Origin: Pseudomonadales bacterium
GTDB taxonomy: Bacteria; Pseudomonadota; Gammaproteobacteria; Pseudomonadales; JAHRWD01
NCBI GenBank assembly: GCA_029210125.1
Contig: JARGPR010000016.1
Location: 1-49,099, forward strand
Length of the DNA: 49,099 bases
Direction of reading: 5' to 3'
Each line of letters begins with the position of its first letter. The stretch's first letter is position 1. Below are positions 1 through 49,099 of the stretch, piece after piece. The position numbers and the translations under genes are program-made. The notes under the pieces were generated by a model. The model saw only the letters and a list, made by a program, of their open reading frames with translations. It ran no database searches and was not told the origin of the DNA.

Positions 1-10
1 AAGACACACC

Positions 11-47
11 GTCTGTTCAGAACAGTCATAGATACTCAAGAACAGAC
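11..47. repeat. GAACAG/CTGTTC repeat cluster upstream of the recombinase
   Basis: GTCTGTTC (11-18) is followed by GAACAGTC (20-27) and GAACAGAC (40-47). The first and third form a perfect 8-base inverted repeat, and the first and second form a near-palindrome with one base between CTGTTC and GAACAG. A related pair, ACTGTT (181-186) and AACAGT (191-196), lies further down. Such spacing could be a protein binding site, for example recombinase arm sites or an operator, but nothing here fixes the role. Confidence 0.4.
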
Positions 48-273
48 AACAAACCTGACCGGAACGAATAGACATTTACGAATAGGTCATCAAAGACCGA
101 TTAGATATTGAATGGCAGCAGCGGCACAACAAATCTGAAGTTACGGGAGCAAATATCTTAGGGTTTATCTATCGTTAAGCACTGTTCAACAACAGTCGGA
201 TGATAGTGGAAGTACCCTTCATCCCTTTTTATTTCTTCCATTCATGAAAGGTTAAACGACGACTACGCACGAC

Positions 274-291
274 CACATTGCCGAGAATGTG
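274..291. repeat. Small hairpin ahead of the recombinase gene
   Basis: CACATT (274-279) and AATGTG (286-291) form a 6-base stem with the loop GCCGAG, ending about 20 bases before the ribosome binding site of the recombinase at 312-317. There is no U-run, so it is not a terminator. A role in the leader is possible but unproven. Confidence 0.35.
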
Positions 292-323
292 AGCACGTTT
301 TATTTCTCGACGAGGAGTTGTCT

Positions 324-1190
324 GTGAAAGATCTCAACTATCAGTTAAAGAGCATATGCGAACGCAATCAGGATGGCAGTCGTAGTACGCAGGCTGAACG
401 TTTTCAGTTGTTACAAACCATGGCAAACCATCTCAATGAGTTGGGCTATCGGCGCATGGAGTCAAAATCCCTTAAGCCAAAGCATGTTGATGCATTAGTC
501 GCAAAGTATCTTGATGAAGGGCTTGCATCAGGTACGATAAAAAATCGCTTGGCGGCGTTGCGTTGGTGGGCAGAAAAAATCGGTAAGCAAAACGTCGTCG
601 CGAAGGATAATGCCTACTACGGCATTGAGTCTCGTGTTTTTGTTACCAATGTATCGAAAGCCCGTGACCTGGATCTTGAACTTCTCGAAAAAATCAGTGA
701 CCCCCATTTAAAAATCAGTTTGGAATTGCAAAAAGCCTTTGGCCTGCGACGAGAAGAAGCGATCAAATTTAGTCCAGACTACGCAGATCGAAATACATTT
801 ATTCGACTTAAATCTACCTGGTGCAAAGGTGGAAGGGCGCGAGAAATTCCTATTCGTACGGATGAGCAGCGCGATGTTTTAAAACGGGCGCGATTAGTGG
901 CCGGGAAAGGCTCATTGATTCCGTCGCATTTGATGTATGTGCAGCAAATGCGACTCTATGAACGTGAGACGCAAAAAGTGGGTTTATCCAAATTACATGG
1001 TTTGCGTCATCGCTATGCACAAGAGCGCTATCTGGAGCTAACTGGTAAGCACGCACCGGCCTGTGGTGGTCCAATTCGTAGTGCTCTGAGTGAGGAGGAG
1101 CGTGCCAACGATACAGTGGCACGTTATGCGATTTCTCAGGAGCTCGGACATGAACGCGAGCAAATTACAGCGGTGTATCTCGGAAGATAA
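324..1190 (+). CDS. Small tyrosine recombinase / integrase-domain protein
   Basis: This is a 288-residue tyrosine recombinase of the short integrase-domain family often found beside the tra genes of PFGI-1-type elements. It would cut and rejoin DNA through a covalent phosphotyrosine. An N-terminal SAM-like helical domain (about 20-95) precedes a catalytic domain with the expected set: Arg in LRREEA (about 142), Lys in WCKGGR (about 168), HGLRH (about 225-229), ELGHE (His about 276) and the nucleophile Tyr in AVYLGR (about 285). It ends a few residues after the Tyr, which is normal. I chose GTG at 324 because GAGGAG (312-317) is then 6 bases away; the TTG at 318 abuts that site with no spacing. 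Whether it is the element integrase or an accessory recombinase (dimer resolution, excision) cannot be told here. Confidence 0.82.
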   Translation: MKDLNYQLKSICERNQDGSRSTQAERFQLLQTMANHLNELGYRRMESKSLKPKHVDALVAKYLDEGLASGTIKNRLAALRWWAEKIGKQNVVAKDNAYYGIESRVFVTNVSKARDLDLELLEKISDPHLKISLELQKAFGLRREEAIKFSPDYADRNTFIRLKSTWCKGGRAREIPIRTDEQRDVLKRARLVAGKGSLIPSHLMYVQQMRLYERETQKVGLSKLHGLRHRYAQERYLELTGKHAPACGGPIRSALSEEERANDTVARYAISQELGHEREQITAVYLGR

Positions 1191-1548
1191 GCTAATTTTC
1201 TAGCGGATACGCTTAACGGGCGCTGCCCTGGCCGCTGGGCCTTCCCGCCCTCGCCGGTAGCAGGGTTGCAGCAGTGCTACAACCCCTGTGAAAGGATAAT
1301 AAGGTTCGGCGCATCAAGGACTACTCGGCTAACGCCTGTGTTCCTCCTTGACGCTGAAGCTTCATAACGAATCACACTGTGGTTATTGCAGTCTCAATAG
1401 CAACGAGCAGCTACGCTGCCAACAAATAGGTATGACTTGAGAGCGTTGCCAGCAACAGTTGTTGCGTTAGCCAGTTATACCACCCCTACGGGAGAAATGA
1501 TTTCCCGTAGGGACATCTTTCTCTTTTTTATTCACGATGAGGAGAAAG
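1191..1548. other. Non-coding stretch with several inverted repeats
   Basis: No convincing gene is present. It contains a hairpin at 1261-1288 (CAGGGTTG pairing with CAACCCCTG, with an inner AGCA/TGCT), a TCAAGGA/TCCTTGA pair (1314-1320 and 1345-1351), a short GCAACA/TGTTGC stem (1452-1465) and the leader hairpins of the next gene from 1484. A 24-base piece (1379-1402) matches 43920-43943 at 22 positions. The density of pairing suggests a structured RNA or regulatory region. I recognise no named RNA family. Confidence 0.45.
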
Positions 1549-1551
1549 ATG
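1484..1551 (+). promoter_or_regulatory. Tandem-hairpin leader that buries the start of the next gene
   Basis: Hairpin 1 is a perfect 10-base stem, CCCTACGGGA (1484-1493) with TCCCGTAGGG (1503-1512). Hairpin 2 is another perfect 10-base stem, CATCTTTCTC (1514-1523) with GAGAAAGATG (1542-1551). Its right arm contains most of the ribosome binding site GAGGAG (1539-1544) and an ATG at 1549. If it forms in the mRNA, translation of the 1552 gene would be blocked until the stem opens. The radC leader at 44626-44686 has the same arrangement. Confidence 0.6.
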
Positions 1552-1893
1552 ATGGAGTATTTAGAAATGCGTGGTGCAGTAAAACTCAAAGCTGATGCCG
1601 ATAAATCTGTTGTGTATTCTGTTATTGATAAGTTACGAGAAACAGAGTTTGTCGATGCAGGCTATATCGACATGGGCATTGAGGACAATATTCTGAGTAT
1701 CAGTGCCGAAGGCACGATTTCAGAAAGTTACAGTATCCGTGCGTTGTTGACAAAGCTGCAGGGTCAGTTGACAGAAACGTCGATGATAGGTGTCTCAAGT
1801 GTACGATGGGAAACCCTCGTGGTACTGAAGCACTGGCAGCCAGCACCGACTATGCGACTTGAAGTAACTGATCAATTGGTCTTTGCCAACTAA
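1552..1893 (+). CDS. Small protein of unknown function
   Basis: The predicted protein has 113 residues, is soluble and mixed acidic, and has no signal peptide, membrane segment or motif I recognise. It sits alone between the recombinase and transfer operon 1, with its own structured leader and its own terminator, so it is probably a single-gene transcript. ATG codons lie at 1537, 1549 and 1552. GGAG at 1541-1544 is 4 bases from 1549 and 7 from 1552, so 1552 is preferred and 1537 is excluded because it lies ahead of that site. The start region is paired in the leader hairpin, which suggests tight translational control, as for radC. I assign no function. Confidence 0.7.
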   Translation: MEYLEMRGAVKLKADADKSVVYSVIDKLRETEFVDAGYIDMGIEDNILSISAEGTISESYSIRALLTKLQGQLTETSMIGVSSVRWETLVVLKHWQPAPTMRLEVTDQLVFAN

Positions 1894-1912
1894 CCTACTG
1901 TATAGCACCCAC

Positions 1913-1950
1913 GATAAAGGCCTGGCTCCCGTCAGGTCTTTATCATTTTT
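1913..1950 (+). terminator. Rho-independent terminator after the 1552 gene
   Basis: A 12-base stem, GATAAAGGCCTG (1913-1924) with CAGGTCTTTATC (1933-1944), contains one G-U pair and an 8-base loop and is followed by ATTTTT (1945-1950). It lies 20 bases after the stop codon of the 1552 gene and separates it from transfer operon 1. Confidence 0.85.
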
Positions 1951-2000
1951 ACCACGCTGCCACATCAAAAATATCGCCATCCTATTCTTTCTTCTGTCCA

Positions 2001-2010
2001 TGAAAGCTTT
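2001..2010 (+). promoter_or_regulatory. Transfer-operon motif TGAAAGCTTT, copy 1
   Basis: TGAAAGCTTT begins 81 bases before the pilL start codon. The identical 10-mer lies ahead of transfer operons 2 (20716) and 3 (39086). All three are preceded by CTTC 5-6 bases upstream. A GATAAT box at 2036-2041 could be the -10 element here. It is probably a binding site for a transfer regulator; this is inferred from position and conservation only. Confidence 0.6.
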
Positions 2011-2081
2011 TCGCTGCTAATGGAAAGCTGCTGTCGATAATCTAGTGACGGTTTTCAATCATTGGATGAAAGGCGAGTGTT

Positions 2082-2867
2082 ATGCAGGGTGTTATGTTTA
2101 ATAAACGTGGGGTAGTTGCAGTAATAGTGTTTATTGTTGCGTCAGCCACACAGGCAGACGCGCCGGATCGTCGTGTCTTTGAGAATCGCTATCTGTCCGT
2201 CCAGGTTGGGGCTGAGTACGCTCAAATTGATTTGTTGCAAAGCATCATTGAGTTACAAGTCCCGGAGCGGTTTCAAACGGTCGGGGGATCATTGAATTAT
2301 CTGCTAAAGCCGTATGGTTTTCAGATTGATGATGATCCTGAGTCGAATGAGCAGTACCTTTTGTTGATGTTGGCGCTACCCGAACCGCATCGACAGCTAG
2401 GGCCAATAACATTAATGGACGCGGTGACTACGCTGGGAGGTGCAAGCTTTCGACCTTTAATCAATCCCGTTAAACGCACAGTACGGTATCAACTCCGTGA
2501 TGGGTTTGGGAAATTTGTGACTGATGAAGAATTGGCCTACGCGAGAAAACAGTGGTTAGAAGAAAAAGAAAAAAGCTCGCCATCGCTCACCACTGAAGAG
2601 TTTTCCGTACTTGTACAGCCAGGTGACAGCTTAAGCAGTTTTGCTAATGAACTTGATATCGAGGGTATAACAACCGATCAAGCACTGGTTTATCTTTTTC
2701 AAGCGAATCCTCACGCCTTCGTGAGCAGCAATATGAATTACCTACTGGCTGGCGCGGAATTGACGATTGCTCCAGTTGAGCCTGAAACGTTGCCGATTGC
2801 AGTTGAAGCCAGTCAGTTGGTCGATGAACACTATCGTTTATGGGTTCAGCGCGAGGTAACACCGTGA
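2082..2867 (+). CDS. pilL: PilL-like ICE protein (TIGR03748) with LysM/FimV-like tail
   Basis: This is a 261-residue exported protein and the first gene of transfer operon 1. It has a signal peptide (about 1-27, ending near TQADA). A PilL/TIGR03748 domain (about 30-155) carries the family pattern around RFQTVGGSLNYLL and a long middle segment. A C-terminal FimV/LysM-like segment (about 168-235) contains LVQPGDSLSSFA and the A-NPHAF helix. PilL proteins are linked to type IV pili or the mating apparatus of PFGI-1-type elements and act in the periplasm. The LysM-like tail suggests peptidoglycan contact. A later ATG at 2097 is also possible; 2082 has AAGGCGAG about 6 bases upstream. The stop overlaps the next gene's GTG by 4 bases. 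Confidence 0.8.
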   Translation: MQGVMFNKRGVVAVIVFIVASATQADAPDRRVFENRYLSVQVGAEYAQIDLLQSIIELQVPERFQTVGGSLNYLLKPYGFQIDDDPESNEQYLLLMLALPEPHRQLGPITLMDAVTTLGGASFRPLINPVKRTVRYQLRDGFGKFVTDEELAYARKQWLEEKEKSSPSLTTEEFSVLVQPGDSLSSFANELDIEGITTDQALVYLFQANPHAFVSSNMNYLLAGAELTIAPVEPETLPIAVEASQLVDEHYRLWVQREVTP

Positions 2868-3694
2868 ATAGCCAAACGACTTTAGCTATTGGGTTAGTTT
2901 TGCTTTCGTCTATCTCTATCACTTCGATTGCAGATGCGGCTGAGACTTTAATGAATGCAGCACAAACGCCCAGCACAGAAACGCCAATTAGCTTAACCAT
3001 TGAGCTCAAGACTAAAGCTAAACGCTGGAGCTTAGATCAGGGCGAGTACCAGCGTTATCTCGATTTAATGCAAGGCCCTTTAGGGAAATGGAATCCTGAC
3101 CTTGATCCCTTATTGGCTCTGGGCATGTTTGCAACTTCATCGCTGCAGGAACAGCGTTATGCTGAGTTATATGCACAGCAGGAATTCGATTTAACCGAGC
3201 GAGCGTTGCAATTTCAACAAGCTTACCGCGTAGCGTTTGATAGCTTGTACCCCAGTAAAACAATGTTAGATCAGCGTTTATTAGCGCCGTACTTTGCGCA
3301 CCAGCAAAATAAATCATCGATGAGGGAGGCCAAACAATTAGCACAGCAACGCTTTGTTGATGGTGATCGTCTACTTCTCTTCGTTCCCTCGACTTGTTCA
3401 CAGTGTCTATCGCTTATCAACCGATTGATGAGTCTATTATCGAGCACGCAACGAAGTGGTGTCGATGTGTATGTCAAAAATGCTCAAGATGATGTGGCTG
3501 TTAGGGCGTGGGCTCAGGCGCACAATATTCAATCCGATTGGCTAGATGAGCAGCGTTTAACCCTGAACCGTGATGAAGGTTTACTGCAGCGGTTGGCGAG
3601 CCAATCCTCGGATTCAACTCCCAGCTCTATGCCTATTTTCTTAAAACGCAATGAACGTTTTTTCCAACTAAACAGGGAGAGTTTGGGGCTATGA
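2864..3694 (+). CDS. ICE protein TIGR03759 family, with CxxC motif
   Basis: This is a 276-residue periplasmic protein of the TIGR03759 (PFL_4693) family of conjugative elements. The signal peptide covers about residues 1-26. The family core (about 50-130) includes the RWSLDQGEYQRYLDLM and GPLG-W-PDLDPLLALG segments, followed by a helical arm. The C-terminal part resembles a thioredoxin-like fold, with CSQC at about 178-181 preceded by a strand-like LLLFVPST, so it may shuffle or protect disulfides during transfer apparatus assembly; the redox role is inferred. GTG at 2864 gives a GTGA overlap with pilL and has GAGGT upstream; the longer reading from 2840 has no such site. It is translationally coupled on both sides. 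Confidence 0.78.
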   Translation: MNSQTTLAIGLVLLSSISITSIADAAETLMNAAQTPSTETPISLTIELKTKAKRWSLDQGEYQRYLDLMQGPLGKWNPDLDPLLALGMFATSSLQEQRYAELYAQQEFDLTERALQFQQAYRVAFDSLYPSKTMLDQRLLAPYFAHQQNKSSMREAKQLAQQRFVDGDRLLLFVPSTCSQCLSLINRLMSLLSSTQRSGVDVYVKNAQDDVAVRAWAQAHNIQSDWLDEQRLTLNRDEGLLQRLASQSSDSTPSSMPIFLKRNERFFQLNRESLGL

Positions 3695-4227
3695 ATTATT
3701 GTTTCGCTATGCCGTGGATTGCGGGTGTTACGTTGATGCAGCCGGTCGCTACTGTTGCATTAGAAAACGTGCCCGTCGCTTATCTGATTGTCGCCAAGAG
3801 CCATCAAGTGCCTGTAGATATTCTTTACGCAGTAGCGTTGGCTGAAAGCGGTAAGCCCTATCAGGGCGAACAGAATCCGTGGCCGTGGGCGCTGAATATC
3901 GATGGACGAAGTGTTTTTTGCGAATCCCAGCAAGAGGCGATTCACCGAGTGATCCAGGCAATTCGACAAGAACAGTCTGTCGATATCGGGTTGATGCAGG
4001 TTAACTGGCGTTGGCACCGACAGCGGTTTTCCACTATTGATGAGTCGTTGGTGCCTATTAAAAACCTCAGTGCAGGTGCCACAATTTTGTATGAGCAGTT
4101 TGAGCAGACTGACGATTGGTGGGAGGCCGTAGGGCGCTACCATGACCCCGGCCAAGATGCGGAATCGCTCAATAACGCACAGCGTTATCGTAAACGTGTA
4201 AAACAGTATTGGCAGGAGCGGTTCTAA
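3691..4227 (+). CDS. VirB1-like lytic transglycosylase
   Basis: This is a 178-residue exported lytic transglycosylase (SLT fold) that would cut peptidoglycan locally so the mating channel can pass. A signal peptide covers roughly residues 1-24. The catalytic Glu is in YAVALAESGK (about 52), and the family's second signature appears as DIGLMQVNW (about 97-105), followed by helical repeats ending in ALNNAQRYRKRV-like sequence. The length is normal for ICE VirB1 homologues. ATG at 3691 overlaps the previous stop (ATGA), and its own stop shares a base with the next ATG, so it is tightly coupled in transfer operon 1. Confidence 0.85.
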   Translation: MNYCFAMPWIAGVTLMQPVATVALENVPVAYLIVAKSHQVPVDILYAVALAESGKPYQGEQNPWPWALNIDGRSVFCESQQEAIHRVIQAIRQEQSVDIGLMQVNWRWHRQRFSTIDESLVPIKNLSAGATILYEQFEQTDDWWEAVGRYHDPGQDAESLNNAQRYRKRVKQYWQERF

Positions 4228-4721
4228 TGCGAGGGTTATTCGGACTGCTGTGTCTGTTGTTGTGTTTAGGCGCTCATGCCAGGGAACCATTGACGGTAAT
4301 TTATGACTCGGGTGATACCTTGCCATTAGAACCCTATTTGCCGAAACGAGCGCCACAAGAAAAGGTTACTACTCAAAAAAAGAACGGCCAATTGGCTTTC
4401 AATTTGCCCATCACCACACCCTCGATGCAGCCGGGAAAGGCCACGGTCACCCCTAAAGCATTGCGTTATCTGCAGCAGCCTTTGTTTCTGGTGGGGGCTG
4501 ATCAGGTATCAAGAGACTGGTTGGCCGAAAGGCGTGAACAGCTTATTCAGCTCGGTGCCGTCGGCCTGTTGGTTGAGGCGAAGGATCGCCAAGAGGTTGA
4601 GGCCGTCTTAGCCATTGCCGAAGGGCTAAGGCTGGTGCCTGCCTCTGCTGAAGGCTTCGCGGCTAAGTTGGGTTTAACCCATTACCCCATCCTGCTTTCA
4701 AAAGAAGGTTGGGAACAGTGA
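4227..4721 (+). CDS. ICE protein TIGR03765 family (PFL_4695)
   Basis: This is a 164-residue exported protein. The signal peptide is MRGLFGLLCLLLCLGAHA, after which the mature protein begins with the family's LTVIYDSGDTLPLEPYL segment. The C-terminal half (about 85-160) is the conserved region of TIGR03765 proteins, which always accompany TraD in PFGI-1-type elements; the molecular role is unknown and probably periplasmic. ATG at 4227 shares one base with the previous TAA stop, and AGGAG lies 9 bases upstream; the TTG at 4209 gives an implausible extra N-terminus. The stop overlaps the TraD GTG by 4 bases. Confidence 0.78.
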   Translation: MRGLFGLLCLLLCLGAHAREPLTVIYDSGDTLPLEPYLPKRAPQEKVTTQKKNGQLAFNLPITTPSMQPGKATVTPKALRYLQQPLFLVGADQVSRDWLAERREQLIQLGAVGLLVEAKDRQEVEAVLAIAEGLRLVPASAEGFAAKLGLTHYPILLSKEGWEQ

Positions 4722-6778
4722 CAGACCGTTATGAAATAGAGGTGTTATTACGTCCTCCTGTCGAGCTGTCGTCAGCGATAGTGGCGTTGAGTTGTGCGGG
4801 AATTGTGCTAGCGGCACCACGGATCTTGATGATGACGCCGTCGGTTGCCTTGTTCAGTGCAGCGTGTCTCGGCGGCATTGGCTTGTGGCGAGGGCGACAA
4901 GCCTGGCGAGTGATTCAGTACCAGCGCCACCTCAGGCGCAGCCCACGTTATGTTATGTCTTCGTCACAAGTGCCTGTGAGTCAATCGGTGTTATTTTTAG
5001 GGCGAGGTTTTCGCTGGAATCAAACTCACACCGAACGTCTTTATGCCGCCCGAGATAAACGGGCTGAGCGTTATCTACAGCCTGGAGTAATCAAACAATG
5101 GGTTCGTCGCAAGGAGATCGAATGGGAGCATCTCCCCCTACTAAAATCGATCATGCGATTAACCGCCACAGATTCCCCTCTGAATCCCGTCCGTCCTCCA
5201 CCGGCCACTGGAGGCGATGCCGTCATTCACGGTGTCGGGATCAGAGGGGAAACCAATGCCACCATGCCGCTCAGTGATCGAGTGGGGCATATGGTGGTGA
5301 TTGCCCGCACCCGGCACGGCAAAACACGGCTGGCCGAAGTGCTCACCACCCAGGATATACGGCGCGGCAACAACTGTGTGATTGTGTTAGACCCCAAGGG
5401 TGATGCGGATTATCTAAAGCGCATTTATGTCGAATCACAAAAAGCCGGTCGACAGTTACTTATTTTTCATTTGGGTTATCCCGAACTCAGTGCCCGCTAC
5501 AATGCCATTGGTTCCTTTTCTCGTATTACCGAAGTCGCCACCCGAATCGCCAGTCAGTTACCGGGCGAAGGTGACGCCAGTGCGTTTAAAGAATTTGCCT
5601 GGCAATTTATCAATGTCATTGCCGTGGCGTTGGTGGCCATGGGCGAAACACCGGATTACCTGAAAATACGCCGCTATATTACCGACATCGATGCGCTGCT
5701 GATTTTGTATGGTCGACACTGGTTAGCCGAAAATGGCCCTGAGGATTGGCAGGATGAATTGGGCGAGTTGCAAGATGGCATCAATATAAAATCACTGCCA
5801 CGTATTGATCAGGGTAAAGACCTTGAAGCCGTGGCGATGGTCAGATACCTGAATGCCCATGCAAGATTCGATCAGGTGCTAGAAGGGTTGCTGTCAGCTT
5901 TTCGCTATGACCGTGAATACTTCCTTAAAATCACGGTATCCATTAAACCTTTTTTAGAAAAACTAACCACCGGCAACATCGCGTCTATTTTGGCGCCGGA
6001 TAAAGCTAACGTTGATGATCAGCGCCCCGTGTTGGAATGGGCGCAGGCGATACGATCCAACGCTGTGGTTTATGTGGGGCTGGATGCGCTCACCGATCCT
6101 GAAGTGGCCAGCGCGGTGGGTGCTTCCATGTTCAGCGATTTAACCAGTCTGGCAGGCCATATCTATAAACACGGCATCGCACCTAATGAGCCTGGTAATC
6201 GTGACAGGCAACCGCCCAACATTGTTATCCACGGGGATGAATTCTCCGATTTGATCGGCCCTCAATTCAAAACCTTAATTAATAAAAGCGGCGGTGCGGG
6301 GTACCAACTTAATCTCTATACCCAAACCTGGAGTGATCCGATTGCCGAACTGGGCAGTGAAGCAAAAGCGGGGCAGTTGGCTGGCAATATAGGCACCATG
6401 CTGATCATGGGTGTGAAAGAAATAGCGACGTGTGAGATGTTCACCAAACAACTGCCAGAAGTCAGTGTCAGCGAAATCATGGCCGTCTCTGGTGTTACCG
6501 ATAATGCAGAGACGGGTGCGGGCATGGGTTTTACATCGAACAATCAAGACCGGGTGAGTATCAGCCGTGTGCCTATGATTTCCCCGGCGGATATTGTAGC
6601 GCTACCTAAAGGGCAGGCATTCGTTCTGCTGAGAGGTAGCGAACTGTGGAAAATCCGCATTCCCATGCCATCTAAAACGGACGACCAAGAGCTGCCAGAC
6701 GATTTAGGCGGCATGCTCCAGCATATGCGGCGCAGCTATACCTCCGTAGTGGATTGGCCCAATTATTATGGTAGATAG
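4718..6778 (+). CDS. traD: Conjugative coupling factor TraD (TIGR03743)
   Basis: This is a 686-residue type IV coupling protein, the membrane-bound ATPase that hands the relaxase-DNA complex to the mating channel. It starts MTDRYEIEVLLRPPVE, the family's typical beginning, and has two N-terminal membrane segments (about 18-60). Walker A is VVIARTRHGKT (about 193-203) and Walker B is VIHGDEFSDL (about 503-512). A middle region (about 280-440) is the all-alpha or insertion part. It matches the SXT/TOL-type TraD subfamily of ICEs in length and layout. GTG at 4718 gives a GTGA overlap with the upstream gene, whereas the TTG at 4709 does not fit the family start. No sequence defect is visible. Confidence 0.93.
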   Translation: MTDRYEIEVLLRPPVELSSAIVALSCAGIVLAAPRILMMTPSVALFSAACLGGIGLWRGRQAWRVIQYQRHLRRSPRYVMSSSQVPVSQSVLFLGRGFRWNQTHTERLYAARDKRAERYLQPGVIKQWVRRKEIEWEHLPLLKSIMRLTATDSPLNPVRPPPATGGDAVIHGVGIRGETNATMPLSDRVGHMVVIARTRHGKTRLAEVLTTQDIRRGNNCVIVLDPKGDADYLKRIYVESQKAGRQLLIFHLGYPELSARYNAIGSFSRITEVATRIASQLPGEGDASAFKEFAWQFINVIAVALVAMGETPDYLKIRRYITDIDALLILYGRHWLAENGPEDWQDELGELQDGINIKSLPRIDQGKDLEAVAMVRYLNAHARFDQVLEGLLSAFRYDREYFLKITVSIKPFLEKLTTGNIASILAPDKANVDDQRPVLEWAQAIRSNAVVYVGLDALTDPEVASAVGASMFSDLTSLAGHIYKHGIAPNEPGNRDRQPPNIVIHGDEFSDLIGPQFKTLINKSGGAGYQLNLYTQTWSDPIAELGSEAKAGQLAGNIGTMLIMGVKEIATCEMFTKQLPEVSVSEIMAVSGVTDNAETGAGMGFTSNNQDRVSISRVPMISPADIVALPKGQAFVLLRGSELWKIRIPMPSKTDDQELPDDLGGMLQHMRRSYTSVVDWPNYYGR

Positions 6779-6811
6779 CCACTATGGCCGATAGGCGAGG
6801 GTGATAAACCC

Positions 6812-7540
6812 ATGGCCAAACCGCAACAGTACCAGCCTCCCAGAAGAAAAGAGCCTGGTCTTCTAGGCAACTTAATTTCAGCACTGGTTCAGTTGGTGGT
6901 TTGGTTAATCATCAGTTTGATGTTGTCGATCATCATCGAGTGGGTAGGTATGATCTGGTTCTGGCCAGAGCTGGGCAGTGATCACGCCAAAACGGTACTT
7001 GCCACTGATCAGGCCTATCTTAACCAGCAGCTGTACTACCAATCCATCACAATAAAAAATAATGTTGTTGCCACTACTGATCAAGCAGTAAGGTGGATAG
7101 CCCAGCAATCCTGGTTCGAAACGATTATTCAATCAGTATCAACTGCTTCAGCGGGTAGCTTCGAAGTATTTCAGGAATGGGCGCATGACCTCTACCTACA
7201 ATATCGTGACTACCTACAAGCATCCACCTATATCACTCAAATTTTCGTAATCCGTTTGGCATTAATCCTGTTTTCGCTGCCCATTTTCGTAATCGCAGCA
7301 CTGGTAGGCGGTGTTGATGGATTAGTAGAGCGGGATCTTAGGCGCTGGGGCGGCGGACGGGAGAGTAGCAATGTTTTCAATCTTGCTAGAAGGTCAATTG
7401 TGCCTGCGTTTGTAGTGGCCTGTGTGGTCTATATCAGTTTGCCGTTTAGTATCAATCCGTTAATTGTCATGCTGCCCTTTGCCTGCCTGCTGGGAATGGC
7501 AGTCCGTATAGCGTTTGAGCGATTGAAGAAGTACTTTTAA
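6812..7540 (+). CDS. ICE membrane protein TIGR03747 (DUF4400)
   Basis: This is a 242-residue inner-membrane protein of the DUF4400/TIGR03747 family. It has a basic N-terminus, one membrane segment at about 25-50, a periplasmic or cytoplasmic middle, then three more segments (about 140-165, 190-210, 215-232). The signature DGLVERDLRRWGGGRESS lies at about 169-186, between the membrane segments. It follows TraD in most PFGI-1-type elements, and its partner in transfer is not established. The ATG at 6812 has GAGGG about 10 bases upstream. It is the last gene of transfer operon 1; the defence block follows it, which suggests insertion at an operon border. Confidence 0.82.
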   Translation: MAKPQQYQPPRRKEPGLLGNLISALVQLVVWLIISLMLSIIIEWVGMIWFWPELGSDHAKTVLATDQAYLNQQLYYQSITIKNNVVATTDQAVRWIAQQSWFETIIQSVSTASAGSFEVFQEWAHDLYLQYRDYLQASTYITQIFVIRLALILFSLPIFVIAALVGGVDGLVERDLRRWGGGRESSNVFNLARRSIVPAFVVACVVYISLPFSINPLIVMLPFACLLGMAVRIAFERLKKYF

Positions 7541-7817
7541 AGTGAACCTTAATATTTGATCAGTAGATGATTTGTCTAACGACTGCTTTCGATTGGCTGT
7601 GGTTCTCCTCGGGAGAACTCTAGAGGTAAGAATTGCCCTCATGATAGTCTAAATACACGTTAGCTAAGCGTAATTCAGCTTTTCTGTCACAAATTCAAAG
7701 ATCATGGCCCTTTTCGGGATTTTCAATGAATAAATGAAGCGTATAAGCATCATTCATTTTGTTTGATCTATATTTGTGCTTTGGTATAGTGGAGGCTTCG
7801 TAACCAAGGTATCGAGA
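7541..7817. other. Intergenic border between transfer operon 1 and the defence block
   Basis: There is no supported gene. It holds a 7-base hairpin, GTTCTCC (7602-7608) with GGAGAAC (7612-7618), without a U-run. An imperfect dyad follows, with arms AATGAAT (7725-7731) and ATTCATT (7752-7758). The promoter of the HTH gene is at 7763-7790. I saw no direct repeat shared with the right border of the block near 20625-20780. Confidence 0.5.
7763..7790 (+). promoter_or_regulatory. Promoter of the defence operon
   Basis: TTGATC (7763-7768), a 16-base spacer and TATAGT (7785-7790) make a good sigma-70 promoter. Transcription would start near 7797, about 20 bases ahead of the HTH start codon at 7818. 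The AATGAAT...ATTCATT dyad just upstream (7725-7758) is a candidate operator. Confidence 0.6.
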
Positions 7818-8066
7818 ATGGTCAGATTTCGCTTTAAAGAGCTGATGGCGGAAAAGGAGTTTCAAGAAGGCCGACGTATAACTTTGGAGGAAGTATCTAA
7901 AGCTACGGGTATTCATAGGACAACCCTTTCCAAGGTGTCTAATCAAAAAGGCTACAACACCACAACAGAGGTGCTCGATAAACTGTGCGAGTTCTTTGAT
8001 GTAGAGCTAGGGGCGCTTGCTGAGCATATTAAAGATGACAGTGAGGCAGATGCCAGTCATGAATGA
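7818..8066 (+). CDS. HTH (Xre/Cro-type) regulator of the defence block
   Basis: This is an 82-residue helix-turn-helix protein. The DNA-binding unit (about 20-65) reads ITLEEVSKATGIHRTTLSKV followed by LDKLCEFFDVELGALAE, which fits the short HTH_26/Cro-C1 class. It most likely represses or tunes the operon it heads, since the SNF2 helicase gene starts inside its last codons. ATG at 7818 has AAGG 8 bases upstream and lies just after the inferred transcription start; a reading from 7776 would begin inside the promoter. Small HTH genes of this type commonly lead defence operons. The operator and its control are inferred. Confidence 0.78.
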   Translation: MVRFRFKELMAEKEFQEGRRITLEEVSKATGIHRTTLSKVSNQKGYNTTTEVLDKLCEFFDVELGALAEHIKDDSEADASHE

Positions 8067-10935
8067 GATGAACTCAAACAGCAATCCCCCATGTAAAGAA
8101 AAATACACTAAGCATCAATCTCAGTATTTTGCATGGCAGCTCACTCGCCGACTCGATAGTGAAAACGAAGATAAGTTGACCGGTGCCATCATGGATGCCC
8201 AAATCGATCTAAACCCTCACCAGGTTGATGCGGCTCTATTCGCTTTTCGTAACCCACTATCAAACGGCGTAATCTTGGCTGATGAGGTGGGCTTAGGTAA
8301 AACTATTGAGGCTGGGCTGGTCATCGCCCAAAAATGGGCTGAAAGACGTCGTCGCATCCTTATTATTGTCCCTGCTAATCTTCGTAAACAGTGGCATCAA
8401 GAGCTTCAAGAAAAATTTGGTATTGATGCCATAATTCTTGATGGCGATAGTTACAAAAAATCAAAAAAAGAAGGCTGCAAAAATCCCTTTGATATTGAAG
8501 AAGGCGTTGTAATCTGCTCCTATCAATTTGCAAAAGCAAAAGCAGATGATATCCAAATGATCCCGCAGTGGGACTTGGCGGTAATCGACGAAGCCCATCG
8601 TCTCAGAAACGTTTACAAAAAAGGTAATAAAATTGCAAAAGCCATCGCGGATGCCCTTGGGAATGCTTATAAGGTAATGTTAACCGCTACACCATTACAA
8701 AATTCATTACTCGAATTGTATGGAATGGTGAGTATTATTGATGAAAAAATATTCGGTGACCTAGATAGCTTCCGTATTAAATACGGTCGAATTAACGATG
8801 CCACCTCATTTGGCGAATTAAGGCAGCGTATCAAGCCCGTTTGTAAGCGTACTTTAAGAAAAGATGTTGAAGCTTACGTTAAGTACACCAAGCGTATACC
8901 GATGATAGAGGAGTTTACACCGTCGTCGAATGAGCAATTACTTTATCAGATGGTATCCAGCTATCTACGCCGCCCTAACCTTAATGCGCTTCCTGATGGT
9001 CAACGCCAATTAATCTCCATGGTAATGTGGAAACTATTGGCCTCATCCTCCTTCGCCATCGCTGGGGCCCTAGGTACCATTAGAAAAAGATTGCTTGAAG
9101 GCCTGACTGATCAGTCTCTAACGCAGGCATTTGAACGCGAATATGAAGCCTTTGTAGAAACCCAAGAAGAGTGGGATGACGACGATCAATACTCCACCCC
9201 TCTCGCTGATCGGCAATCAGCTTTAGACGAAATAGAAGAGCTTGGTGCATATATTAAGCTTGCTGAGAGCATTGATGATAACGCCAAGGGTGAAAAGCTT
9301 TTAGATGCACTAAAAATCGCGTTTCAAAAGCTTGATGAGATTGGCGCACAAGAGAAAGCAATCATATTTACGGAGTCTAGAAAAACCCAAAGTTACCTGC
9401 TAAGAACGCTAGAGAAGAGTCAATATAAAGACGGCATTGTTTTGTTTAACGGAACAAACAATGATGCTCAAGCAAATAAAATATATAAAGACTGGGTAGT
9501 TAAGCATGCCGGAAGCGATAAAATTAGCGGCTCGAAAACTTCAGATACCCGCGCCGCGCTAGTTGAATATTTCCGTGATCAGGGAAAGATCATGATTGCA
9601 ACAGAGGCTGCTGCCGAGGGGGTGAATCTACAATTTTGCTCACTTGTTATTAATTATGATTTGCCTTGGAACCCTCAGAGGATAGAGCAGCGTATAGGTC
9701 GATGCCATCGGTACGGTCAAAAACATGATGTTGTAGTACTGAACTTCATTGACTCGACTAATGAAGCCGACAAACGCGTACACGAATTATTAAGACAGAA
9801 ATTTAATATATTTGATGGTGTTTTTGGTGCGTCAGATGAAGTGCTTGGAGCCATTGAAAATGGTGTGGATTTCGAGCGAAGAATCAAAAAGATCTATGAT
9901 AATTATCGCGACGCTCAAGATATCCAACGGGAATTCGACAAGCTTCAAGAGGATCTTGCCCACGAAATAAATCTTCAAATGGTTAATACCCGTGAAAAGC
10001 TGTTTGAGCATTTCGACGAAGATGTGCTGCAGAACATCAAAGTGGATACCATTAAATCTCTTAGTAAGTACGAACGTATGCTACTTGCTTTGACTAAAAG
10101 CGAGCTAGATGGCTGTCTGGATCTTATTGATGGTGGTTTCGTGATCAACCATCTGCCTCCACAAGCGCCCAAAGAAATCCCAACCGGTGAGTATGAGTTA
10201 CCTCGTAGAAAGGGAGATTGCCACCTATATCGGTTAAAGCATCCCCTCGCGCAATGGGCGATTGAAAACGCCAAGGCACATCAGTTAGAACAATCACATT
10301 TGGTCTTTTGTGCTGGCGCGAAAGACACTAAGGTCTCCGTAGTGCAAGAGCTTAAAGGCCAGTCCGGTCAGCTAAAAGCCACAAAGATTACCGTCGAATC
10401 CATGAAGCGTGCGGAAGACTATATCGTACTAACTGGTTTTAACGATGCAACTACAGCTGAGACCATGAGTTCAGAGGTCCTCGAAAAGCTAATGGCATTC
10501 CCGGTTTTAAGGTCTTCGAATGCAGCTTTTTTAGAAGCCCCGCAATTACAAGATCAACTATCACGCAGGAAAACAGAGATTCTTGGTGAAATCACTAGCC
10601 GAAATCTTCAGTATTTTGAGGGTGAAGTTGAAAAGCTCGAAGCCTGGTCAGACGACCTTAAAGTGGTATTAGAGCAAGATATAAAAGAAACCGATCGTGA
10701 GATTCGCGAAGTGCGCAGAACGGCTAAAATTGCGCCTGACCTCAATGAAAAGCTTCATTGGCAAAAACGCTTAAAAGATTTGGAGAAGCTGCGTAATAGA
10801 AAACGTAGAGATCTATTTGACAAGCAGGATGAAGTTGATGATCGACGTGAAGAATTGATCTCTGGATTAGAAGAAAAAATGAATCAAAAAATTGAAGAGT
10901 GTCATTTGTTTACTATTACTTGGGAAGTTGTTTAA
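8059..10935 (+). CDS. SNF2-type DEAD/DEAH helicase of the defence operon
   Basis: This 958-residue superfamily 2 ATPase would move along or remodel DNA using ATP. Motif I is ADEVGLGKT (about 74-82, RapA/HepA-like), motif II is DEAH (about 177-180) and motif III is TATPLQ (about 209-214). The second RecA domain ends with EAAAEGVNLQ and QRIEQRIGRCHRYGQ (roughly 525-570). The last 350 residues hold no motif I know and include a strongly charged, probable coiled coil (about 830-940). DISARM DrmD proteins share this helicase type, but no DrmA, B or C gene is present. I chose ATG 8059, which overlaps the HTH stop; ATG 8050 and 8068 are also possible. Its end overlaps the AIPR start by one base. Confidence 0.85.
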   Translation: MNEMNSNSNPPCKEKYTKHQSQYFAWQLTRRLDSENEDKLTGAIMDAQIDLNPHQVDAALFAFRNPLSNGVILADEVGLGKTIEAGLVIAQKWAERRRRILIIVPANLRKQWHQELQEKFGIDAIILDGDSYKKSKKEGCKNPFDIEEGVVICSYQFAKAKADDIQMIPQWDLAVIDEAHRLRNVYKKGNKIAKAIADALGNAYKVMLTATPLQNSLLELYGMVSIIDEKIFGDLDSFRIKYGRINDATSFGELRQRIKPVCKRTLRKDVEAYVKYTKRIPMIEEFTPSSNEQLLYQMVSSYLRRPNLNALPDGQRQLISMVMWKLLASSSFAIAGALGTIRKRLLEGLTDQSLTQAFEREYEAFVETQEEWDDDDQYSTPLADRQSALDEIEELGAYIKLAESIDDNAKGEKLLDALKIAFQKLDEIGAQEKAIIFTESRKTQSYLLRTLEKSQYKDGIVLFNGTNNDAQANKIYKDWVVKHAGSDKISGSKTSDTRAALVEYFRDQGKIMIATEAAAEGVNLQFCSLVINYDLPWNPQRIEQRIGRCHRYGQKHDVVVLNFIDSTNEADKRVHELLRQKFNIFDGVFGASDEVLGAIENGVDFERRIKKIYDNYRDAQDIQREFDKLQEDLAHEINLQMVNTREKLFEHFDEDVLQNIKVDTIKSLSKYERMLLALTKSELDGCLDLIDGGFVINHLPPQAPKEIPTGEYELPRRKGDCHLYRLKHPLAQWAIENAKAHQLEQSHLVFCAGAKDTKVSVVQELKGQSGQLKATKITVESMKRAEDYIVLTGFNDATTAETMSSEVLEKLMAFPVLRSSNAAFLEAPQLQDQLSRRKTEILGEITSRNLQYFEGEVEKLEAWSDDLKVVLEQDIKETDREIREVRRTAKIAPDLNEKLHWQKRLKDLEKLRNRKRRDLFDKQDEVDDRREELISGLEEKMNQKIEECHLFTITWEVV

Positions 10936-12638
10936 TGGCTAAAATAGGAATTCAGCCGTTGGAGTTGATCCAGTTGTGTGAGTTGTTGCATGGGAAGTTT
11001 GACGGTCACATTACAGGTACTGGTTCGGGAGATGTTGTAAAAGAACGCAACTTTTTCTCAAAGGCTCTAGCCGCGTATTATTTGGTGTCTGAGGCTGGCG
11101 CCACCATTGAAGATGCTGTATTAGCCTCTATTGACGGAGGCGACGATCATGGAATTGACTCAGTGTTCGTAGACGCTACCGAAACAATTTGGTTGATTCA
11201 ATCAAAGTATATTGATCGAGGTATCGGTGAGCCGGCCCTGGGGGATGTGAACAAATTCGAGAATGGTGTTAGAGATCTGTTACGCCAACAATACGATCGT
11301 TTCAATGATTCTTTACAAGCAAAGATTCCGCTTATTAATCGGGCGTTAGATTCGGGTGTATGCCAAGCAAAAGCCGTTTTAGTTTACACGGGTAGTGCGC
11401 TATCTGATGACCGGCGACGAATGATGGGGGATCTTGTAAACGCATTTACTTCTCCAGCGAGGAGGAACTTTCTTCGTTTTGTAAATGCTGGCTTAGAATC
11501 CTTTCATCAATATCATCTGAATGAAACTCTACCAGAACCGATCGCGCTGGAAGTTGAATTGGAGCAGTTTGGTTTTCTGGCGGAACCTTACCCGAGTTAC
11601 TACGGAGGATTAGATGCTAAACAAATAAAAGCATTTAAACAGATTCATGGCGACTACCTCTTTAACGCCAATATACGCCAGTTTAAAGGTAATACGGCGG
11701 TTAATAAGGATATAGTAAATACACTCACCGATACTCCTGAGAATTTCTTCTACTTTAACAATGGTGTGACGCTGCTTTGTGATGAAATACAGCAAATATC
11801 AGCCCACGATGAAACCAATCGACTTGGTAAATTTAGGTTGCGTGGAGTTTCGGTAATTAATGGCGCTCAAACCGTTAGCTGTATCGCTGATGCCGCCAGT
11901 GAGGATGAAAATAAGTCAACCGCTAAAGTAATGGCGACAATCATTAGCTTGGAAAATGCACCTGACCGTTTCGGTGAATCGGTTACGCAATACAGGAACA
12001 ATCAAAATGCTGTTTCTGATGTAGACTTTGCCGCACTTGATGAAAACCAACAGCAATGGGCAAGAACATTGGCTAATAGCGGAGTCAATTATCGCTATAA
12101 AGGTGGTTTGCAAGACGACGAAACGTTTAATTTGGAGTTTGCTGCTCGCGCTTTAGCGTGTTCATACTCATCTGATGAGTCATTACACCTCGTGGCATTG
12201 GCAAAAAAAGACAGTAAGAAACTTTTTTCGCGTGTAACTACAGCCGAAAACGATTCAATATATAAGATCATTTTCCCTGACACGCTCGAAGCAAGGGTTT
12301 TGTGGCGAGTAGTTCAAATTTGCCAAGAGGTGATTGACGTTATTTCACGGGAAGTAAAAAGTGCACACGGTTCCGATAAAGACATTATCTCCCATTCACG
12401 TTGGATGGTCTGTTATTTGGTGATATGTCGCAAGTTCGACTTAAAGCTTGAGCAAGAGATAACGTTAACCTTGATTCAAAAAAACCTGGTTCGAATAGAG
12501 GCCCAAAATATATCTCAACGGCTTATCACGGAGTTTAACAATAAAGGCTTTGGGAAGGCCCCGAAATCCGTATTTGAAAATCAAACCGATTTACAAACAT
12601 TAAAAGGCCCTGTAATGGCCGCATTGGCCAACGCATAG
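10935..12638 (+). CDS. AIPR-family abortive infection protein with nuclease-like N-terminus
   Basis: This is a 567-residue AIPR protein (abortive infection phage resistance, PF10592). The AIPR core is recognisable from FYFNNGVTLLCDE (about 272-284) and VSVINGAQT (about 305-313). Ahead of it, residues 70-92 read DDHGIDSVFVD followed by IWLIQSKY, the spacing of a PD-(D/E)XK / Mrr-like nuclease site (Asp, then Q-x-K); I infer a cutting domain. ATG at 10935 shares one base with the helicase stop codon, so the two are translationally coupled; the longer reading from 10899 overlaps the helicase gene. Its place between the helicase and Mod/Res suggests a shared defence role, perhaps as an effector. 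Family known, activity inferred. Confidence 0.85.
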   Translation: MAKIGIQPLELIQLCELLHGKFDGHITGTGSGDVVKERNFFSKALAAYYLVSEAGATIEDAVLASIDGGDDHGIDSVFVDATETIWLIQSKYIDRGIGEPALGDVNKFENGVRDLLRQQYDRFNDSLQAKIPLINRALDSGVCQAKAVLVYTGSALSDDRRRMMGDLVNAFTSPARRNFLRFVNAGLESFHQYHLNETLPEPIALEVELEQFGFLAEPYPSYYGGLDAKQIKAFKQIHGDYLFNANIRQFKGNTAVNKDIVNTLTDTPENFFYFNNGVTLLCDEIQQISAHDETNRLGKFRLRGVSVINGAQTVSCIADAASEDENKSTAKVMATIISLENAPDRFGESVTQYRNNQNAVSDVDFAALDENQQQWARTLANSGVNYRYKGGLQDDETFNLEFAARALACSYSSDESLHLVALAKKDSKKLFSRVTTAENDSIYKIIFPDTLEARVLWRVVQICQEVIDVISREVKSAHGSDKDIISHSRWMVCYLVICRKFDLKLEQEITLTLIQKNLVRIEAQNISQRLITEFNNKGFGKAPKSVFENQTDLQTLKGPVMAALANA

Positions 12639-12652
12639 GGGTATTTGAAAGA

Positions 12653-14407
12653 ATGAGCAGTAAAAATAAAACAAAATTAGAGCTTACCTGGATAGGAAAA
12701 GATAAGCGGCCGAAGTTAGAGCCTAGGATTTTATTAGAAGACCCATCGAAGTCCTATCATGCAAGCCACAAAGTGACCGAAAACGATATTTTTGATAACA
12801 AGCTGATTTTTGGAGATAACTTGCTGGCACTTAAGGCTTTGGAGCAAGAGTATGCTGGCAAGGTGAAGTGTGTGTATATCGACCCGCCATTTAACACAGG
12901 CGAGGCATTTGATAATTATGATGATGGACTTGAGCATTCAATATGGCTTTCTCTAATGAAAGAAAGAGCATACTACCTTCGGAATCTGATGACAGATGAC
13001 GGAACTTTGTTTGTGCATATTGATGACAATGAAATCGGATACTTAATAGTTATTTTGGATGAAATATTTGGGCGGTCTAATCGAATAAATATAATTACGT
13101 TTAAGCAGGGGTCGGCGACAGGGCATAAAGCAATAAATCCTGGGCTGGTGACGGTAACGAATTACCTGTTGGTATATGCCAAAGATAAATCTCAGTGGGC
13201 ACCGAAGCGCCTCTATACGGCTAGAGAGCGGGACTCGCGTTACTCACAAGTAATTGATAATTTCGAGGCTCATTACTCTAAGTGGAAACTCGCGCCGCTA
13301 AACAAGTATTTCGCGTCGATCAATGGACTAGAACCTAAGGAGTTAAAGCCTACTTTCGGAGATCAATTGGAATCGGAGCTTAATAAGTTTGTTATTAAAA
13401 ACGCGGATCGTGTCGTACAGCCTGCTCGCCCCGATTACAAGTCCGTAGGTCAAAACGTAAGAGATGCTATAGATGAATCAAAAGCGAATCCTGACTTGGT
13501 CATTCATCTGGAGCGAGACGGTTATGAGGATATGTATTTTCAAAAAGGGCAGCGATGGCTGTTTTACAAAAACAAGCTCAAACTAATTGACGGAGAGTAT
13601 GTTGCGGGGGAGCCTCTAACTAATTTATGGAGTGATCTTTTGTCCAATAACCTCCACAAAGAGGGTGGTATTAAATTCCCCAAAGGGAAGAAACCTGAAG
13701 CGCTTATAAAAAGAGTGATTGAGCTTAGTTCTGAACCTGGCGACATTGTTTTGGACTCATTTGCTGGTTCGGGTACAACTGCCGCGGTGGCTCATAAAAT
13801 GCGTCGTCGCTGGATCACGATTGAGCTAGGAGAACATTGTGAAACCCATATTTTGCCCAGGTTAAAATTGGTCGTTGACGGGTCTGATCAGGATGGCATT
13901 TCAAAGGCCGTTAACTGGCAAGGTGGTGGTGGCTTCCGCTATTACCGTTTGGCTCCATCACTATTAGAGCAAGATCGCTGGGGCCGTTGGGTGATCAGCA
14001 AAGATTATGATGCTGCCATGTTGGCAGAAGCGATATGCAAATTGGAAGGCTTTACCTACGCACCTTCCGACATTGAATGGTGGAATCATGGCTATTCCAC
14101 CGAACAAGATAGAATCTATGTCACCACTCAGACGCTTTCTGTTGAGCAGTTACAGGCATTATGTGAGGAAGTCGGCGAAGATTATAGTGTGTTGGTTTGT
14201 TGCAGCGCATTTCGCTGCAAGGCCGATCGTTTTCCTAATCTTACGTTAAAGAAAATCCCCAAAATGGTGTTGTCACGCTGTGAGTACGGCCACGATGATT
14301 ACAGCTTAAATGTAGAAAACCTACCCATGCAGGAAAAGCCTAAACCCGATCCATCGCAAGGTGGCTTGTTTCAAGATGAAATGTTTGACGATAACGGACA
14401 AGGCTAG
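12653..14407 (+). CDS. Type III Mod-like DNA adenine methyltransferase
   Basis: This is a 584-residue site-specific DNA methyltransferase of the type III Mod class. The N-terminus reads LELTWIGKDKRPKLEPRIL, typical of the family. Motif IV is YIDPPFNTGE (about 75-84) and motif I is DSFAGSGTT (about 366-374). Motif IV before motif I makes it a beta-class N6-adenine enzyme. The long segment between them (about 130-330) is the target recognition part, and a further C-terminal domain (about 420-570) follows. It would mark host DNA at a short asymmetric site so that Res does not cut it; the target cannot be read from the sequence. It lies 14 bases after AIPR and 14 before Res, in one operon. Confidence 0.9.
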   Translation: MSSKNKTKLELTWIGKDKRPKLEPRILLEDPSKSYHASHKVTENDIFDNKLIFGDNLLALKALEQEYAGKVKCVYIDPPFNTGEAFDNYDDGLEHSIWLSLMKERAYYLRNLMTDDGTLFVHIDDNEIGYLIVILDEIFGRSNRINIITFKQGSATGHKAINPGLVTVTNYLLVYAKDKSQWAPKRLYTARERDSRYSQVIDNFEAHYSKWKLAPLNKYFASINGLEPKELKPTFGDQLESELNKFVIKNADRVVQPARPDYKSVGQNVRDAIDESKANPDLVIHLERDGYEDMYFQKGQRWLFYKNKLKLIDGEYVAGEPLTNLWSDLLSNNLHKEGGIKFPKGKKPEALIKRVIELSSEPGDIVLDSFAGSGTTAAVAHKMRRRWITIELGEHCETHILPRLKLVVDGSDQDGISKAVNWQGGGGFRYYRLAPSLLEQDRWGRWVISKDYDAAMLAEAICKLEGFTYAPSDIEWWNHGYSTEQDRIYVTTQTLSVEQLQALCEEVGEDYSVLVCCSAFRCKADRFPNLTLKKIPKMVLSRCEYGHDDYSLNVENLPMQEKPKPDPSQGGLFQDEMFDDNGQG

Positions 14408-14421
14408 GGGCGGGATAAAAA

Positions 14422-17166
14422 ATGACAACAAATACAATCAACCCAACAAATGCGCGAATTCTTAAAGCGATCACTGGTCGCTTGAGTTTGCGAAAACCTC
14501 AAGAAGATTCGCTTATTGCGCTAGCTCTGGCAATAGCGACCGCTCCGGATACGCTTGAGCAATCTCGTGATATTGAGTCTTTACTTAAAACTTTGAGTGC
14601 TGAGTTTCCAACCCTTTCAGATTTCGAACGAGAGTTCCCATCTTTGTGCTTTGCCCTGGCAACGGGTGTAGGTAAAACGCGATTAATGGGAGCATTTATT
14701 AGCTATCTACATCAAGCCCATGGCATTAATAATTTCTTTGTGTTGGCACCTAACCTCACTATCTATAATAAATTGATAGCTGATTTTGATGATACCGCTT
14801 CTGCTAAATATGTATTTAGAGGGATCGCTGAGTTCGCAGTAACACGCCCGATTGTGATTACCGGAGATAATTACGAGCAAAAAGGCGCACAACTTAGACA
14901 AGACTTGTTTGGTCAGGCTCAGGAGGTACGCATCAATGTATTTAACATTGCAAAAATTGTCTCTGAAGTGCGTGGTGGTAAAGCACCAAAGATGAAGCGT
15001 ATGAACGAGGTTCTGGGGGACAGTTACTTCAACTATCTATCCGAATTGGATGATTTGGTGTTACTAATGGATGAGTCTCATCGTTATCGAGCAAATGCCG
15101 GTATGCGGGCCATCAATGAACTGAAACCACGCTTGGGACTGGAGTTAACCGCTACCCCCTTTACCGAATCTAATCGCGGTCCTGTACCCTTTAAGAATGT
15201 AGTGGTGGATTATCCCCTGGCTTGCGCTATGGATGACGGCTTCGTAAAGGAGCCCGCTGTTGTAACACAACGTAACTTTGACCCGAAACAATATAGCCCC
15301 GAAGGCTTGGAAACTGTAAAGCTTGAAGATGGGGTGCGCCTGCATGAAGCGACCAAGCTGGAGTTGTTTACCTATGCCAAACAGCACAGCGTTAAGGTGG
15401 TTAAACCCTTTATGCTGGTGATTGCACGCGATACCGCCCATGCAGCACAATTACTTGAACGCATTGAGTCTGACGGATTTTTTAATGGTGCTTATAAGGG
15501 TAAAGCTATTCAGGTAGATAGTTCCCAAAGCGGTGCAGCAGAAGAAGAAATGATTTTGCGCTTGTTGGCGGTTGAAAGCGTGGACGAACCTACCGAAATT
15601 GTTATCCACGTGAATATGCTGAAAGAAGGTTGGGACGTGACTAACCTTTACACCATAGTCCCTTTACGTGCTGCAAATGCAAGAACGCTTATTGAGCAGT
15701 CCATTGGGCGTGGTTTACGTTTACCTTACGGCAAGCGCACGGGTGTGGATGTGGTGGATCGATTAAATATCGTAGCCCATGATCGTTTCCAAGAAATCGT
15801 TGATGAGGCAAATAACCCCAACAACCCTTTGCGTTTACGTCAAGTTATTCTGGATAAAGACGATACCGAGCAATCTAAAGATAGCGTAGCGGTAACATCT
15901 CGATTAGAAGGTTTATTTACAGGAAAATCTGTACAAAGCGCGACAGGGTTTGATTATTCAAGTTCAAATAAAACTACGTATGAAATTCCTAGGCCAGTAT
16001 TTAATGGGGTAACAGAACGTGAGGTAGCGTTAACGACATTGCGTGTTCTGCAAAGCTATCAAACCAAACCGAATGAGGCTCCTACTAGTAAAGCCCTTTT
16101 GAATGCAGACGTACAAGCAGAAGTATATAAAGCTGTTTCTGAGCAGCTTAGTGGTCAGCAGCAATCCCTTTTAGAGAATGAAGAAAAAGTTAGCTTACAA
16201 GATGTCATCTCTAAGGCGACGGCGTTAGTGGTAGAACAAACAATTGATATTCCCCGAATTGTTGTCATGCCTTCAGGTGAAATCACCTACGGGTATACCC
16301 CGTTCCTGTTAGAAATGGGACAATTAAATCTTCAGCCAACTAACCGCGAGTTAATTTCACAGAGTCTGCAAACCAATGAGCAAGTGAGTATTTCATCGTT
16401 GCCAGAACGAAAATATACTCGATTAGAAGACTATATTGTTGAACACTTGGTGGACTACGACGATATTTCCTACGATGAACATGCCGAATTGATTTACGAC
16501 TTGGCTACACAATCAGTCAACTACTTTCGCGATGTGAGCGAATACAGTGAAGACGAACTGCACAATATCTTCTTCGGCTTTGGTAAGCGAATCGCTGAGA
16601 ATATTCACGCGCAAATGGCTGAGCACTATTGGGAAAAAGCTAGTAGCTATGAAACCTCGATTACAGCTGGTTTCGTTAAATTGCAGGATGCCGCTTACAC
16701 CACCGGCGAGAAGGAAATTCACAATCTACGCAACACGTTGCAAGACAAAGGCAAGATTAAAAAAATGCTTTTTGGTGGCTTTCGCAAATGTCTCTACGAT
16801 GTGCAGAAGTTTGATTCTGATACTGAGCGTACATTCGCTCTCATTCTAGAGCGCGAAGCTATTAAATGGTTCAAACCAGTTAGTGGTCAATTCAAAATTT
16901 ACTATAAAGATGGTATTCATCACCGCGAGTACCTTCCTGACTTTGTCGCTGAGCTTGATGACAGAGTCATTATGGTAGAGACCAAAGCTCGCCGAGACAT
17001 GACTGATACATTGGTGGAAAGCAAAGCTGAGGCTGCCAAAAAGTGGTGTGTGAATGCAACAGACTACTTAATCAGAAATGGCGGTAAACCATGGGAGTAC
17101 ATTTTGATCGCCCATGATGATGTGCATGAAAATAGAGATTTAAAAGGGTTTGCTTCAATAATGTAA
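14422..17166 (+). CDS. Type III Res-like helicase-nuclease
   Basis: This is a 914-residue restriction subunit of the type III kind. Motif I is FALATGVGKTR (about 79-89), motif II is LMDESHRYR (about 215-223), followed by ELTATPF. The second ATPase domain includes NMLKEGWDVTNLY and EQSIGRGLRLPYG (about 425-440). At the C-terminus, LPDFVAELDD (about 837) and MVETKA (about 852-857) form a PD-(D/E)XK nuclease site. All catalytic residues expected for ATP use and cutting are present. With the Mod just upstream it should form a complete type III restriction-modification pair. It is the last gene of the first defence transcript; a decayed gene follows. Confidence 0.9.
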   Translation: MTTNTINPTNARILKAITGRLSLRKPQEDSLIALALAIATAPDTLEQSRDIESLLKTLSAEFPTLSDFEREFPSLCFALATGVGKTRLMGAFISYLHQAHGINNFFVLAPNLTIYNKLIADFDDTASAKYVFRGIAEFAVTRPIVITGDNYEQKGAQLRQDLFGQAQEVRINVFNIAKIVSEVRGGKAPKMKRMNEVLGDSYFNYLSELDDLVLLMDESHRYRANAGMRAINELKPRLGLELTATPFTESNRGPVPFKNVVVDYPLACAMDDGFVKEPAVVTQRNFDPKQYSPEGLETVKLEDGVRLHEATKLELFTYAKQHSVKVVKPFMLVIARDTAHAAQLLERIESDGFFNGAYKGKAIQVDSSQSGAAEEEMILRLLAVESVDEPTEIVIHVNMLKEGWDVTNLYTIVPLRAANARTLIEQSIGRGLRLPYGKRTGVDVVDRLNIVAHDRFQEIVDEANNPNNPLRLRQVILDKDDTEQSKDSVAVTSRLEGLFTGKSVQSATGFDYSSSNKTTYEIPRPVFNGVTEREVALTTLRVLQSYQTKPNEAPTSKALLNADVQAEVYKAVSEQLSGQQQSLLENEEKVSLQDVISKATALVVEQTIDIPRIVVMPSGEITYGYTPFLLEMGQLNLQPTNRELISQSLQTNEQVSISSLPERKYTRLEDYIVEHLVDYDDISYDEHAELIYDLATQSVNYFRDVSEYSEDELHNIFFGFGKRIAENIHAQMAEHYWEKASSYETSITAGFVKLQDAAYTTGEKEIHNLRNTLQDKGKIKKMLFGGFRKCLYDVQKFDSDTERTFALILEREAIKWFKPVSGQFKIYYKDGIHHREYLPDFVAELDDRVIMVETKARRDMTDTLVESKAEAAKKWCVNATDYLIRNGGKPWEYILIAHDDVHENRDLKGFASIM

Positions 17167-17190
17167 TATCCTATAGAGCTGGAGTTTGTC

Positions 17191-17445
17191 ATGAGCAATT
17201 CTGAAGTATTGTTAAAACAGATAATGGACATTGTTAATGCTGAGGGTTTGCTGGCGTAAGCAGAAGCTAAGGGTATAGAAATACTGATCGGTGGACCTGG
17301 ATGGCTAGGTCCTGCTGCGCTCGATGACACTGTATTAGATACGTGATTAAGCATCGAGGCGCAGTGGCTCAAGATCAACTGTATTTGGGATCTTTGGTTG
17401 GATATATCGTGAGAGTCGGTTTCACTACTTGAAGTTAGCACATAG
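17191..17445 (+). pseudogene. Decayed small gene with three in-frame stops
   Basis: A reading frame opens at ATG 17191 (GAGCTGGAG upstream) and would encode MSNSEVLLKQIMDIVNAEG, then stop at TAA 17257. The same frame continues with protein-like sequence (KGIEILIGGPGWLGP, then SIEAQWLKINCIWDLW), broken by TGA at 17344 and 17410, and closes at TAG 17443. One base change each (CAA to TAA, CGA or TGG to TGA) would account for the breaks. I recognise no family. The likeliest reading is the remnant of a gene that once sat between Res and the TcmP genes; a chance open frame is the alternative. Confidence 0.45.
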
Positions 17446-17456
17446 CGTGCGATACT
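17429..17456 (+). promoter_or_regulatory. Probable promoter of the TcmP/DUF5131 genes
   Basis: TTGAAG (17429-17434), a 16-base spacer and GATACT (17451-17456) lie 29 bases ahead of the first TcmP start. Each box matches the sigma-70 consensus at four of six positions, so the promoter is plausible but weak. It would allow the three downstream genes to be expressed apart from the Mod/Res operon. Confidence 0.4.
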
Positions 17457-17484
17457 GTACAAATATACACATCGGAGGCTCGGA

Positions 17485-18612
17485 ATGCCCAAAAAGGAAA
17501 CAGCAGATTCTGTTCAGGCTCACACGGAAGCAAAACTTCAGTTTTATACCAAATACCTGGAGCGATATCTCCAAATCCTTTTGGTCGCACAGGGCATTAA
17601 CAAGATCAATATTTACGACCTGTACTGCGGTGCTGGGCAGTATTCTGATGGCAACACGGGTAGTGCTGTGAGGGCCGTGGATGCTGTTTGGGCGGCCCAG
17701 GTTAAAAACACGCTGAGAAAGGCCGTTAACTTGCATTTGAACGATCTGAATGTGGAAAAAGTTGCCAACCTGAGGGGGATATTGGCCAACAAAGAATCTG
17801 CCGAAAAGCGATTTTCTATTTCTTTTTCGACTTTTGAAGCTTTCGAGTTTTTAAGGAAGATTGCACCAGAGTTGCCTAAACAAGATAGTCAAACACGTAA
17901 TTTACTGTTTATCGATCCATACGGTTATAAGGACATTGACAAGCAAAGCCTTCATACGGTGTTGAGTTCGGGCAGGACAGAGGTCGTGCTGTTTTTGCCA
18001 ATAGAGCAAATGTATCGATTTAGAAATAAAACTACAGATGATGAAGTCGACAATTCCTATGTGCCATTGAAACACTTTGTCGAGCAATTTGAGTTAGATG
18101 TCGCGTCAATTTGTAGCGAGAAAGATTTCATTTCTGCCCTGGAGGCGGCACTTAGTTTTGGTGGTAAATACTACACAGCTTCATACAGTATTAGGAACCA
18201 CACCGGACACCACTATGGAATGTTTTTTATCACATCAAACCTATTGGGTTTGGAAAAGATAATTGAAGTTAAATGGGAACTGGATTCTCAGCGGGGTCAA
18301 GGCTTTACCGGTAATGATCAACTCGACTTTTTCCTTGAGACGGATCGGTTGTCGGATTTAAGGGGCGTAATTGTTGACCTTGTCGGGAGTGAGGAAATTG
18401 ATAATAGATCCATGTATGAATTTGTACTTAAAAAGGGCTTTCGCCCGAAGCATGCAAATGAAGTATTGCGGCGACTATTTGACGATGGCTTAATTCATAC
18501 TGTTGATGCGATCAGTCAGCAGCGCGCAAGAAAAGGAAGCTTCAAACTGAACTACAGAGAATTTAAAACAGATAGGGCCTCAATAATTTATCGGGGAGGC
18601 TCTGGAGAGTAA
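17485..18612 (+). CDS. tcmP: Three-Cys-motif partner protein TcmP, copy 1
   Basis: This is a 375-residue TcmP-family protein (TIGR04474), named because it is encoded beside a three-Cys-motif DUF5131 protein, as here. The N-terminal half looks like a methyltransferase-type Rossmann fold: YDLYCGAGQYSDG (about 44-56) resembles the SAM-binding loop and FIDPYGY (about 142-148) a motif IV. The C-terminal part (about 290-360) looks like a winged-helix segment (EFVLKKGFRPKHANEVLRRL). The activity is not established; methyl transfer or a nucleotide-modifying reaction is inferred. GGAGG at 17474-17478 is 6 bases from the ATG. The stop lies 2 bases from the DUF5131 start, so the two are coupled. Confidence 0.8.
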   Translation: MPKKETADSVQAHTEAKLQFYTKYLERYLQILLVAQGINKINIYDLYCGAGQYSDGNTGSAVRAVDAVWAAQVKNTLRKAVNLHLNDLNVEKVANLRGILANKESAEKRFSISFSTFEAFEFLRKIAPELPKQDSQTRNLLFIDPYGYKDIDKQSLHTVLSSGRTEVVLFLPIEQMYRFRNKTTDDEVDNSYVPLKHFVEQFELDVASICSEKDFISALEAALSFGGKYYTASYSIRNHTGHHYGMFFITSNLLGLEKIIEVKWELDSQRGQGFTGNDQLDFFLETDRLSDLRGVIVDLVGSEEIDNRSMYEFVLKKGFRPKHANEVLRRLFDDGLIHTVDAISQQRARKGSFKLNYREFKTDRASIIYRGGSGE

Positions 18613-18614
18613 CT

Positions 18615-19355
18615 ATGAGCAAAATTGAGTGGACAGAACAAACCTGGAATCCTGTTACCGGCTGCACCAAAGTATCGCCAGGCTGTAAGTATTGCTACGC
18701 TGAAACAATGTCCAAACGCTTGCAAGCTATGGGTTCCCCTGGTTACGAAAATGGTTTTCAGCTAAGTATTCTTCCTGAGCGTCTCAAGCAACCCTATCTT
18801 CGTCGAAAGCCAACCATGTATTTTGTTAATTCGATGAGCGATCTTTTTCAGGATGGTGTACCTGAAGAATTTATTGAAAAGGTTATGCAAGTGATCGAGG
18901 AAACTCCGCATCACACTTATCAAATTTTAACCAAGCGCAGTAAGAATATGCGCGATTTTTTCTTAAATAGGAAGGTGCCTGATAACGCTTGGCTTGGTGT
19001 ATCAGTAGAAGATAAGAAGTATGGTAAACCTCGCATCTGTGACTTGATAGAGATTAAAGCTAAGACCCGTTTTCTTTCCGTCGAACCACTATTGGAAGAC
19101 CTAGGGCGTATTCGTTTGAAAGGCATTCACTGGGTGATAGTTGGTGGAGAGTCCGGAGTTGGCGCGCGCCCTATGAAAGAAGAATGGGCGCTAAAAGTAA
19201 AGAGTCAATGCCTGAATGCAGGCGTGGATTTCTTCTTTAAGCAATGGGGTGCTTGGGGATCAGATGGTGTTCACCGAAACAAGAAGGCTAATGGTCGAAA
19301 ACTACAAGGGCAAACATGGAACGAAATGCCCAAAGCGCTCATCGCTGTCGGGTAA
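18615..19355 (+). CDS. DUF5131 (phage Gp37/Gp68-like) three-Cys-motif protein
   Basis: This is a 246-residue DUF5131 protein (PF07505). The start reads IEWTEQTWNPVTGC, followed by KVSPGCKYCYAE, so Cys 17, 24 and 27 form a C-x6-C-x2-C cluster. This resembles, but is not identical to, the C-x3-C-x2-C of radical SAM enzymes. Other conserved family parts are YFVNSMSDLF (about 74-83), WLGVSVED (about 125-132), RFLSVEPLLEDLG (about 152-164) and GGESGVGARP (about 177-186). The barrel-like pattern and clustered cysteines suggest an iron-sulfur radical SAM-type enzyme; the substrate is unknown. It is flanked on both sides by TcmP genes, its expected partners. Confidence 0.85.
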   Translation: MSKIEWTEQTWNPVTGCTKVSPGCKYCYAETMSKRLQAMGSPGYENGFQLSILPERLKQPYLRRKPTMYFVNSMSDLFQDGVPEEFIEKVMQVIEETPHHTYQILTKRSKNMRDFFLNRKVPDNAWLGVSVEDKKYGKPRICDLIEIKAKTRFLSVEPLLEDLGRIRLKGIHWVIVGGESGVGARPMKEEWALKVKSQCLNAGVDFFFKQWGAWGSDGVHRNKKANGRKLQGQTWNEMPKALIAVG

Positions 19356-19373
19356 GGCTCAAGGAGAATTCTT

Positions 19374-20624
19374 TTGACTGCCAAAAGCTATGATTGGGAA
19401 GGCGGCGCGATATTAGAGCCTCACACAAAGAAAAAACACAAAGTATTAAAAGAGTATTTTCGGCAATACCTTATTACGAGATGCCAGCTTCCTCAGCAAA
19501 ATCGATTCCGGTTAGTTGTCGTTGATGGCTTCGCTGGCGGCGGTTTATACGAATGTGGTAGCTATGGATCGCCGCTCATCTTTGTTGATGTCCTCCTTGC
19601 AACAGCAACTGAAATTAATACTACTAGGGCAGTCAACGGTCTCGGCCCTATCAATATTGAATGCTTGCTGCTTCTCAATGACTATGATAGATCTGTCGTT
19701 GAACTACTTAAAAAAAATATAGCTCCCTTGCTGGTGGGGACGAAGGAAGAGTCTTCTCATACAATTGTCGAGGTCGAGTTCTACAACGGAAAATTCGAGT
19801 ATCTTTACTGGGGTGAAATTAAATCTAGAATTCTGCGCGCAAATTGTAGGAATGTTTTTTTTAATCTAGATCAGTGCGGTTACTCAAACGTCACATCACC
19901 TATTATTCGCGACATTATATTTTCTTGGAAGTCCGCAGAGATTATTTTGACATTCATGATTGCCAGCATGCTGGCTTATCTATCTCCGAAGTCTGGATCT
20001 TCTGGGGTTCCTTTAGAGCCTGAGATTAAAGCTAAGATTGATGCACTGTTACATAATAATCAGATAAATAAAAAAGAATGGTTGGCAGAGTCTGAAAAAG
20101 TTGTTTTTGAGTTTTTAAAGGGCTGCGCTCCATTTGTTAGTCCCTTTTCGATTAATAATCACAATGGATGGCAGTATTGGCTGATGCATTTCGCCAGCTC
20201 TTATCGTGCTCGGCAGGTCTATAACAATGTTCTTCATCTGGATTGCGATACGCAGGCTCATTTTGGACGTTCTGGCCTCCACATGTTGTCCTATGATCCT
20301 CAGTATGATGGTCAACTTTATTTATTTGATGATGATTCTCGAAAGGCGGCAAAAGAAGAATTGTATGATGATATTCCCAGGCTTGTTGGGCAATCGGGAG
20401 ACGTTTTGTTAATGGGTGATTTTTATGAAGCCGCTTACAGTGAAACGCCAGCCCATAGTGAAGATATTCATGAAATGATCATGGAAAACCCTGATTTGGA
20501 AGTGATTACTTCAGCGGGCGGAGAGAGACAGAAAGCTCATACAATAAAGGTTGACGACACGTTGAGATTGAAATCACAACGGAGTATGTTTTTTTTGTTT
20601 TCTGGAAAGGATGGTGACCACTAA
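19374..20624 (+). CDS. tcmP: Three-Cys-motif partner protein TcmP, copy 2 (divergent)
   Basis: This 416-residue TcmP-like protein is clearly different from copy 1 at 17485. The N-terminal loop is VDGFAGGGLYECG (about 50-62), like a SAM-binding motif. Where copy 1 has FIDPYGY, this one has FNLDQCGY (about 163-170), so the DP of the motif IV-like site is DQ; it may be catalytically altered or belong to another subfamily. The rest (about 230-400) has no motif I recognise. Translation starts at TTG 19374, with AGGAG 7 bases upstream. It begins 18 bases after DUF5131 and ends the defence block. Confidence 0.72.
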   Translation: MTAKSYDWEGGAILEPHTKKKHKVLKEYFRQYLITRCQLPQQNRFRLVVVDGFAGGGLYECGSYGSPLIFVDVLLATATEINTTRAVNGLGPINIECLLLLNDYDRSVVELLKKNIAPLLVGTKEESSHTIVEVEFYNGKFEYLYWGEIKSRILRANCRNVFFNLDQCGYSNVTSPIIRDIIFSWKSAEIILTFMIASMLAYLSPKSGSSGVPLEPEIKAKIDALLHNNQINKKEWLAESEKVVFEFLKGCAPFVSPFSINNHNGWQYWLMHFASSYRARQVYNNVLHLDCDTQAHFGRSGLHMLSYDPQYDGQLYLFDDDSRKAAKEELYDDIPRLVGQSGDVLLMGDFYEAAYSETPAHSEDIHEMIMENPDLEVITSAGGERQKAHTIKVDDTLRLKSQRSMFFLFSGKDGDH

Positions 20625-20715
20625 TGTGCTCTGTAGTCAGGAGGATGCAAGCCATCTTAGGAGTTACTCATACTTAGCCTGTAAATCATTTATTTATTTT
20701 AATTTCTTCGACGCC

Positions 20716-20725
20716 TGAAAGCTTT
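20716..20725 (+). promoter_or_regulatory. Transfer-operon motif TGAAAGCTTT, copy 2
   Basis: This is an exact copy of the 10-mer found ahead of transfer operons 1 (2001) and 3 (39086), here 66 bases before the RAQPRD start codon and preceded by CTTC six bases upstream. It is the only obvious conserved element in the 156-base gap after TcmP copy 2. A shared regulator is inferred. Confidence 0.6.
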
Positions 20726-20749
20726 CCCATACCTCTAACCTAAATTTTC

Positions 20750-20784
20750 CATGATCATTACTTTAACAAAGGACAATGATCATG
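20750..20784 (+). repeat. Inverted repeat enclosing the RAQPRD start
   Basis: CATGATCATT (20750-20759) and AATGATCATG (20775-20784) form a perfect 10-base inverted repeat with a 15-base loop. The right arm contains both candidate ATG codons (20776, 20782) and the loop holds the AAAGGA ribosome binding site. In mRNA it could restrict initiation of transfer operon 2; in DNA it could be a dyad binding site. Confidence 0.5.
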
Positions 20785-21072
20785 CGAACCCCAGTAATTT
20801 TCACCTTAATCCTTGCATTACTGTCAGCGCCCACATACGCCATCACGGATCAAGAGCGTTCCGTTCTCCAGCGCCTGAAAACTGAGCTGGAAACCATTAC
20901 CAATATCATTGATGAAGCCCAACAAGCCGCCAGTCCGCGCGATCGCAGACAGGTCGATTACCAACGTCTGAGCGACGATCTGCAAAAAATTCAACAAGGT
21001 CTTCTGGATGCCATCAATGCTGAACGGCGTGAACCCCGATCATTACCACCCGTAGTCGGAGATTATCGCTGA
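20782..21072 (+). CDS. RAQPRD-family ICE protein
   Basis: This is a 96-residue exported protein of the RAQPRD family (TIGR01690), the usual first gene of the second transfer operon in PFGI-1-type elements. The signal peptide (about 1-20, ending PTYA) is followed by a helical protein. The region RDRRQVDYQRLSDDLQKIQ (about 54-72) corresponds to the family's conserved RAQPRD-x-Y stretch. It is probably periplasmic; its role in mating is not known. I chose ATG 20782, 8 bases after AAAGGA, over 20776, which is 2-3 bases from it. The stop codon shares one base with the next ATG (TGATG). Confidence 0.78.
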   Translation: MRTPVIFTLILALLSAPTYAITDQERSVLQRLKTELETITNIIDEAQQAASPRDRRQVDYQRLSDDLQKIQQGLLDAINAERREPRSLPPVVGDYR

Positions 21073-21311
21073 TGGCAGTCTCTGCATCTCAAGAGGCTGC
21101 TTTTACAGGGGCTACGTTGGGTGTCCCGATGGGGAGTTTTAGCCTAACGATTCTTCTAGTTTTTTATTCCGTGCTTTATATCTGGGTAGCCTGGGTCATT
21201 GTCACTCAGTGGAAAGCCTGGTCACACCGCAAGATTAATTTTTATGATTTTCTGACTCGAACAGTCCGTTCTATTTTTCTAACCCTCGTTCTTGGCTTCC
21301 TACTGCGATAG
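21072..21311 (+). CDS. ICE membrane protein TIGR03758 (DUF3262)
   Basis: This is a 79-residue inner-membrane protein of the TIGR03758/DUF3262 (PFL_4701) family. It has two membrane segments (about 22-44 and 62-78) with the conserved short loop WKAWSHRKINFYDFLTR between them. Small size and position after RAQPRD match the family. It may contribute to the membrane part of the mating pilus; this is inferred. The ATG overlaps the preceding TGA. Confidence 0.8.
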   Translation: MAVSASQEAAFTGATLGVPMGSFSLTILLVFYSVLYIWVAWVIVTQWKAWSHRKINFYDFLTRTVRSIFLTLVLGFLLR

Positions 21312-21352
21312 CGCTAACGAAAAATATACTACGCAAAACTAAGAGGAAGACT

Positions 21353-21727
21353 ATGAATACCACAATGCATGAACCTACCGTTAATAAGGGGCGGTACTTT
21401 ATCCTGTTTTCGATGTGTTGGCTCTGGCTGGTGTCAACGTCGGTACAGGCACAATTGCCGACACCTGTTAACCCAACGAGCGGTGCTCCTAACGGAAACT
21501 ATTTGGCGTTCATGGAAGGATGGACAGGAGACGCCGTTGACTATATCGCACTGGCAATCTCTGGTGCGGGCTTTTTGTGGGTTGGCTGGATTTTACTTTC
21601 CAAGTTCAATGAAGCCCGCAGCTCTAATGATCCCGATTGGGGTTCTGTAGGGCTGACGGCGGTAATTGCTGGGGCTTTACTGGCTATTGTGTCCTTCTTC
21701 TTGAACGAAGCCGTCGGAATAATCTGA
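21353..21727 (+). CDS. ICE membrane protein TIGR03745, pilin-like
   Basis: This is a 124-residue member of the TIGR03745 (PFL_4702) family. A signal peptide (about 1-34, ending VQAQ) is followed by the mature N-terminus and two hydrophobic segments (about 60-82 and 98-120) separated by SKFNEARSSNDPDWGSVG. Two segments after a cleavable signal are the layout of VirB2/TrbC-type pilins, so it may be the mating pilus subunit; this is inferred from layout. AAGAGGAAGA precedes the ATG. The stop overlaps the next gene's ATG. Confidence 0.78.
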   Translation: MNTTMHEPTVNKGRYFILFSMCWLWLVSTSVQAQLPTPVNPTSGAPNGNYLAFMEGWTGDAVDYIALAISGAGFLWVGWILLSKFNEARSSNDPDWGSVGLTAVIAGALLAIVSFFLNEAVGII

Positions 21728-22098
21728 TGATAGATTCGCTGCAAGAAACTAATGAGCTGTTGCCAGTGCGCCTGAACGCTGAACCCTCGATCTTCAAGGG
21801 TTGTTCTCTTTCAGAATTGATGCTGCTGGTCACAGTGGGCGGTATTGTGCTGGTGCCTTGCAGCGTCATTGTATGCGGTTTATTTGGTTATCTGATGATG
21901 GGTGCCGGTATCGGTTTGCTGCTGGTTATTGCCTGGGTTGTTATTGGCGCAACGGTATTGCAAAAACTCAAGCGCGGCAGGCCGTTGGGTTTTTATCAGT
22001 TGCGATTACGGCTATGGCTTGAAGATCTCCATCTGTTGCGTTCGTCGTTTATACGACAAAGCCAGATTTGGGATGTTGGTCGGAGAGTAGAGCGATGA
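21727..22098 (+). CDS. ICE protein TIGR03750 (DUF3487), TraL/VirB3-like position
   Basis: This is a 123-residue inner-membrane protein of the TIGR03750/DUF3487 family. The N-terminal LLPVRLNAEPSIFKGCSLSEL is the family signature, followed by two membrane segments (about 37-57 and 62-84) and a basic cytoplasmic tail. Its position after the pilin-like gene and its layout recall VirB3/TraL. ATG at 21727 overlaps the previous TGA; the longer reading from 21637 would run over the upstream gene. Its stop overlaps the next start by 4 bases. Confidence 0.8.
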   Translation: MIDSLQETNELLPVRLNAEPSIFKGCSLSELMLLVTVGGIVLVPCSVIVCGLFGYLMMGAGIGLLLVIAWVVIGATVLQKLKRGRPLGFYQLRLRLWLEDLHLLRSSFIRQSQIWDVGRRVER

Positions 22099-22781
22099 AA
22101 ATTCCCCAACCGTTTAGAAACAATCAAGCGCGGCAGCGTCTATTAGCCACCTGTGATCATATTCGTACGTTACGTATTGCAGTGGTGTGCCTTATCATTA
22201 CGGTGGTTGCTCTGTGGTGGCGTAATGGCGCTTTACAGGAGACGCGGCGACTTTATATTCCGCCTGACCTAACTCAAGGCATGGTCACCCATTTTGATGA
22301 TGTGCCTGCACCGCTGGTTTATACCTTTGCGTATTATATTTTCCAGCAGTTAAACCGCTGGCCAAGTGACGGCGAAAAAGATTACCCCAAGCAAATTTAT
22401 GCGCTGCAAGGTTTTTTAACTCCCGGATGTCGGTCAGCATTGGAAGCGGATATGAATACCAAACAGGGGCTGGGCGAGCTGCGGCAACGGGTTCGCTCAC
22501 TGCAAGAAGTGTTAGGGCAATCATACACCCGCCAACGCGTTGAGATTGAAACCGGTAGTGCTTGGTTAACTTGGCTGGATGTCAATGTTATAGAGTCGAT
22601 TGGAGGCCATCCTGTTAAAGATGTGTTTCTGCGTTACCCCTTACGCGTTGTTCGCTTTGATGTAGACAAAGAGATCAACCCCTGGGGTTTAGCATTGGCT
22701 TGCAATGAAGCGATGCGCCCGGTGCTTCTACAAAAGGATGAAATTGGAAAGCCTTTTCAGCGACCAGGAGGTGAATTATGA
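22095..22781 (+). CDS. ICE protein TIGR03746 (DUF2895), VirB8/TraE-like
   Basis: This is a 228-residue protein of the TIGR03746 (PFL_4703, DUF2895) family. One N-terminal membrane segment (about 25-43) precedes a periplasmic domain. The family stretch VYTFAYYIFQQLNRWPSDGE lies at about 74-93. Layout and position match the VirB8/TraE inner-membrane scaffold of type IV secretion; the analogy is inferred. ATG at 22095 overlaps the previous stop (ATGA); a start at 22068 would be inside that gene. Its stop overlaps the next ATG. Confidence 0.82.
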   Translation: MKIPQPFRNNQARQRLLATCDHIRTLRIAVVCLIITVVALWWRNGALQETRRLYIPPDLTQGMVTHFDDVPAPLVYTFAYYIFQQLNRWPSDGEKDYPKQIYALQGFLTPGCRSALEADMNTKQGLGELRQRVRSLQEVLGQSYTRQRVEIETGSAWLTWLDVNVIESIGGHPVKDVFLRYPLRVVRFDVDKEINPWGLALACNEAMRPVLLQKDEIGKPFQRPGGEL

Positions 22782-23647
22782 AAGGCCGTGTTCGATGGAT
22801 GTTTGGCCGATGCTTGTTATGTGTTGCATTGTCCATGGTTACCGTAGCGGCGATTGCGGATACGCCAGAGCGTATTTTGTGGGACAAGCGTCCCATCAAT
22901 GTTCAGCTGAAAATTGGCCATGAACGACTTATTCATTTTCCCGATGAGATGCGGTATTGGCTACCCGATAGTATTAAACACAAAGTGTCGGTGCTTGCGG
23001 CTAATGGTGTTTTATATCTCAGGGCGTTGGAGCCGTTTCCGCGTACCCGTATCCGTGTTCAGGGGTTGAGTGATCAACAGGTTTTCTTGTTGGACGTTAT
23101 GGCGGGTGAGGTCGCAACGGTCGGTGATGAACTAATAGTGATAACACAGGAAAGCGTTAGGAACCTTAGTAAGGAAGGTGCCTCGCACAAGACAGCTGAG
23201 GATTGGCGCATTCGACTGACCCGTTATGCTGCGCAGCAACTGTATGCGCCGGAGCGTTTAGCGGGTGGCGATAGTGCTATTAAACGTATTCCGCTTGAAT
23301 TGTCGACGCCCGTGCCATTAATTCGCGGCGGCCTGGTTGAAACCGTACCGATAGCGTCATGGCAGGGTAATGGGTTGACGGTGACCGCCGTTAAAGTTCG
23401 TAACCTTTCTATGCAGTCTCTGCAGTTGCGGTTTGATAAGTTCAATGCGCTACCGGTGTTAAATCTGAATGATCGCCTTAGGGGGGATTGGTTGACAGCG
23501 ACACTACAGCATAGCTATTTGGGATTGGCAGGCAGTGACAACGATACAACAACGCTGTACCTGGTCTCTCATCAATCCTTTCTTGAAAGCTCGAAACTGA
23601 CTCCTTTAAATGCGAAGCAACATAGTGGGGAGCAGCACGATGGCTGA
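22778..23647 (+). CDS. ICE protein TIGR03749 (DUF3438), TraK-like
   Basis: This is a 289-residue exported protein of the TIGR03749 (PFL_4704, DUF3438) family. The signal peptide (about 1-27) ends before DTPERILWDKRPINVQL. The beta-rich N-terminal domain and the later LELSTPVPLIRGG and WQGNGLTVTAVKVRN segments are typical. By position between VirB8-like and VirB10-like genes it should be the TraK/VirB9-like outer-membrane complex component; this is inferred. The ATG overlaps the upstream stop, and its end overlaps the next gene by 8 bases. Confidence 0.82.
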   Translation: MKGRVRWMFGRCLLCVALSMVTVAAIADTPERILWDKRPINVQLKIGHERLIHFPDEMRYWLPDSIKHKVSVLAANGVLYLRALEPFPRTRIRVQGLSDQQVFLLDVMAGEVATVGDELIVITQESVRNLSKEGASHKTAEDWRIRLTRYAAQQLYAPERLAGGDSAIKRIPLELSTPVPLIRGGLVETVPIASWQGNGLTVTAVKVRNLSMQSLQLRFDKFNALPVLNLNDRLRGDWLTATLQHSYLGLAGSDNDTTTLYLVSHQSFLESSKLTPLNAKQHSGEQHDG

Positions 23648-24998
23648 AAAGCGCATGAACCCCTTACTTATTGGTGGCGTATCACTGGCTATTGGCTGTT
23701 TGTCATTGGTTATGTGTTCAGAACGACAAGAAAGTTATCAACCTATCGAGCAGATGCCGGGTTACGACCCAGCATCAAAACCGCAGGACGGTGACACGCA
23801 AACTGACACTATCAAAGCCTTGCAAGCCTATGCCCGTGAGGCGGTGAAAAAGGCGGATACACTCAATACATCGACCAAAGAAAATATGGGTAAGGTGTTA
23901 GAGAATCAGCAAAAAGTTTCAAGGTTGGAAGTGGCGAACCAGCAGGCGCAGGCAGAATTGGATGAAACCAAGGTGACAATCGGTTCCCTGCAACAACATC
24001 TCGGTGAGTTAACACGTGAACTGGCTGACCTACGAAAGGAAAAGTCTCCGTCTAATATTGGGCAGCTCAATCAGGAGGGATTGCCTGTTGGCTTTGGTTT
24101 CGATGGCCCGAATTTAGTGCCGGTTAACTCGGATCAAGGCGTTTGGCATAACCCGATTGATTATGACGAACCGGAAACTGCCGATGGACAAAATGGCCGT
24201 TTTACAGGCTTATTACCTCGTTCGTCCAAAACGAATCAAGCGCATAAGGCGTCTCAAAATACACAGAGCAAAAATCCGGTTGTGGTAGAACCCGTGTATA
24301 CGCTACCCAAAGATGCGACGTTGACCGATGGGCTGGCACTGACGGCGTTGATTGGCCGTATTCCTGTGGAGGGCCAGACGCCCGATCCTTACCCGGTAAA
24401 AATCTATATCGGTAAAGAAAACCTCTTAGCTAATGGTCACGATATGCCGGAAGTCGAAGGCATGATTTTCAGTGGCTTGGGGTTTGGTGACTGGAATCTT
24501 TCCTGTGTCAGTGCTCGCCTAACATCGGCCACCTTCATCTTTGAGGATGGTTCCATCGTCAACCACAGTAGCCAGGGCCAGCCCTTGGGTTATATTTCTG
24601 ATCCTAGCGGTGTGCCCTGTGTTGCCGGTCGCTTTGTTACCAACGCGCCGTCATTTATTTCTCAACGTATTGGGTTGGCAGGATTGGGTGCGGCTGGCTC
24701 TGCCTATGCTGAAGCGCAACAGCAGCGCCAAACATCGTCGCTAACTGGGTCAACCACGAGCACTGTCGTAGGCGATATTAATAAATTGGTAGCCGGTGAA
24801 GCGGTGCAGTCAGCCACCGATGAAGTTAGCCGCTGGCTGTTGGCACGACAAAAACAGAGTTTTGATGCGGTGGTGGTCAACCCAGGGGTAGAGGTGTCTG
24901 TCCATTTGGATCGCAGTTTGTCGCTGGATAAAAGTTCGATTGCAAGGAGGTTACGCTATGCGAAAAATGATGCTCATATTGATAGCGATTTGGATTAA
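23640..24998 (+). CDS. ICE protein TIGR03752, TraB/VirB10-like
   Basis: This is a 452-residue member of TIGR03752 (PFL_4705). One N-terminal membrane segment (about 8-25) is followed by a coiled coil (about 75-140, heptad-rich QQ and EL pairs), a proline-rich linker and a C-terminal beta domain (about 225-400) with LTALIGRIPVEG and GSIVNHSSQGQPLGYI. This is the layout of TraB/VirB10, which spans the periplasm and links inner-membrane ATPases to the outer-membrane core. ATG at 23640 overlaps the upstream gene by 8 bases. It has a 41-base overlap with the next lipoprotein gene, a common feature here. Confidence 0.83.
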   Translation: MAEKRMNPLLIGGVSLAIGCLSLVMCSERQESYQPIEQMPGYDPASKPQDGDTQTDTIKALQAYAREAVKKADTLNTSTKENMGKVLENQQKVSRLEVANQQAQAELDETKVTIGSLQQHLGELTRELADLRKEKSPSNIGQLNQEGLPVGFGFDGPNLVPVNSDQGVWHNPIDYDEPETADGQNGRFTGLLPRSSKTNQAHKASQNTQSKNPVVVEPVYTLPKDATLTDGLALTALIGRIPVEGQTPDPYPVKIYIGKENLLANGHDMPEVEGMIFSGLGFGDWNLSCVSARLTSATFIFEDGSIVNHSSQGQPLGYISDPSGVPCVAGRFVTNAPSFISQRIGLAGLGAAGSAYAEAQQQRQTSSLTGSTTSTVVGDINKLVAGEAVQSATDEVSRWLLARQKQSFDAVVVNPGVEVSVHLDRSLSLDKSSIARRLRYAKNDAHIDSDLD

Positions 24999-25314
24999 TG
25001 CCGGACTCTTGTCGGGTTGCGCTAGCTCTAAGGCGAAAGTATTTGGTACTGATATGCCTTCAATGAAGACGATTCATGATGAAAAATTTCATCAAGCTAA
25101 CAATGAAGTATTGGATAGGCCACATCGATCCGCCAGTGATGAGGTGATTGAAACGCATGAAGAATTTCAGTGGTTACCTAACCCGACGTTGCGGATGTAT
25201 GTATTCAAGCATCTAACAAACGCAGGTAATCCGGTGCCGGGTTACAGTACATTTTTCCGGCTTTATACGCGGGATTATATCGCGTCTCCCGGCGAACAGG
25301 GAGGGTGGGAATAG
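24958..25314 (+). CDS. ICE lipoprotein TIGR03751, TraV/VirB7-like
   Basis: This is a 118-residue lipoprotein of TIGR03751. The signal peptide ends in the lipobox LLSGC (Cys about 22), followed by FGTDMPSMKTIHDEKF and, near the end, FQWLPNPTLRMYVFKHL and VPGYSTFFRLY, which are family-typical. It is probably anchored in the outer membrane as the TraV/VirB7 partner of the core complex. ATG at 24958 has AAGGAGG 9 bases upstream; the longer frame from 24940 would put charged residues ahead of the signal. It starts inside the end of TIGR03752. Confidence 0.82.
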   Translation: MRKMMLILIAIWINAGLLSGCASSKAKVFGTDMPSMKTIHDEKFHQANNEVLDRPHRSASDEVIETHEEFQWLPNPTLRMYVFKHLTNAGNPVPGYSTFFRLYTRDYIASPGEQGGWE

Positions 25315-25316
25315 CT

Positions 25317-28037
25317 ATGGAATTTAAGTCTTCAAAAAAAATATCAATAGTTACCGATGCGAATATCGATCAGCTTTATCGTCGGCCAGTTTCATTAAGT
25401 GAGTGGTTACCGTGGGTAGATTACGACGAGGCGTCTGAGACCTTTACCCTCGAAGATGGTTTTAGTGCTGCGGCGATGTTTGAAATTACCGGTGTTTCTA
25501 CTGAAGCCCGTTCAGAAAAATTCCTGCAGGAAGTTCAGGCCAATATACAAACCTGTATCAATCACACAATACCGGCACACGACAATCCGTTTGTCCTGCA
25601 GTGTTATGTTTCGGATGAGGATTCACTATCGAGCTTGTCGAAATCCCTCGAAGTCTATGCTGAGCAAAATGGCAGGCAGTCACCGGAGCATCGCCTGCTT
25701 GCGAAAAGCTTTGTTGCTTGTATGCAGCGGCACTTTAAACGTATGACGCAGAGTACTGGATTGTTTGAAGACACGACCGTGACAGGAGGAAGTTGGCGGG
25801 GCAAAGTGCGCCGAGTGCGCGTATTTCTTTATCGTCGACGCGCTATGGGCGATAAGGAATCTATCGATCCTGTGACTGAGATCAATCAAGTGGCTGAACG
25901 TTTTGTGACGCAGATGGCGGCAACGGGTATTGGTATTTGCCGGTGTGACGACCATGAACTTTATGCCTGGTTATTGCGGTGGTTTAATCCCAAAGCGGAA
26001 GTGACAGCAGGAGATTTAGATGTACTCACGGAGCTGATGTCACTTCCCGATAAGCAGGATCAAGCATTTAGTCATGACCTGTCTGATCTGTTGTTTCTCT
26101 CCCAGCCATCATCGGATAGTGACCACGGTGTTTGGTGGTTTGATGACTTACCACATCGCGCGATTACGGTGGATGCATTGCGACGAAAACCATTACCTGG
26201 CCATTTTACCGGCGAACGTCAGGTTGGCGATAATCTGTACGCGCTATTCGATAAACTACCGGAAGGCTCCATCCTCTCACTCTGTTTAACACTTCAACCG
26301 CAGGACTTGGTTGAGAATCATATAGTGCAGGTACTGAATGCCGCGAAAGGAGAAACCGCTGAGGCGATGGCGGCGGAGCAGGATGCTAAGGAAGCGTTGA
26401 AATGGATGTCCCACGGTGATTATTTACTACCCACGACCATAACGCTGTTTACACGCGGCGATTCGCTGGCAGATCTGCAAAAGAAAACCAACGAGGCCAA
26501 TGCACTATTACTGGCCAATGGTTTACACCCTATTCGGGAGAAGGATGAGTTGTTGCCGCTGGATACCTATATTCGCCAGCTCCCGATGAACTATGAACCA
26601 CAGCGCGAGAAAATTAATCGTAAAAGTCGTTTGCTGTTTTCAAGTGATCTGGCGAGATTACTGCCATTCTATGGTCGCAGTCGGGGTACGGGGCATCCGG
26701 GTATGGTGTTCTTTAACCGGGGTGGTGAGCCTTTGACATTTGATCCGCTCAATAAACTGGATCGTGCCAAAAATGCTTTTGGTTTGGTGTTGGGGCCTCC
26801 GGGTTCGGGTAAATCCGCTTTGATGGTGTATGTATTATTACAGGTCTCGGCGATTTACGGTGCCCGTATTTACATCATTGAAAAGGGAGGCTCATTTAAG
26901 CTGTTGGGCGATTATTGCAAATATTTTGGTTTAAGCGTCAATCAGGTCACTCTCCACCCCAAAGAAGACGTTAGCCTGCCGCCTTTTGCGGATGCCTATG
27001 AAATGCTCGAACGAGAGCGAGCCCAGCGGGCAGCGTTTGATGAAGAGCCGTCAGCCTATGGAGAGGCGTCACTGGATGCATCAGATAATAGTGATGATCT
27101 TGAGGTGCGTGATCTATTAGGTGAGATGGAGCTGAAAGCCCGTATCATGATCACTGGTGGCGACAGCAAGGAAGAAGCACTCATGACGCGCGCGGATCGG
27201 CTGACGATTCGAAAAGCGATTATTATTGCGGCGGAAGAAAAACAAGCATCTGGCAGTACCGAAATTGTACTCACTGAAGATGTTGTTAATGCGCTGAATA
27301 CATTATCTGAAGCGGAATCAGGAACCCCAAAACGTAGAGAGCGTGCAAAGGATATGGCGGATGCGATGGCTTTGTATTGTTCGGGTACAGCAGGGCACTT
27401 TTTTAATCGGCCCGGCAAGGCTTGGCCGGAGGCCGATGTTACTATTTTCGAGATGGGCATGCTGGCCAACGAAGGCTATGAAGACCAATTGGCCCTTGGA
27501 TTTATGGGCTTGATGAATCAAATTAATGGGGTGGTCGAGAGAGAACAATACGACCATCGCCCGACCTTTGTATTAGGTGACGAAGCACACTTAATTACCA
27601 CTAATCCTCTGCTAGCAATCTTTCTGGTCAAGATCGTAAAAATGTGGCGCAAGTTAGGTGCCTGGTTATGGCTGGCGACACAGAACCTCGAAGACTTTCC
27701 CGATGCCGCTAAAAAACTGCTCAGCATGTTCGAATGGTGGATTGCCATGGTTTGCCCAAAAGAAGAGATTGAGCAAATTTCGCGTTTCAAAGACTTAACT
27801 GACGAACAAAAAGGTATGCTTCGTGCTGCTAGAAAGGAACCTGGAAATTATACGGAAGGTGTTGTCATCGCCGATAATATCCAGTGCTTGTTTAGAAATG
27901 TACCGCCACCGTTAGCTTTGGCATTGGCCATGACCGAAAAGCATGAAAAACAGCAGCGAGCTGAAATAATGAAGGCTCAGCACTGTTCTGAATTGGAGGC
28001 AGTATTTGCATTAGCAAACGCATTGGAAGATAAATAA
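25317..28037 (+). CDS. traC: Conjugative transfer ATPase TraC/VirB4 (TIGR03744, PFL_4706)
   Basis: This is a 906-residue VirB4-type ATPase that powers assembly of the mating pilus and channel at the inner membrane. The TraC N-terminal domain covers about 30-440. Walker A is LGPPGSGKSAL (about 491-501) and Walker B is FVLGDEAHLI (about 749-758), followed by WLATQNLEDFPDA. A long helical insert lies between about 580 and 670. Length and motif spacing are normal for PFL_4706-like ATPases. ATG at 25317 is 3 bases after the lipoprotein stop, with GGGAGGG upstream. It is the last gene of transfer operon 2; the metal block follows directly in the opposite direction with only 10 bases between. Confidence 0.92.
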   Translation: MEFKSSKKISIVTDANIDQLYRRPVSLSEWLPWVDYDEASETFTLEDGFSAAAMFEITGVSTEARSEKFLQEVQANIQTCINHTIPAHDNPFVLQCYVSDEDSLSSLSKSLEVYAEQNGRQSPEHRLLAKSFVACMQRHFKRMTQSTGLFEDTTVTGGSWRGKVRRVRVFLYRRRAMGDKESIDPVTEINQVAERFVTQMAATGIGICRCDDHELYAWLLRWFNPKAEVTAGDLDVLTELMSLPDKQDQAFSHDLSDLLFLSQPSSDSDHGVWWFDDLPHRAITVDALRRKPLPGHFTGERQVGDNLYALFDKLPEGSILSLCLTLQPQDLVENHIVQVLNAAKGETAEAMAAEQDAKEALKWMSHGDYLLPTTITLFTRGDSLADLQKKTNEANALLLANGLHPIREKDELLPLDTYIRQLPMNYEPQREKINRKSRLLFSSDLARLLPFYGRSRGTGHPGMVFFNRGGEPLTFDPLNKLDRAKNAFGLVLGPPGSGKSALMVYVLLQVSAIYGARIYIIEKGGSFKLLGDYCKYFGLSVNQVTLHPKEDVSLPPFADAYEMLERERAQRAAFDEEPSAYGEASLDASDNSDDLEVRDLLGEMELKARIMITGGDSKEEALMTRADRLTIRKAIIIAAEEKQASGSTEIVLTEDVVNALNTLSEAESGTPKRRERAKDMADAMALYCSGTAGHFFNRPGKAWPEADVTIFEMGMLANEGYEDQLALGFMGLMNQINGVVEREQYDHRPTFVLGDEAHLITTNPLLAIFLVKIVKMWRKLGAWLWLATQNLEDFPDAAKKLLSMFEWWIAMVCPKEEIEQISRFKDLTDEQKGMLRAARKEPGNYTEGVVIADNIQCLFRNVPPPLALALAMTEKHEKQQRAEIMKAQHCSELEAVFALANALEDK

Positions 28038-28047
28038 AGTTAATTGA

Positions 28048-28929
28048 TTATTTGTCTCGACATGTCTCGTTTGGAAATTCCAATTCTATTGTTGTATGCG
28101 ATAAGTCATAGGGAATTAGCAGTGTTGCTATCTCATCCTTTATTTTGGTCTGAACTAAAGGGTCAATAGAGTTATTAAGGGTAAGGTGAGCGGTTAAAAC
28201 ATTGTTATTGCCATCAAGTGACCAGAGATGAATATGATGAACATCACTGATATAGGTTAATGATTGCAGATCATTTATAATTTTTAGCCGGACTGTCTTA
28301 TCAGGTGTTGCCTGTAGAAAAATCCGAATGGTGGAAACAAGATTCTTCGCCACATTAATTAAAATAAATAAGGTAAAACCGATTGATAATACTGGGTCCA
28401 AAATGGGGAGGTCGACGAATAGTAAAATGATTGCGACAATGAGGACTGCGAACCAGCCAAGCACATCTTCAAGTAAATGCCAGTTTAGAATACGCTCATT
28501 TAATGATTTTCCGGCACTTAATTTATAAGCCGCAAAGCCGTTGACTAAAACTCCGAAGATGGCCAGTGCTATCATCCCTTCAGCATGTGGCATTTGTGGG
28601 TTTAACAATCGTGGCAGGGCTTCGCTCAATACCCAAATTGAGCCACCAACAAGTACTGCGCCATTAATTAGTGCGCTCAGCAATGAAAACCGTTGATAGC
28701 CATAGCTGAAGCTTTCATCGGCAGATTTGTCGGATACTTTGTTAAGCAGCCAAGCGAGTCCAATGGACAAGCTATCGCCAAGATCGTGAACGGCGTCAGC
28801 CATGATGGCTGTACTGTTGGTCAGCCAGCCGCCGATAAACTCGATAATGGTAAAGCCGACATTGAGGAAGAAGGCCCAGCCAATACGTTTAGAGGAATCA
28901 TTGTTGTCGCTGTGGACGTGATTGTGCAT
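28048..28929 (-). CDS. czcD: CzcD-like cation diffusion facilitator
   Basis: This is a 293-residue CDF-family transporter that would export Zn, Co or Cd from the cytoplasm against protons. A His-rich N-terminus (MHNHVHSDNN) is followed by six membrane segments. The zinc-site residues appear in MADAVHDLGDS (about 44-54, HD-x2-D) and again in the fifth segment (LEDVLGW). The C-terminal cytoplasmic domain (about 205-290) includes DVHHIHLWSLDG, the usual metal-sensing ferredoxin-like fold. The length is typical. It is the last gene of the minus-strand czc series and lies 2 bases after the DUF6316-like gene, so it is likely cotranscribed with it. Confidence 0.9.
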   Translation of the reverse strand: MHNHVHSDNNDSSKRIGWAFFLNVGFTIIEFIGGWLTNSTAIMADAVHDLGDSLSIGLAWLLNKVSDKSADESFSYGYQRFSLLSALINGAVLVGGSIWVLSEALPRLLNPQMPHAEGMIALAIFGVLVNGFAAYKLSAGKSLNERILNWHLLEDVLGWFAVLIVAIILLFVDLPILDPVLSIGFTLFILINVAKNLVSTIRIFLQATPDKTVRLKIINDLQSLTYISDVHHIHLWSLDGNNNVLTAHLTLNNSIDPLVQTKIKDEIATLLIPYDLSHTTIELEFPNETCRDK

Positions 28930-28931
28930 GG

Positions 28932-29114
28932 TTAGCCTTCCGCTTTCATTTTTTCAAGATAGTTGGCGAGTTGTTTCTTGGCGTCTTCTTTAGTTGGGAA
29001 TGGTCCTAAATTTTCTCCGCCTCTCGTTAAAAAATACCATTGACTATTTATACAATTAACTCGATGTGTTCTGAATTGAACTCTCGTTAAGGAATCCTCT
29101 TTGCGTTGCATCAT
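28932..29114 (-). CDS. Small DUF6316-like protein
   Basis: This is a 60-residue protein with RVQFRTHRVNCINSQWYFLTRGG followed by LGPFPTKEDAKKQLANYL. The pattern (R-T-x-R, W-Y/F-F-x-T-R, GPF-x-x-x-x-x-A) looks like the DUF6316 family of short proteins; I am only fairly sure of that family. No signal peptide or metal motif is present. Its ATG (29114) has GAGGA about 5 bases upstream on its strand. It lies between the PII-like gene and czcD, after a strong hairpin, so it may be expressed from processed mRNA. The function is unknown. Confidence 0.6.
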   Translation of the reverse strand: MMQRKEDSLTRVQFRTHRVNCINSQWYFLTRGGENLGPFPTKEDAKKQLANYLEKMKAEG

Positions 29115-29129
29115 TAGGTCCTCAAAGTG

Positions 29130-29165
29130 CTAACCCATGAAATAAAACATGTTCTCATGGGTTAG
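29130..29165. repeat. Hairpin between the PII-like and DUF6316-like genes
   Basis: CTAACCCATGA (29130-29140) and TCATGGGTTAG (29155-29165) form a perfect 11-base stem with a 14-base loop. Neither strand has a U-run after it, so an mRNA stability or processing element is likelier than a terminator. Confidence 0.55.
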
Positions 29166-29177
29166 CTATCCTTGGCT

Positions 29178-29498
29178 TTAATTATCCGGGCCGCCAATCG
29201 GTAATGCTTGCTCTATAGGGCTAACATAAACCCAGCCGGAGATGTTAGGCCCAATTCTTCCCGTCGTACGAATAATTCCAGTGACGTCATCGACTTGTGA
29301 ATCTTCGCAGACTAATGAAATTCGAACTTCAGAAATAATGACTCCAGCATCAGTAGAATACGTTTGTTCGGATTCATTAAGTGGCTTTAACGTTCCTTTC
29401 ACATCGAGCAGGGTTATATTTTTATAACCGGCGTCACGCAGTGCTTCGACGACGATGGCAGAACGGACATGGTGTATAAATGCTTTGATTTGTTTCAT
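29178..29498 (-). CDS. PII-like signalling protein linked to the metal pump
   Basis: This is a 106-residue protein of the GlnB/PII superfamily. The start MKQIKAFIHHVRSAIVVEALRDAG fits the first strand and helix, a T-loop-like section occupies about 35-60, and the second half (VDDVTGIIRTTGRIG) fits the nucleotide-binding part. PII-like proteins of a group encoded beside heavy-metal RND pumps are known, and this one follows czcA directly. It may bind a nucleotide or metal and tune the pump or its expression; this is inferred. I chose ATG 29498, which has GGAG 7 bases upstream; the longer frame from 29582 adds an odd hydrophobic stretch with no such site. Confidence 0.75.
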   Translation of the reverse strand: MKQIKAFIHHVRSAIVVEALRDAGYKNITLLDVKGTLKPLNESEQTYSTDAGVIISEVRISLVCEDSQVDDVTGIIRTTGRIGPNISGWVYVSPIEQALPIGGPDN

Positions 29499-29581
29499 GA
29501 CGTTACTCCATGGTTTAAACAATTGTTTATGGTTGATGTGGCCATAGAGAAGGTACACAACTATGGCCACTTTCTTAAGCA

Positions 29582-32500
29582 TTAAGATGCCATTTGATTC
29601 TCACTACCTTCAGTCATATTTTTTGGCTTACGGTAAGCCATCCGGTATAAACCTGGTAGTACCAATAGTGTTAACAGGGTGGAGGAGATGATTCCTCCTA
29701 TGACGACTGTCGCTAAGGGGCGCTGTACTTCTGCGCCAGTGCTGGTGTTAAGAGCCATGGGTAGAAAACCCAGCGCTGCTACCAGAGCCACCATCAATAT
29801 CGGGCGCAGCCGCAACATTGCCCCTTGTTGTATCGACGTATCGATATCATCACCTTGCTTCAAGCTATCTCTAAATGCTGACACCATCATCACGCCTGTC
29901 AGTACGGAAACACCACACAGGGTAATGAACCCTACGCCGGCTGTGATAGACAAGGGAATATCACGTAACCAAAGGGCGATAACCCCGCCGGTTAGGGCTA
30001 ATGGAACACCACTAAAAACGAGTGCTGCATCTTTGGCTGAACCAAAGGTCATCATGAGCAGGGCAAAAATCATGACTAGCGTGACCGGCACTAACAGGCT
30101 TAATCGCTCAGTCGCCGATTGCAGTTGCTCAAACGTGCCTCCATATTCCAACCAATACCCGGGAGGTAACATCACTTGCTGTTCAATCTGCGCTTGCACG
30201 TCGGTAACAAAACCGCCCAAATCTCGGCCTCGAACATTGGCACTCACTACCAGGCGCCGTTTGCCGTTTTCTCGGGAAATTTGGTTCGGTCCCGGAGCAA
30301 GGCTGAGCGTTGCCACTTCATTAACTGGAACATAACCTCCTTGCGGTAGTGGTATTGGCAAGCGCTCCAGGGCTCGTAAGTCGTTGCGGATTTTCTCAGC
30401 TACCCTGACAACAATAGTGAAACGCCTGTCTCCCTCAAATATCAACCCGGCCTCTTCACCGCCTGTTGCAGCGGCTAATACCTCTTGCACATCGGCAACA
30501 TTAAGGCCGTAGCGATACAGAGCAGAACGATTGGCCTCGATCGACAATATGGGCAGTCCAGAAACCTGTTCGACTTTGACACCTTCGGCACCTTCAATGC
30601 CGTTGAGTACGGCGGCAATCTCTGTACCTGATTTCAATAGCTGATCAAGGTCATCGCCATAAATTTTAATACCCAGGTCTGACCTAACACCGGAGATAAG
30701 TTCGTTAAACCGCAGTTGAATCGGTTGGCTGATCTCGAAGGCGTTACCGGGGATGAGCGCCAGTTTCTGTTGAATATCATCCAGTAACTGGGCTTTGGAT
30801 TTATCGGGATCAGGCCAGTCAGCGTGATCCTTTAACATCACATAGCCATCCGAAATATTGGGCCCCATGGGATCACTGGCAACTTCAGCGGTGCCGACTC
30901 GCGAAAAGTAGGTTTTCACCTCCGGTATTTCCAGCACTGCACGTTCAAGTTTAAACTGCATGTCTAGCGATTGCGTGAGACTGGTGCCGGGAATGCGCAA
31001 CGCCTGAATGGCGATATCACCCTCATCCAGATTAGGAATAAACTCGGTGCCCATTTTTGTGGCCAGTCCACCAACGCCGATGACAAAAAGTACGGCACCG
31101 GCTAACACGCCTAATCGAAATTTGAGTACCCAAGCTAAAATTGGGGTATAGGCACGTTTTGATTGGCGAACAATGATGTTGTCTTTTTCTTCAATATGGC
31201 CACTGAGCAACAGTGCCACCGCAGCGGGTACAAAGGTTAATGAAAGCACCAGGGCGGACAATAAGGCAATAATTACAGCCATGGCCATGGGCGTAAACAT
31301 TTTCCCTTCCACTCCGGTGAGCGCGAGGATTGGTAAGTTAACCAAAATCACGACTAGCACGCTGATCAAACTGGGTGTGAACACCTCACGTGTCGCAGAG
31401 AAAACGGTTTGGAAGCGTTCATCCAAGTTAAGTATGCGGCCCAGATGATGCTGCCGGCCAGCCAGTCTTAGAATGCAGTTCTCCACAATAATGACAGCAC
31501 CATCGACGATAAGGCCAAAATCCAGTGCCCCCAAACTCATCAAGTTGGCACTGACCTTGGTCTGTACCATGCCAGTCATAAGCATCAGCATGGAGAGCGG
31601 AATGACCATCGCGGTGAGCAATGCGGCGCGAACATTGCCAAGCATGACTAATAAAACTACGACGACCAGCACCGCACCTTCAAGCAGGTTTTTCTGTACG
31701 GTCGCAATGGTTTTATCGACCAGAACGGTTCGGTTATAGACAGGTTCGGCAGTGATGCCTTTGGGGAGTGTTTTATTAATCGCTACCAGCTTTGCGGACA
31801 CCGCTTCTGAAACGCTGCGACTATTTCCGCCCAGTAGCATGACAGCTGTGCCGAGTACGGTTTCTTCGCCGTCGCGGGTTGCCGCTCCCGTTCTAAGTTG
31901 TTTGCCAAAACCAACGTCGGCTACATCCGCTATAGTTATCGGAATACCGTCTTTATGAGCGACAATAACATTCTCGATAGCTGCAATGTCAGCAACTTGT
32001 CCCGGCGCCCGAATCAGGTATTGCTCACCATTTTTTTCTATGTATCCCGCACCTACATTGGCATTATTTTTTTCTATCGCTTCAACTAAGTCGTCAAAGC
32101 TGAGGTCGAACGCCAACAGCTGAGACGGATCTGGGGTGATATGAAATTCCTTTTCAAAACCCCCAATGGTATTTATCTCCGTCACGCCAGGCACCAATCG
32201 CAATTGAGGGCGAATGACCCAATCCTGCAAAGTGCGCAGTGCGGTAGCATCGTATTTCTCGCCATTGGCTTGGCGGGCATCTTCGTCTGCATGGACAGCG
32301 TAGTGAAAGATTTCGCCAAGACCAGTTGCAACCGGCCCCATCACTGGTTCAATACCTGACGGCATATCGCTTTTGGCCTGCTGCAATCGTTCATTGATCA
32401 GGTTGCGAGCAAAGTAAATATCCGTACCTTTCTCAAACACGACGGTGACTTGAGAGAGCGCGTATCGCGATAGGGAGCGAGTACTTTCCACGTAAGGTAA

Positions 32501-32725
32501 ACCCGTGATCGCAAGCTCGACTAAATAGGTGATGCGTTGCTCAACTTCCAGCGGTGAATAACCGGGTGCCTCGGTATTGATTTGTACCTGAACATTGGTG
32601 ATATCGGGTACTGCATCAATCGGCAGGTTTTGATAATTCCAGATACCCAGTGCACTGACGACGAGAACAAAAAACATCACCAGCCAACGGCGGGCAATAG
32701 AAAACTGAATAAGTTTATCGATCAT
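29582..32725 (-). CDS. czcA: CzcA heavy-metal RND efflux pump
   Basis: This is a 1047-residue inner-membrane RND transporter, the proton-driven pump of the CzcCBA complex. It has the usual layout of two repeats: a membrane segment at 10-30, a large periplasmic domain, then six segments, repeated. The family start IQFSIARRWLVM and LPIDAVPDITNVQVQI are present. In the fourth segment, DFGLIVDGAVIIVEN (about 403-417) has the two Asp and the Glu that carry protons in zinc/cobalt/cadmium-type pumps; copper/silver pumps differ here. This points to Zn, Co or Cd. Length and ends are normal. The gene follows czcB after two hairpins in a 90-base gap. Confidence 0.93.
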   Translation of the reverse strand: MIDKLIQFSIARRWLVMFFVLVVSALGIWNYQNLPIDAVPDITNVQVQINTEAPGYSPLEVEQRITYLVELAITGLPYVESTRSLSRYALSQVTVVFEKGTDIYFARNLINERLQQAKSDMPSGIEPVMGPVATGLGEIFHYAVHADEDARQANGEKYDATALRTLQDWVIRPQLRLVPGVTEINTIGGFEKEFHITPDPSQLLAFDLSFDDLVEAIEKNNANVGAGYIEKNGEQYLIRAPGQVADIAAIENVIVAHKDGIPITIADVADVGFGKQLRTGAATRDGEETVLGTAVMLLGGNSRSVSEAVSAKLVAINKTLPKGITAEPVYNRTVLVDKTIATVQKNLLEGAVLVVVVLLVMLGNVRAALLTAMVIPLSMLMLMTGMVQTKVSANLMSLGALDFGLIVDGAVIIVENCILRLAGRQHHLGRILNLDERFQTVFSATREVFTPSLISVLVVILVNLPILALTGVEGKMFTPMAMAVIIALLSALVLSLTFVPAAVALLLSGHIEEKDNIIVRQSKRAYTPILAWVLKFRLGVLAGAVLFVIGVGGLATKMGTEFIPNLDEGDIAIQALRIPGTSLTQSLDMQFKLERAVLEIPEVKTYFSRVGTAEVASDPMGPNISDGYVMLKDHADWPDPDKSKAQLLDDIQQKLALIPGNAFEISQPIQLRFNELISGVRSDLGIKIYGDDLDQLLKSGTEIAAVLNGIEGAEGVKVEQVSGLPILSIEANRSALYRYGLNVADVQEVLAAATGGEEAGLIFEGDRRFTIVVRVAEKIRNDLRALERLPIPLPQGGYVPVNEVATLSLAPGPNQISRENGKRRLVVSANVRGRDLGGFVTDVQAQIEQQVMLPPGYWLEYGGTFEQLQSATERLSLLVPVTLVMIFALLMMTFGSAKDAALVFSGVPLALTGGVIALWLRDIPLSITAGVGFITLCGVSVLTGVMMVSAFRDSLKQGDDIDTSIQQGAMLRLRPILMVALVAALGFLPMALNTSTGAEVQRPLATVVIGGIISSTLLTLLVLPGLYRMAYRKPKNMTEGSENQMAS

Positions 32726-32747
32726 AGCGAGGCCCTTTTATGGTCTC

Positions 32748-32801
32748 GCACTACGAAATAACGTAGTGCTGGTGGCAAAGAGTTACGACTTTGTATCGTA
32801 A
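32748..32801. repeat. Two hairpins between czcB and czcA
   Basis: GCACTACG (32748-32755) pairs with CGTAGTGC (32762-32769) around the loop AAATAA, and TTACGA (32783-32788, allowing one base of offset) pairs with TCGTAA (32796-32801). No U-run follows on the minus strand. They sit in the only sizeable gap inside the czcCBA series and may protect or process the mRNA. Confidence 0.5.
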
Positions 32802-32815
32802 TGCGTAGGTGGTGA

Positions 32816-33751
32816 TTAATGTCCATGCTCCGCATCCTCCTTGCCCATTTCAGATTTCAAAACAAAGCTATTTGTGGCGACATAGGTTTCGCCTGCATTC
32901 AACCCAGACAGTACTTCACTGGTTTCACCATCGGTGCGTCCGAGAGTAATCGAGCGTGGCTCAAAACCTTCTTCTCCTTGTATGAAGATAACCGTTTCTC
33001 CTTCCACCAGCTGCACCGCTTCACTCTGAATAACGGTGGACGCAGCCACTTCTGATAAAGTGATTTCAGCATTAACAAAAAGCCCCGGCTTCCACTGATT
33101 ATCTGCATTGTTAAGTAAGACACGTGCTGTAGTGGCTTGGTTGGTACTGTTACCCTGAGGGGAGATATAGATAATTTTCCCTTCGCCAGTAGCGGGGTTG
33201 TTAGCACTCTTTATCCTAACGGTTTGCCCTAACGCTGCTTTGGCTACATCTTTGGGAAACAATGACAGATCTACCCAGACGGTGGAAAAGTCTTCAACAA
33301 CAAACAAAGCCCTATCCGCTGTTTGCTCGCCAATGTTGGCGTTACGTTGAGTAATAACGCCATTAAGTGTTGAAAGCACAGAGTAATTTTTTAAGCTTTC
33401 ATTTGCTTCAACCGTAACCAGCAACTCACCTTTTGCCACGTGATCGCCAATTTTTTTGTTAACTGAGCGGATCACACCGTCAAAGCGGGCACTGACTGAT
33501 TGCACTTGTTCTGCGTTATTCTTAATGACGCCATACACGGGAAGCGTCTCTCGAATATTGCCAGGTCCAACTTGGGAGAGACTAATTCCCGCATGTTTGA
33601 TTTGCTCTTGTGTGAGCTCGATGTGGCCCTCTTCATGTTCTTCCTCAGCGCCATGATCGTTTTCCGCAAGCGCTACTGCCGAGGTGAAACAGAGCGTGAA
33701 AGTGAAAATCGCATTAATGATTGGTGTTTTAATTGCATCGTTTATATTCAT
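32816..33751 (-). CDS. czcB: CzcB-like periplasmic adaptor
   Basis: This is a 311-residue membrane fusion protein joining CzcA to CzcC. The signal peptide (about 1-29) is followed by an acidic His-rich stretch (NDHGAEEEHEEGHIE). A barrel-sandwich domain then appears, with KIGDHVAKGELLVTVEA (about 96-112) and VDLSLFPKDVAKAALGQTV. The C-terminus ends in GKEDAEHGH. Metal could be bound by the His-rich ends before delivery to CzcA, as described for CzcB/SilB types. It is shorter than many CzcB proteins (400 or more residues), as the coiled-coil hairpin is reduced. It overlaps czcC by 4 bases. Confidence 0.88.
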   Translation of the reverse strand: MNINDAIKTPIINAIFTFTLCFTSAVALAENDHGAEEEHEEGHIELTQEQIKHAGISLSQVGPGNIRETLPVYGVIKNNAEQVQSVSARFDGVIRSVNKKIGDHVAKGELLVTVEANESLKNYSVLSTLNGVITQRNANIGEQTADRALFVVEDFSTVWVDLSLFPKDVAKAALGQTVRIKSANNPATGEGKIIYISPQGNSTNQATTARVLLNNADNQWKPGLFVNAEITLSEVAASTVIQSEAVQLVEGETVIFIQGEEGFEPRSITLGRTDGETSEVLSGLNAGETYVATNSFVLKSEMGKEDAEHGH

Positions 33752-35088
33752 CGTACTGATCCTGAAAATTCGGTTGATTCGCCATATTGCGTGGCGGATA
33801 AAGGCTCTGCTGTCAGCTGTTCAATTTCGGCACCGTAGATGAGTGCAGATGAAGCCGATTCGATCAACGTACGCCGGGCATTGAGTAATTCCTGTCTTGC
33901 GGATACATATTCCAAATAGCCATAGCGACCGCGTTGGTACGCAGCCTGTGTTTCTTTTAGCGCATCACTCAGAGCAGGAATAATGACGCTTTGCAGTTCT
34001 TTTGCGGCGAGAATGGCTTGTCTTCTGTTGTGAAATGCACGAAATAATTGTGTGTGCATGCTCAGTAATGCCACTTCCTTTTGCACAGAGATTTCATTGC
34101 GTTGAGCAAGTGCTGTCGATACCGCCCCGGAATTTCTGTTCGAAGAGAACAGCGGCATACTGAAACCGGCAACCAGTGCAGAGTCGTCGTTCGCCTGGAA
34201 TCGACGCACGCCTACCGACCAGCTGATATCCGCTTTCGACTGTGTTTTGGCAACGCGGACTTCCGCATCCCTGAGTCGCTCTTCCGCTGCAAAAATTCGG
34301 ATAGCCGGATTCTTCTCCATTTTTGCAAAGAGCGTATTAAATTCAACGTCAGTGCCAAAGTGGTATAAATCACCCTCAACGCTGGCAAAATTGGGCGATG
34401 ATTCACCCCAGAGCGCAGCAAGCGATACCTTTAAGTAATCAAGTTGTTGTTGCGTGGACAATAGCGTGAGTCGCGCTTGAGCGGCGGCAGCTTGAGCACG
34501 CTTTACCTCGGCATCGGGCGTTGCACCTGCATTGGCACGTTTTTTCACGATGTTAAGCGTTTCATCGGCGAGGTCATTCGCTTCTTTCGCCAGGGAGACC
34601 TGCTCTTGTAAGGCGAGCACATCCACGTAGCGCCGGGTCACTTCGCCTAGCAACTCCAGTGATTCCACTTGTCGCTGTGCATCGAGAACAGACCGACCAC
34701 TAGAAACAATACCCCGTCGGGCAGCGCGTTTGTCGCCCATTTCTAAAACAGACGAGAGCGAAACGGTAAGTTCTGCACTATCAAAACCACTGAACTCATC
34801 GGAACCTGAAAAATTTTCAGCGTCAAACCCCAGCTCATAGGCGGGTCTTAACGTCGCAATTTCCATTTGTCCGCTCAGCGCAATGTTGCGAAAATCAAAT
34901 ACCTTGAGGGATGGGTTTTGTTCGATGGCACGCTTTAGTGCTGTATTGAGAGTGAGGGTATTGTTTGTAGATTCAGCTTGTGCAAAAGAAATTTGCCAGC
35001 CGATGAAAAAGCAGATAAATATCAGCTTTTTAACGCCGCATTGCGTGTGCCGTACGAATCTCGTAGGCGAAAAAAAAGAAATAACCAT
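33748..35088 (-). CDS. czcC: CzcC-like outer-membrane channel (TolC family)
   Basis: This is a 446-residue outer-membrane efflux protein that forms the exit duct of the Czc pump. A signal peptide is present (about 1-39, ending AQAES). The mature protein has the doubled helical repeats of TolC proteins: LNTALKRAIEQNPSLKVFD near the start, and LEMGDKRAARRG and AYQRGRYGYLEYVSARQELL at the matching place in each half. The ATG at 35088 has no strong ribosome site, and the first 18 residues look unlike a signal peptide, so the real start could be a little downstream. It overlaps czcB by 4 bases. Confidence 0.88.
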   Translation of the reverse strand: MVISFFSPTRFVRHTQCGVKKLIFICFFIGWQISFAQAESTNNTLTLNTALKRAIEQNPSLKVFDFRNIALSGQMEIATLRPAYELGFDAENFSGSDEFSGFDSAELTVSLSSVLEMGDKRAARRGIVSSGRSVLDAQRQVESLELLGEVTRRYVDVLALQEQVSLAKEANDLADETLNIVKKRANAGATPDAEVKRAQAAAAQARLTLLSTQQQLDYLKVSLAALWGESSPNFASVEGDLYHFGTDVEFNTLFAKMEKNPAIRIFAAEERLRDAEVRVAKTQSKADISWSVGVRRFQANDDSALVAGFSMPLFSSNRNSGAVSTALAQRNEISVQKEVALLSMHTQLFRAFHNRRQAILAAKELQSVIIPALSDALKETQAAYQRGRYGYLEYVSARQELLNARRTLIESASSALIYGAEIEQLTAEPLSATQYGESTEFSGSVR

Positions 35089-35130
35089 GTGAAAAATCCA
35101 CGTTTAATTTAATAGACGAAATCATGCTGA

Positions 35131-35154
35131 GCGTTGTGGGTATAGCCACAATGC
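35131..35154. repeat. Hairpin between the CzcI-like gene and czcC
   Basis: GCGTTGTGG (35131-35139) pairs with CCACAATGC (35146-35154) over nine bases including one G-U pair, loop GTATAG. No U-run is visible on the minus strand. It may partly end or process the transcript between the small upstream gene and czcC. Confidence 0.45.
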
Positions 35155-35178
35155 GATTAAATTGAGGTAAACGTAGGT

Positions 35179-35538
35179 TTAGACTTTGGGGGGGCGGTAG
35201 AAGGAAAACAGAGGGCCGTTAGGAACAGAGTCCGTGTATTGTGTTTTGAGTAAAGGGGTATTAGGTGAAGATGAGAATGACACGAGCGAGTGAACTAGCT
35301 GCCCATGATGACAGAAACCGCAGTGGTCGCAGTTATCAATATTAACGAGCTGTGCAGAATTTTTGGCATCTATTTCGTTAACTTGTAATTCACTTTGAAC
35401 AATATCAGTTTGGTCATAATCACTTGCGAAGGGAGTCGCTGGAAATGTGGTTCGCGTTTCATGGTTATCGGCAAAAGCCAGCACTGATTGACAGGCAATC
35501 AGTACTATAAGCAAATACGATATCCAATGTTTCGTCAC
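35179..35538 (-). CDS. CzcI-like small periplasmic protein
   Basis: This is a 119-residue exported protein with a signal peptide (about 1-24, ending AFA). Its centre holds a metal-binding-like cluster, NCDHCGFCHHG (about 68-78), with three Cys and three His. The tail reads FSFYRPP, a tail seen in small proteins of metal cassettes (CzcI and DUF2946-like); a second protein here (47816) has a similar tail. Position just ahead of czcC is that of czcI, whose product is thought to adjust Czc regulation. I infer a periplasmic metal sensor or buffer; the family assignment is tentative. AGG lies about 8 bases before the ATG on its strand. Confidence 0.6.
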   Translation of the reverse strand: MTKHWISYLLIVLIACQSVLAFADNHETRTTFPATPFASDYDQTDIVQSELQVNEIDAKNSAQLVNIDNCDHCGFCHHGQLVHSLVSFSSSPNTPLLKTQYTDSVPNGPLFSFYRPPKV

Positions 35539-35583
35539 AGAGTAACCTATAAGTTAATGCGGTCTTGCATCAGTCCGTCTTTG

Positions 35584-35607
35584 AAAATCCTAATCGTTCA
35601 GGATTTT
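35584..35607 (-). terminator. Weak terminator-like hairpin at the end of the CDF gene
   Basis: AAAATCCT (35584-35591) pairs with AGGATTTT (35600-35607) with an 8-base loop. On the minus strand the stem overlaps the CDF stop codon, and its final TTTT could serve as a short U-run followed by C. It may separate the CDF transcript from czcI-czcCBA, but it is weak. Confidence 0.4.
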
Positions 35608-36488
35608 AACTTCAAAATTCGTTGTGCGCCAATGAATACAATTATGGCAATAATCAGGCCAATGACCAAGTCAGGGTAGCGTGATCCTGTCGCCGCGACA
35701 AGTACACCAGCCAAAATAACGCCCACATTGGCTACTACGTCATTCGCTGAGAAAATCCAGCTGGCCTTCATGTGGGCCCCGTCGTCCTTACTTTTGGTAA
35801 TTAGCATCAAACACGTCACGTTGGCTATCAATGCAATAAGCCCAAAACTCATCATGAGCGTTGATGCTGGTTCGCTACCAAATACAAATCGTCGTAACAC
35901 TTCACTTAGCGCGCCTAGTGCTAACACTACCTGCAGCCAACCGGAAAAGTGAGCTGCTTGCAGTTTCCTTTGGTTGCTGTGTCCTACCGCGTAGAGAGCC
36001 ACACCATAGACCGCAGCATCGGCGAACATATCCAGAGAGTCTGCAATGAGCCCGGTGGATTGTGCCAACCAACCGACAAATAATTCAATAACAAACATGG
36101 TGGCGTTAATGGCCAATAGCCATTTGAGGATGATGCCTTCTTTTAGATTCGCCGTATTCGCAGACGCCATAGCTTGCGAGAACTCACTGCGATCAATGTT
36201 GAGAGTGCTGTCAAGCTTGGCTCCCAGACCAAGTGATTCTAACCGTGACTGTATATCTTCCAGATTGCTGCTGTGAAACACCTTCAGCTTTCGATTTGGT
36301 GTGTCAAACTCTAACGCTACTTTCTGTTCAAGGCCTTCCAGGGCCATTCGAATTAAACGTTCTTCAGAGGGGCAATCCATCTTAGCGACCACGAATTGGC
36401 TGACAAAGGCTCTTTCAGTGCCCCCAGGGTGCAAAATATCATCATTTTCGACTTTGTTTACTGATTGCCAACTGTCTTGAGCAGTCAT
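35598..36488 (-). CDS. Cation transporter (CDF-like) with HMA-like N-terminus
   Basis: This is a 296-residue membrane transporter. An N-terminal domain (about 28-90) resembles a heavy-metal-associated fold, with VVAKMDCPSEE in place of the usual two-Cys loop. It is followed by a CDF-type membrane part with ADSLDMFADAAVYG (about 140-153) and NDVVANVGVILAG (about 240-252), whose Asp residues would bind the metal. Pairing with a CadR/PbrR-type regulator suggests Cd, Pb or Zn export. Its promoter (36521-36551) has the MerR-type 19-base spacer with a perfect dyad, so the divergent regulator most likely activates it. Confidence 0.82.
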   Translation of the reverse strand: MTAQDSWQSVNKVENDDILHPGGTERAFVSQFVVAKMDCPSEERLIRMALEGLEQKVALEFDTPNRKLKVFHSSNLEDIQSRLESLGLGAKLDSTLNIDRSEFSQAMASANTANLKEGIILKWLLAINATMFVIELFVGWLAQSTGLIADSLDMFADAAVYGVALYAVGHSNQRKLQAAHFSGWLQVVLALGALSEVLRRFVFGSEPASTLMMSFGLIALIANVTCLMLITKSKDDGAHMKASWIFSANDVVANVGVILAGVLVAATGSRYPDLVIGLIIAIIVFIGAQRILKLKS

Positions 36489-36520
36489 CGTGCAACTCTT
36501 TTTTACTTTGAATGGAGCGC

Positions 36521-36551
36521 AGTTTAAACTCTATAGTAACTATAGAGTCAA
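36521..36551 (-). promoter_or_regulatory. MerR-type promoter and operator for the CDF transporter
   Basis: On the minus strand, TTGACT (36551-36546) and TAAACT (36526-36521) are 19 bases apart. Inside lies a perfect dyad, ACTCTATAG (36528-36536) and CTATAGAGT (36540-36548), 3 bases between arms. A too-long spacer holding a 9-3-9 dyad is the hallmark of promoters untwisted by MerR-family activators. It lies between the CDF gene and the regulator, so it may also limit the regulator's own promoter (TTGAAT 36508, TATAGT 36532, plus strand). Confidence 0.85.
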
Positions 36552-36568
36552 ACGTTGAGGTGGGTGCA

Positions 36569-36967
36569 GTGAAAATTGGTGAACTAGCTAAGTTAACAGG
36601 GTGTTCTGTACAGTCCATACGGTATTACGAAAAAGAAAAATTATTACCGTCGATGCGGCGCAGTAACGGTAATTTTCGCTTGTATGACTTGGCAACTGTA
36701 GAACAGCTCAAGTTCATCAAGCATTGTCGTAATCTTGATCTCTCGCTGGCTGAAATTCGGCAACTTATGGATCTAAACCAGCAACCGGGTATGCAGTGTG
36801 ATGATGTGAATAACATGGTTGATACTCATGTCGAGCAGGTAGCATTGCGTATAAAAGAACTGCAACATCTCCAAAAGCAATTAAAATTACTGCGAGATAG
36901 TTGTTCAAAAAACCGCACTGTAAAAGAGTGCGGTATTCTGAAAAATTTATCAGCGAACCAAAAATGA
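36569..36967 (+). CDS. cadR: CadR/PbrR-type MerR regulator
   Basis: This is a 132-residue MerR-family activator, most like Cd/Pb-responsive CadR/PbrR proteins. The winged helix reads KIGELAKLTGCSVQSIRYYEKE (about 2-23), a linker helix follows, and the metal site should include Cys in MQCDDVN (about 77) and the Cys residues in DSCSKNRTVKECG (about 112-124). It would bend operator DNA and activate the CDF and FTR1 promoters when metal binds. GTG at 36569 has GAGG 8 bases upstream and gives the family start; the longer reading from 36512 runs through the operator. Its 3' end contains a terminator for the opposite strand. Cd versus Pb preference cannot be decided. Confidence 0.88.
   Translation: MKIGELAKLTGCSVQSIRYYEKEKLLPSMRRSNGNFRLYDLATVEQLKFIKHCRNLDLSLAEIRQLMDLNQQPGMQCDDVNNMVDTHVEQVALRIKELQHLQKQLKLLRDSCSKNRTVKECGILKNLSANQK
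36906..36934 (-). terminator. Rho-independent terminator for FTR1, inside cadR
   Basis: ACCGCACT (36912-36919) and AGTGCGGT (36927-36934) form an 8-base stem with a 7-base loop. Read on the minus strand, the stem is followed by TTTTT (36911-36907). It lies 60 bases beyond the FTR1 stop, within the last codons of the convergent regulator gene. Confidence 0.7.
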
Positions 36968-36993
36968 CGAATGATGCAAGCCTGGTTAGAGCG

Positions 36994-38940
36994 TTATTTC
37001 TGTTGCGACTTTTGTCTGAATTTTGACTGAAGAATAAACAATGCGAAAACAAATAGAATTAATGCTTGAGCAAATAATCCTTGCCACGTTGACTTAACTC
37101 CAATCCAGCCAAATTCAAAATGAACGGGTAGCGGCGAAATGCCGATGACCGCTGCTTCTTGCAAAGCTATTACGGCTTTACCCATTAGTACAAATGACAG
37201 TGCTAGCAATAGGTAAGTGGTGGATGCGAAAAATTTGCTGATCGGCAGTTTGACTGAGTAACGGATCAGTAGCCAGGCGAGAATGAATAAAAGAGCCATG
37301 CCCAACATAAAGCCGCCAGCGACCTGAAAATATTGTGTTGTGACAGCCTGTGTTAGTAGGGCTTCATAAAATAGAACTGTCTCAAACACCTCGCGGTAAA
37401 CTGCAACGAAAGCGAGTGCCGCAAGTCCCCAAAGCGTTCCTGCTTTGAGGTTGGCGTTAATGTGCTTTTGAATATAAGCCTGCCAATGATCGGCATGGGT
37501 TTTGCTGTGCATCCATATGCCTACATAGAGTAATACTAAAGCAGCCAATAGCGCTGCAACACCTTCCATGACTTCACGGTTAGCACCGCTAATAGTGATG
37601 AGTGACTGTGCGGCAACCCAAGTAGCGCCACCGGCAATTAACGCACTAATCCAGCCTAAATGAACATATTTTAGAGCATCCTTACGGTCCGTTTTTACCA
37701 GTACCGTCATGAGGGCGATTACAACTAGCAGCGCCTCTAGCCCTTCGCGAAGCAAAATAACCAGGCTGGCGGTGAACAGAGTTCCGCCGGATAAGACCGA
37801 GCCGTCCAGTAAACGCTCAGCTTCATCCAGTTGGTGTAAGATTGTTGTCATCGCCTCATCGAGCTCATCGCTCTTTTGTGAGTGAGATAACAACTGGCGT
37901 AGCTTCATCATATTAGCTTCCATGCTTTTACGTAGCTCGGTATCATGCGCGTCCAGACTGTTTTCAACTAATTCAAAACCGTCCAAATAGGCGCTTACCG
38001 CCAGATTCGCGGCTTCGCTGTAGTTTTCTTTTCGGTTTTCTTCAAACGCTAATTTAAGTTGCTTGCGCGTGATGGCAAGTGGATTTTGTTGTTCGACAAA
38101 TAGTCGTTCTGGGTTTGCACGAAGCCATTCCACTGCCAAATTGCCCTCTCTTGGAATTTTAGCCATCAATTGTGTTGGATTATGATTGATCATTTCTTGC
38201 AAAGAGAGGGACAAGTCTTCGCCAGCAGGTTTTTGACTCGAAAGAAAGGCTAATTTGCCTGCGTAGAAGGCCAATGACCAGCGCTGCTGCTCTGCCATTT
38301 GTGCAAATGATGGCATTGCTGTTTCGTCGATTCCGTTGGTGATAGCGTCAAATAACCCCAGTATCGATCGATTGCTGGCGCGCTCCTTATTCGTAAAATC
38401 CGTTGGTTGTGGTTCTAACTGTGCTGCTAGGGGGCCGTTTCCTTCTCCAGAGATACCGTGGCAGGTGCTGCAATTTTCTTGGAAGAGGGTATTTACTTCA
38501 GTCTCAGGTAAAAGTTGTTGAGGGAATGATAATTGCGGCATTAATTTTAATAATGACTCTCGTAGATTGGCACTTAATTTCCGAATATCACTGACATTCC
38601 CTTTATTTTGGATGGCTTGTTGTAATTTCAAAGCCTGATTGGCAATAGCCTCGTTTCCTTTTAAAGCGCCCTGCTTAGAAGCGCTCCTGTTTACCAACAG
38701 ATCAGAAAATTCAACCATCTCCTGATATTCGCCCGCGTTCACTACCTGACCCATATCAACCGCCGCACTGTAATCAACACCTATATATTCCGCCAGTTGA
38801 GCGAGCTGCCGGAGCTTTGCAGTATCTTCAGCGGGGGAGGCGGTGCTGTATCCGGTAATAAACGAGCTTGTTATTAAAAATAACGTAGCCTTGATGGCTA
38901 TGTTGCGAAAATTAAATGGTGAGATCCGGCGGGCTAGCAT
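36994..38940 (-). CDS. Cytochrome c / FTR1-family permease (PbrT-like)
   Basis: This is a 648-residue membrane protein. An exported N-terminal part (signal about 12-36) contains a c-type heme site, NCSTCHG (Cys 157, 160, His 161), and a helical region. The FTR1 permease domain (about 385-640) has both REXXE motifs, REGLE (398-402) and REVFE (516-520), which bind the metal in FTR1 iron permeases. Such fusions occur as iron permeases and as PbrT, a lead uptake protein. Control by the CadR/PbrR-type operator at 38991-39021 favours a role in Pb or other divalent metal handling; the substrate is not proven. GGGAG lies 10 bases ahead of the ATG. Confidence 0.88.
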   Translation of the reverse strand: MLARRISPFNFRNIAIKATLFLITSSFITGYSTASPAEDTAKLRQLAQLAEYIGVDYSAAVDMGQVVNAGEYQEMVEFSDLLVNRSASKQGALKGNEAIANQALKLQQAIQNKGNVSDIRKLSANLRESLLKLMPQLSFPQQLLPETEVNTLFQENCSTCHGISGEGNGPLAAQLEPQPTDFTNKERASNRSILGLFDAITNGIDETAMPSFAQMAEQQRWSLAFYAGKLAFLSSQKPAGEDLSLSLQEMINHNPTQLMAKIPREGNLAVEWLRANPERLFVEQQNPLAITRKQLKLAFEENRKENYSEAANLAVSAYLDGFELVENSLDAHDTELRKSMEANMMKLRQLLSHSQKSDELDEAMTTILHQLDEAERLLDGSVLSGGTLFTASLVILLREGLEALLVVIALMTVLVKTDRKDALKYVHLGWISALIAGGATWVAAQSLITISGANREVMEGVAALLAALVLLYVGIWMHSKTHADHWQAYIQKHINANLKAGTLWGLAALAFVAVYREVFETVLFYEALLTQAVTTQYFQVAGGFMLGMALLFILAWLLIRYSVKLPISKFFASTTYLLLALSFVLMGKAVIALQEAAVIGISPLPVHFEFGWIGVKSTWQGLFAQALILFVFALFILQSKFRQKSQQK

Positions 38941-38990
38941 TAGGAATTATCTCCCATGAGATTGGTTGTTGATAACAATTATTATTCTCA

Positions 38991-39021
38991 ATTATAAACT
39001 CTATAGCAGCTATAGAGTCAA
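38991..39021 (-). promoter_or_regulatory. MerR-type promoter and operator for FTR1
   Basis: On the minus strand TTGACT (39021-39016) and a perfect TATAAT (38996-38991) are 19 bases apart, with the dyad ACTCTATAG (38998-39006) and CTATAGAGT (39010-39018) inside. The arms are identical to those of the CDF promoter; only the 3-base centre differs (CAG here, TAA there). The cadR product probably activates both. Confidence 0.87.
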
Positions 39022-39085
39022 TATGGATTGCAAGTCCTGAGGAAAAAATAAGTCAATATCGTGGGATATTACTTACCTTCGATGT

Positions 39086-39095
39086 TGAAAGCTTT
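39086..39095 (+). promoter_or_regulatory. Transfer-operon motif TGAAAGCTTT, copy 3
   Basis: This is an exact copy of the 10-mer ahead of transfer operons 1 (2001) and 2 (20716), here 76 bases before the TIGR03757 start codon and preceded by CTTC five bases upstream. The region downstream holds AT-rich candidate promoter boxes but none is clear. Confidence 0.6.
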
Positions 39096-39161
39096 TCTAT
39101 CGTTCTGTACTGGTGATTGATTAATCATAGGGTCAATTAATCCTATTTAAGAGGAAGAATT

Positions 39162-39647
39162 GTGCCCAAGCCACAGATGCGAGATTTGTTTGTATTAGTT
39201 GTTTTAAGTGCTGCAGCAGTATCGGAAGCAGGTACGGAAGTTTGGCCACGATCAATTATCGCAATTACCTCTCACCAACGACCAATTAACCTAGTGAAAA
39301 GGAACGATATTCGGACCCCTGAAGGGCAGCTCGAATTAGTCGTCCTTGATCTCGATAGTGTTCAGTCTATCGAGGGTCAACTTAGTAAAGGGCTACCTAA
39401 TGATAAGCAGCTTGCCCAAGCAATGGTTGAGAAAAGGGTCGCCGAAATTGGTCGAGTTCAACTAGATGCTAATTTACGTGAAGCGTACCTTCCGCTTGGC
39501 ACAATGATGGCCTACGGACTTGATCGATTTCCCGTGATCATTTTTGACCGAAAAGTAGTGATTTATGGTGTTACCGATCTAGAACAGGCAACCAAACAGT
39601 ATCGGCAGTGGATAAAGGATCAACAAGAAGGAGTGGCCAATGAATAA
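39162..39647 (+). CDS. ICE protein TIGR03757 (PFL_4709), thioredoxin-like
   Basis: This is a 161-residue exported protein of TIGR03757, the first gene of transfer operon 3. A signal peptide covers about 1-23. The body shows the family pattern VVLDLDSVQSIEGQLSKGLP (about 64-83), a helix with MVEKRV, then YGLDRFPVIIFD (about 125-136) and VIYGVTDLEQA, which resembles a TrbC/TraW-type thioredoxin-like fold without the active Cys pair. It is thought to act in the periplasm during pilus assembly; the exact role is unknown. The start is GTG at 39162, about 5 bases after AGGAAG. The last 8 bases overlap the next gene. Confidence 0.78.
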   Translation: MPKPQMRDLFVLVVLSAAAVSEAGTEVWPRSIIAITSHQRPINLVKRNDIRTPEGQLELVVLDLDSVQSIEGQLSKGLPNDKQLAQAMVEKRVAEIGRVQLDANLREAYLPLGTMMAYGLDRFPVIIFDRKVVIYGVTDLEQATKQYRQWIKDQQEGVANE

Positions 39648-40653
39648 AGCGCCTCAACTGTTGATAATTGTTTTGATGTTGACGGGATACAAAGTTCACG
39701 CCTTTGAAGCTGAACCGACAACAATAACAACGGCTGATATTGTAGATACGATTACATTGGATCGCTCTTGTTTGAATTATTGCATAACCGGCGTTTGTGT
39801 TTGGTTGCGCTGCAGTATTTATGAATGTGAAATTGAAACCAGTATTCGTGTTGCCCATTACAATCCCGATTTGGTCGTCAGCGTGTATGACGAGCCCGGT
39901 GACAATCCATGGCAAGAAATGGAGTCGTTATTTGGATCGTTAGATACGGGAATCGTCAGCGGAATTGTTAGTACCTTTCATGGTGCATTGGTTGGCGGGG
40001 GGCATCGCGTCGAAGGGGGTAATCCCGCTACGGACCAAAGCTTGAGATTTAAAGAAGTCACTGCCATTGGTCATCCGTTCTCGTCGATCTCAGATTCTGT
40101 TGGTGACTCAGGTTATTACTGTCCCTCTGAGGCAGAGTCCTTTAATCCCTACCTTTTGTCTTCACTTGATGCCTTAACCTGGCGTCTTGGTTTACCTGAA
40201 ATGTTGTATTTGCAAAACCTACTACCCGGTCGACGTGTAGTAGGTGATGGCATTCAACAACAATGGGGACCTGTTTGGCCGCGCACTGGGTTTATCAATC
40301 AGAAAGATGATGCAAAAGCGGCTGCGGTTATTGCACAGCGGGCTGGCAACATTGTTACACAAACTCGTCAGCCACATATCTATAACGCATTAGATGGTAA
40401 TGGCTATAACAAAACCTGGTTGCCAGGCGAGTTGGTAGAGAACGATCCCAGTACGGGAGTATGGCAAATGCTGGCTCCGAAAGTTGATGAGCAGTGTTAT
40501 GCCTTTGGTGAAAATGATGTGATGAGCACCTCGTGGTCAGACGGGCGTCATTCAGAAGACAATCGATACGCCTTCACCTTGTGGCGTCCTTATGAATGTT
40601 GTGAGGCAAAAGGGGCTTACTTATTTACTGTTCCTGTAAGGATTTGTTTATGA
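39640..40653 (+). CDS. ICE protein TIGR03756 (PFL_4710), TraU-like
   Basis: This is a 337-residue exported protein of TIGR03756. The signal peptide (about 1-21) is followed by LDRSCLNYCITGVCVWLRC (about 43-61), with a cluster of Cys typical of TraU-like proteins and likely disulfide-bonded. Further family parts are PHIYNALDG and the C-terminal RPYECCEAKGAYLF. TraU-like proteins are needed for DNA transfer or pilus assembly in the periplasm. The start overlaps TIGR03757 by 8 bases, and the stop overlaps the next ATG. Confidence 0.82.
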   Translation: MNKAPQLLIIVLMLTGYKVHAFEAEPTTITTADIVDTITLDRSCLNYCITGVCVWLRCSIYECEIETSIRVAHYNPDLVVSVYDEPGDNPWQEMESLFGSLDTGIVSGIVSTFHGALVGGGHRVEGGNPATDQSLRFKEVTAIGHPFSSISDSVGDSGYYCPSEAESFNPYLLSSLDALTWRLGLPEMLYLQNLLPGRRVVGDGIQQQWGPVWPRTGFINQKDDAKAAAVIAQRAGNIVTQTRQPHIYNALDGNGYNKTWLPGELVENDPSTGVWQMLAPKVDEQCYAFGENDVMSTSWSDGRHSEDNRYAFTLWRPYECCEAKGAYLFTVPVRICL

Positions 40654-41990
40654 TCGCCACTACACAATTTTGTTGTCGGTTAGTGATTCTGATCGCTAGC
40701 TTTATAGTTTGCCACCCACTAATTGCCGCAGAAGCCCCCAGCGATGACAGCTTGTTTTACTACAAAATTGGTGGTGGACGGGATATCGCTATTCCACCAA
40801 GTCTCAATATCACTACGATTGATTTGTCGCTCAGTGGCCAGGCCTCGGCGCTCAGTTGTAGTGGTTTTGACCCGATGGTGGCTATTGAAAGCTCGTTAGA
40901 CAACTTACGAAATGGTGTTGATAACGCGGTCAATGCAATCGAATTGGCGGCAACAGCCGCGATAGCAAATTTACCTGGCTACATTCTTCAAAAAGCCAAT
41001 CCCGGTCTGTATGACCTGTTTCAAAATGCCTTGTTGCGTGCCAACGAGGCATTCTCCCTTGCCACTAAAAGCTGTGAGCGTATTCAATACGAAATTGCCA
41101 ACAACACGAATCCGTTTGATGAATGGGTGTCGGTGAGCTGGGGTGATTCCTGGAAGCGGTCAGTGGGCATTGGGGGTGCCAATATCTACGACGCAGTGGA
41201 TGATGCTGAAACCGCGCCTAACGAGGGTATCGAGTGGGTGGGTGGATTGAGAGCGGGTGGCTTTAATCAGCCACCAATCCGTGTGCTGTCCGATGTTGCT
41301 AAGGCCGGGCTGAATATTTTGTCGCAACGGCCTCCCGAAACTAGCAGTAGCCTACCAAGTAGTGCCCCTCTTGCTCAGCATTTTTCTGGGCCTAATGCCG
41401 TTGATGAGTGGATTAATAATGTGCTGGGTGAGATTGAGGTAGGACTCTGTGACAGTTGTGCTAAAGGAACACGACCTGGAAAAGGATTAATCCCCTATAT
41501 CGAAGAGACTACCGAAGATATTGTGCAATTGTTAGTGGACCTGGTGTCAGGTTCAACACAGCCTACACGGGAAAATCTTGAGCAAGTCGAAGCGCCAGGT
41601 ATTGCTGTAACGCTGCAGGTTATTCTTGCGATTCGTAATCAATCTCCCGACGAAATATCAATCGTCATCAATAAACTCAGTCAGGAAATTGCTGAAGCGA
41701 GGATTATGGAGGAGGCCATGATTATTCGCCGCTTGTTATTAGCAGGTCGTAAAGAAGGCTATGTTGCAGCTAATGAGATTGCACAACAAGAAGTTATACA
41801 GGCATTGGACGAGCTAGAAAGCGAAATCAGTAATGTGATCTTCGAGAAAGACGCCCGTAATAAGTTTGTTACTTCGACAGTTGTGGAGCTATTACTGCGG
41901 GACAATGCGATCCGGCAGTCGTCTGTCAATACGCCAGCCTCGGCGCCAGCCGATCCTCGCCCCTTAAAAAATGGCGGTGTGGAGCAATGA
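40650..41990 (+). CDS. ICE protein TIGR03755 (PFL_4711), TraH-like position
   Basis: This is a 446-residue exported protein of TIGR03755. A signal peptide covers about 1-27. The family stretch YYKIGGGRDIAIPPS follows (about 37-51), then a Cys-bearing segment and a helical second half ending in a polar tail. Together with TIGR03756 and TIGR03757 it belongs to the third transfer operon of these elements and, by order, takes the place of TraH. ATG at 40650 overlaps the preceding TGA and has TAAGGA 7 bases upstream; the TTG at 40644 was not used. The stop overlaps the next ATG. Confidence 0.8.
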   Translation: MIATTQFCCRLVILIASFIVCHPLIAAEAPSDDSLFYYKIGGGRDIAIPPSLNITTIDLSLSGQASALSCSGFDPMVAIESSLDNLRNGVDNAVNAIELAATAAIANLPGYILQKANPGLYDLFQNALLRANEAFSLATKSCERIQYEIANNTNPFDEWVSVSWGDSWKRSVGIGGANIYDAVDDAETAPNEGIEWVGGLRAGGFNQPPIRVLSDVAKAGLNILSQRPPETSSSLPSSAPLAQHFSGPNAVDEWINNVLGEIEVGLCDSCAKGTRPGKGLIPYIEETTEDIVQLLVDLVSGSTQPTRENLEQVEAPGIAVTLQVILAIRNQSPDEISIVINKLSQEIAEARIMEEAMIIRRLLLAGRKEGYVAANEIAQQEVIQALDELESEISNVIFEKDARNKFVTSTVVELLLRDNAIRQSSVNTPASAPADPRPLKNGGVEQ

Positions 41991-42328
41991 AACTGTATTT
42001 TTTAAAGCGTCATTTTTTAGTTTGGGGTATTACCGCAGTTGCTTTGGCATTATTGTTTATAGCCGGGGTGCTGGCCAGTTTTTGGGTGGCTGGTCATTCG
42101 ACGCAGAATTACGGGTTGCTGATACAGGGACTGCCGTTAGGATGGTGGCGTGTAGCTGCTTACTTATTGCTAATCGTGTTTTGGCCGCGATTAATTTATC
42201 AGCTTACGCGAAAATACTCAGGAGCTTCGCGAAAATACAATCGTCGCCCGCTAATTATTCTCATCATTTTTTATGAAGTGTTAATCGTGCAAAACCCCTT
42301 GGCTGCTTTATTCAGGTGGGTGGGGTAG
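41987..42328 (+). CDS. Small ICE membrane protein before TraG
   Basis: This is a 113-residue membrane protein with three likely segments: about 9-31, 48-66 and 87-105. Two polar or basic loops (FWVAGHSTQNYG and RKYSGASRKYNRRP) separate them. A protein of this size usually sits between the TIGR03755 and TraG genes in PFGI-1-type elements. It overlaps the upstream gene by 4 bases and ends 4 bases before traG. The function is not known; it may help place TraG. Confidence 0.7.
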   Translation: MKLYFLKRHFLVWGITAVALALLFIAGVLASFWVAGHSTQNYGLLIQGLPLGWWRVAAYLLLIVFWPRLIYQLTRKYSGASRKYNRRPLIILIIFYEVLIVQNPLAALFRWVG

Positions 42329-42332
42329 CGGT

Positions 42333-43889
42333 ATGGCTGTTGATAGCACACTTGAACTCTACACCACGTTATTTGGTTGGCTGTTCTATAACAGTATTTG
42401 GGATGTGCTGGTGGCAACCGGTATTGTGTTTTTACCGTTCTTGGGTATTTTGCTGGATACCATTATTCGTTCGTATGCAGGTGAAGATGCAGAAGAAGCT
42501 GGCAATACGACCTTGCGTATTGTTGAGGTGGAGTTTTTTGTTGCCTTTTTTGTGATTCTGATTGCCGCCGTACCGGCAACCCCACTGAACGCTGTCGATC
42601 TTTCGTTTACCCCTCGGGCGGTGATTGGAACGCCTGCTCAGCCAGTGGCAACGGTTAATAATTCGCGCACCACTTATGGTGGTGGAATTTCGTTTAATGC
42701 TGCACCGGTTGCGGTAAATGTGCCGGTGTTTTGGTTTGCGGTGATGAGTTTTAGCTCCGGCTTTAATCGCGCGGTGATGGATGATGTGCCGCCAACGTTA
42801 GATTTTCGTGGCTATGTCGATGAGTTGCGCGATGCGTCCATTCAAGATCCTAATTTGCAACATGAGATCAACGATTTTTTTCGAGACTGTTTTGTTGAGG
42901 CTCGATCCAAATACCTGGCCGAACGTCCTAGTAGTGCAGCAATTACTTCGTTGCTGAATCGTTATGGTGGTACCGACACCGACTGGATAGGCTCACACGT
43001 GTATCAGGAAATACCGGGATACTACGATAGCATTCGTGCCGATACTGTGAGGGAGGGTTATCCCTGGTCGGCACTCCGGGATGTGGAGTGGGACGCGACT
43101 AATAATCCTGTTTATGGAAAGCCCTTTTGCACCGAGTGGTGGGAGGGAATACAGCAAGCGATTCTCAATGAGTTGGGTGATCTTGATTTGCTGTCTGCGG
43201 CCGCTGAACCGGGTTGGGACCCTGCACCACGTCGTGATGCGGTGATTCAGATTGCGCTGATTAACTCACCGCCGCGTTGGACCACACGGGGCTATGACTT
43301 CGCTTACGGCAATATGGTGGATTTCAGTGTTGGCGATCCAGGCATTATGGTGTCGGTGCAAAACGCAGCGCAACAAGGTTTGGCTGCATACGGCCTTGGA
43401 AAAACCAGCGTATCTTTTGCAGCTTATTTGCGTGTATTTCTTGAGGCAGCTCCTATGGTTCAGTCGCTAATTTTGATGGGCCTCTATGCGTTATTACCAT
43501 TCTTTATTTTGATCAGTCGCTACAAGTTTTCGTTGTTGATTCTTGGCGCACTAATTTTGTTTGCGGTTAAGTTCTGGACGGTTTTGTGGTTCTTTGCCTG
43601 GTGGGTGGATCAAAATTTAATTCAAGCGTTTTATCCCGACCCTGGCAGTGTAACCACGTTGTTCAGTACTGACCTCACTCTCAAGCGCATCATCCTTAAT
43701 TTTTTAACAGGCGGACTGTATCTCGTATTGCCTTTATTGCTATCTGTTTATCTGGGCTTGGCAGGCATTCGTGCTGCGTCACAGCTTGATGGGGCCACTC
43801 AGGCAATTACTCGTGGTACTGCAGGTGCCGGGCGTATCAATCCAAGGTTAGGTGGTCGATTTAAGGGAAAGAAAGGAGCAAGAAAATGA
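42333..43889 (+). CDS. traG: TraG N-terminal-domain mating protein
   Basis: This is a 518-residue inner-membrane protein with the TraG N-terminal domain (PF07916). Hydrophobic segments lie at about 16-50, 66-84 and, towards the end, three or four between about 375 and 480. The family region near the start reads LYTTLFGWLFYNSIWDV. TraG-like proteins act in pilus assembly and mating-pair stabilisation. F-type TraG has a further C-terminal exclusion domain that is absent here, which is usual for ICE versions. Its stop overlaps the next ATG by 4 bases. Confidence 0.85.
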   Translation: MAVDSTLELYTTLFGWLFYNSIWDVLVATGIVFLPFLGILLDTIIRSYAGEDAEEAGNTTLRIVEVEFFVAFFVILIAAVPATPLNAVDLSFTPRAVIGTPAQPVATVNNSRTTYGGGISFNAAPVAVNVPVFWFAVMSFSSGFNRAVMDDVPPTLDFRGYVDELRDASIQDPNLQHEINDFFRDCFVEARSKYLAERPSSAAITSLLNRYGGTDTDWIGSHVYQEIPGYYDSIRADTVREGYPWSALRDVEWDATNNPVYGKPFCTEWWEGIQQAILNELGDLDLLSAAAEPGWDPAPRRDAVIQIALINSPPRWTTRGYDFAYGNMVDFSVGDPGIMVSVQNAAQQGLAAYGLGKTSVSFAAYLRVFLEAAPMVQSLILMGLYALLPFFILISRYKFSLLILGALILFAVKFWTVLWFFAWWVDQNLIQAFYPDPGSVTTLFSTDLTLKRIILNFLTGGLYLVLPLLLSVYLGLAGIRAASQLDGATQAITRGTAGAGRINPRLGGRFKGKKGARK

Positions 43890-44104
43890 CACTGCCAGCC
43901 AACCTAACAGTTATCAACAGTGGCTATTGCTGTCTCAATAGCACCCTACATATCAGGATCAACGCCTTGGCGTGGTATGCAGTGATTTCTACCGAAACAC
44001 TGAATGATCTGAGTTCACTCACCCAACCGGGGAGCTTGTTGCCCCGACTGGGTCAGCCGCTCCTTTTATTAAATCAACTCATTGAACCAGGAGCATTGCT
44101 ATGA
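43886..44104 (+). CDS. Small unknown gene between traG and DUF3577
   Basis: The frame encodes 72 residues. Its ATG overlaps the traG stop (ATGA) and its stop overlaps the DUF3577 start (ATGA), with GAAAGGAGCAAGAAA ahead of it. Such double coupling argues for a real gene despite no recognisable family. The product has no clear signal peptide or membrane segment and carries two adjacent Cys (GYCC, about 12-15). A 24-base piece of its coding sequence (43920-43943) matches the non-coding region at 1379-1402. Confidence 0.55.
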   Translation: MTLPANLTVINSGYCCLNSTLHIRINALAWYAVISTETLNDLSSLTQPGSLLPRLGQPLLLLNQLIEPGALL

Positions 44105-44574
44105 GTAAACCCACTGAAAATACTAACAAACCCTCTGCCTCCGCAGAGAACAACCGGTACTTTAACGAGTATGCCAATGGCATCGGCTATCTAAACAGCA
44201 TTCGTGAATTCGGTGCTGAAGGTAAGCTCAAGCGATATGCGGCTCAAGTATCAGTTATCCAAGGTCCAGCGGAAAATGTGCATTATGAGTATCACGATCT
44301 CATTATCTCGTCTGAAACCGTCCTCGGTGTTGTTCTTGAACATCGGGAGGCGATCGAAGCTGAGGAGGCTAATGTGCTGATTCGTTTTAATATGGCTAAC
44401 CCTCGTGCCAAGGCATTCATCTATAAACAAGGTGAGCGTGCTGGTGAATTAGGGGCTGCAATAGGTGGCTTCTTGACGCGAATTCACTCCATGAAAATTA
44501 ACGGTGAGCTGGTCTATGAAGACCAGCGCACTTTTGATGATCAGGAGGGGACGTCTCAAGTCGCAAACGGATAA
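44101..44574 (+). CDS. DUF3577 / STY4534-family ICE protein
   Basis: This is a 157-residue soluble protein of the DUF3577 family (also called STY4534-type ICE replication proteins). The family signature is YFNEYANGIGYLNSIREF (about 20-37), followed by YAAQVSVIQGP and, near the end, GGFLTRIHSMKINGELVYE. Members resemble single-strand-binding-type OB folds, and an involvement in element DNA processing is supposed rather than shown. It closes transfer operon 3, coupled to the 72-residue gene by an ATGA overlap. The radC leader starts about 50 bases later. Confidence 0.82.
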   Translation: MSKPTENTNKPSASAENNRYFNEYANGIGYLNSIREFGAEGKLKRYAAQVSVIQGPAENVHYEYHDLIISSETVLGVVLEHREAIEAEEANVLIRFNMANPRAKAFIYKQGERAGELGAAIGGFLTRIHSMKINGELVYEDQRTFDDQEGTSQVANG

Positions 44575-44625
44575 CACGCCACCAGGGCAGTATTGTTTTT
44601 TGCATTAGTATACTGTCCATTTCAT

Positions 44626-44691
44626 CCTTATGGGAACTACCGTTCCCATAAGGGCCTGGTGTGTTCCCTATTCTCATGGGAGCACATCATG
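44626..44691 (+). promoter_or_regulatory. Tandem-hairpin leader over the radC ribosome binding site
   Basis: Hairpin 1 is a perfect 12-base stem, CCTTATGGGAAC (44626-44637) with GTTCCCATAAGG (44642-44653), loop TACC. Hairpin 2 is a 9-base stem, TGTGTTCCC (44660-44668) with GGGAGCACA (44678-44686), with one G-U pair; its right arm is the radC ribosome binding site. GTTCCC occurs in both hairpin 1 (right arm) and hairpin 2 (left arm), so GGGAAC of hairpin 1 could pair with either, giving two exclusive folds, one of which frees the site. Confidence 0.6.
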
Positions 44692-45180
44692 AAAACCGTT
44701 AAACCTTCGAATGAACTGTATACCTCAGAAACGACATTCGAGCAGGAAAACCAGTTGATTGCTGAAGCCAAACATCTGCTATATGCACGATTGCAAACAC
44801 GCGATCAGGTGTTTACTTCACCACAGGCAACACGGGATTATTTGTGTTTGCAGTTATCAGAGCGACAACAAGAAGTATTTTGTTGTTTGTTTTTGGATAG
44901 TCAGCACCGATTGATCGAATATCAAGAATTGTTTGTGGGTACGATAGACGGCTGCAGTGTATATCCTCGCGAGGTCGTTAAAGCCGCGTTGAAAGTAAAT
45001 GCTGCCGCTGTTATTTTTGCCCACAACCACCCGTCGGGTGTGGCTGAACCAAGCATGGCCGATCAGCGTATTACTGAACGGCTGACGAGTGCTTTAGGTC
45101 TGCTGGATATTCGGGTATTGGATCACTTTGTTATCGGTGATAACACAGCAGTTTCATTTGCTGAGCGTGGATTGCTTTAG
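44689..45180 (+). CDS. radC: RadC-family JAB-domain protein
   Basis: This is a 163-residue RadC-like protein (MPN/JAB metalloprotease fold), common on ICEs and plasmids. The metal site is complete: Glu in QELFVGT (about 80), HNHPSG (112-117) and Asp in MADQR (about 125). The N-terminal HhH part of chromosomal RadC is missing, as usual for mobile-element versions. Despite the name, a DNA repair role is not established; the biochemical activity is unknown. ATG at 44689 was chosen because GGGAG at 44678-44682 is 6 bases away; a frame from 44593 would run through the leader hairpins. Confidence 0.87.
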
Positions 45181-45191
45181 TCAATCAATCT

Positions 45192-45227
45192 AAACGCCTA
45201 TGGGACTTTTGTTTCGTAGGCGTTTTT
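45192..45227. terminator. Terminator after radC, between convergent genes
   Basis: AAACGCCTA (45192-45200) pairs with TAGGCGTTT (45217-45225), extended by TG/CG, and TTTTT (45223-45227) follows. It ends the radC transcript; the convergent minus-strand gene stops at 45230, so it may serve it weakly as well. Confidence 0.8.
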
Positions 45228-45229
45228 CT

Positions 45230-45448
45230 CTATGGCTTTTCCTCATATAAACCATCGATACGCTTGACTGGATCAAGCTCGCCCGTGCGGTAGTTATACC
45301 AGATGTTTTGATCGGTCGGCGCGCTATCATCTACATCGTCTCCGCCGTCGATGATGTCCACTATAAACAGAATCGCACGATAGCAATAACCCATAATGCT
45401 TAATACCAAGGTTATCAGCAGCACGAAAAGGAGTTTTACCCAGCGCAT
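45230..45448 (-). CDS. Small membrane protein of unknown function
   Basis: This is a 72-residue protein with one N-terminal membrane segment or signal anchor (MRWVKLLFVLLITLVLSIMGYCY), then an acidic stretch with DGGDDVDD and the end YNYRTGELDPVKRIDGLY. I recognise no family. ATG at 45448 has AGAGGG 8 bases upstream on its strand and comes 4 bases after the stop of the next gene upstream (45453), so the two form a small operon. A longer frame from 45484 overlaps that gene and lacks a ribosome site. Confidence 0.62.
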   Translation of the reverse strand: MRWVKLLFVLLITLVLSIMGYCYRAILFIVDIIDGGDDVDDSAPTDQNIWYNYRTGELDPVKRIDGLYEEKP

Positions 45449-45452
45449 AGTA

Positions 45453-45692
45453 TTAGCCCTCTTTGAGTGGGCGCTTAAAAACACAAGTAAGTTTAGCGCT
45501 ACCTTTGGCGCAATTAACCAGTTCCCACTGCTGTTGACCCAATTTATTCAGTGTTTGGGTAAGCGCGTCGTCATTGCCTAGCATAGGGTAGGTTTTGACC
45601 AGGTACTCCCAGTTTTGTCCCGCAATTGCAGATGTAGACAAGAGCAGCATGGTCAAGAGGTAAGAAATACGGAGTGAGCTATGAGTAAACAT
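45453..45692 (-). CDS. Small exported protein with DUF4177-like motif
   Basis: This is a 79-residue exported protein. A signal peptide (about 1-24, ending SAIA) is followed by WEYLVKTYPML, LNKLGQQQWELVNC and LTCVFKRP. The order W-E-Y, L-N-x-x-G-x-x-G/Q-W-E-L-V, then F-K-R is that of the DUF4177 family of small proteins. Two Cys (about 59 and 69) could form a disulfide. The role is unknown. AGGAG lies 8 bases before the ATG on its strand. Confidence 0.68.
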   Translation of the reverse strand: MFTHSSLRISYLLTMLLLSTSAIAGQNWEYLVKTYPMLGNDDALTQTLNKLGQQQWELVNCAKGSAKLTCVFKRPLKEG

Positions 45693-45790
45693 CCATTGTT
45701 CTCCTTTTAGGGGAAGAGCCCATTTGGGATGCGGCTATTGTACTGCATTTACACTAATAAAATGAGGTTCTGAGGTCACATTTCTGATAG

Positions 45791-46342
45791 TTATTTATCA
45801 ATATGGTCGCGTAAAGTACTCCATATAAGATGAAGGTCCAAGCCTGTTTGGTGGGCAATCTTTAAAAATCGCTGACGTTCTTCGAGTTGTTTATGGTGTT
45901 GCCATAGTTTCCAGACTAGATGATCGGTCTCCTCATTACACGAAGGTGGCCTTCCACTTCCAACCCCTCGAATATTTAGAATATTTCGACGCCGGGAAAA
46001 TTCAGATGCGTGCATACCGAATAGTCGACGCATAAGCACCAATGGTGCGCCGTGCAAAAGGTAAGTATCTTCGATCTCTTGTTCTTCTCGCTTGGATTCT
46101 AGTTCCTTAATTTGTCGTTTTAACGCAGAAGTGTTGATGTCGATAAGCAAATAATGTCGTGCACGACTAACAAGGAACGTTTGTTCAGTGAGATTGAGTT
46201 TGGATAGTGTGGTGAGTAGTTCGTCTGAGAGTTTGTGTGTTTCAAAATGAATGGATTGAAGTGATTCTAGGGATGACATCAATTTTTTAGCCGCAGATCG
46301 GCACATCTTTTCTTCGAAATTTCCCATAAATTGTAACTCCAT
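45791..46342 (-). CDS. DUF2857 / STY4526-family ICE protein
   Basis: This is a 183-residue soluble protein of the DUF2857 family, found in the same class of elements. A helical N-terminal half is followed by the conserved region: LMRRLFGMHASEFSRRRNILN (about 101-121), then GSGRPPSC (about 128-135) and LVWKLWQHH. The middle looks like a small DNA-binding helical unit with the Arg-rich turn, so a regulatory role is possible; this is inferred. The start is ATG 46342, with AGGGA about 4 bases upstream, or ATG 46327, with GGAG 9 bases upstream; the sequence does not decide. It is divergent from the gene at 46612. Confidence 0.75.
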   Translation of the reverse strand: MELQFMGNFEEKMCRSAAKKLMSSLESLQSIHFETHKLSDELLTTLSKLNLTEQTFLVSRARHYLLIDINTSALKRQIKELESKREEQEIEDTYLLHGAPLVLMRRLFGMHASEFSRRRNILNIRGVGSGRPPSCNEETDHLVWKLWQHHKQLEERQRFLKIAHQTGLDLHLIWSTLRDHIDK

Positions 46343-46420
46343 CGTTCCCTGACAGTCGGTCAGTCCATGTTGTTAATAAGCAATTCAATACTATTGATAG
46401 TGCAGGTAAATGACGTTGAG

Positions 46421-46517
46421 AAACTTTACAAAAATGTAAGAAAGTTTAATAAAAAACGGATTAAAACCTAGGTTTTAGGCATTGGTATTGAGGTTTGTGG
46501 GAAATAATTCCTATAAT
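46421..46517 (+). promoter_or_regulatory. Intergenic region with dyads and a promoter for the 46612 gene
   Basis: The gap between DUF2857 and the 46612 gene holds AAACTTT (46421-46427) with AAAGTTT (46441-46447), the 16-base palindrome at 46462-46477 (TAAAACCTAGGTTTTA) and the dyad GGAAATAATTCC (46500-46511). The latter lies in the 18-base spacer between TTGAGG (46488-46493) and a perfect TATAAT (46512-46517). The arrangement suggests regulator binding on a divergent control region. Confidence 0.5.
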
Positions 46518-46611
46518 AATTCGACTATTGAAGTGGGGTTTCAGGGTGTTACGCTGTTGATTATCAAAAAGTTTTTTTCTTATCGGAAAGAAAAACTGTA
46601 TACCATGGAGG

Positions 46612-47607
46612 GTGATAGTTGGATTATTTCGGCTTTTCTTCTGTGAGATATTCTGCCTGGTGATCTATCTAACTCAGATTGTTAAGTACACATTTTGCCT
46701 TGTTAGTATGGTTCTAACGGGCATGTTTTCTCTTTCTTTGTCGGGTTTTTATTTCAGTGATGCTGTGGTTGATGGTGGTTTAAATAAAAGCCTTTTGTCA
46801 GCATGTTTGTTTATTTTGATCGGGGTTTGTATCGATTTTGGTAAATATTTATTTTGGTCTGAAAGGAAACGTAGCTATTTCTATGGCGTTATTGCATTGG
46901 TTCTCACAGGATTTTCGTTATTAGCTAGTTGTGCATTTTTTCTTTCTTCGGAGTTTATCGAGATCAACAAATCCCGATTGGTGTCCATGGAATATAAGGC
47001 ATTTCAAGAGAAGGTTGATGCAGTTAAGCAGGAAATAAATTACCACGAACGTTTGTTGGAGAAGCGTTTGAATAGTGAATATCACCAACAGTGGGTTGAA
47101 GGGGAAAAAAATGCTGAGAGAATACGTGAACTAAAAGGCTCATTAATAAAATCGATGGAGCTATCTGTAGATGTTGGCAGAGATGTGGCGATACAAACAG
47201 TGCCGATTACCCGCTTCTTCACAGTGTTAGGGCGAGTATTTGATGTTAGTACGGAGTTGGTAAGGAATATTTTCTATGGCTTGCTGGCTTTGTTGCTAGA
47301 AGTCATTACCTTAGGGGCGATCAGTCTGGCAAACTCGGTGTGGCGTGATGAACGAATAGTAAATACAGGAACAGATAACGATACAATAATAGAAACGACC
47401 ATGGATGATCCTGAGGCGCGGAAGAAGATGGCTTGCCTCGCCGACGATATTATTCAGGGTAGGGCGCAGCCCGTTATTCGGAAGATCAAGGCGGCAAGCT
47501 ATGCACTTAATATCGATCAGATTAGGCAAGTTCTGATGAACTTGTATCTGGCGGGAGTGATTGAAAAAGACTCGCGTAACAGTTACAAATTGACGGAGTC
47601 CGAATAG
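46612..47607 (+). CDS. Membrane protein with coiled coil and winged-helix-like tail
   Basis: This is a 331-residue protein of unknown family. About four membrane segments occupy residues 5-112, a coiled coil about 120-185 (FQEKVDAVKQEINYHERLLEKRL), another hydrophobic segment about 215-240, and a soluble C-terminus. The last 55 residues (VIRKIKAASYALNIDQIRQVLMNLYLAGVIEKD) look like a winged helix of the kind at the end of FtsK-like or membrane-bound regulators. The start is uncertain: GTG 46612 directly abuts GGAGG, which is poor spacing, and ATG 46708 lacks a clear site. A role in mating-pair control or signalling is only a guess. Confidence 0.6.
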   Translation: MIVGLFRLFFCEIFCLVIYLTQIVKYTFCLVSMVLTGMFSLSLSGFYFSDAVVDGGLNKSLLSACLFILIGVCIDFGKYLFWSERKRSYFYGVIALVLTGFSLLASCAFFLSSEFIEINKSRLVSMEYKAFQEKVDAVKQEINYHERLLEKRLNSEYHQQWVEGEKNAERIRELKGSLIKSMELSVDVGRDVAIQTVPITRFFTVLGRVFDVSTELVRNIFYGLLALLLEVITLGAISLANSVWRDERIVNTGTDNDTIIETTMDDPEARKKMACLADDIIQGRAQPVIRKIKAASYALNIDQIRQVLMNLYLAGVIEKDSRNSYKLTESE

Positions 47608-47815
47608 ACAAAACCGCTTAAGTGGGCCGCAGTTGACTGTCTCTATTAGCTGATTTCTGGAAGTCGAGTTGTTTTAAGGGTTCTTTGATGTAGATTTTGA
47701 AGTCCCTTTGTTGGGCAAACTGGTCATATCGTTGATATGGATCACTTTGCAAGCTTTACGAAGCGGTATTCTTGCGTTACTGTTAATTTGTTGGATCATT
47801 ACTGTTTGTGGAAAT

Positions 47816-48196
47816 ATGGTAAAGCAGAATTTAAAGTTTTTTAGCGTTGTTTGGCTGATGTTGGCGATAGTTAGCCAGTCATTTGCTTCTGCTCCCCCAT
47901 CCTGTATGGATATGCATTCCGGGACTCAAACGGTAATGGTGGATAGCATGACCGCAGCCGATCATGTGGCCCATTCACATCAATCTGTCGCTACCTTCAA
48001 AGATTCTCATGTGGTCAATGACTGCTGTGAAGGGAAGGTCTGTTCGATGGCCAGTTGTTATTCGTTATCTGCAATGATTGTTGCTATCTATTCCCCGATA
48101 AGTACTGACTTATCAAGTTTGGATCTCCTCGACTATACGGCTGCCTATTCTGGCGTTGAGCCAATTTCCCTTTATCGTCCTCCCATTTCCCGTTAA
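47816..48196 (+). CDS. Cys/His-rich periplasmic protein of a copper-type cassette
   Basis: This is a 126-residue exported protein. The signal peptide (about 1-26, ending SFASA) precedes a mature part rich in Met, His and Cys: CMDMHSG, DHVAHSHQ and NDCCEGKVCSMASC (about 75-88). The tail reads ISLYRPPISR. Proteins of this sort (CopL or DUF2946-like) accompany copper or divalent-metal pumps and may bind metal in the periplasm. The next genes (DUF411, TolC-like) support a copper context. ATG at 47816 begins a good signal peptide; the frame extends upstream to 47708 as hydrophobic sequence with no ribosome site. Confidence 0.62.
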   Translation: MVKQNLKFFSVVWLMLAIVSQSFASAPPSCMDMHSGTQTVMVDSMTAADHVAHSHQSVATFKDSHVVNDCCEGKVCSMASCYSLSAMIVAIYSPISTDLSSLDLLDYTAAYSGVEPISLYRPPISR

Positions 48197-48322
48197 TACA
48201 GGGTAAGTACGCCTGAAATTTGGGTGTTTCCCCCTTTGTTATCTAACGGGAGTTAAATAGCTCCCACTAATACCAGTTTCAAGCTGACCTAAACTCGGGT
48301 TGCTTTGCAATGGGAGAATGCC

Positions 48323-48841
48323 ATGCCATTCATATTAAAACGCCTAAGTTACCTATTTTTATTGATTCCGCTGATTGGGCTGGTCGCGTGCTCAGACGCT
48401 TCGAAAACTTCTTTAAACGGGGCATCATCAAGTGAGTCTACCGTGACGTTGGATGTTTACAAGAGCCGCAGTTGTGGATGTTGTAGTAAATGGATTGATC
48501 ACATAAAGCAGGATGGTTTTTCTGCAAATCTTCATCATCCGGCTGATCTAAATGCTGTTAAAAACAAATACGGGATTTTGCCTCAATATCAATCTTGCCA
48601 CACTGCGGTATCTAGTACGGGCTATGTATTTGAGGGGCATATTCCCTCCCGCTTTATCAAGCAATTCCTAGAAAGTCCGCCTGAAGATGCTATCGGTCTG
48701 AGTGTGCCAGGAATGCCGTTGGGTAGTCCGGGGATGGAAATGGGGGATCGTTTTAGTCCATATCATGTGATGTTGGTGAAAAAGGACGGTACTACTGAGG
48801 TATATGCAAACGTCGCATCCCTTGAGGAGCAGCATCAATGA
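48323..48841 (+). CDS. DUF411 metal-binding lipoprotein
   Basis: This is a 172-residue DUF411 protein. The signal peptide ends in a lipobox, GLVAC (Cys about 23), so it should be a lipoprotein. The domain (about 41-160) starts LDVYKSRSCGCCSKWIDH, with the CGCC metal motif, and continues with YQSCHTAVSSTGYVFEGHIP and a Met-rich PGMPLGSPGMEMG. DUF411 proteins occur in copper and silver resistance cassettes and probably bind or deliver Cu(I) in the periplasm. ATG at 48323 has GGGAG 6 bases upstream. The stop overlaps the next ATG by 4 bases. Confidence 0.83.
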   Translation: MPFILKRLSYLFLLIPLIGLVACSDASKTSLNGASSSESTVTLDVYKSRSCGCCSKWIDHIKQDGFSANLHHPADLNAVKNKYGILPQYQSCHTAVSSTGYVFEGHIPSRFIKQFLESPPEDAIGLSVPGMPLGSPGMEMGDRFSPYHVMLVKKDGTTEVYANVASLEEQHQ

Positions 48842-49099
48842 TCAACAACTCAAAATACCAAATACGCCCATTGTGTGCAGCGTTCGCGCTGGTTTGGAGC
48901 GGCATGTCAGTCGAGTTGCATGCGGAGCAATACAGTTTGCTGGAAGCCATCGAAAAAGCGCAATCACAAGACCCATGGCTTGATGGGAGCCGATTTCGTC
49001 AGGAAAACCTAGAATCTTTGAGTGTCAATGCGGGAACACTGCCTGATCCGACGGTCAGTCTCGGGCTTGCTAATTTACCCATCGATAGCTTCGATTTTG
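48838..49099 (+). CDS. TolC-family outer-membrane efflux protein, start only
   Basis: The frame is open from ATG 48838 to the window end (87 codons) and so is incomplete. A signal peptide (about 1-29, ending ELHAE) is followed by YSLLEAIEKAQSQDPWL and, later, NAGTLPDPTVSLGLANLP, both typical of TolC/CusC-type outer-membrane channels of metal efflux systems. It overlaps the DUF411 stop (ATGA), so it belongs to the same operon, presumably followed by adaptor and pump genes of a Cus-like system beyond the window. Confidence 0.75.
   Translation, partial: MINNSKYQIRPLCAAFALVWSGMSVELHAEQYSLLEAIEKAQSQDPWLDGSRFRQENLESLSVNAGTLPDPTVSLGLANLPIDSFDF

What the first reader, a model, noticed from the sequence alone, without database searches (positions are those of the whole stretch)
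17485..20624. Two unequal TcmP proteins flank one three-Cys DUF5131 enzyme
TcmP and DUF5131 are known as a pair. Here DUF5131 is sandwiched between two TcmP-like proteins that differ at the motif IV-like site (DPYG at 17485 copy, DQCG at 19374 copy). Cysteines in DUF5131 are C-x6-C-x2-C, close to but not the standard radical SAM spacing. A two-subunit partner, one active and one changed, would be new.
Basis: partly seen in the sequence, partly recalled or inferred. Interest (0 to 1): 0.66.

Follow-up and report, generated by a model that had tools for sequence, protein, structure and literature searches.

The report
Radical-SAM enzyme with two unlike partners
Three neighbouring genes on a mobile element encode one predicted radical-SAM enzyme flanked by two different forms of its usual partner protein, an unlike pairing that turns up again in other bacteria and suggests one enzyme served by two kinds of guide subunit.

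Summary
In detail: TcmP-A (DPYG), DUF5131 (C-x6-C-x2-C) and TcmP-B (DQCG) form one tight + strand cluster inside an integrative conjugative element. TcmP–DUF5131 pairs are already catalogued (TIGR04474, PF07505, PADLOC candidates PDC-M30/M41), but I found no functional study. Two patterns look new. First, the residue after the motif-IV Asp is P or Q in all 218 collected TcmP ORFs that have the column (185 distinct; one S among 60 viral ones), with only 4 changes on a TcmP tree. Second, all 21 loci found with two TcmPs near one DUF5131 hold one P and one Q, from about 11 P lineages. P-only and Q-only loci are each commoner, so Q is not simply a dead subunit of P. DUF5131 lineages change partner type at least 18 times by parsimony. 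DUF5131 has a predicted radical-SAM fold (nearest: spore photoproduct lyase, viperin); TcmP-B has an RlmJ-like methyltransferase fold. Both classes keep the equivalents of RlmJ Lys18 and Asp164; neither has DPPY. Best reading: one shared radical-SAM enzyme with two class-distinct nucleic-acid-recognition partners, probably a mobile defence or modification module. "One active, one changed" is not shown; function is untested.

The parts
17485..18612 (+). TcmP-A, P class (IDPYG), 375 aa, RlmJ-like N-terminal part plus C-terminal GMT-like winged helix
   Evidence: TIGR04474 134 bits over cut-off 53; GMT-wHTH 31.7 bits over cut-off 27; PADLOC PDC-M30A 372.7 bits; nearest collected relative L106, 55.6% over 365 aa
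17914..17919 (+). D144-P145 of TcmP-A, motif-IV-like site
   Evidence: same column as D166-Q167 of TcmP-B and aligned to D-P of the RlmJ DPPY motif by profile comparison
18615..19355 (+). DUF5131, predicted radical-SAM enzyme, 246 aa
   Evidence: PF07505 357.8 bits; model pLDDT 84.6, pTM 0.84; best structural matches spore photoproduct lyase Z 13.2, viperin-like 12.4, RlmN 11.3
18663..18695 (+). three-Cys motif C17-x6-C24-x2-C27 of DUF5131
   Evidence: sequence; C-x6-C-x2-C-Y in 139 of 140 and 98 of 98 viral
19374..20624 (+). TcmP-B, Q class (LDQCG), 416 aa, TTG start
   Evidence: TIGR04474 181.6 bits; GMT-wHTH 26.3 bits, just under its cut-off 27; model pLDDT 86.5, pTM 0.86; top ten VIA rows are the RlmJ family, Z 14.4-16.6; nearest collected relatives L070 62.9%, L006 61.9%
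19869..19874 (+). D166-Q167 of TcmP-B, motif-IV-like site
   Evidence: alignment column; aligned to D-P of RlmJ's motif IV

Best explanation
A self-contained, mobile nucleic-acid-modifying module (candidate anti-phage system) in which one radical-SAM enzyme, DUF5131, is shared by two TcmP partners of different classes. Each TcmP is an RlmJ-like methyltransferase-fold protein with a C-terminal winged helix that binds DUF5131 and presents a nucleic-acid target to it, or methylates the same target. The motif-IV residue (P or Q) differs at the base-contacting position and so marks two target or chemistry classes; a two-TcmP locus therefore covers both with one enzyme. In the window a P>DUF5131 pair like that of L106 has gained a Q-class TcmP whose nearest relatives sit beside a different DUF5131 lineage. 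Shown: gene content, motif classes, trees, recurrence, predicted folds. Inferred: complex formation, nucleic-acid target, defence role, meaning of P versus Q.
For: All 21 two-TcmP loci are P+Q, 0 PP and 0 QQ; chance 3.6e-4 if 11 P lineages count as events, 0.013 if only the 6 origins forced by strongly supported branches of the DUF5131 tree count. P-only 27 and Q-only 24 of 80 loci, so either class can serve alone. The DUF5131 tree needs 18 P/Q changes among single-type loci against 4 on the TcmP tree, which means partners are exchanged. The window DUF5131 is 79% identical to that of the P-only locus L106, but only 48-49% to those beside the nearest TcmP-B relatives L006 and L070. In seven comparisons of sister two-TcmP loci, dN/dS is 0.05-0.13 for P, DUF5131 and Q wherever it could be computed. 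Nearest neighbours are not conserved: the commonest Pfam family is in 3 of 103. Folds: radical SAM and RlmJ. PADLOC lists the pair as candidate defence.
Against: 12 of 80 DUF5131 loci (8 of 56 with at least 3 kb on both sides) show no TcmP within 3.5 kb, and 38 of 80 viral ones show no P or Q TcmP (one of these has an S form; contig ends not filtered), so TcmP is not always the partner. With only six forced origins, the heterotypic pattern is weak statistically. In L049, L050 and L084 the P copy is convergent, and in L085, L138, L149 and L095 other orientations occur, so not all sets are operons; in Sinorhizobium meliloti a TcmP gene (SMa2243) is listed beside hna (passage, PMC12445080), so P there may belong with the helicase. 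No complex was predicted, and no nucleic acid target or defence activity was tested.
Confidence: 0.42

Rival explanations
1. P and Q TcmPs of two-TcmP loci form a heterodimer (as active and helper subunits do in some methyltransferases), and DUF5131 acts on or with that heterodimer as a three-protein enzyme. This is.
For: 21 of 21 two-TcmP loci are heterotypic; several trios are co-directional with short gaps, such as the window, L092, L096 and L112; both genes stay under purifying selection where computable.
Against: P-only and Q-only loci are each commoner than P+Q (27 and 24 against 14 of 80); the P partners belong to about 11 unlike lineages, which a fixed heterodimer interface would hardly allow; several trios are convergent or divergent.
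Confidence: 0.22
2. Chance assembly of two systems: a complete P>DUF5131 pair plus a Q TcmP left over from a second pair that lost its own DUF5131. No joint function.
For: The window's TcmP-B relatives sit beside another DUF5131 lineage. Defence genes gather in the same cargo site. Five of 86 TcmP-bearing genomes in four surveys have adjacent copies, so it is not frequent.
Against: It predicts PP and QQ sets too; none was found in 21. Sister two-TcmP loci of different genera keep all three genes with low dN/dS where computable. The 18-nt gap before TcmP-B resembles the DUF5131>Q gap of ordinary pairs.
Confidence: 0.22
3. A DNA-lesion or base-reversal module rather than defence: a spore-photoproduct-lyase-like radical-SAM enzyme guided to altered DNA or RNA, in some loci under a LexA/S24-type regulator.
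For: Spore photoproduct lyase is the top structural match by Foldseek and VIA. A gene annotated S24 family peptidase precedes DUF5131 in L032; similar ORFs precede it in L097, L099 and L102; 2 of 103 nearest neighbours match Peptidase_S24.
Against: A shared fold shows no function, and viperin and RlmN are close behind (Z 12.4 and 11.3 against 13.2). Only a few loci have such a regulator.
Confidence: 0.14

Closest known systems
TcmP-DUF5131 pair (NCBIfam TIGR04474 with Pfam PF07505; annotated 'three-Cys-motif partner protein TcmP' and 'phage Gp37/Gp68 family protein')
   Same: Both families, adjacency and the three-Cys motif are as annotated in public plasmids.
   Different: Ordinary pairs have one TcmP; here one P-class and one Q-class TcmP flank one DUF5131.
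PADLOC-DB candidate defence systems PDC-M30 and PDC-M41
   Same: TcmP-A matches PDC-M30A at 372.7 bits; DUF5131 matches PDC-M30B and PDC-M41B at 369.4 and 357.3 bits.
   Different: These candidates have an A and a B component; TcmP-B is only a distant match to M30A (72.7 bits). They are computational candidates; PDC-M30 was predicted in 32 strains of a 100-strain P. aeruginosa panel, 68.8% of the 32 phage-resistant (passages, PMC10855318), a correlation only.
RlmJ, 23S rRNA A2030 N6-methyltransferase
   Same: TcmP-B model matches it best by VIA (Z up to 16.6); profile alignment places K, the motif-I D..G.G and the motif-IV D together. RlmJ-type proteins are the weak tail of TIGR04474 searches (one checked: L023, PF04378 208 bits).
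   Different: No PF04378 match for either window TcmP at E up to 1; motif IV is DPYG or DQCG instead of DPPY; a winged helix follows; the pair with DUF5131 has no RlmJ counterpart.
Spore photoproduct lyase and other radical-SAM enzymes (viperin, RlmN, lipoyl synthase)
   Same: The first 41 VIA rows for DUF5131 are radical-SAM enzymes.
   Different: Cysteine spacing C-x6-C-x2-C instead of C-x3-C-x2-C (the standard spacing is recalled); 13% identity or less to the spore photoproduct lyases.
NCBIfam TIGR04471, radical SAM mobile pair protein A
   Same: DUF5131 matches at E 4.7e-27 over residues 9-210, which ties it by sequence to a family named radical SAM.
   Different: 94.9 bits, far under the cut-off of 355; partner proteins differ.

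Membership tests
TcmP (TIGR04474) | Score over the curated cut-off (53 bits) for both copies | tested here: met
   134 and 181.6 bits
TcmP (TIGR04474) | Encoded beside a three-Cys DUF5131/PF07505 protein | tested here: met
   2-nt and 18-nt gaps; PF07505 357.8 bits
DUF5131 (PF07505) | Score over gathering cut-off and conserved three-Cys motif | tested here: met
   357.8 bits against 28.9; motif in 139 of 140 collected ORFs
Radical SAM superfamily | Radical-SAM barrel fold | tested here: met
   Predicted model only: VIA Z 13.2 over 191 residues, 2.9 A, to spore photoproduct lyase; first 41 rows radical SAM; Foldseek E 1.6e-4
Radical SAM superfamily | Three-cysteine motif for a 4Fe-4S cluster with the standard spacing | tested here: not met
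   Spacing is C-x6-C-x2-C; other spacings exist in the superfamily (recalled). VIA range 4 to 77 would put C17 near residue 90 of spore photoproduct lyase, but residue pairs were not shown
Radical SAM superfamily | 4Fe-4S cluster and reductive SAM cleavage | not testable with these tools
   needs purified protein
RlmJ family | Match to PF04378 | tested here: not met
   no match at E up to 1 for either TcmP
RlmJ family | Motif IV DPP(Y/F) | tested here: not met
   DPYG and DQCG; RlmJ motif from passages of PMC3814359
RlmJ family | RlmJ-type fold with equivalents of Lys18 and Asp164 | tested here: met
   VIA Z up to 16.6 for TcmP-B, though Foldseek ranks RlmJ only 20th; K 100% in 56 Q1 and 73 P rows; D in all classified copies. 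TcmP-A was not modelled
PADLOC PDC-M30 | A and B components side by side | tested here: met
   TcmP-A 372.7 bits and DUF5131 369.4 bits, adjacent
PADLOC PDC-M30 | Anti-phage activity | not testable with these tools
   candidate system; two other PADLOC candidates tested by others showed no activity (passages, PMC12409345)
Spore photoproduct lyase | Overall fold and substrate chemistry of that enzyme | tested here: inconclusive
   best fold match, but 13% identity and viperin within 1 Z unit

The most novel reading that the evidence does not exclude
A heteromeric radical-SAM nucleic-acid-modifying enzyme that by rule pairs one P-class and one Q-class RlmJ-like partner: the two motif-IV classes recognise or prepare two different bases (or two steps on one base) and together with DUF5131 make a modification that neither makes alone, used by mobile elements against phages or rival elements.
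Probability: 0.22. Interest if true: 0.78.

Novelty: new variant of a known kind. Interest (0 to 1): 0.5.

Why it matters
TcmP and DUF5131 are widespread on plasmids, phages and integrative elements, yet text searches for DUF5131, for the TcmP names, and for Gp37Gp68, PF07505 and TIGR04474 turned up no functional study in the open library. The P/Q split gives a single-residue, testable handle on what TcmP does. The P+Q loci provide natural sets in which one radical-SAM enzyme can be assayed with two partners. If true, it would tie an RlmJ-like methyltransferase fold to a spore-photoproduct-lyase/viperin-like radical-SAM enzyme in a mobile module, a combination not described in anything I read.

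Tried and rejected
Q as a decaying or dead copy: rejected as the default, because Q-only loci are common, Q has low dN/dS where computable and keeps K, D and GSP/GTP-type residues. Synonymous sites are near saturation in many comparisons; of 7 comparisons dN/dS was computable in 5 for P, 5 for DUF5131 and 6 for Q.

Two strict clades: rejected as too simple. Q comprises a 56-row clade with one P member (L052, DPCG) and a second 10-row clade next to TcmP-A's own P relatives.

TcmP-DUF5131 fusion (L211) as proof of contact: rejected. The DUF5131 part is frameshifted, so this is a broken locus. L223's second TcmP is one broken Q gene, not two copies.

Conserved third partner: none seen. The nearest-neighbour set (103 of 112 neighbours picked, from the 56 loci with long flanks; proteins of 900 aa or more were dropped) has no family in more than 3 members. 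PADLOC models matched were mostly restriction-modification: 218 families against 83 for the 96 outermost genes of the same loci. This is a count of models, not genes, so only a weak sign of a defence setting.

Sequence search of solved structures: no match at E up to 1 for any of the three proteins. Viral scan with TcmP-A: 8 stretches, no relative. Viral scans with DUF5131 and TcmP alignments: 98 loci (a few contigs twice), no two-TcmP locus. TcmP-A in 398 genomes of the phylum: weak matches in 5 others.

Rows dropped: re-fetched copies of the same gene were left out of trees and locus counts (lists inside). The TcmP tree has 140 rows; L220 and L103's P copy are not on it. L103's P copy is split over two frames and counted as P. 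The 11 P lineages are my own grouping at about 55% identity (L049 placed). Loci L002-L082 carry only short flanks; second copies there rest on the genome-wide lists.
Full report
What is there. Three intact + strand genes lie at 17485-18612 (TcmP-A, 375 aa), 18615-19355 (DUF5131, 246 aa) and 19374-20624 (TcmP-B, 416 aa), with gaps of 2 and 18 nt and ribosome-binding-like stretches before each start. Both outer proteins pass TIGR04474 (134 and 181.6 bits, cut-off 53) and the middle one passes PF07505 (357.8 bits). The P/Q difference sits in one alignment column. A C-terminal GMT-like winged helix is over the cut-off in A (31.7 bits, cut-off 27) and just under it in B (26.3 bits). The genome has one DUF5131 and two TcmP matches.

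Where it lies. The window is a PFGI-1-type integrative conjugative element (TraD, TIGR03747, RAQPRD, TIGR03745, TIGR03746, TIGR03752, TraC). The trio ends a cargo block that also holds a DrmD-like helicase, an AIPR protein, and type III-like Mod and Res (8017-17166). There are 319 nt between Res and TcmP-A that contain no convincing promoter or terminator by simple scan (promoter-like sites no more than in shuffles).

What the family looks like elsewhere. Plasmid records show ordinary pairs in two orders: DUF5131>TcmP (for example L033-L036, L046-L049) and TcmP>DUF5131 (L053, L054). PADLOC-DB lists the pair as candidates PDC-M30 and PDC-M41. A genome-contig scan with seven DUF5131 sequences returned the best 80 of 554 confirmed loci.

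P and Q. Of 226 TcmP ORFs, 218 have the motif column: 118 DP, 100 DQ, nothing else; 8 fragments lack it. Duplicates included, these are 103 DP and 82 DQ distinct C-terminal sequences. Among viral contigs: 41 DP, 18 DQ, one DS, one fragment. On a 140-row tree built without the motif columns the state changes 4 times (3 forced by starred branches; shuffled mean 46.8). There is one large Q clade (56 Q and one P), one small Q clade (10 rows, mostly Bacteroidota), and P elsewhere. TcmP-B lies in the large Q clade; TcmP-A is P and shares a 17-row clade with the small Q clade. So P and Q are stable states, though not exactly two clades.

Two-TcmP loci. In the 80 loci, P alone was found in 27, Q alone in 24, P+Q in 14, unclassifiable copies in 3 and no TcmP in 12; restricted to 56 loci with at least 3 kb on both sides the numbers are 17, 19, 11, 1 and 8. 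Adding the window, L049, L050, L083, L084, L085 and L220 gives 21 two-TcmP loci, all P+Q, no PP, no QQ. In four TIGR04474 surveys (369, 398, 385 and 399 genomes, partly overlapping) I count 86 distinct genomes with a copy over the cut-off; five have two adjacent copies (G000, G587, G615, G671, G1250), all P+Q by the fetched loci. Collapsed to about 11 P lineages (my grouping), all-heterotypic has chance 3.6e-4; with the 6 origins forced on the DUF5131 tree it is 0.013. The Q copy is in the large Q clade in the 20 loci on the tree; L220 was not placed. Orientations vary: P>DUF>Q>, DUF>Q>P>, DUF>Q>P<, DUF>Q<P> and P<DUF>Q>.

Who brought what. The window's DUF5131 is 79% identical to that of L106, a P>DUF locus without Q, whose TcmP is also the nearest to TcmP-A (55.6%). 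TcmP-B's nearest relatives (L070 62.9%, L006 61.9%) sit beside DUF5131s only 48-49% identical to the window's; L004 (56%) sits beside one at 64%. The DUF5131 tree puts the window in an 11-row clade of 7 P, 3 P+Q and 1 without TcmP, and needs 18 P/Q changes among single-type loci (many branches weak, 38 of 173 starred). So partners change and Q was added here. In sister two-TcmP loci all three genes show dN/dS of 0.05-0.13 wherever it could be computed.

Folds. DUF5131: model pLDDT 84.6, pTM 0.84. Foldseek's six best are spore photoproduct lyase structures (E 1.6e-4 to 1.9e-3). VIA gives spore photoproduct lyase Z 13.2, viperin-like 12.4, SuiB 11.6, RlmN 11.3; the first 41 rows are radical-SAM enzymes. 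It also matches TIGR04471, radical SAM mobile pair protein A, at E 4.7e-27, under its cut-off. TcmP-B: pLDDT 86.5. VIA's first ten rows are the RlmJ family (Z 14.4-16.6), the next unrelated row 14.0; Foldseek instead leads with spermidine synthases and O-methyltransferases and has RlmJ at rank 20 (E 6.7e-4). Profile comparison of TcmP with RlmJ gives E 9.2e-5 (Q-rich set) and 5.9e-5 (P-rich set), at probabilities of only 59 and 65%, and aligns D-P/Q with the D-P of DPPY.

What P or Q could mean. In RlmJ, Asp164 and Lys18 are the proposed catalytic residues, Ser100, Asp164 and His19 contact the cofactor, and in related enzymes the carbonyl of the first Pro contacts the base (passages, PMC3814359). 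TcmP keeps the Lys in 100% of 56 Q and 73 P rows; Q keeps Gly-Ser/Thr-Pro throughout and Lys-His in 95%, P in a minority. Neither class has DPPY. Hence both may bind SAM, and Q is if anything closer to RlmJ in the cofactor site. The swap is at a base-contacting position, which favours a change of target over loss of function. This is inference.

Judgement. Best: a shared radical-SAM enzyme with two class-distinct partners (0.42). Rivals: a P-Q heterodimer (0.22), chance assembly (0.22), a lesion-reversal module (0.14). The defence label rests on PADLOC's candidate list, the cargo site and a strain correlation in P. aeruginosa (passages, PMC10855318); two other PADLOC candidates tested elsewhere showed no activity (passages, PMC12409345). 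I found no paper on DUF5131 by name and only passing mentions of TcmP; subscription journals are mostly outside the library.

Noticed in passing
window 8017-17166: Tight + strand run of a DrmD-like SNF2 helicase (NF038318 667 bits, under its cut-off of 950), an AIPR/AbiU-like protein, a type III-like Mod and a ResIII protein: a possible composite restriction system.
   Followed up: partly
window 28048-38940: Metal-handling cargo in the same element: CDF transporters, CzcA-type efflux pump with adaptor and outer membrane part, and a Ftr1/EfeU-like protein; RadC follows at 44593-45180.
   Followed up: no
L032 8354-8992; L097 7330-7992; L099 7354-7992; L102 7278-7967: A gene annotated S24 family peptidase (L032) or an ORF resembling a LexA-type regulator (the others, by eye) lies directly upstream of DUF5131, in L097, L099 and L102 between the P TcmP and DUF5131.
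   Followed up: no
L034, L035, L036: In Pseudomonas plasmids the DUF5131>TcmP-Q pair directly follows a site-specific integrase gene, with a DNA-binding protein gene divergent to it; the resemblance to the recombinase module of some Tn3-family transposons is recalled.
   Followed up: no
L106 5-6800: The nearest P>DUF5131 relative follows an operon with an MmeI-type methyltransferase, RhuM, a helicase-like protein and a T5orf172 nuclease-domain protein.
   Followed up: partly
L290 3654-4946: A viral-contig TcmP with DS in place of DP or DQ, the only exception seen.
   Followed up: no
L052 6001-7257: A plasmid TcmP (Roseibium aggregatum) inside the large Q clade that has DP (DPCG), an apparent return to P.
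   Followed up: no
L211 808-2418: An in-frame TcmP-DUF5131 fusion in a frameshifted, apparently decaying locus.
   Followed up: yes
L083 10847-15529: The second P>DUF5131>Q trio (G587) stands just upstream of genes that look like a Tn7-type transposition set (by eye from the translations).
   Followed up: no
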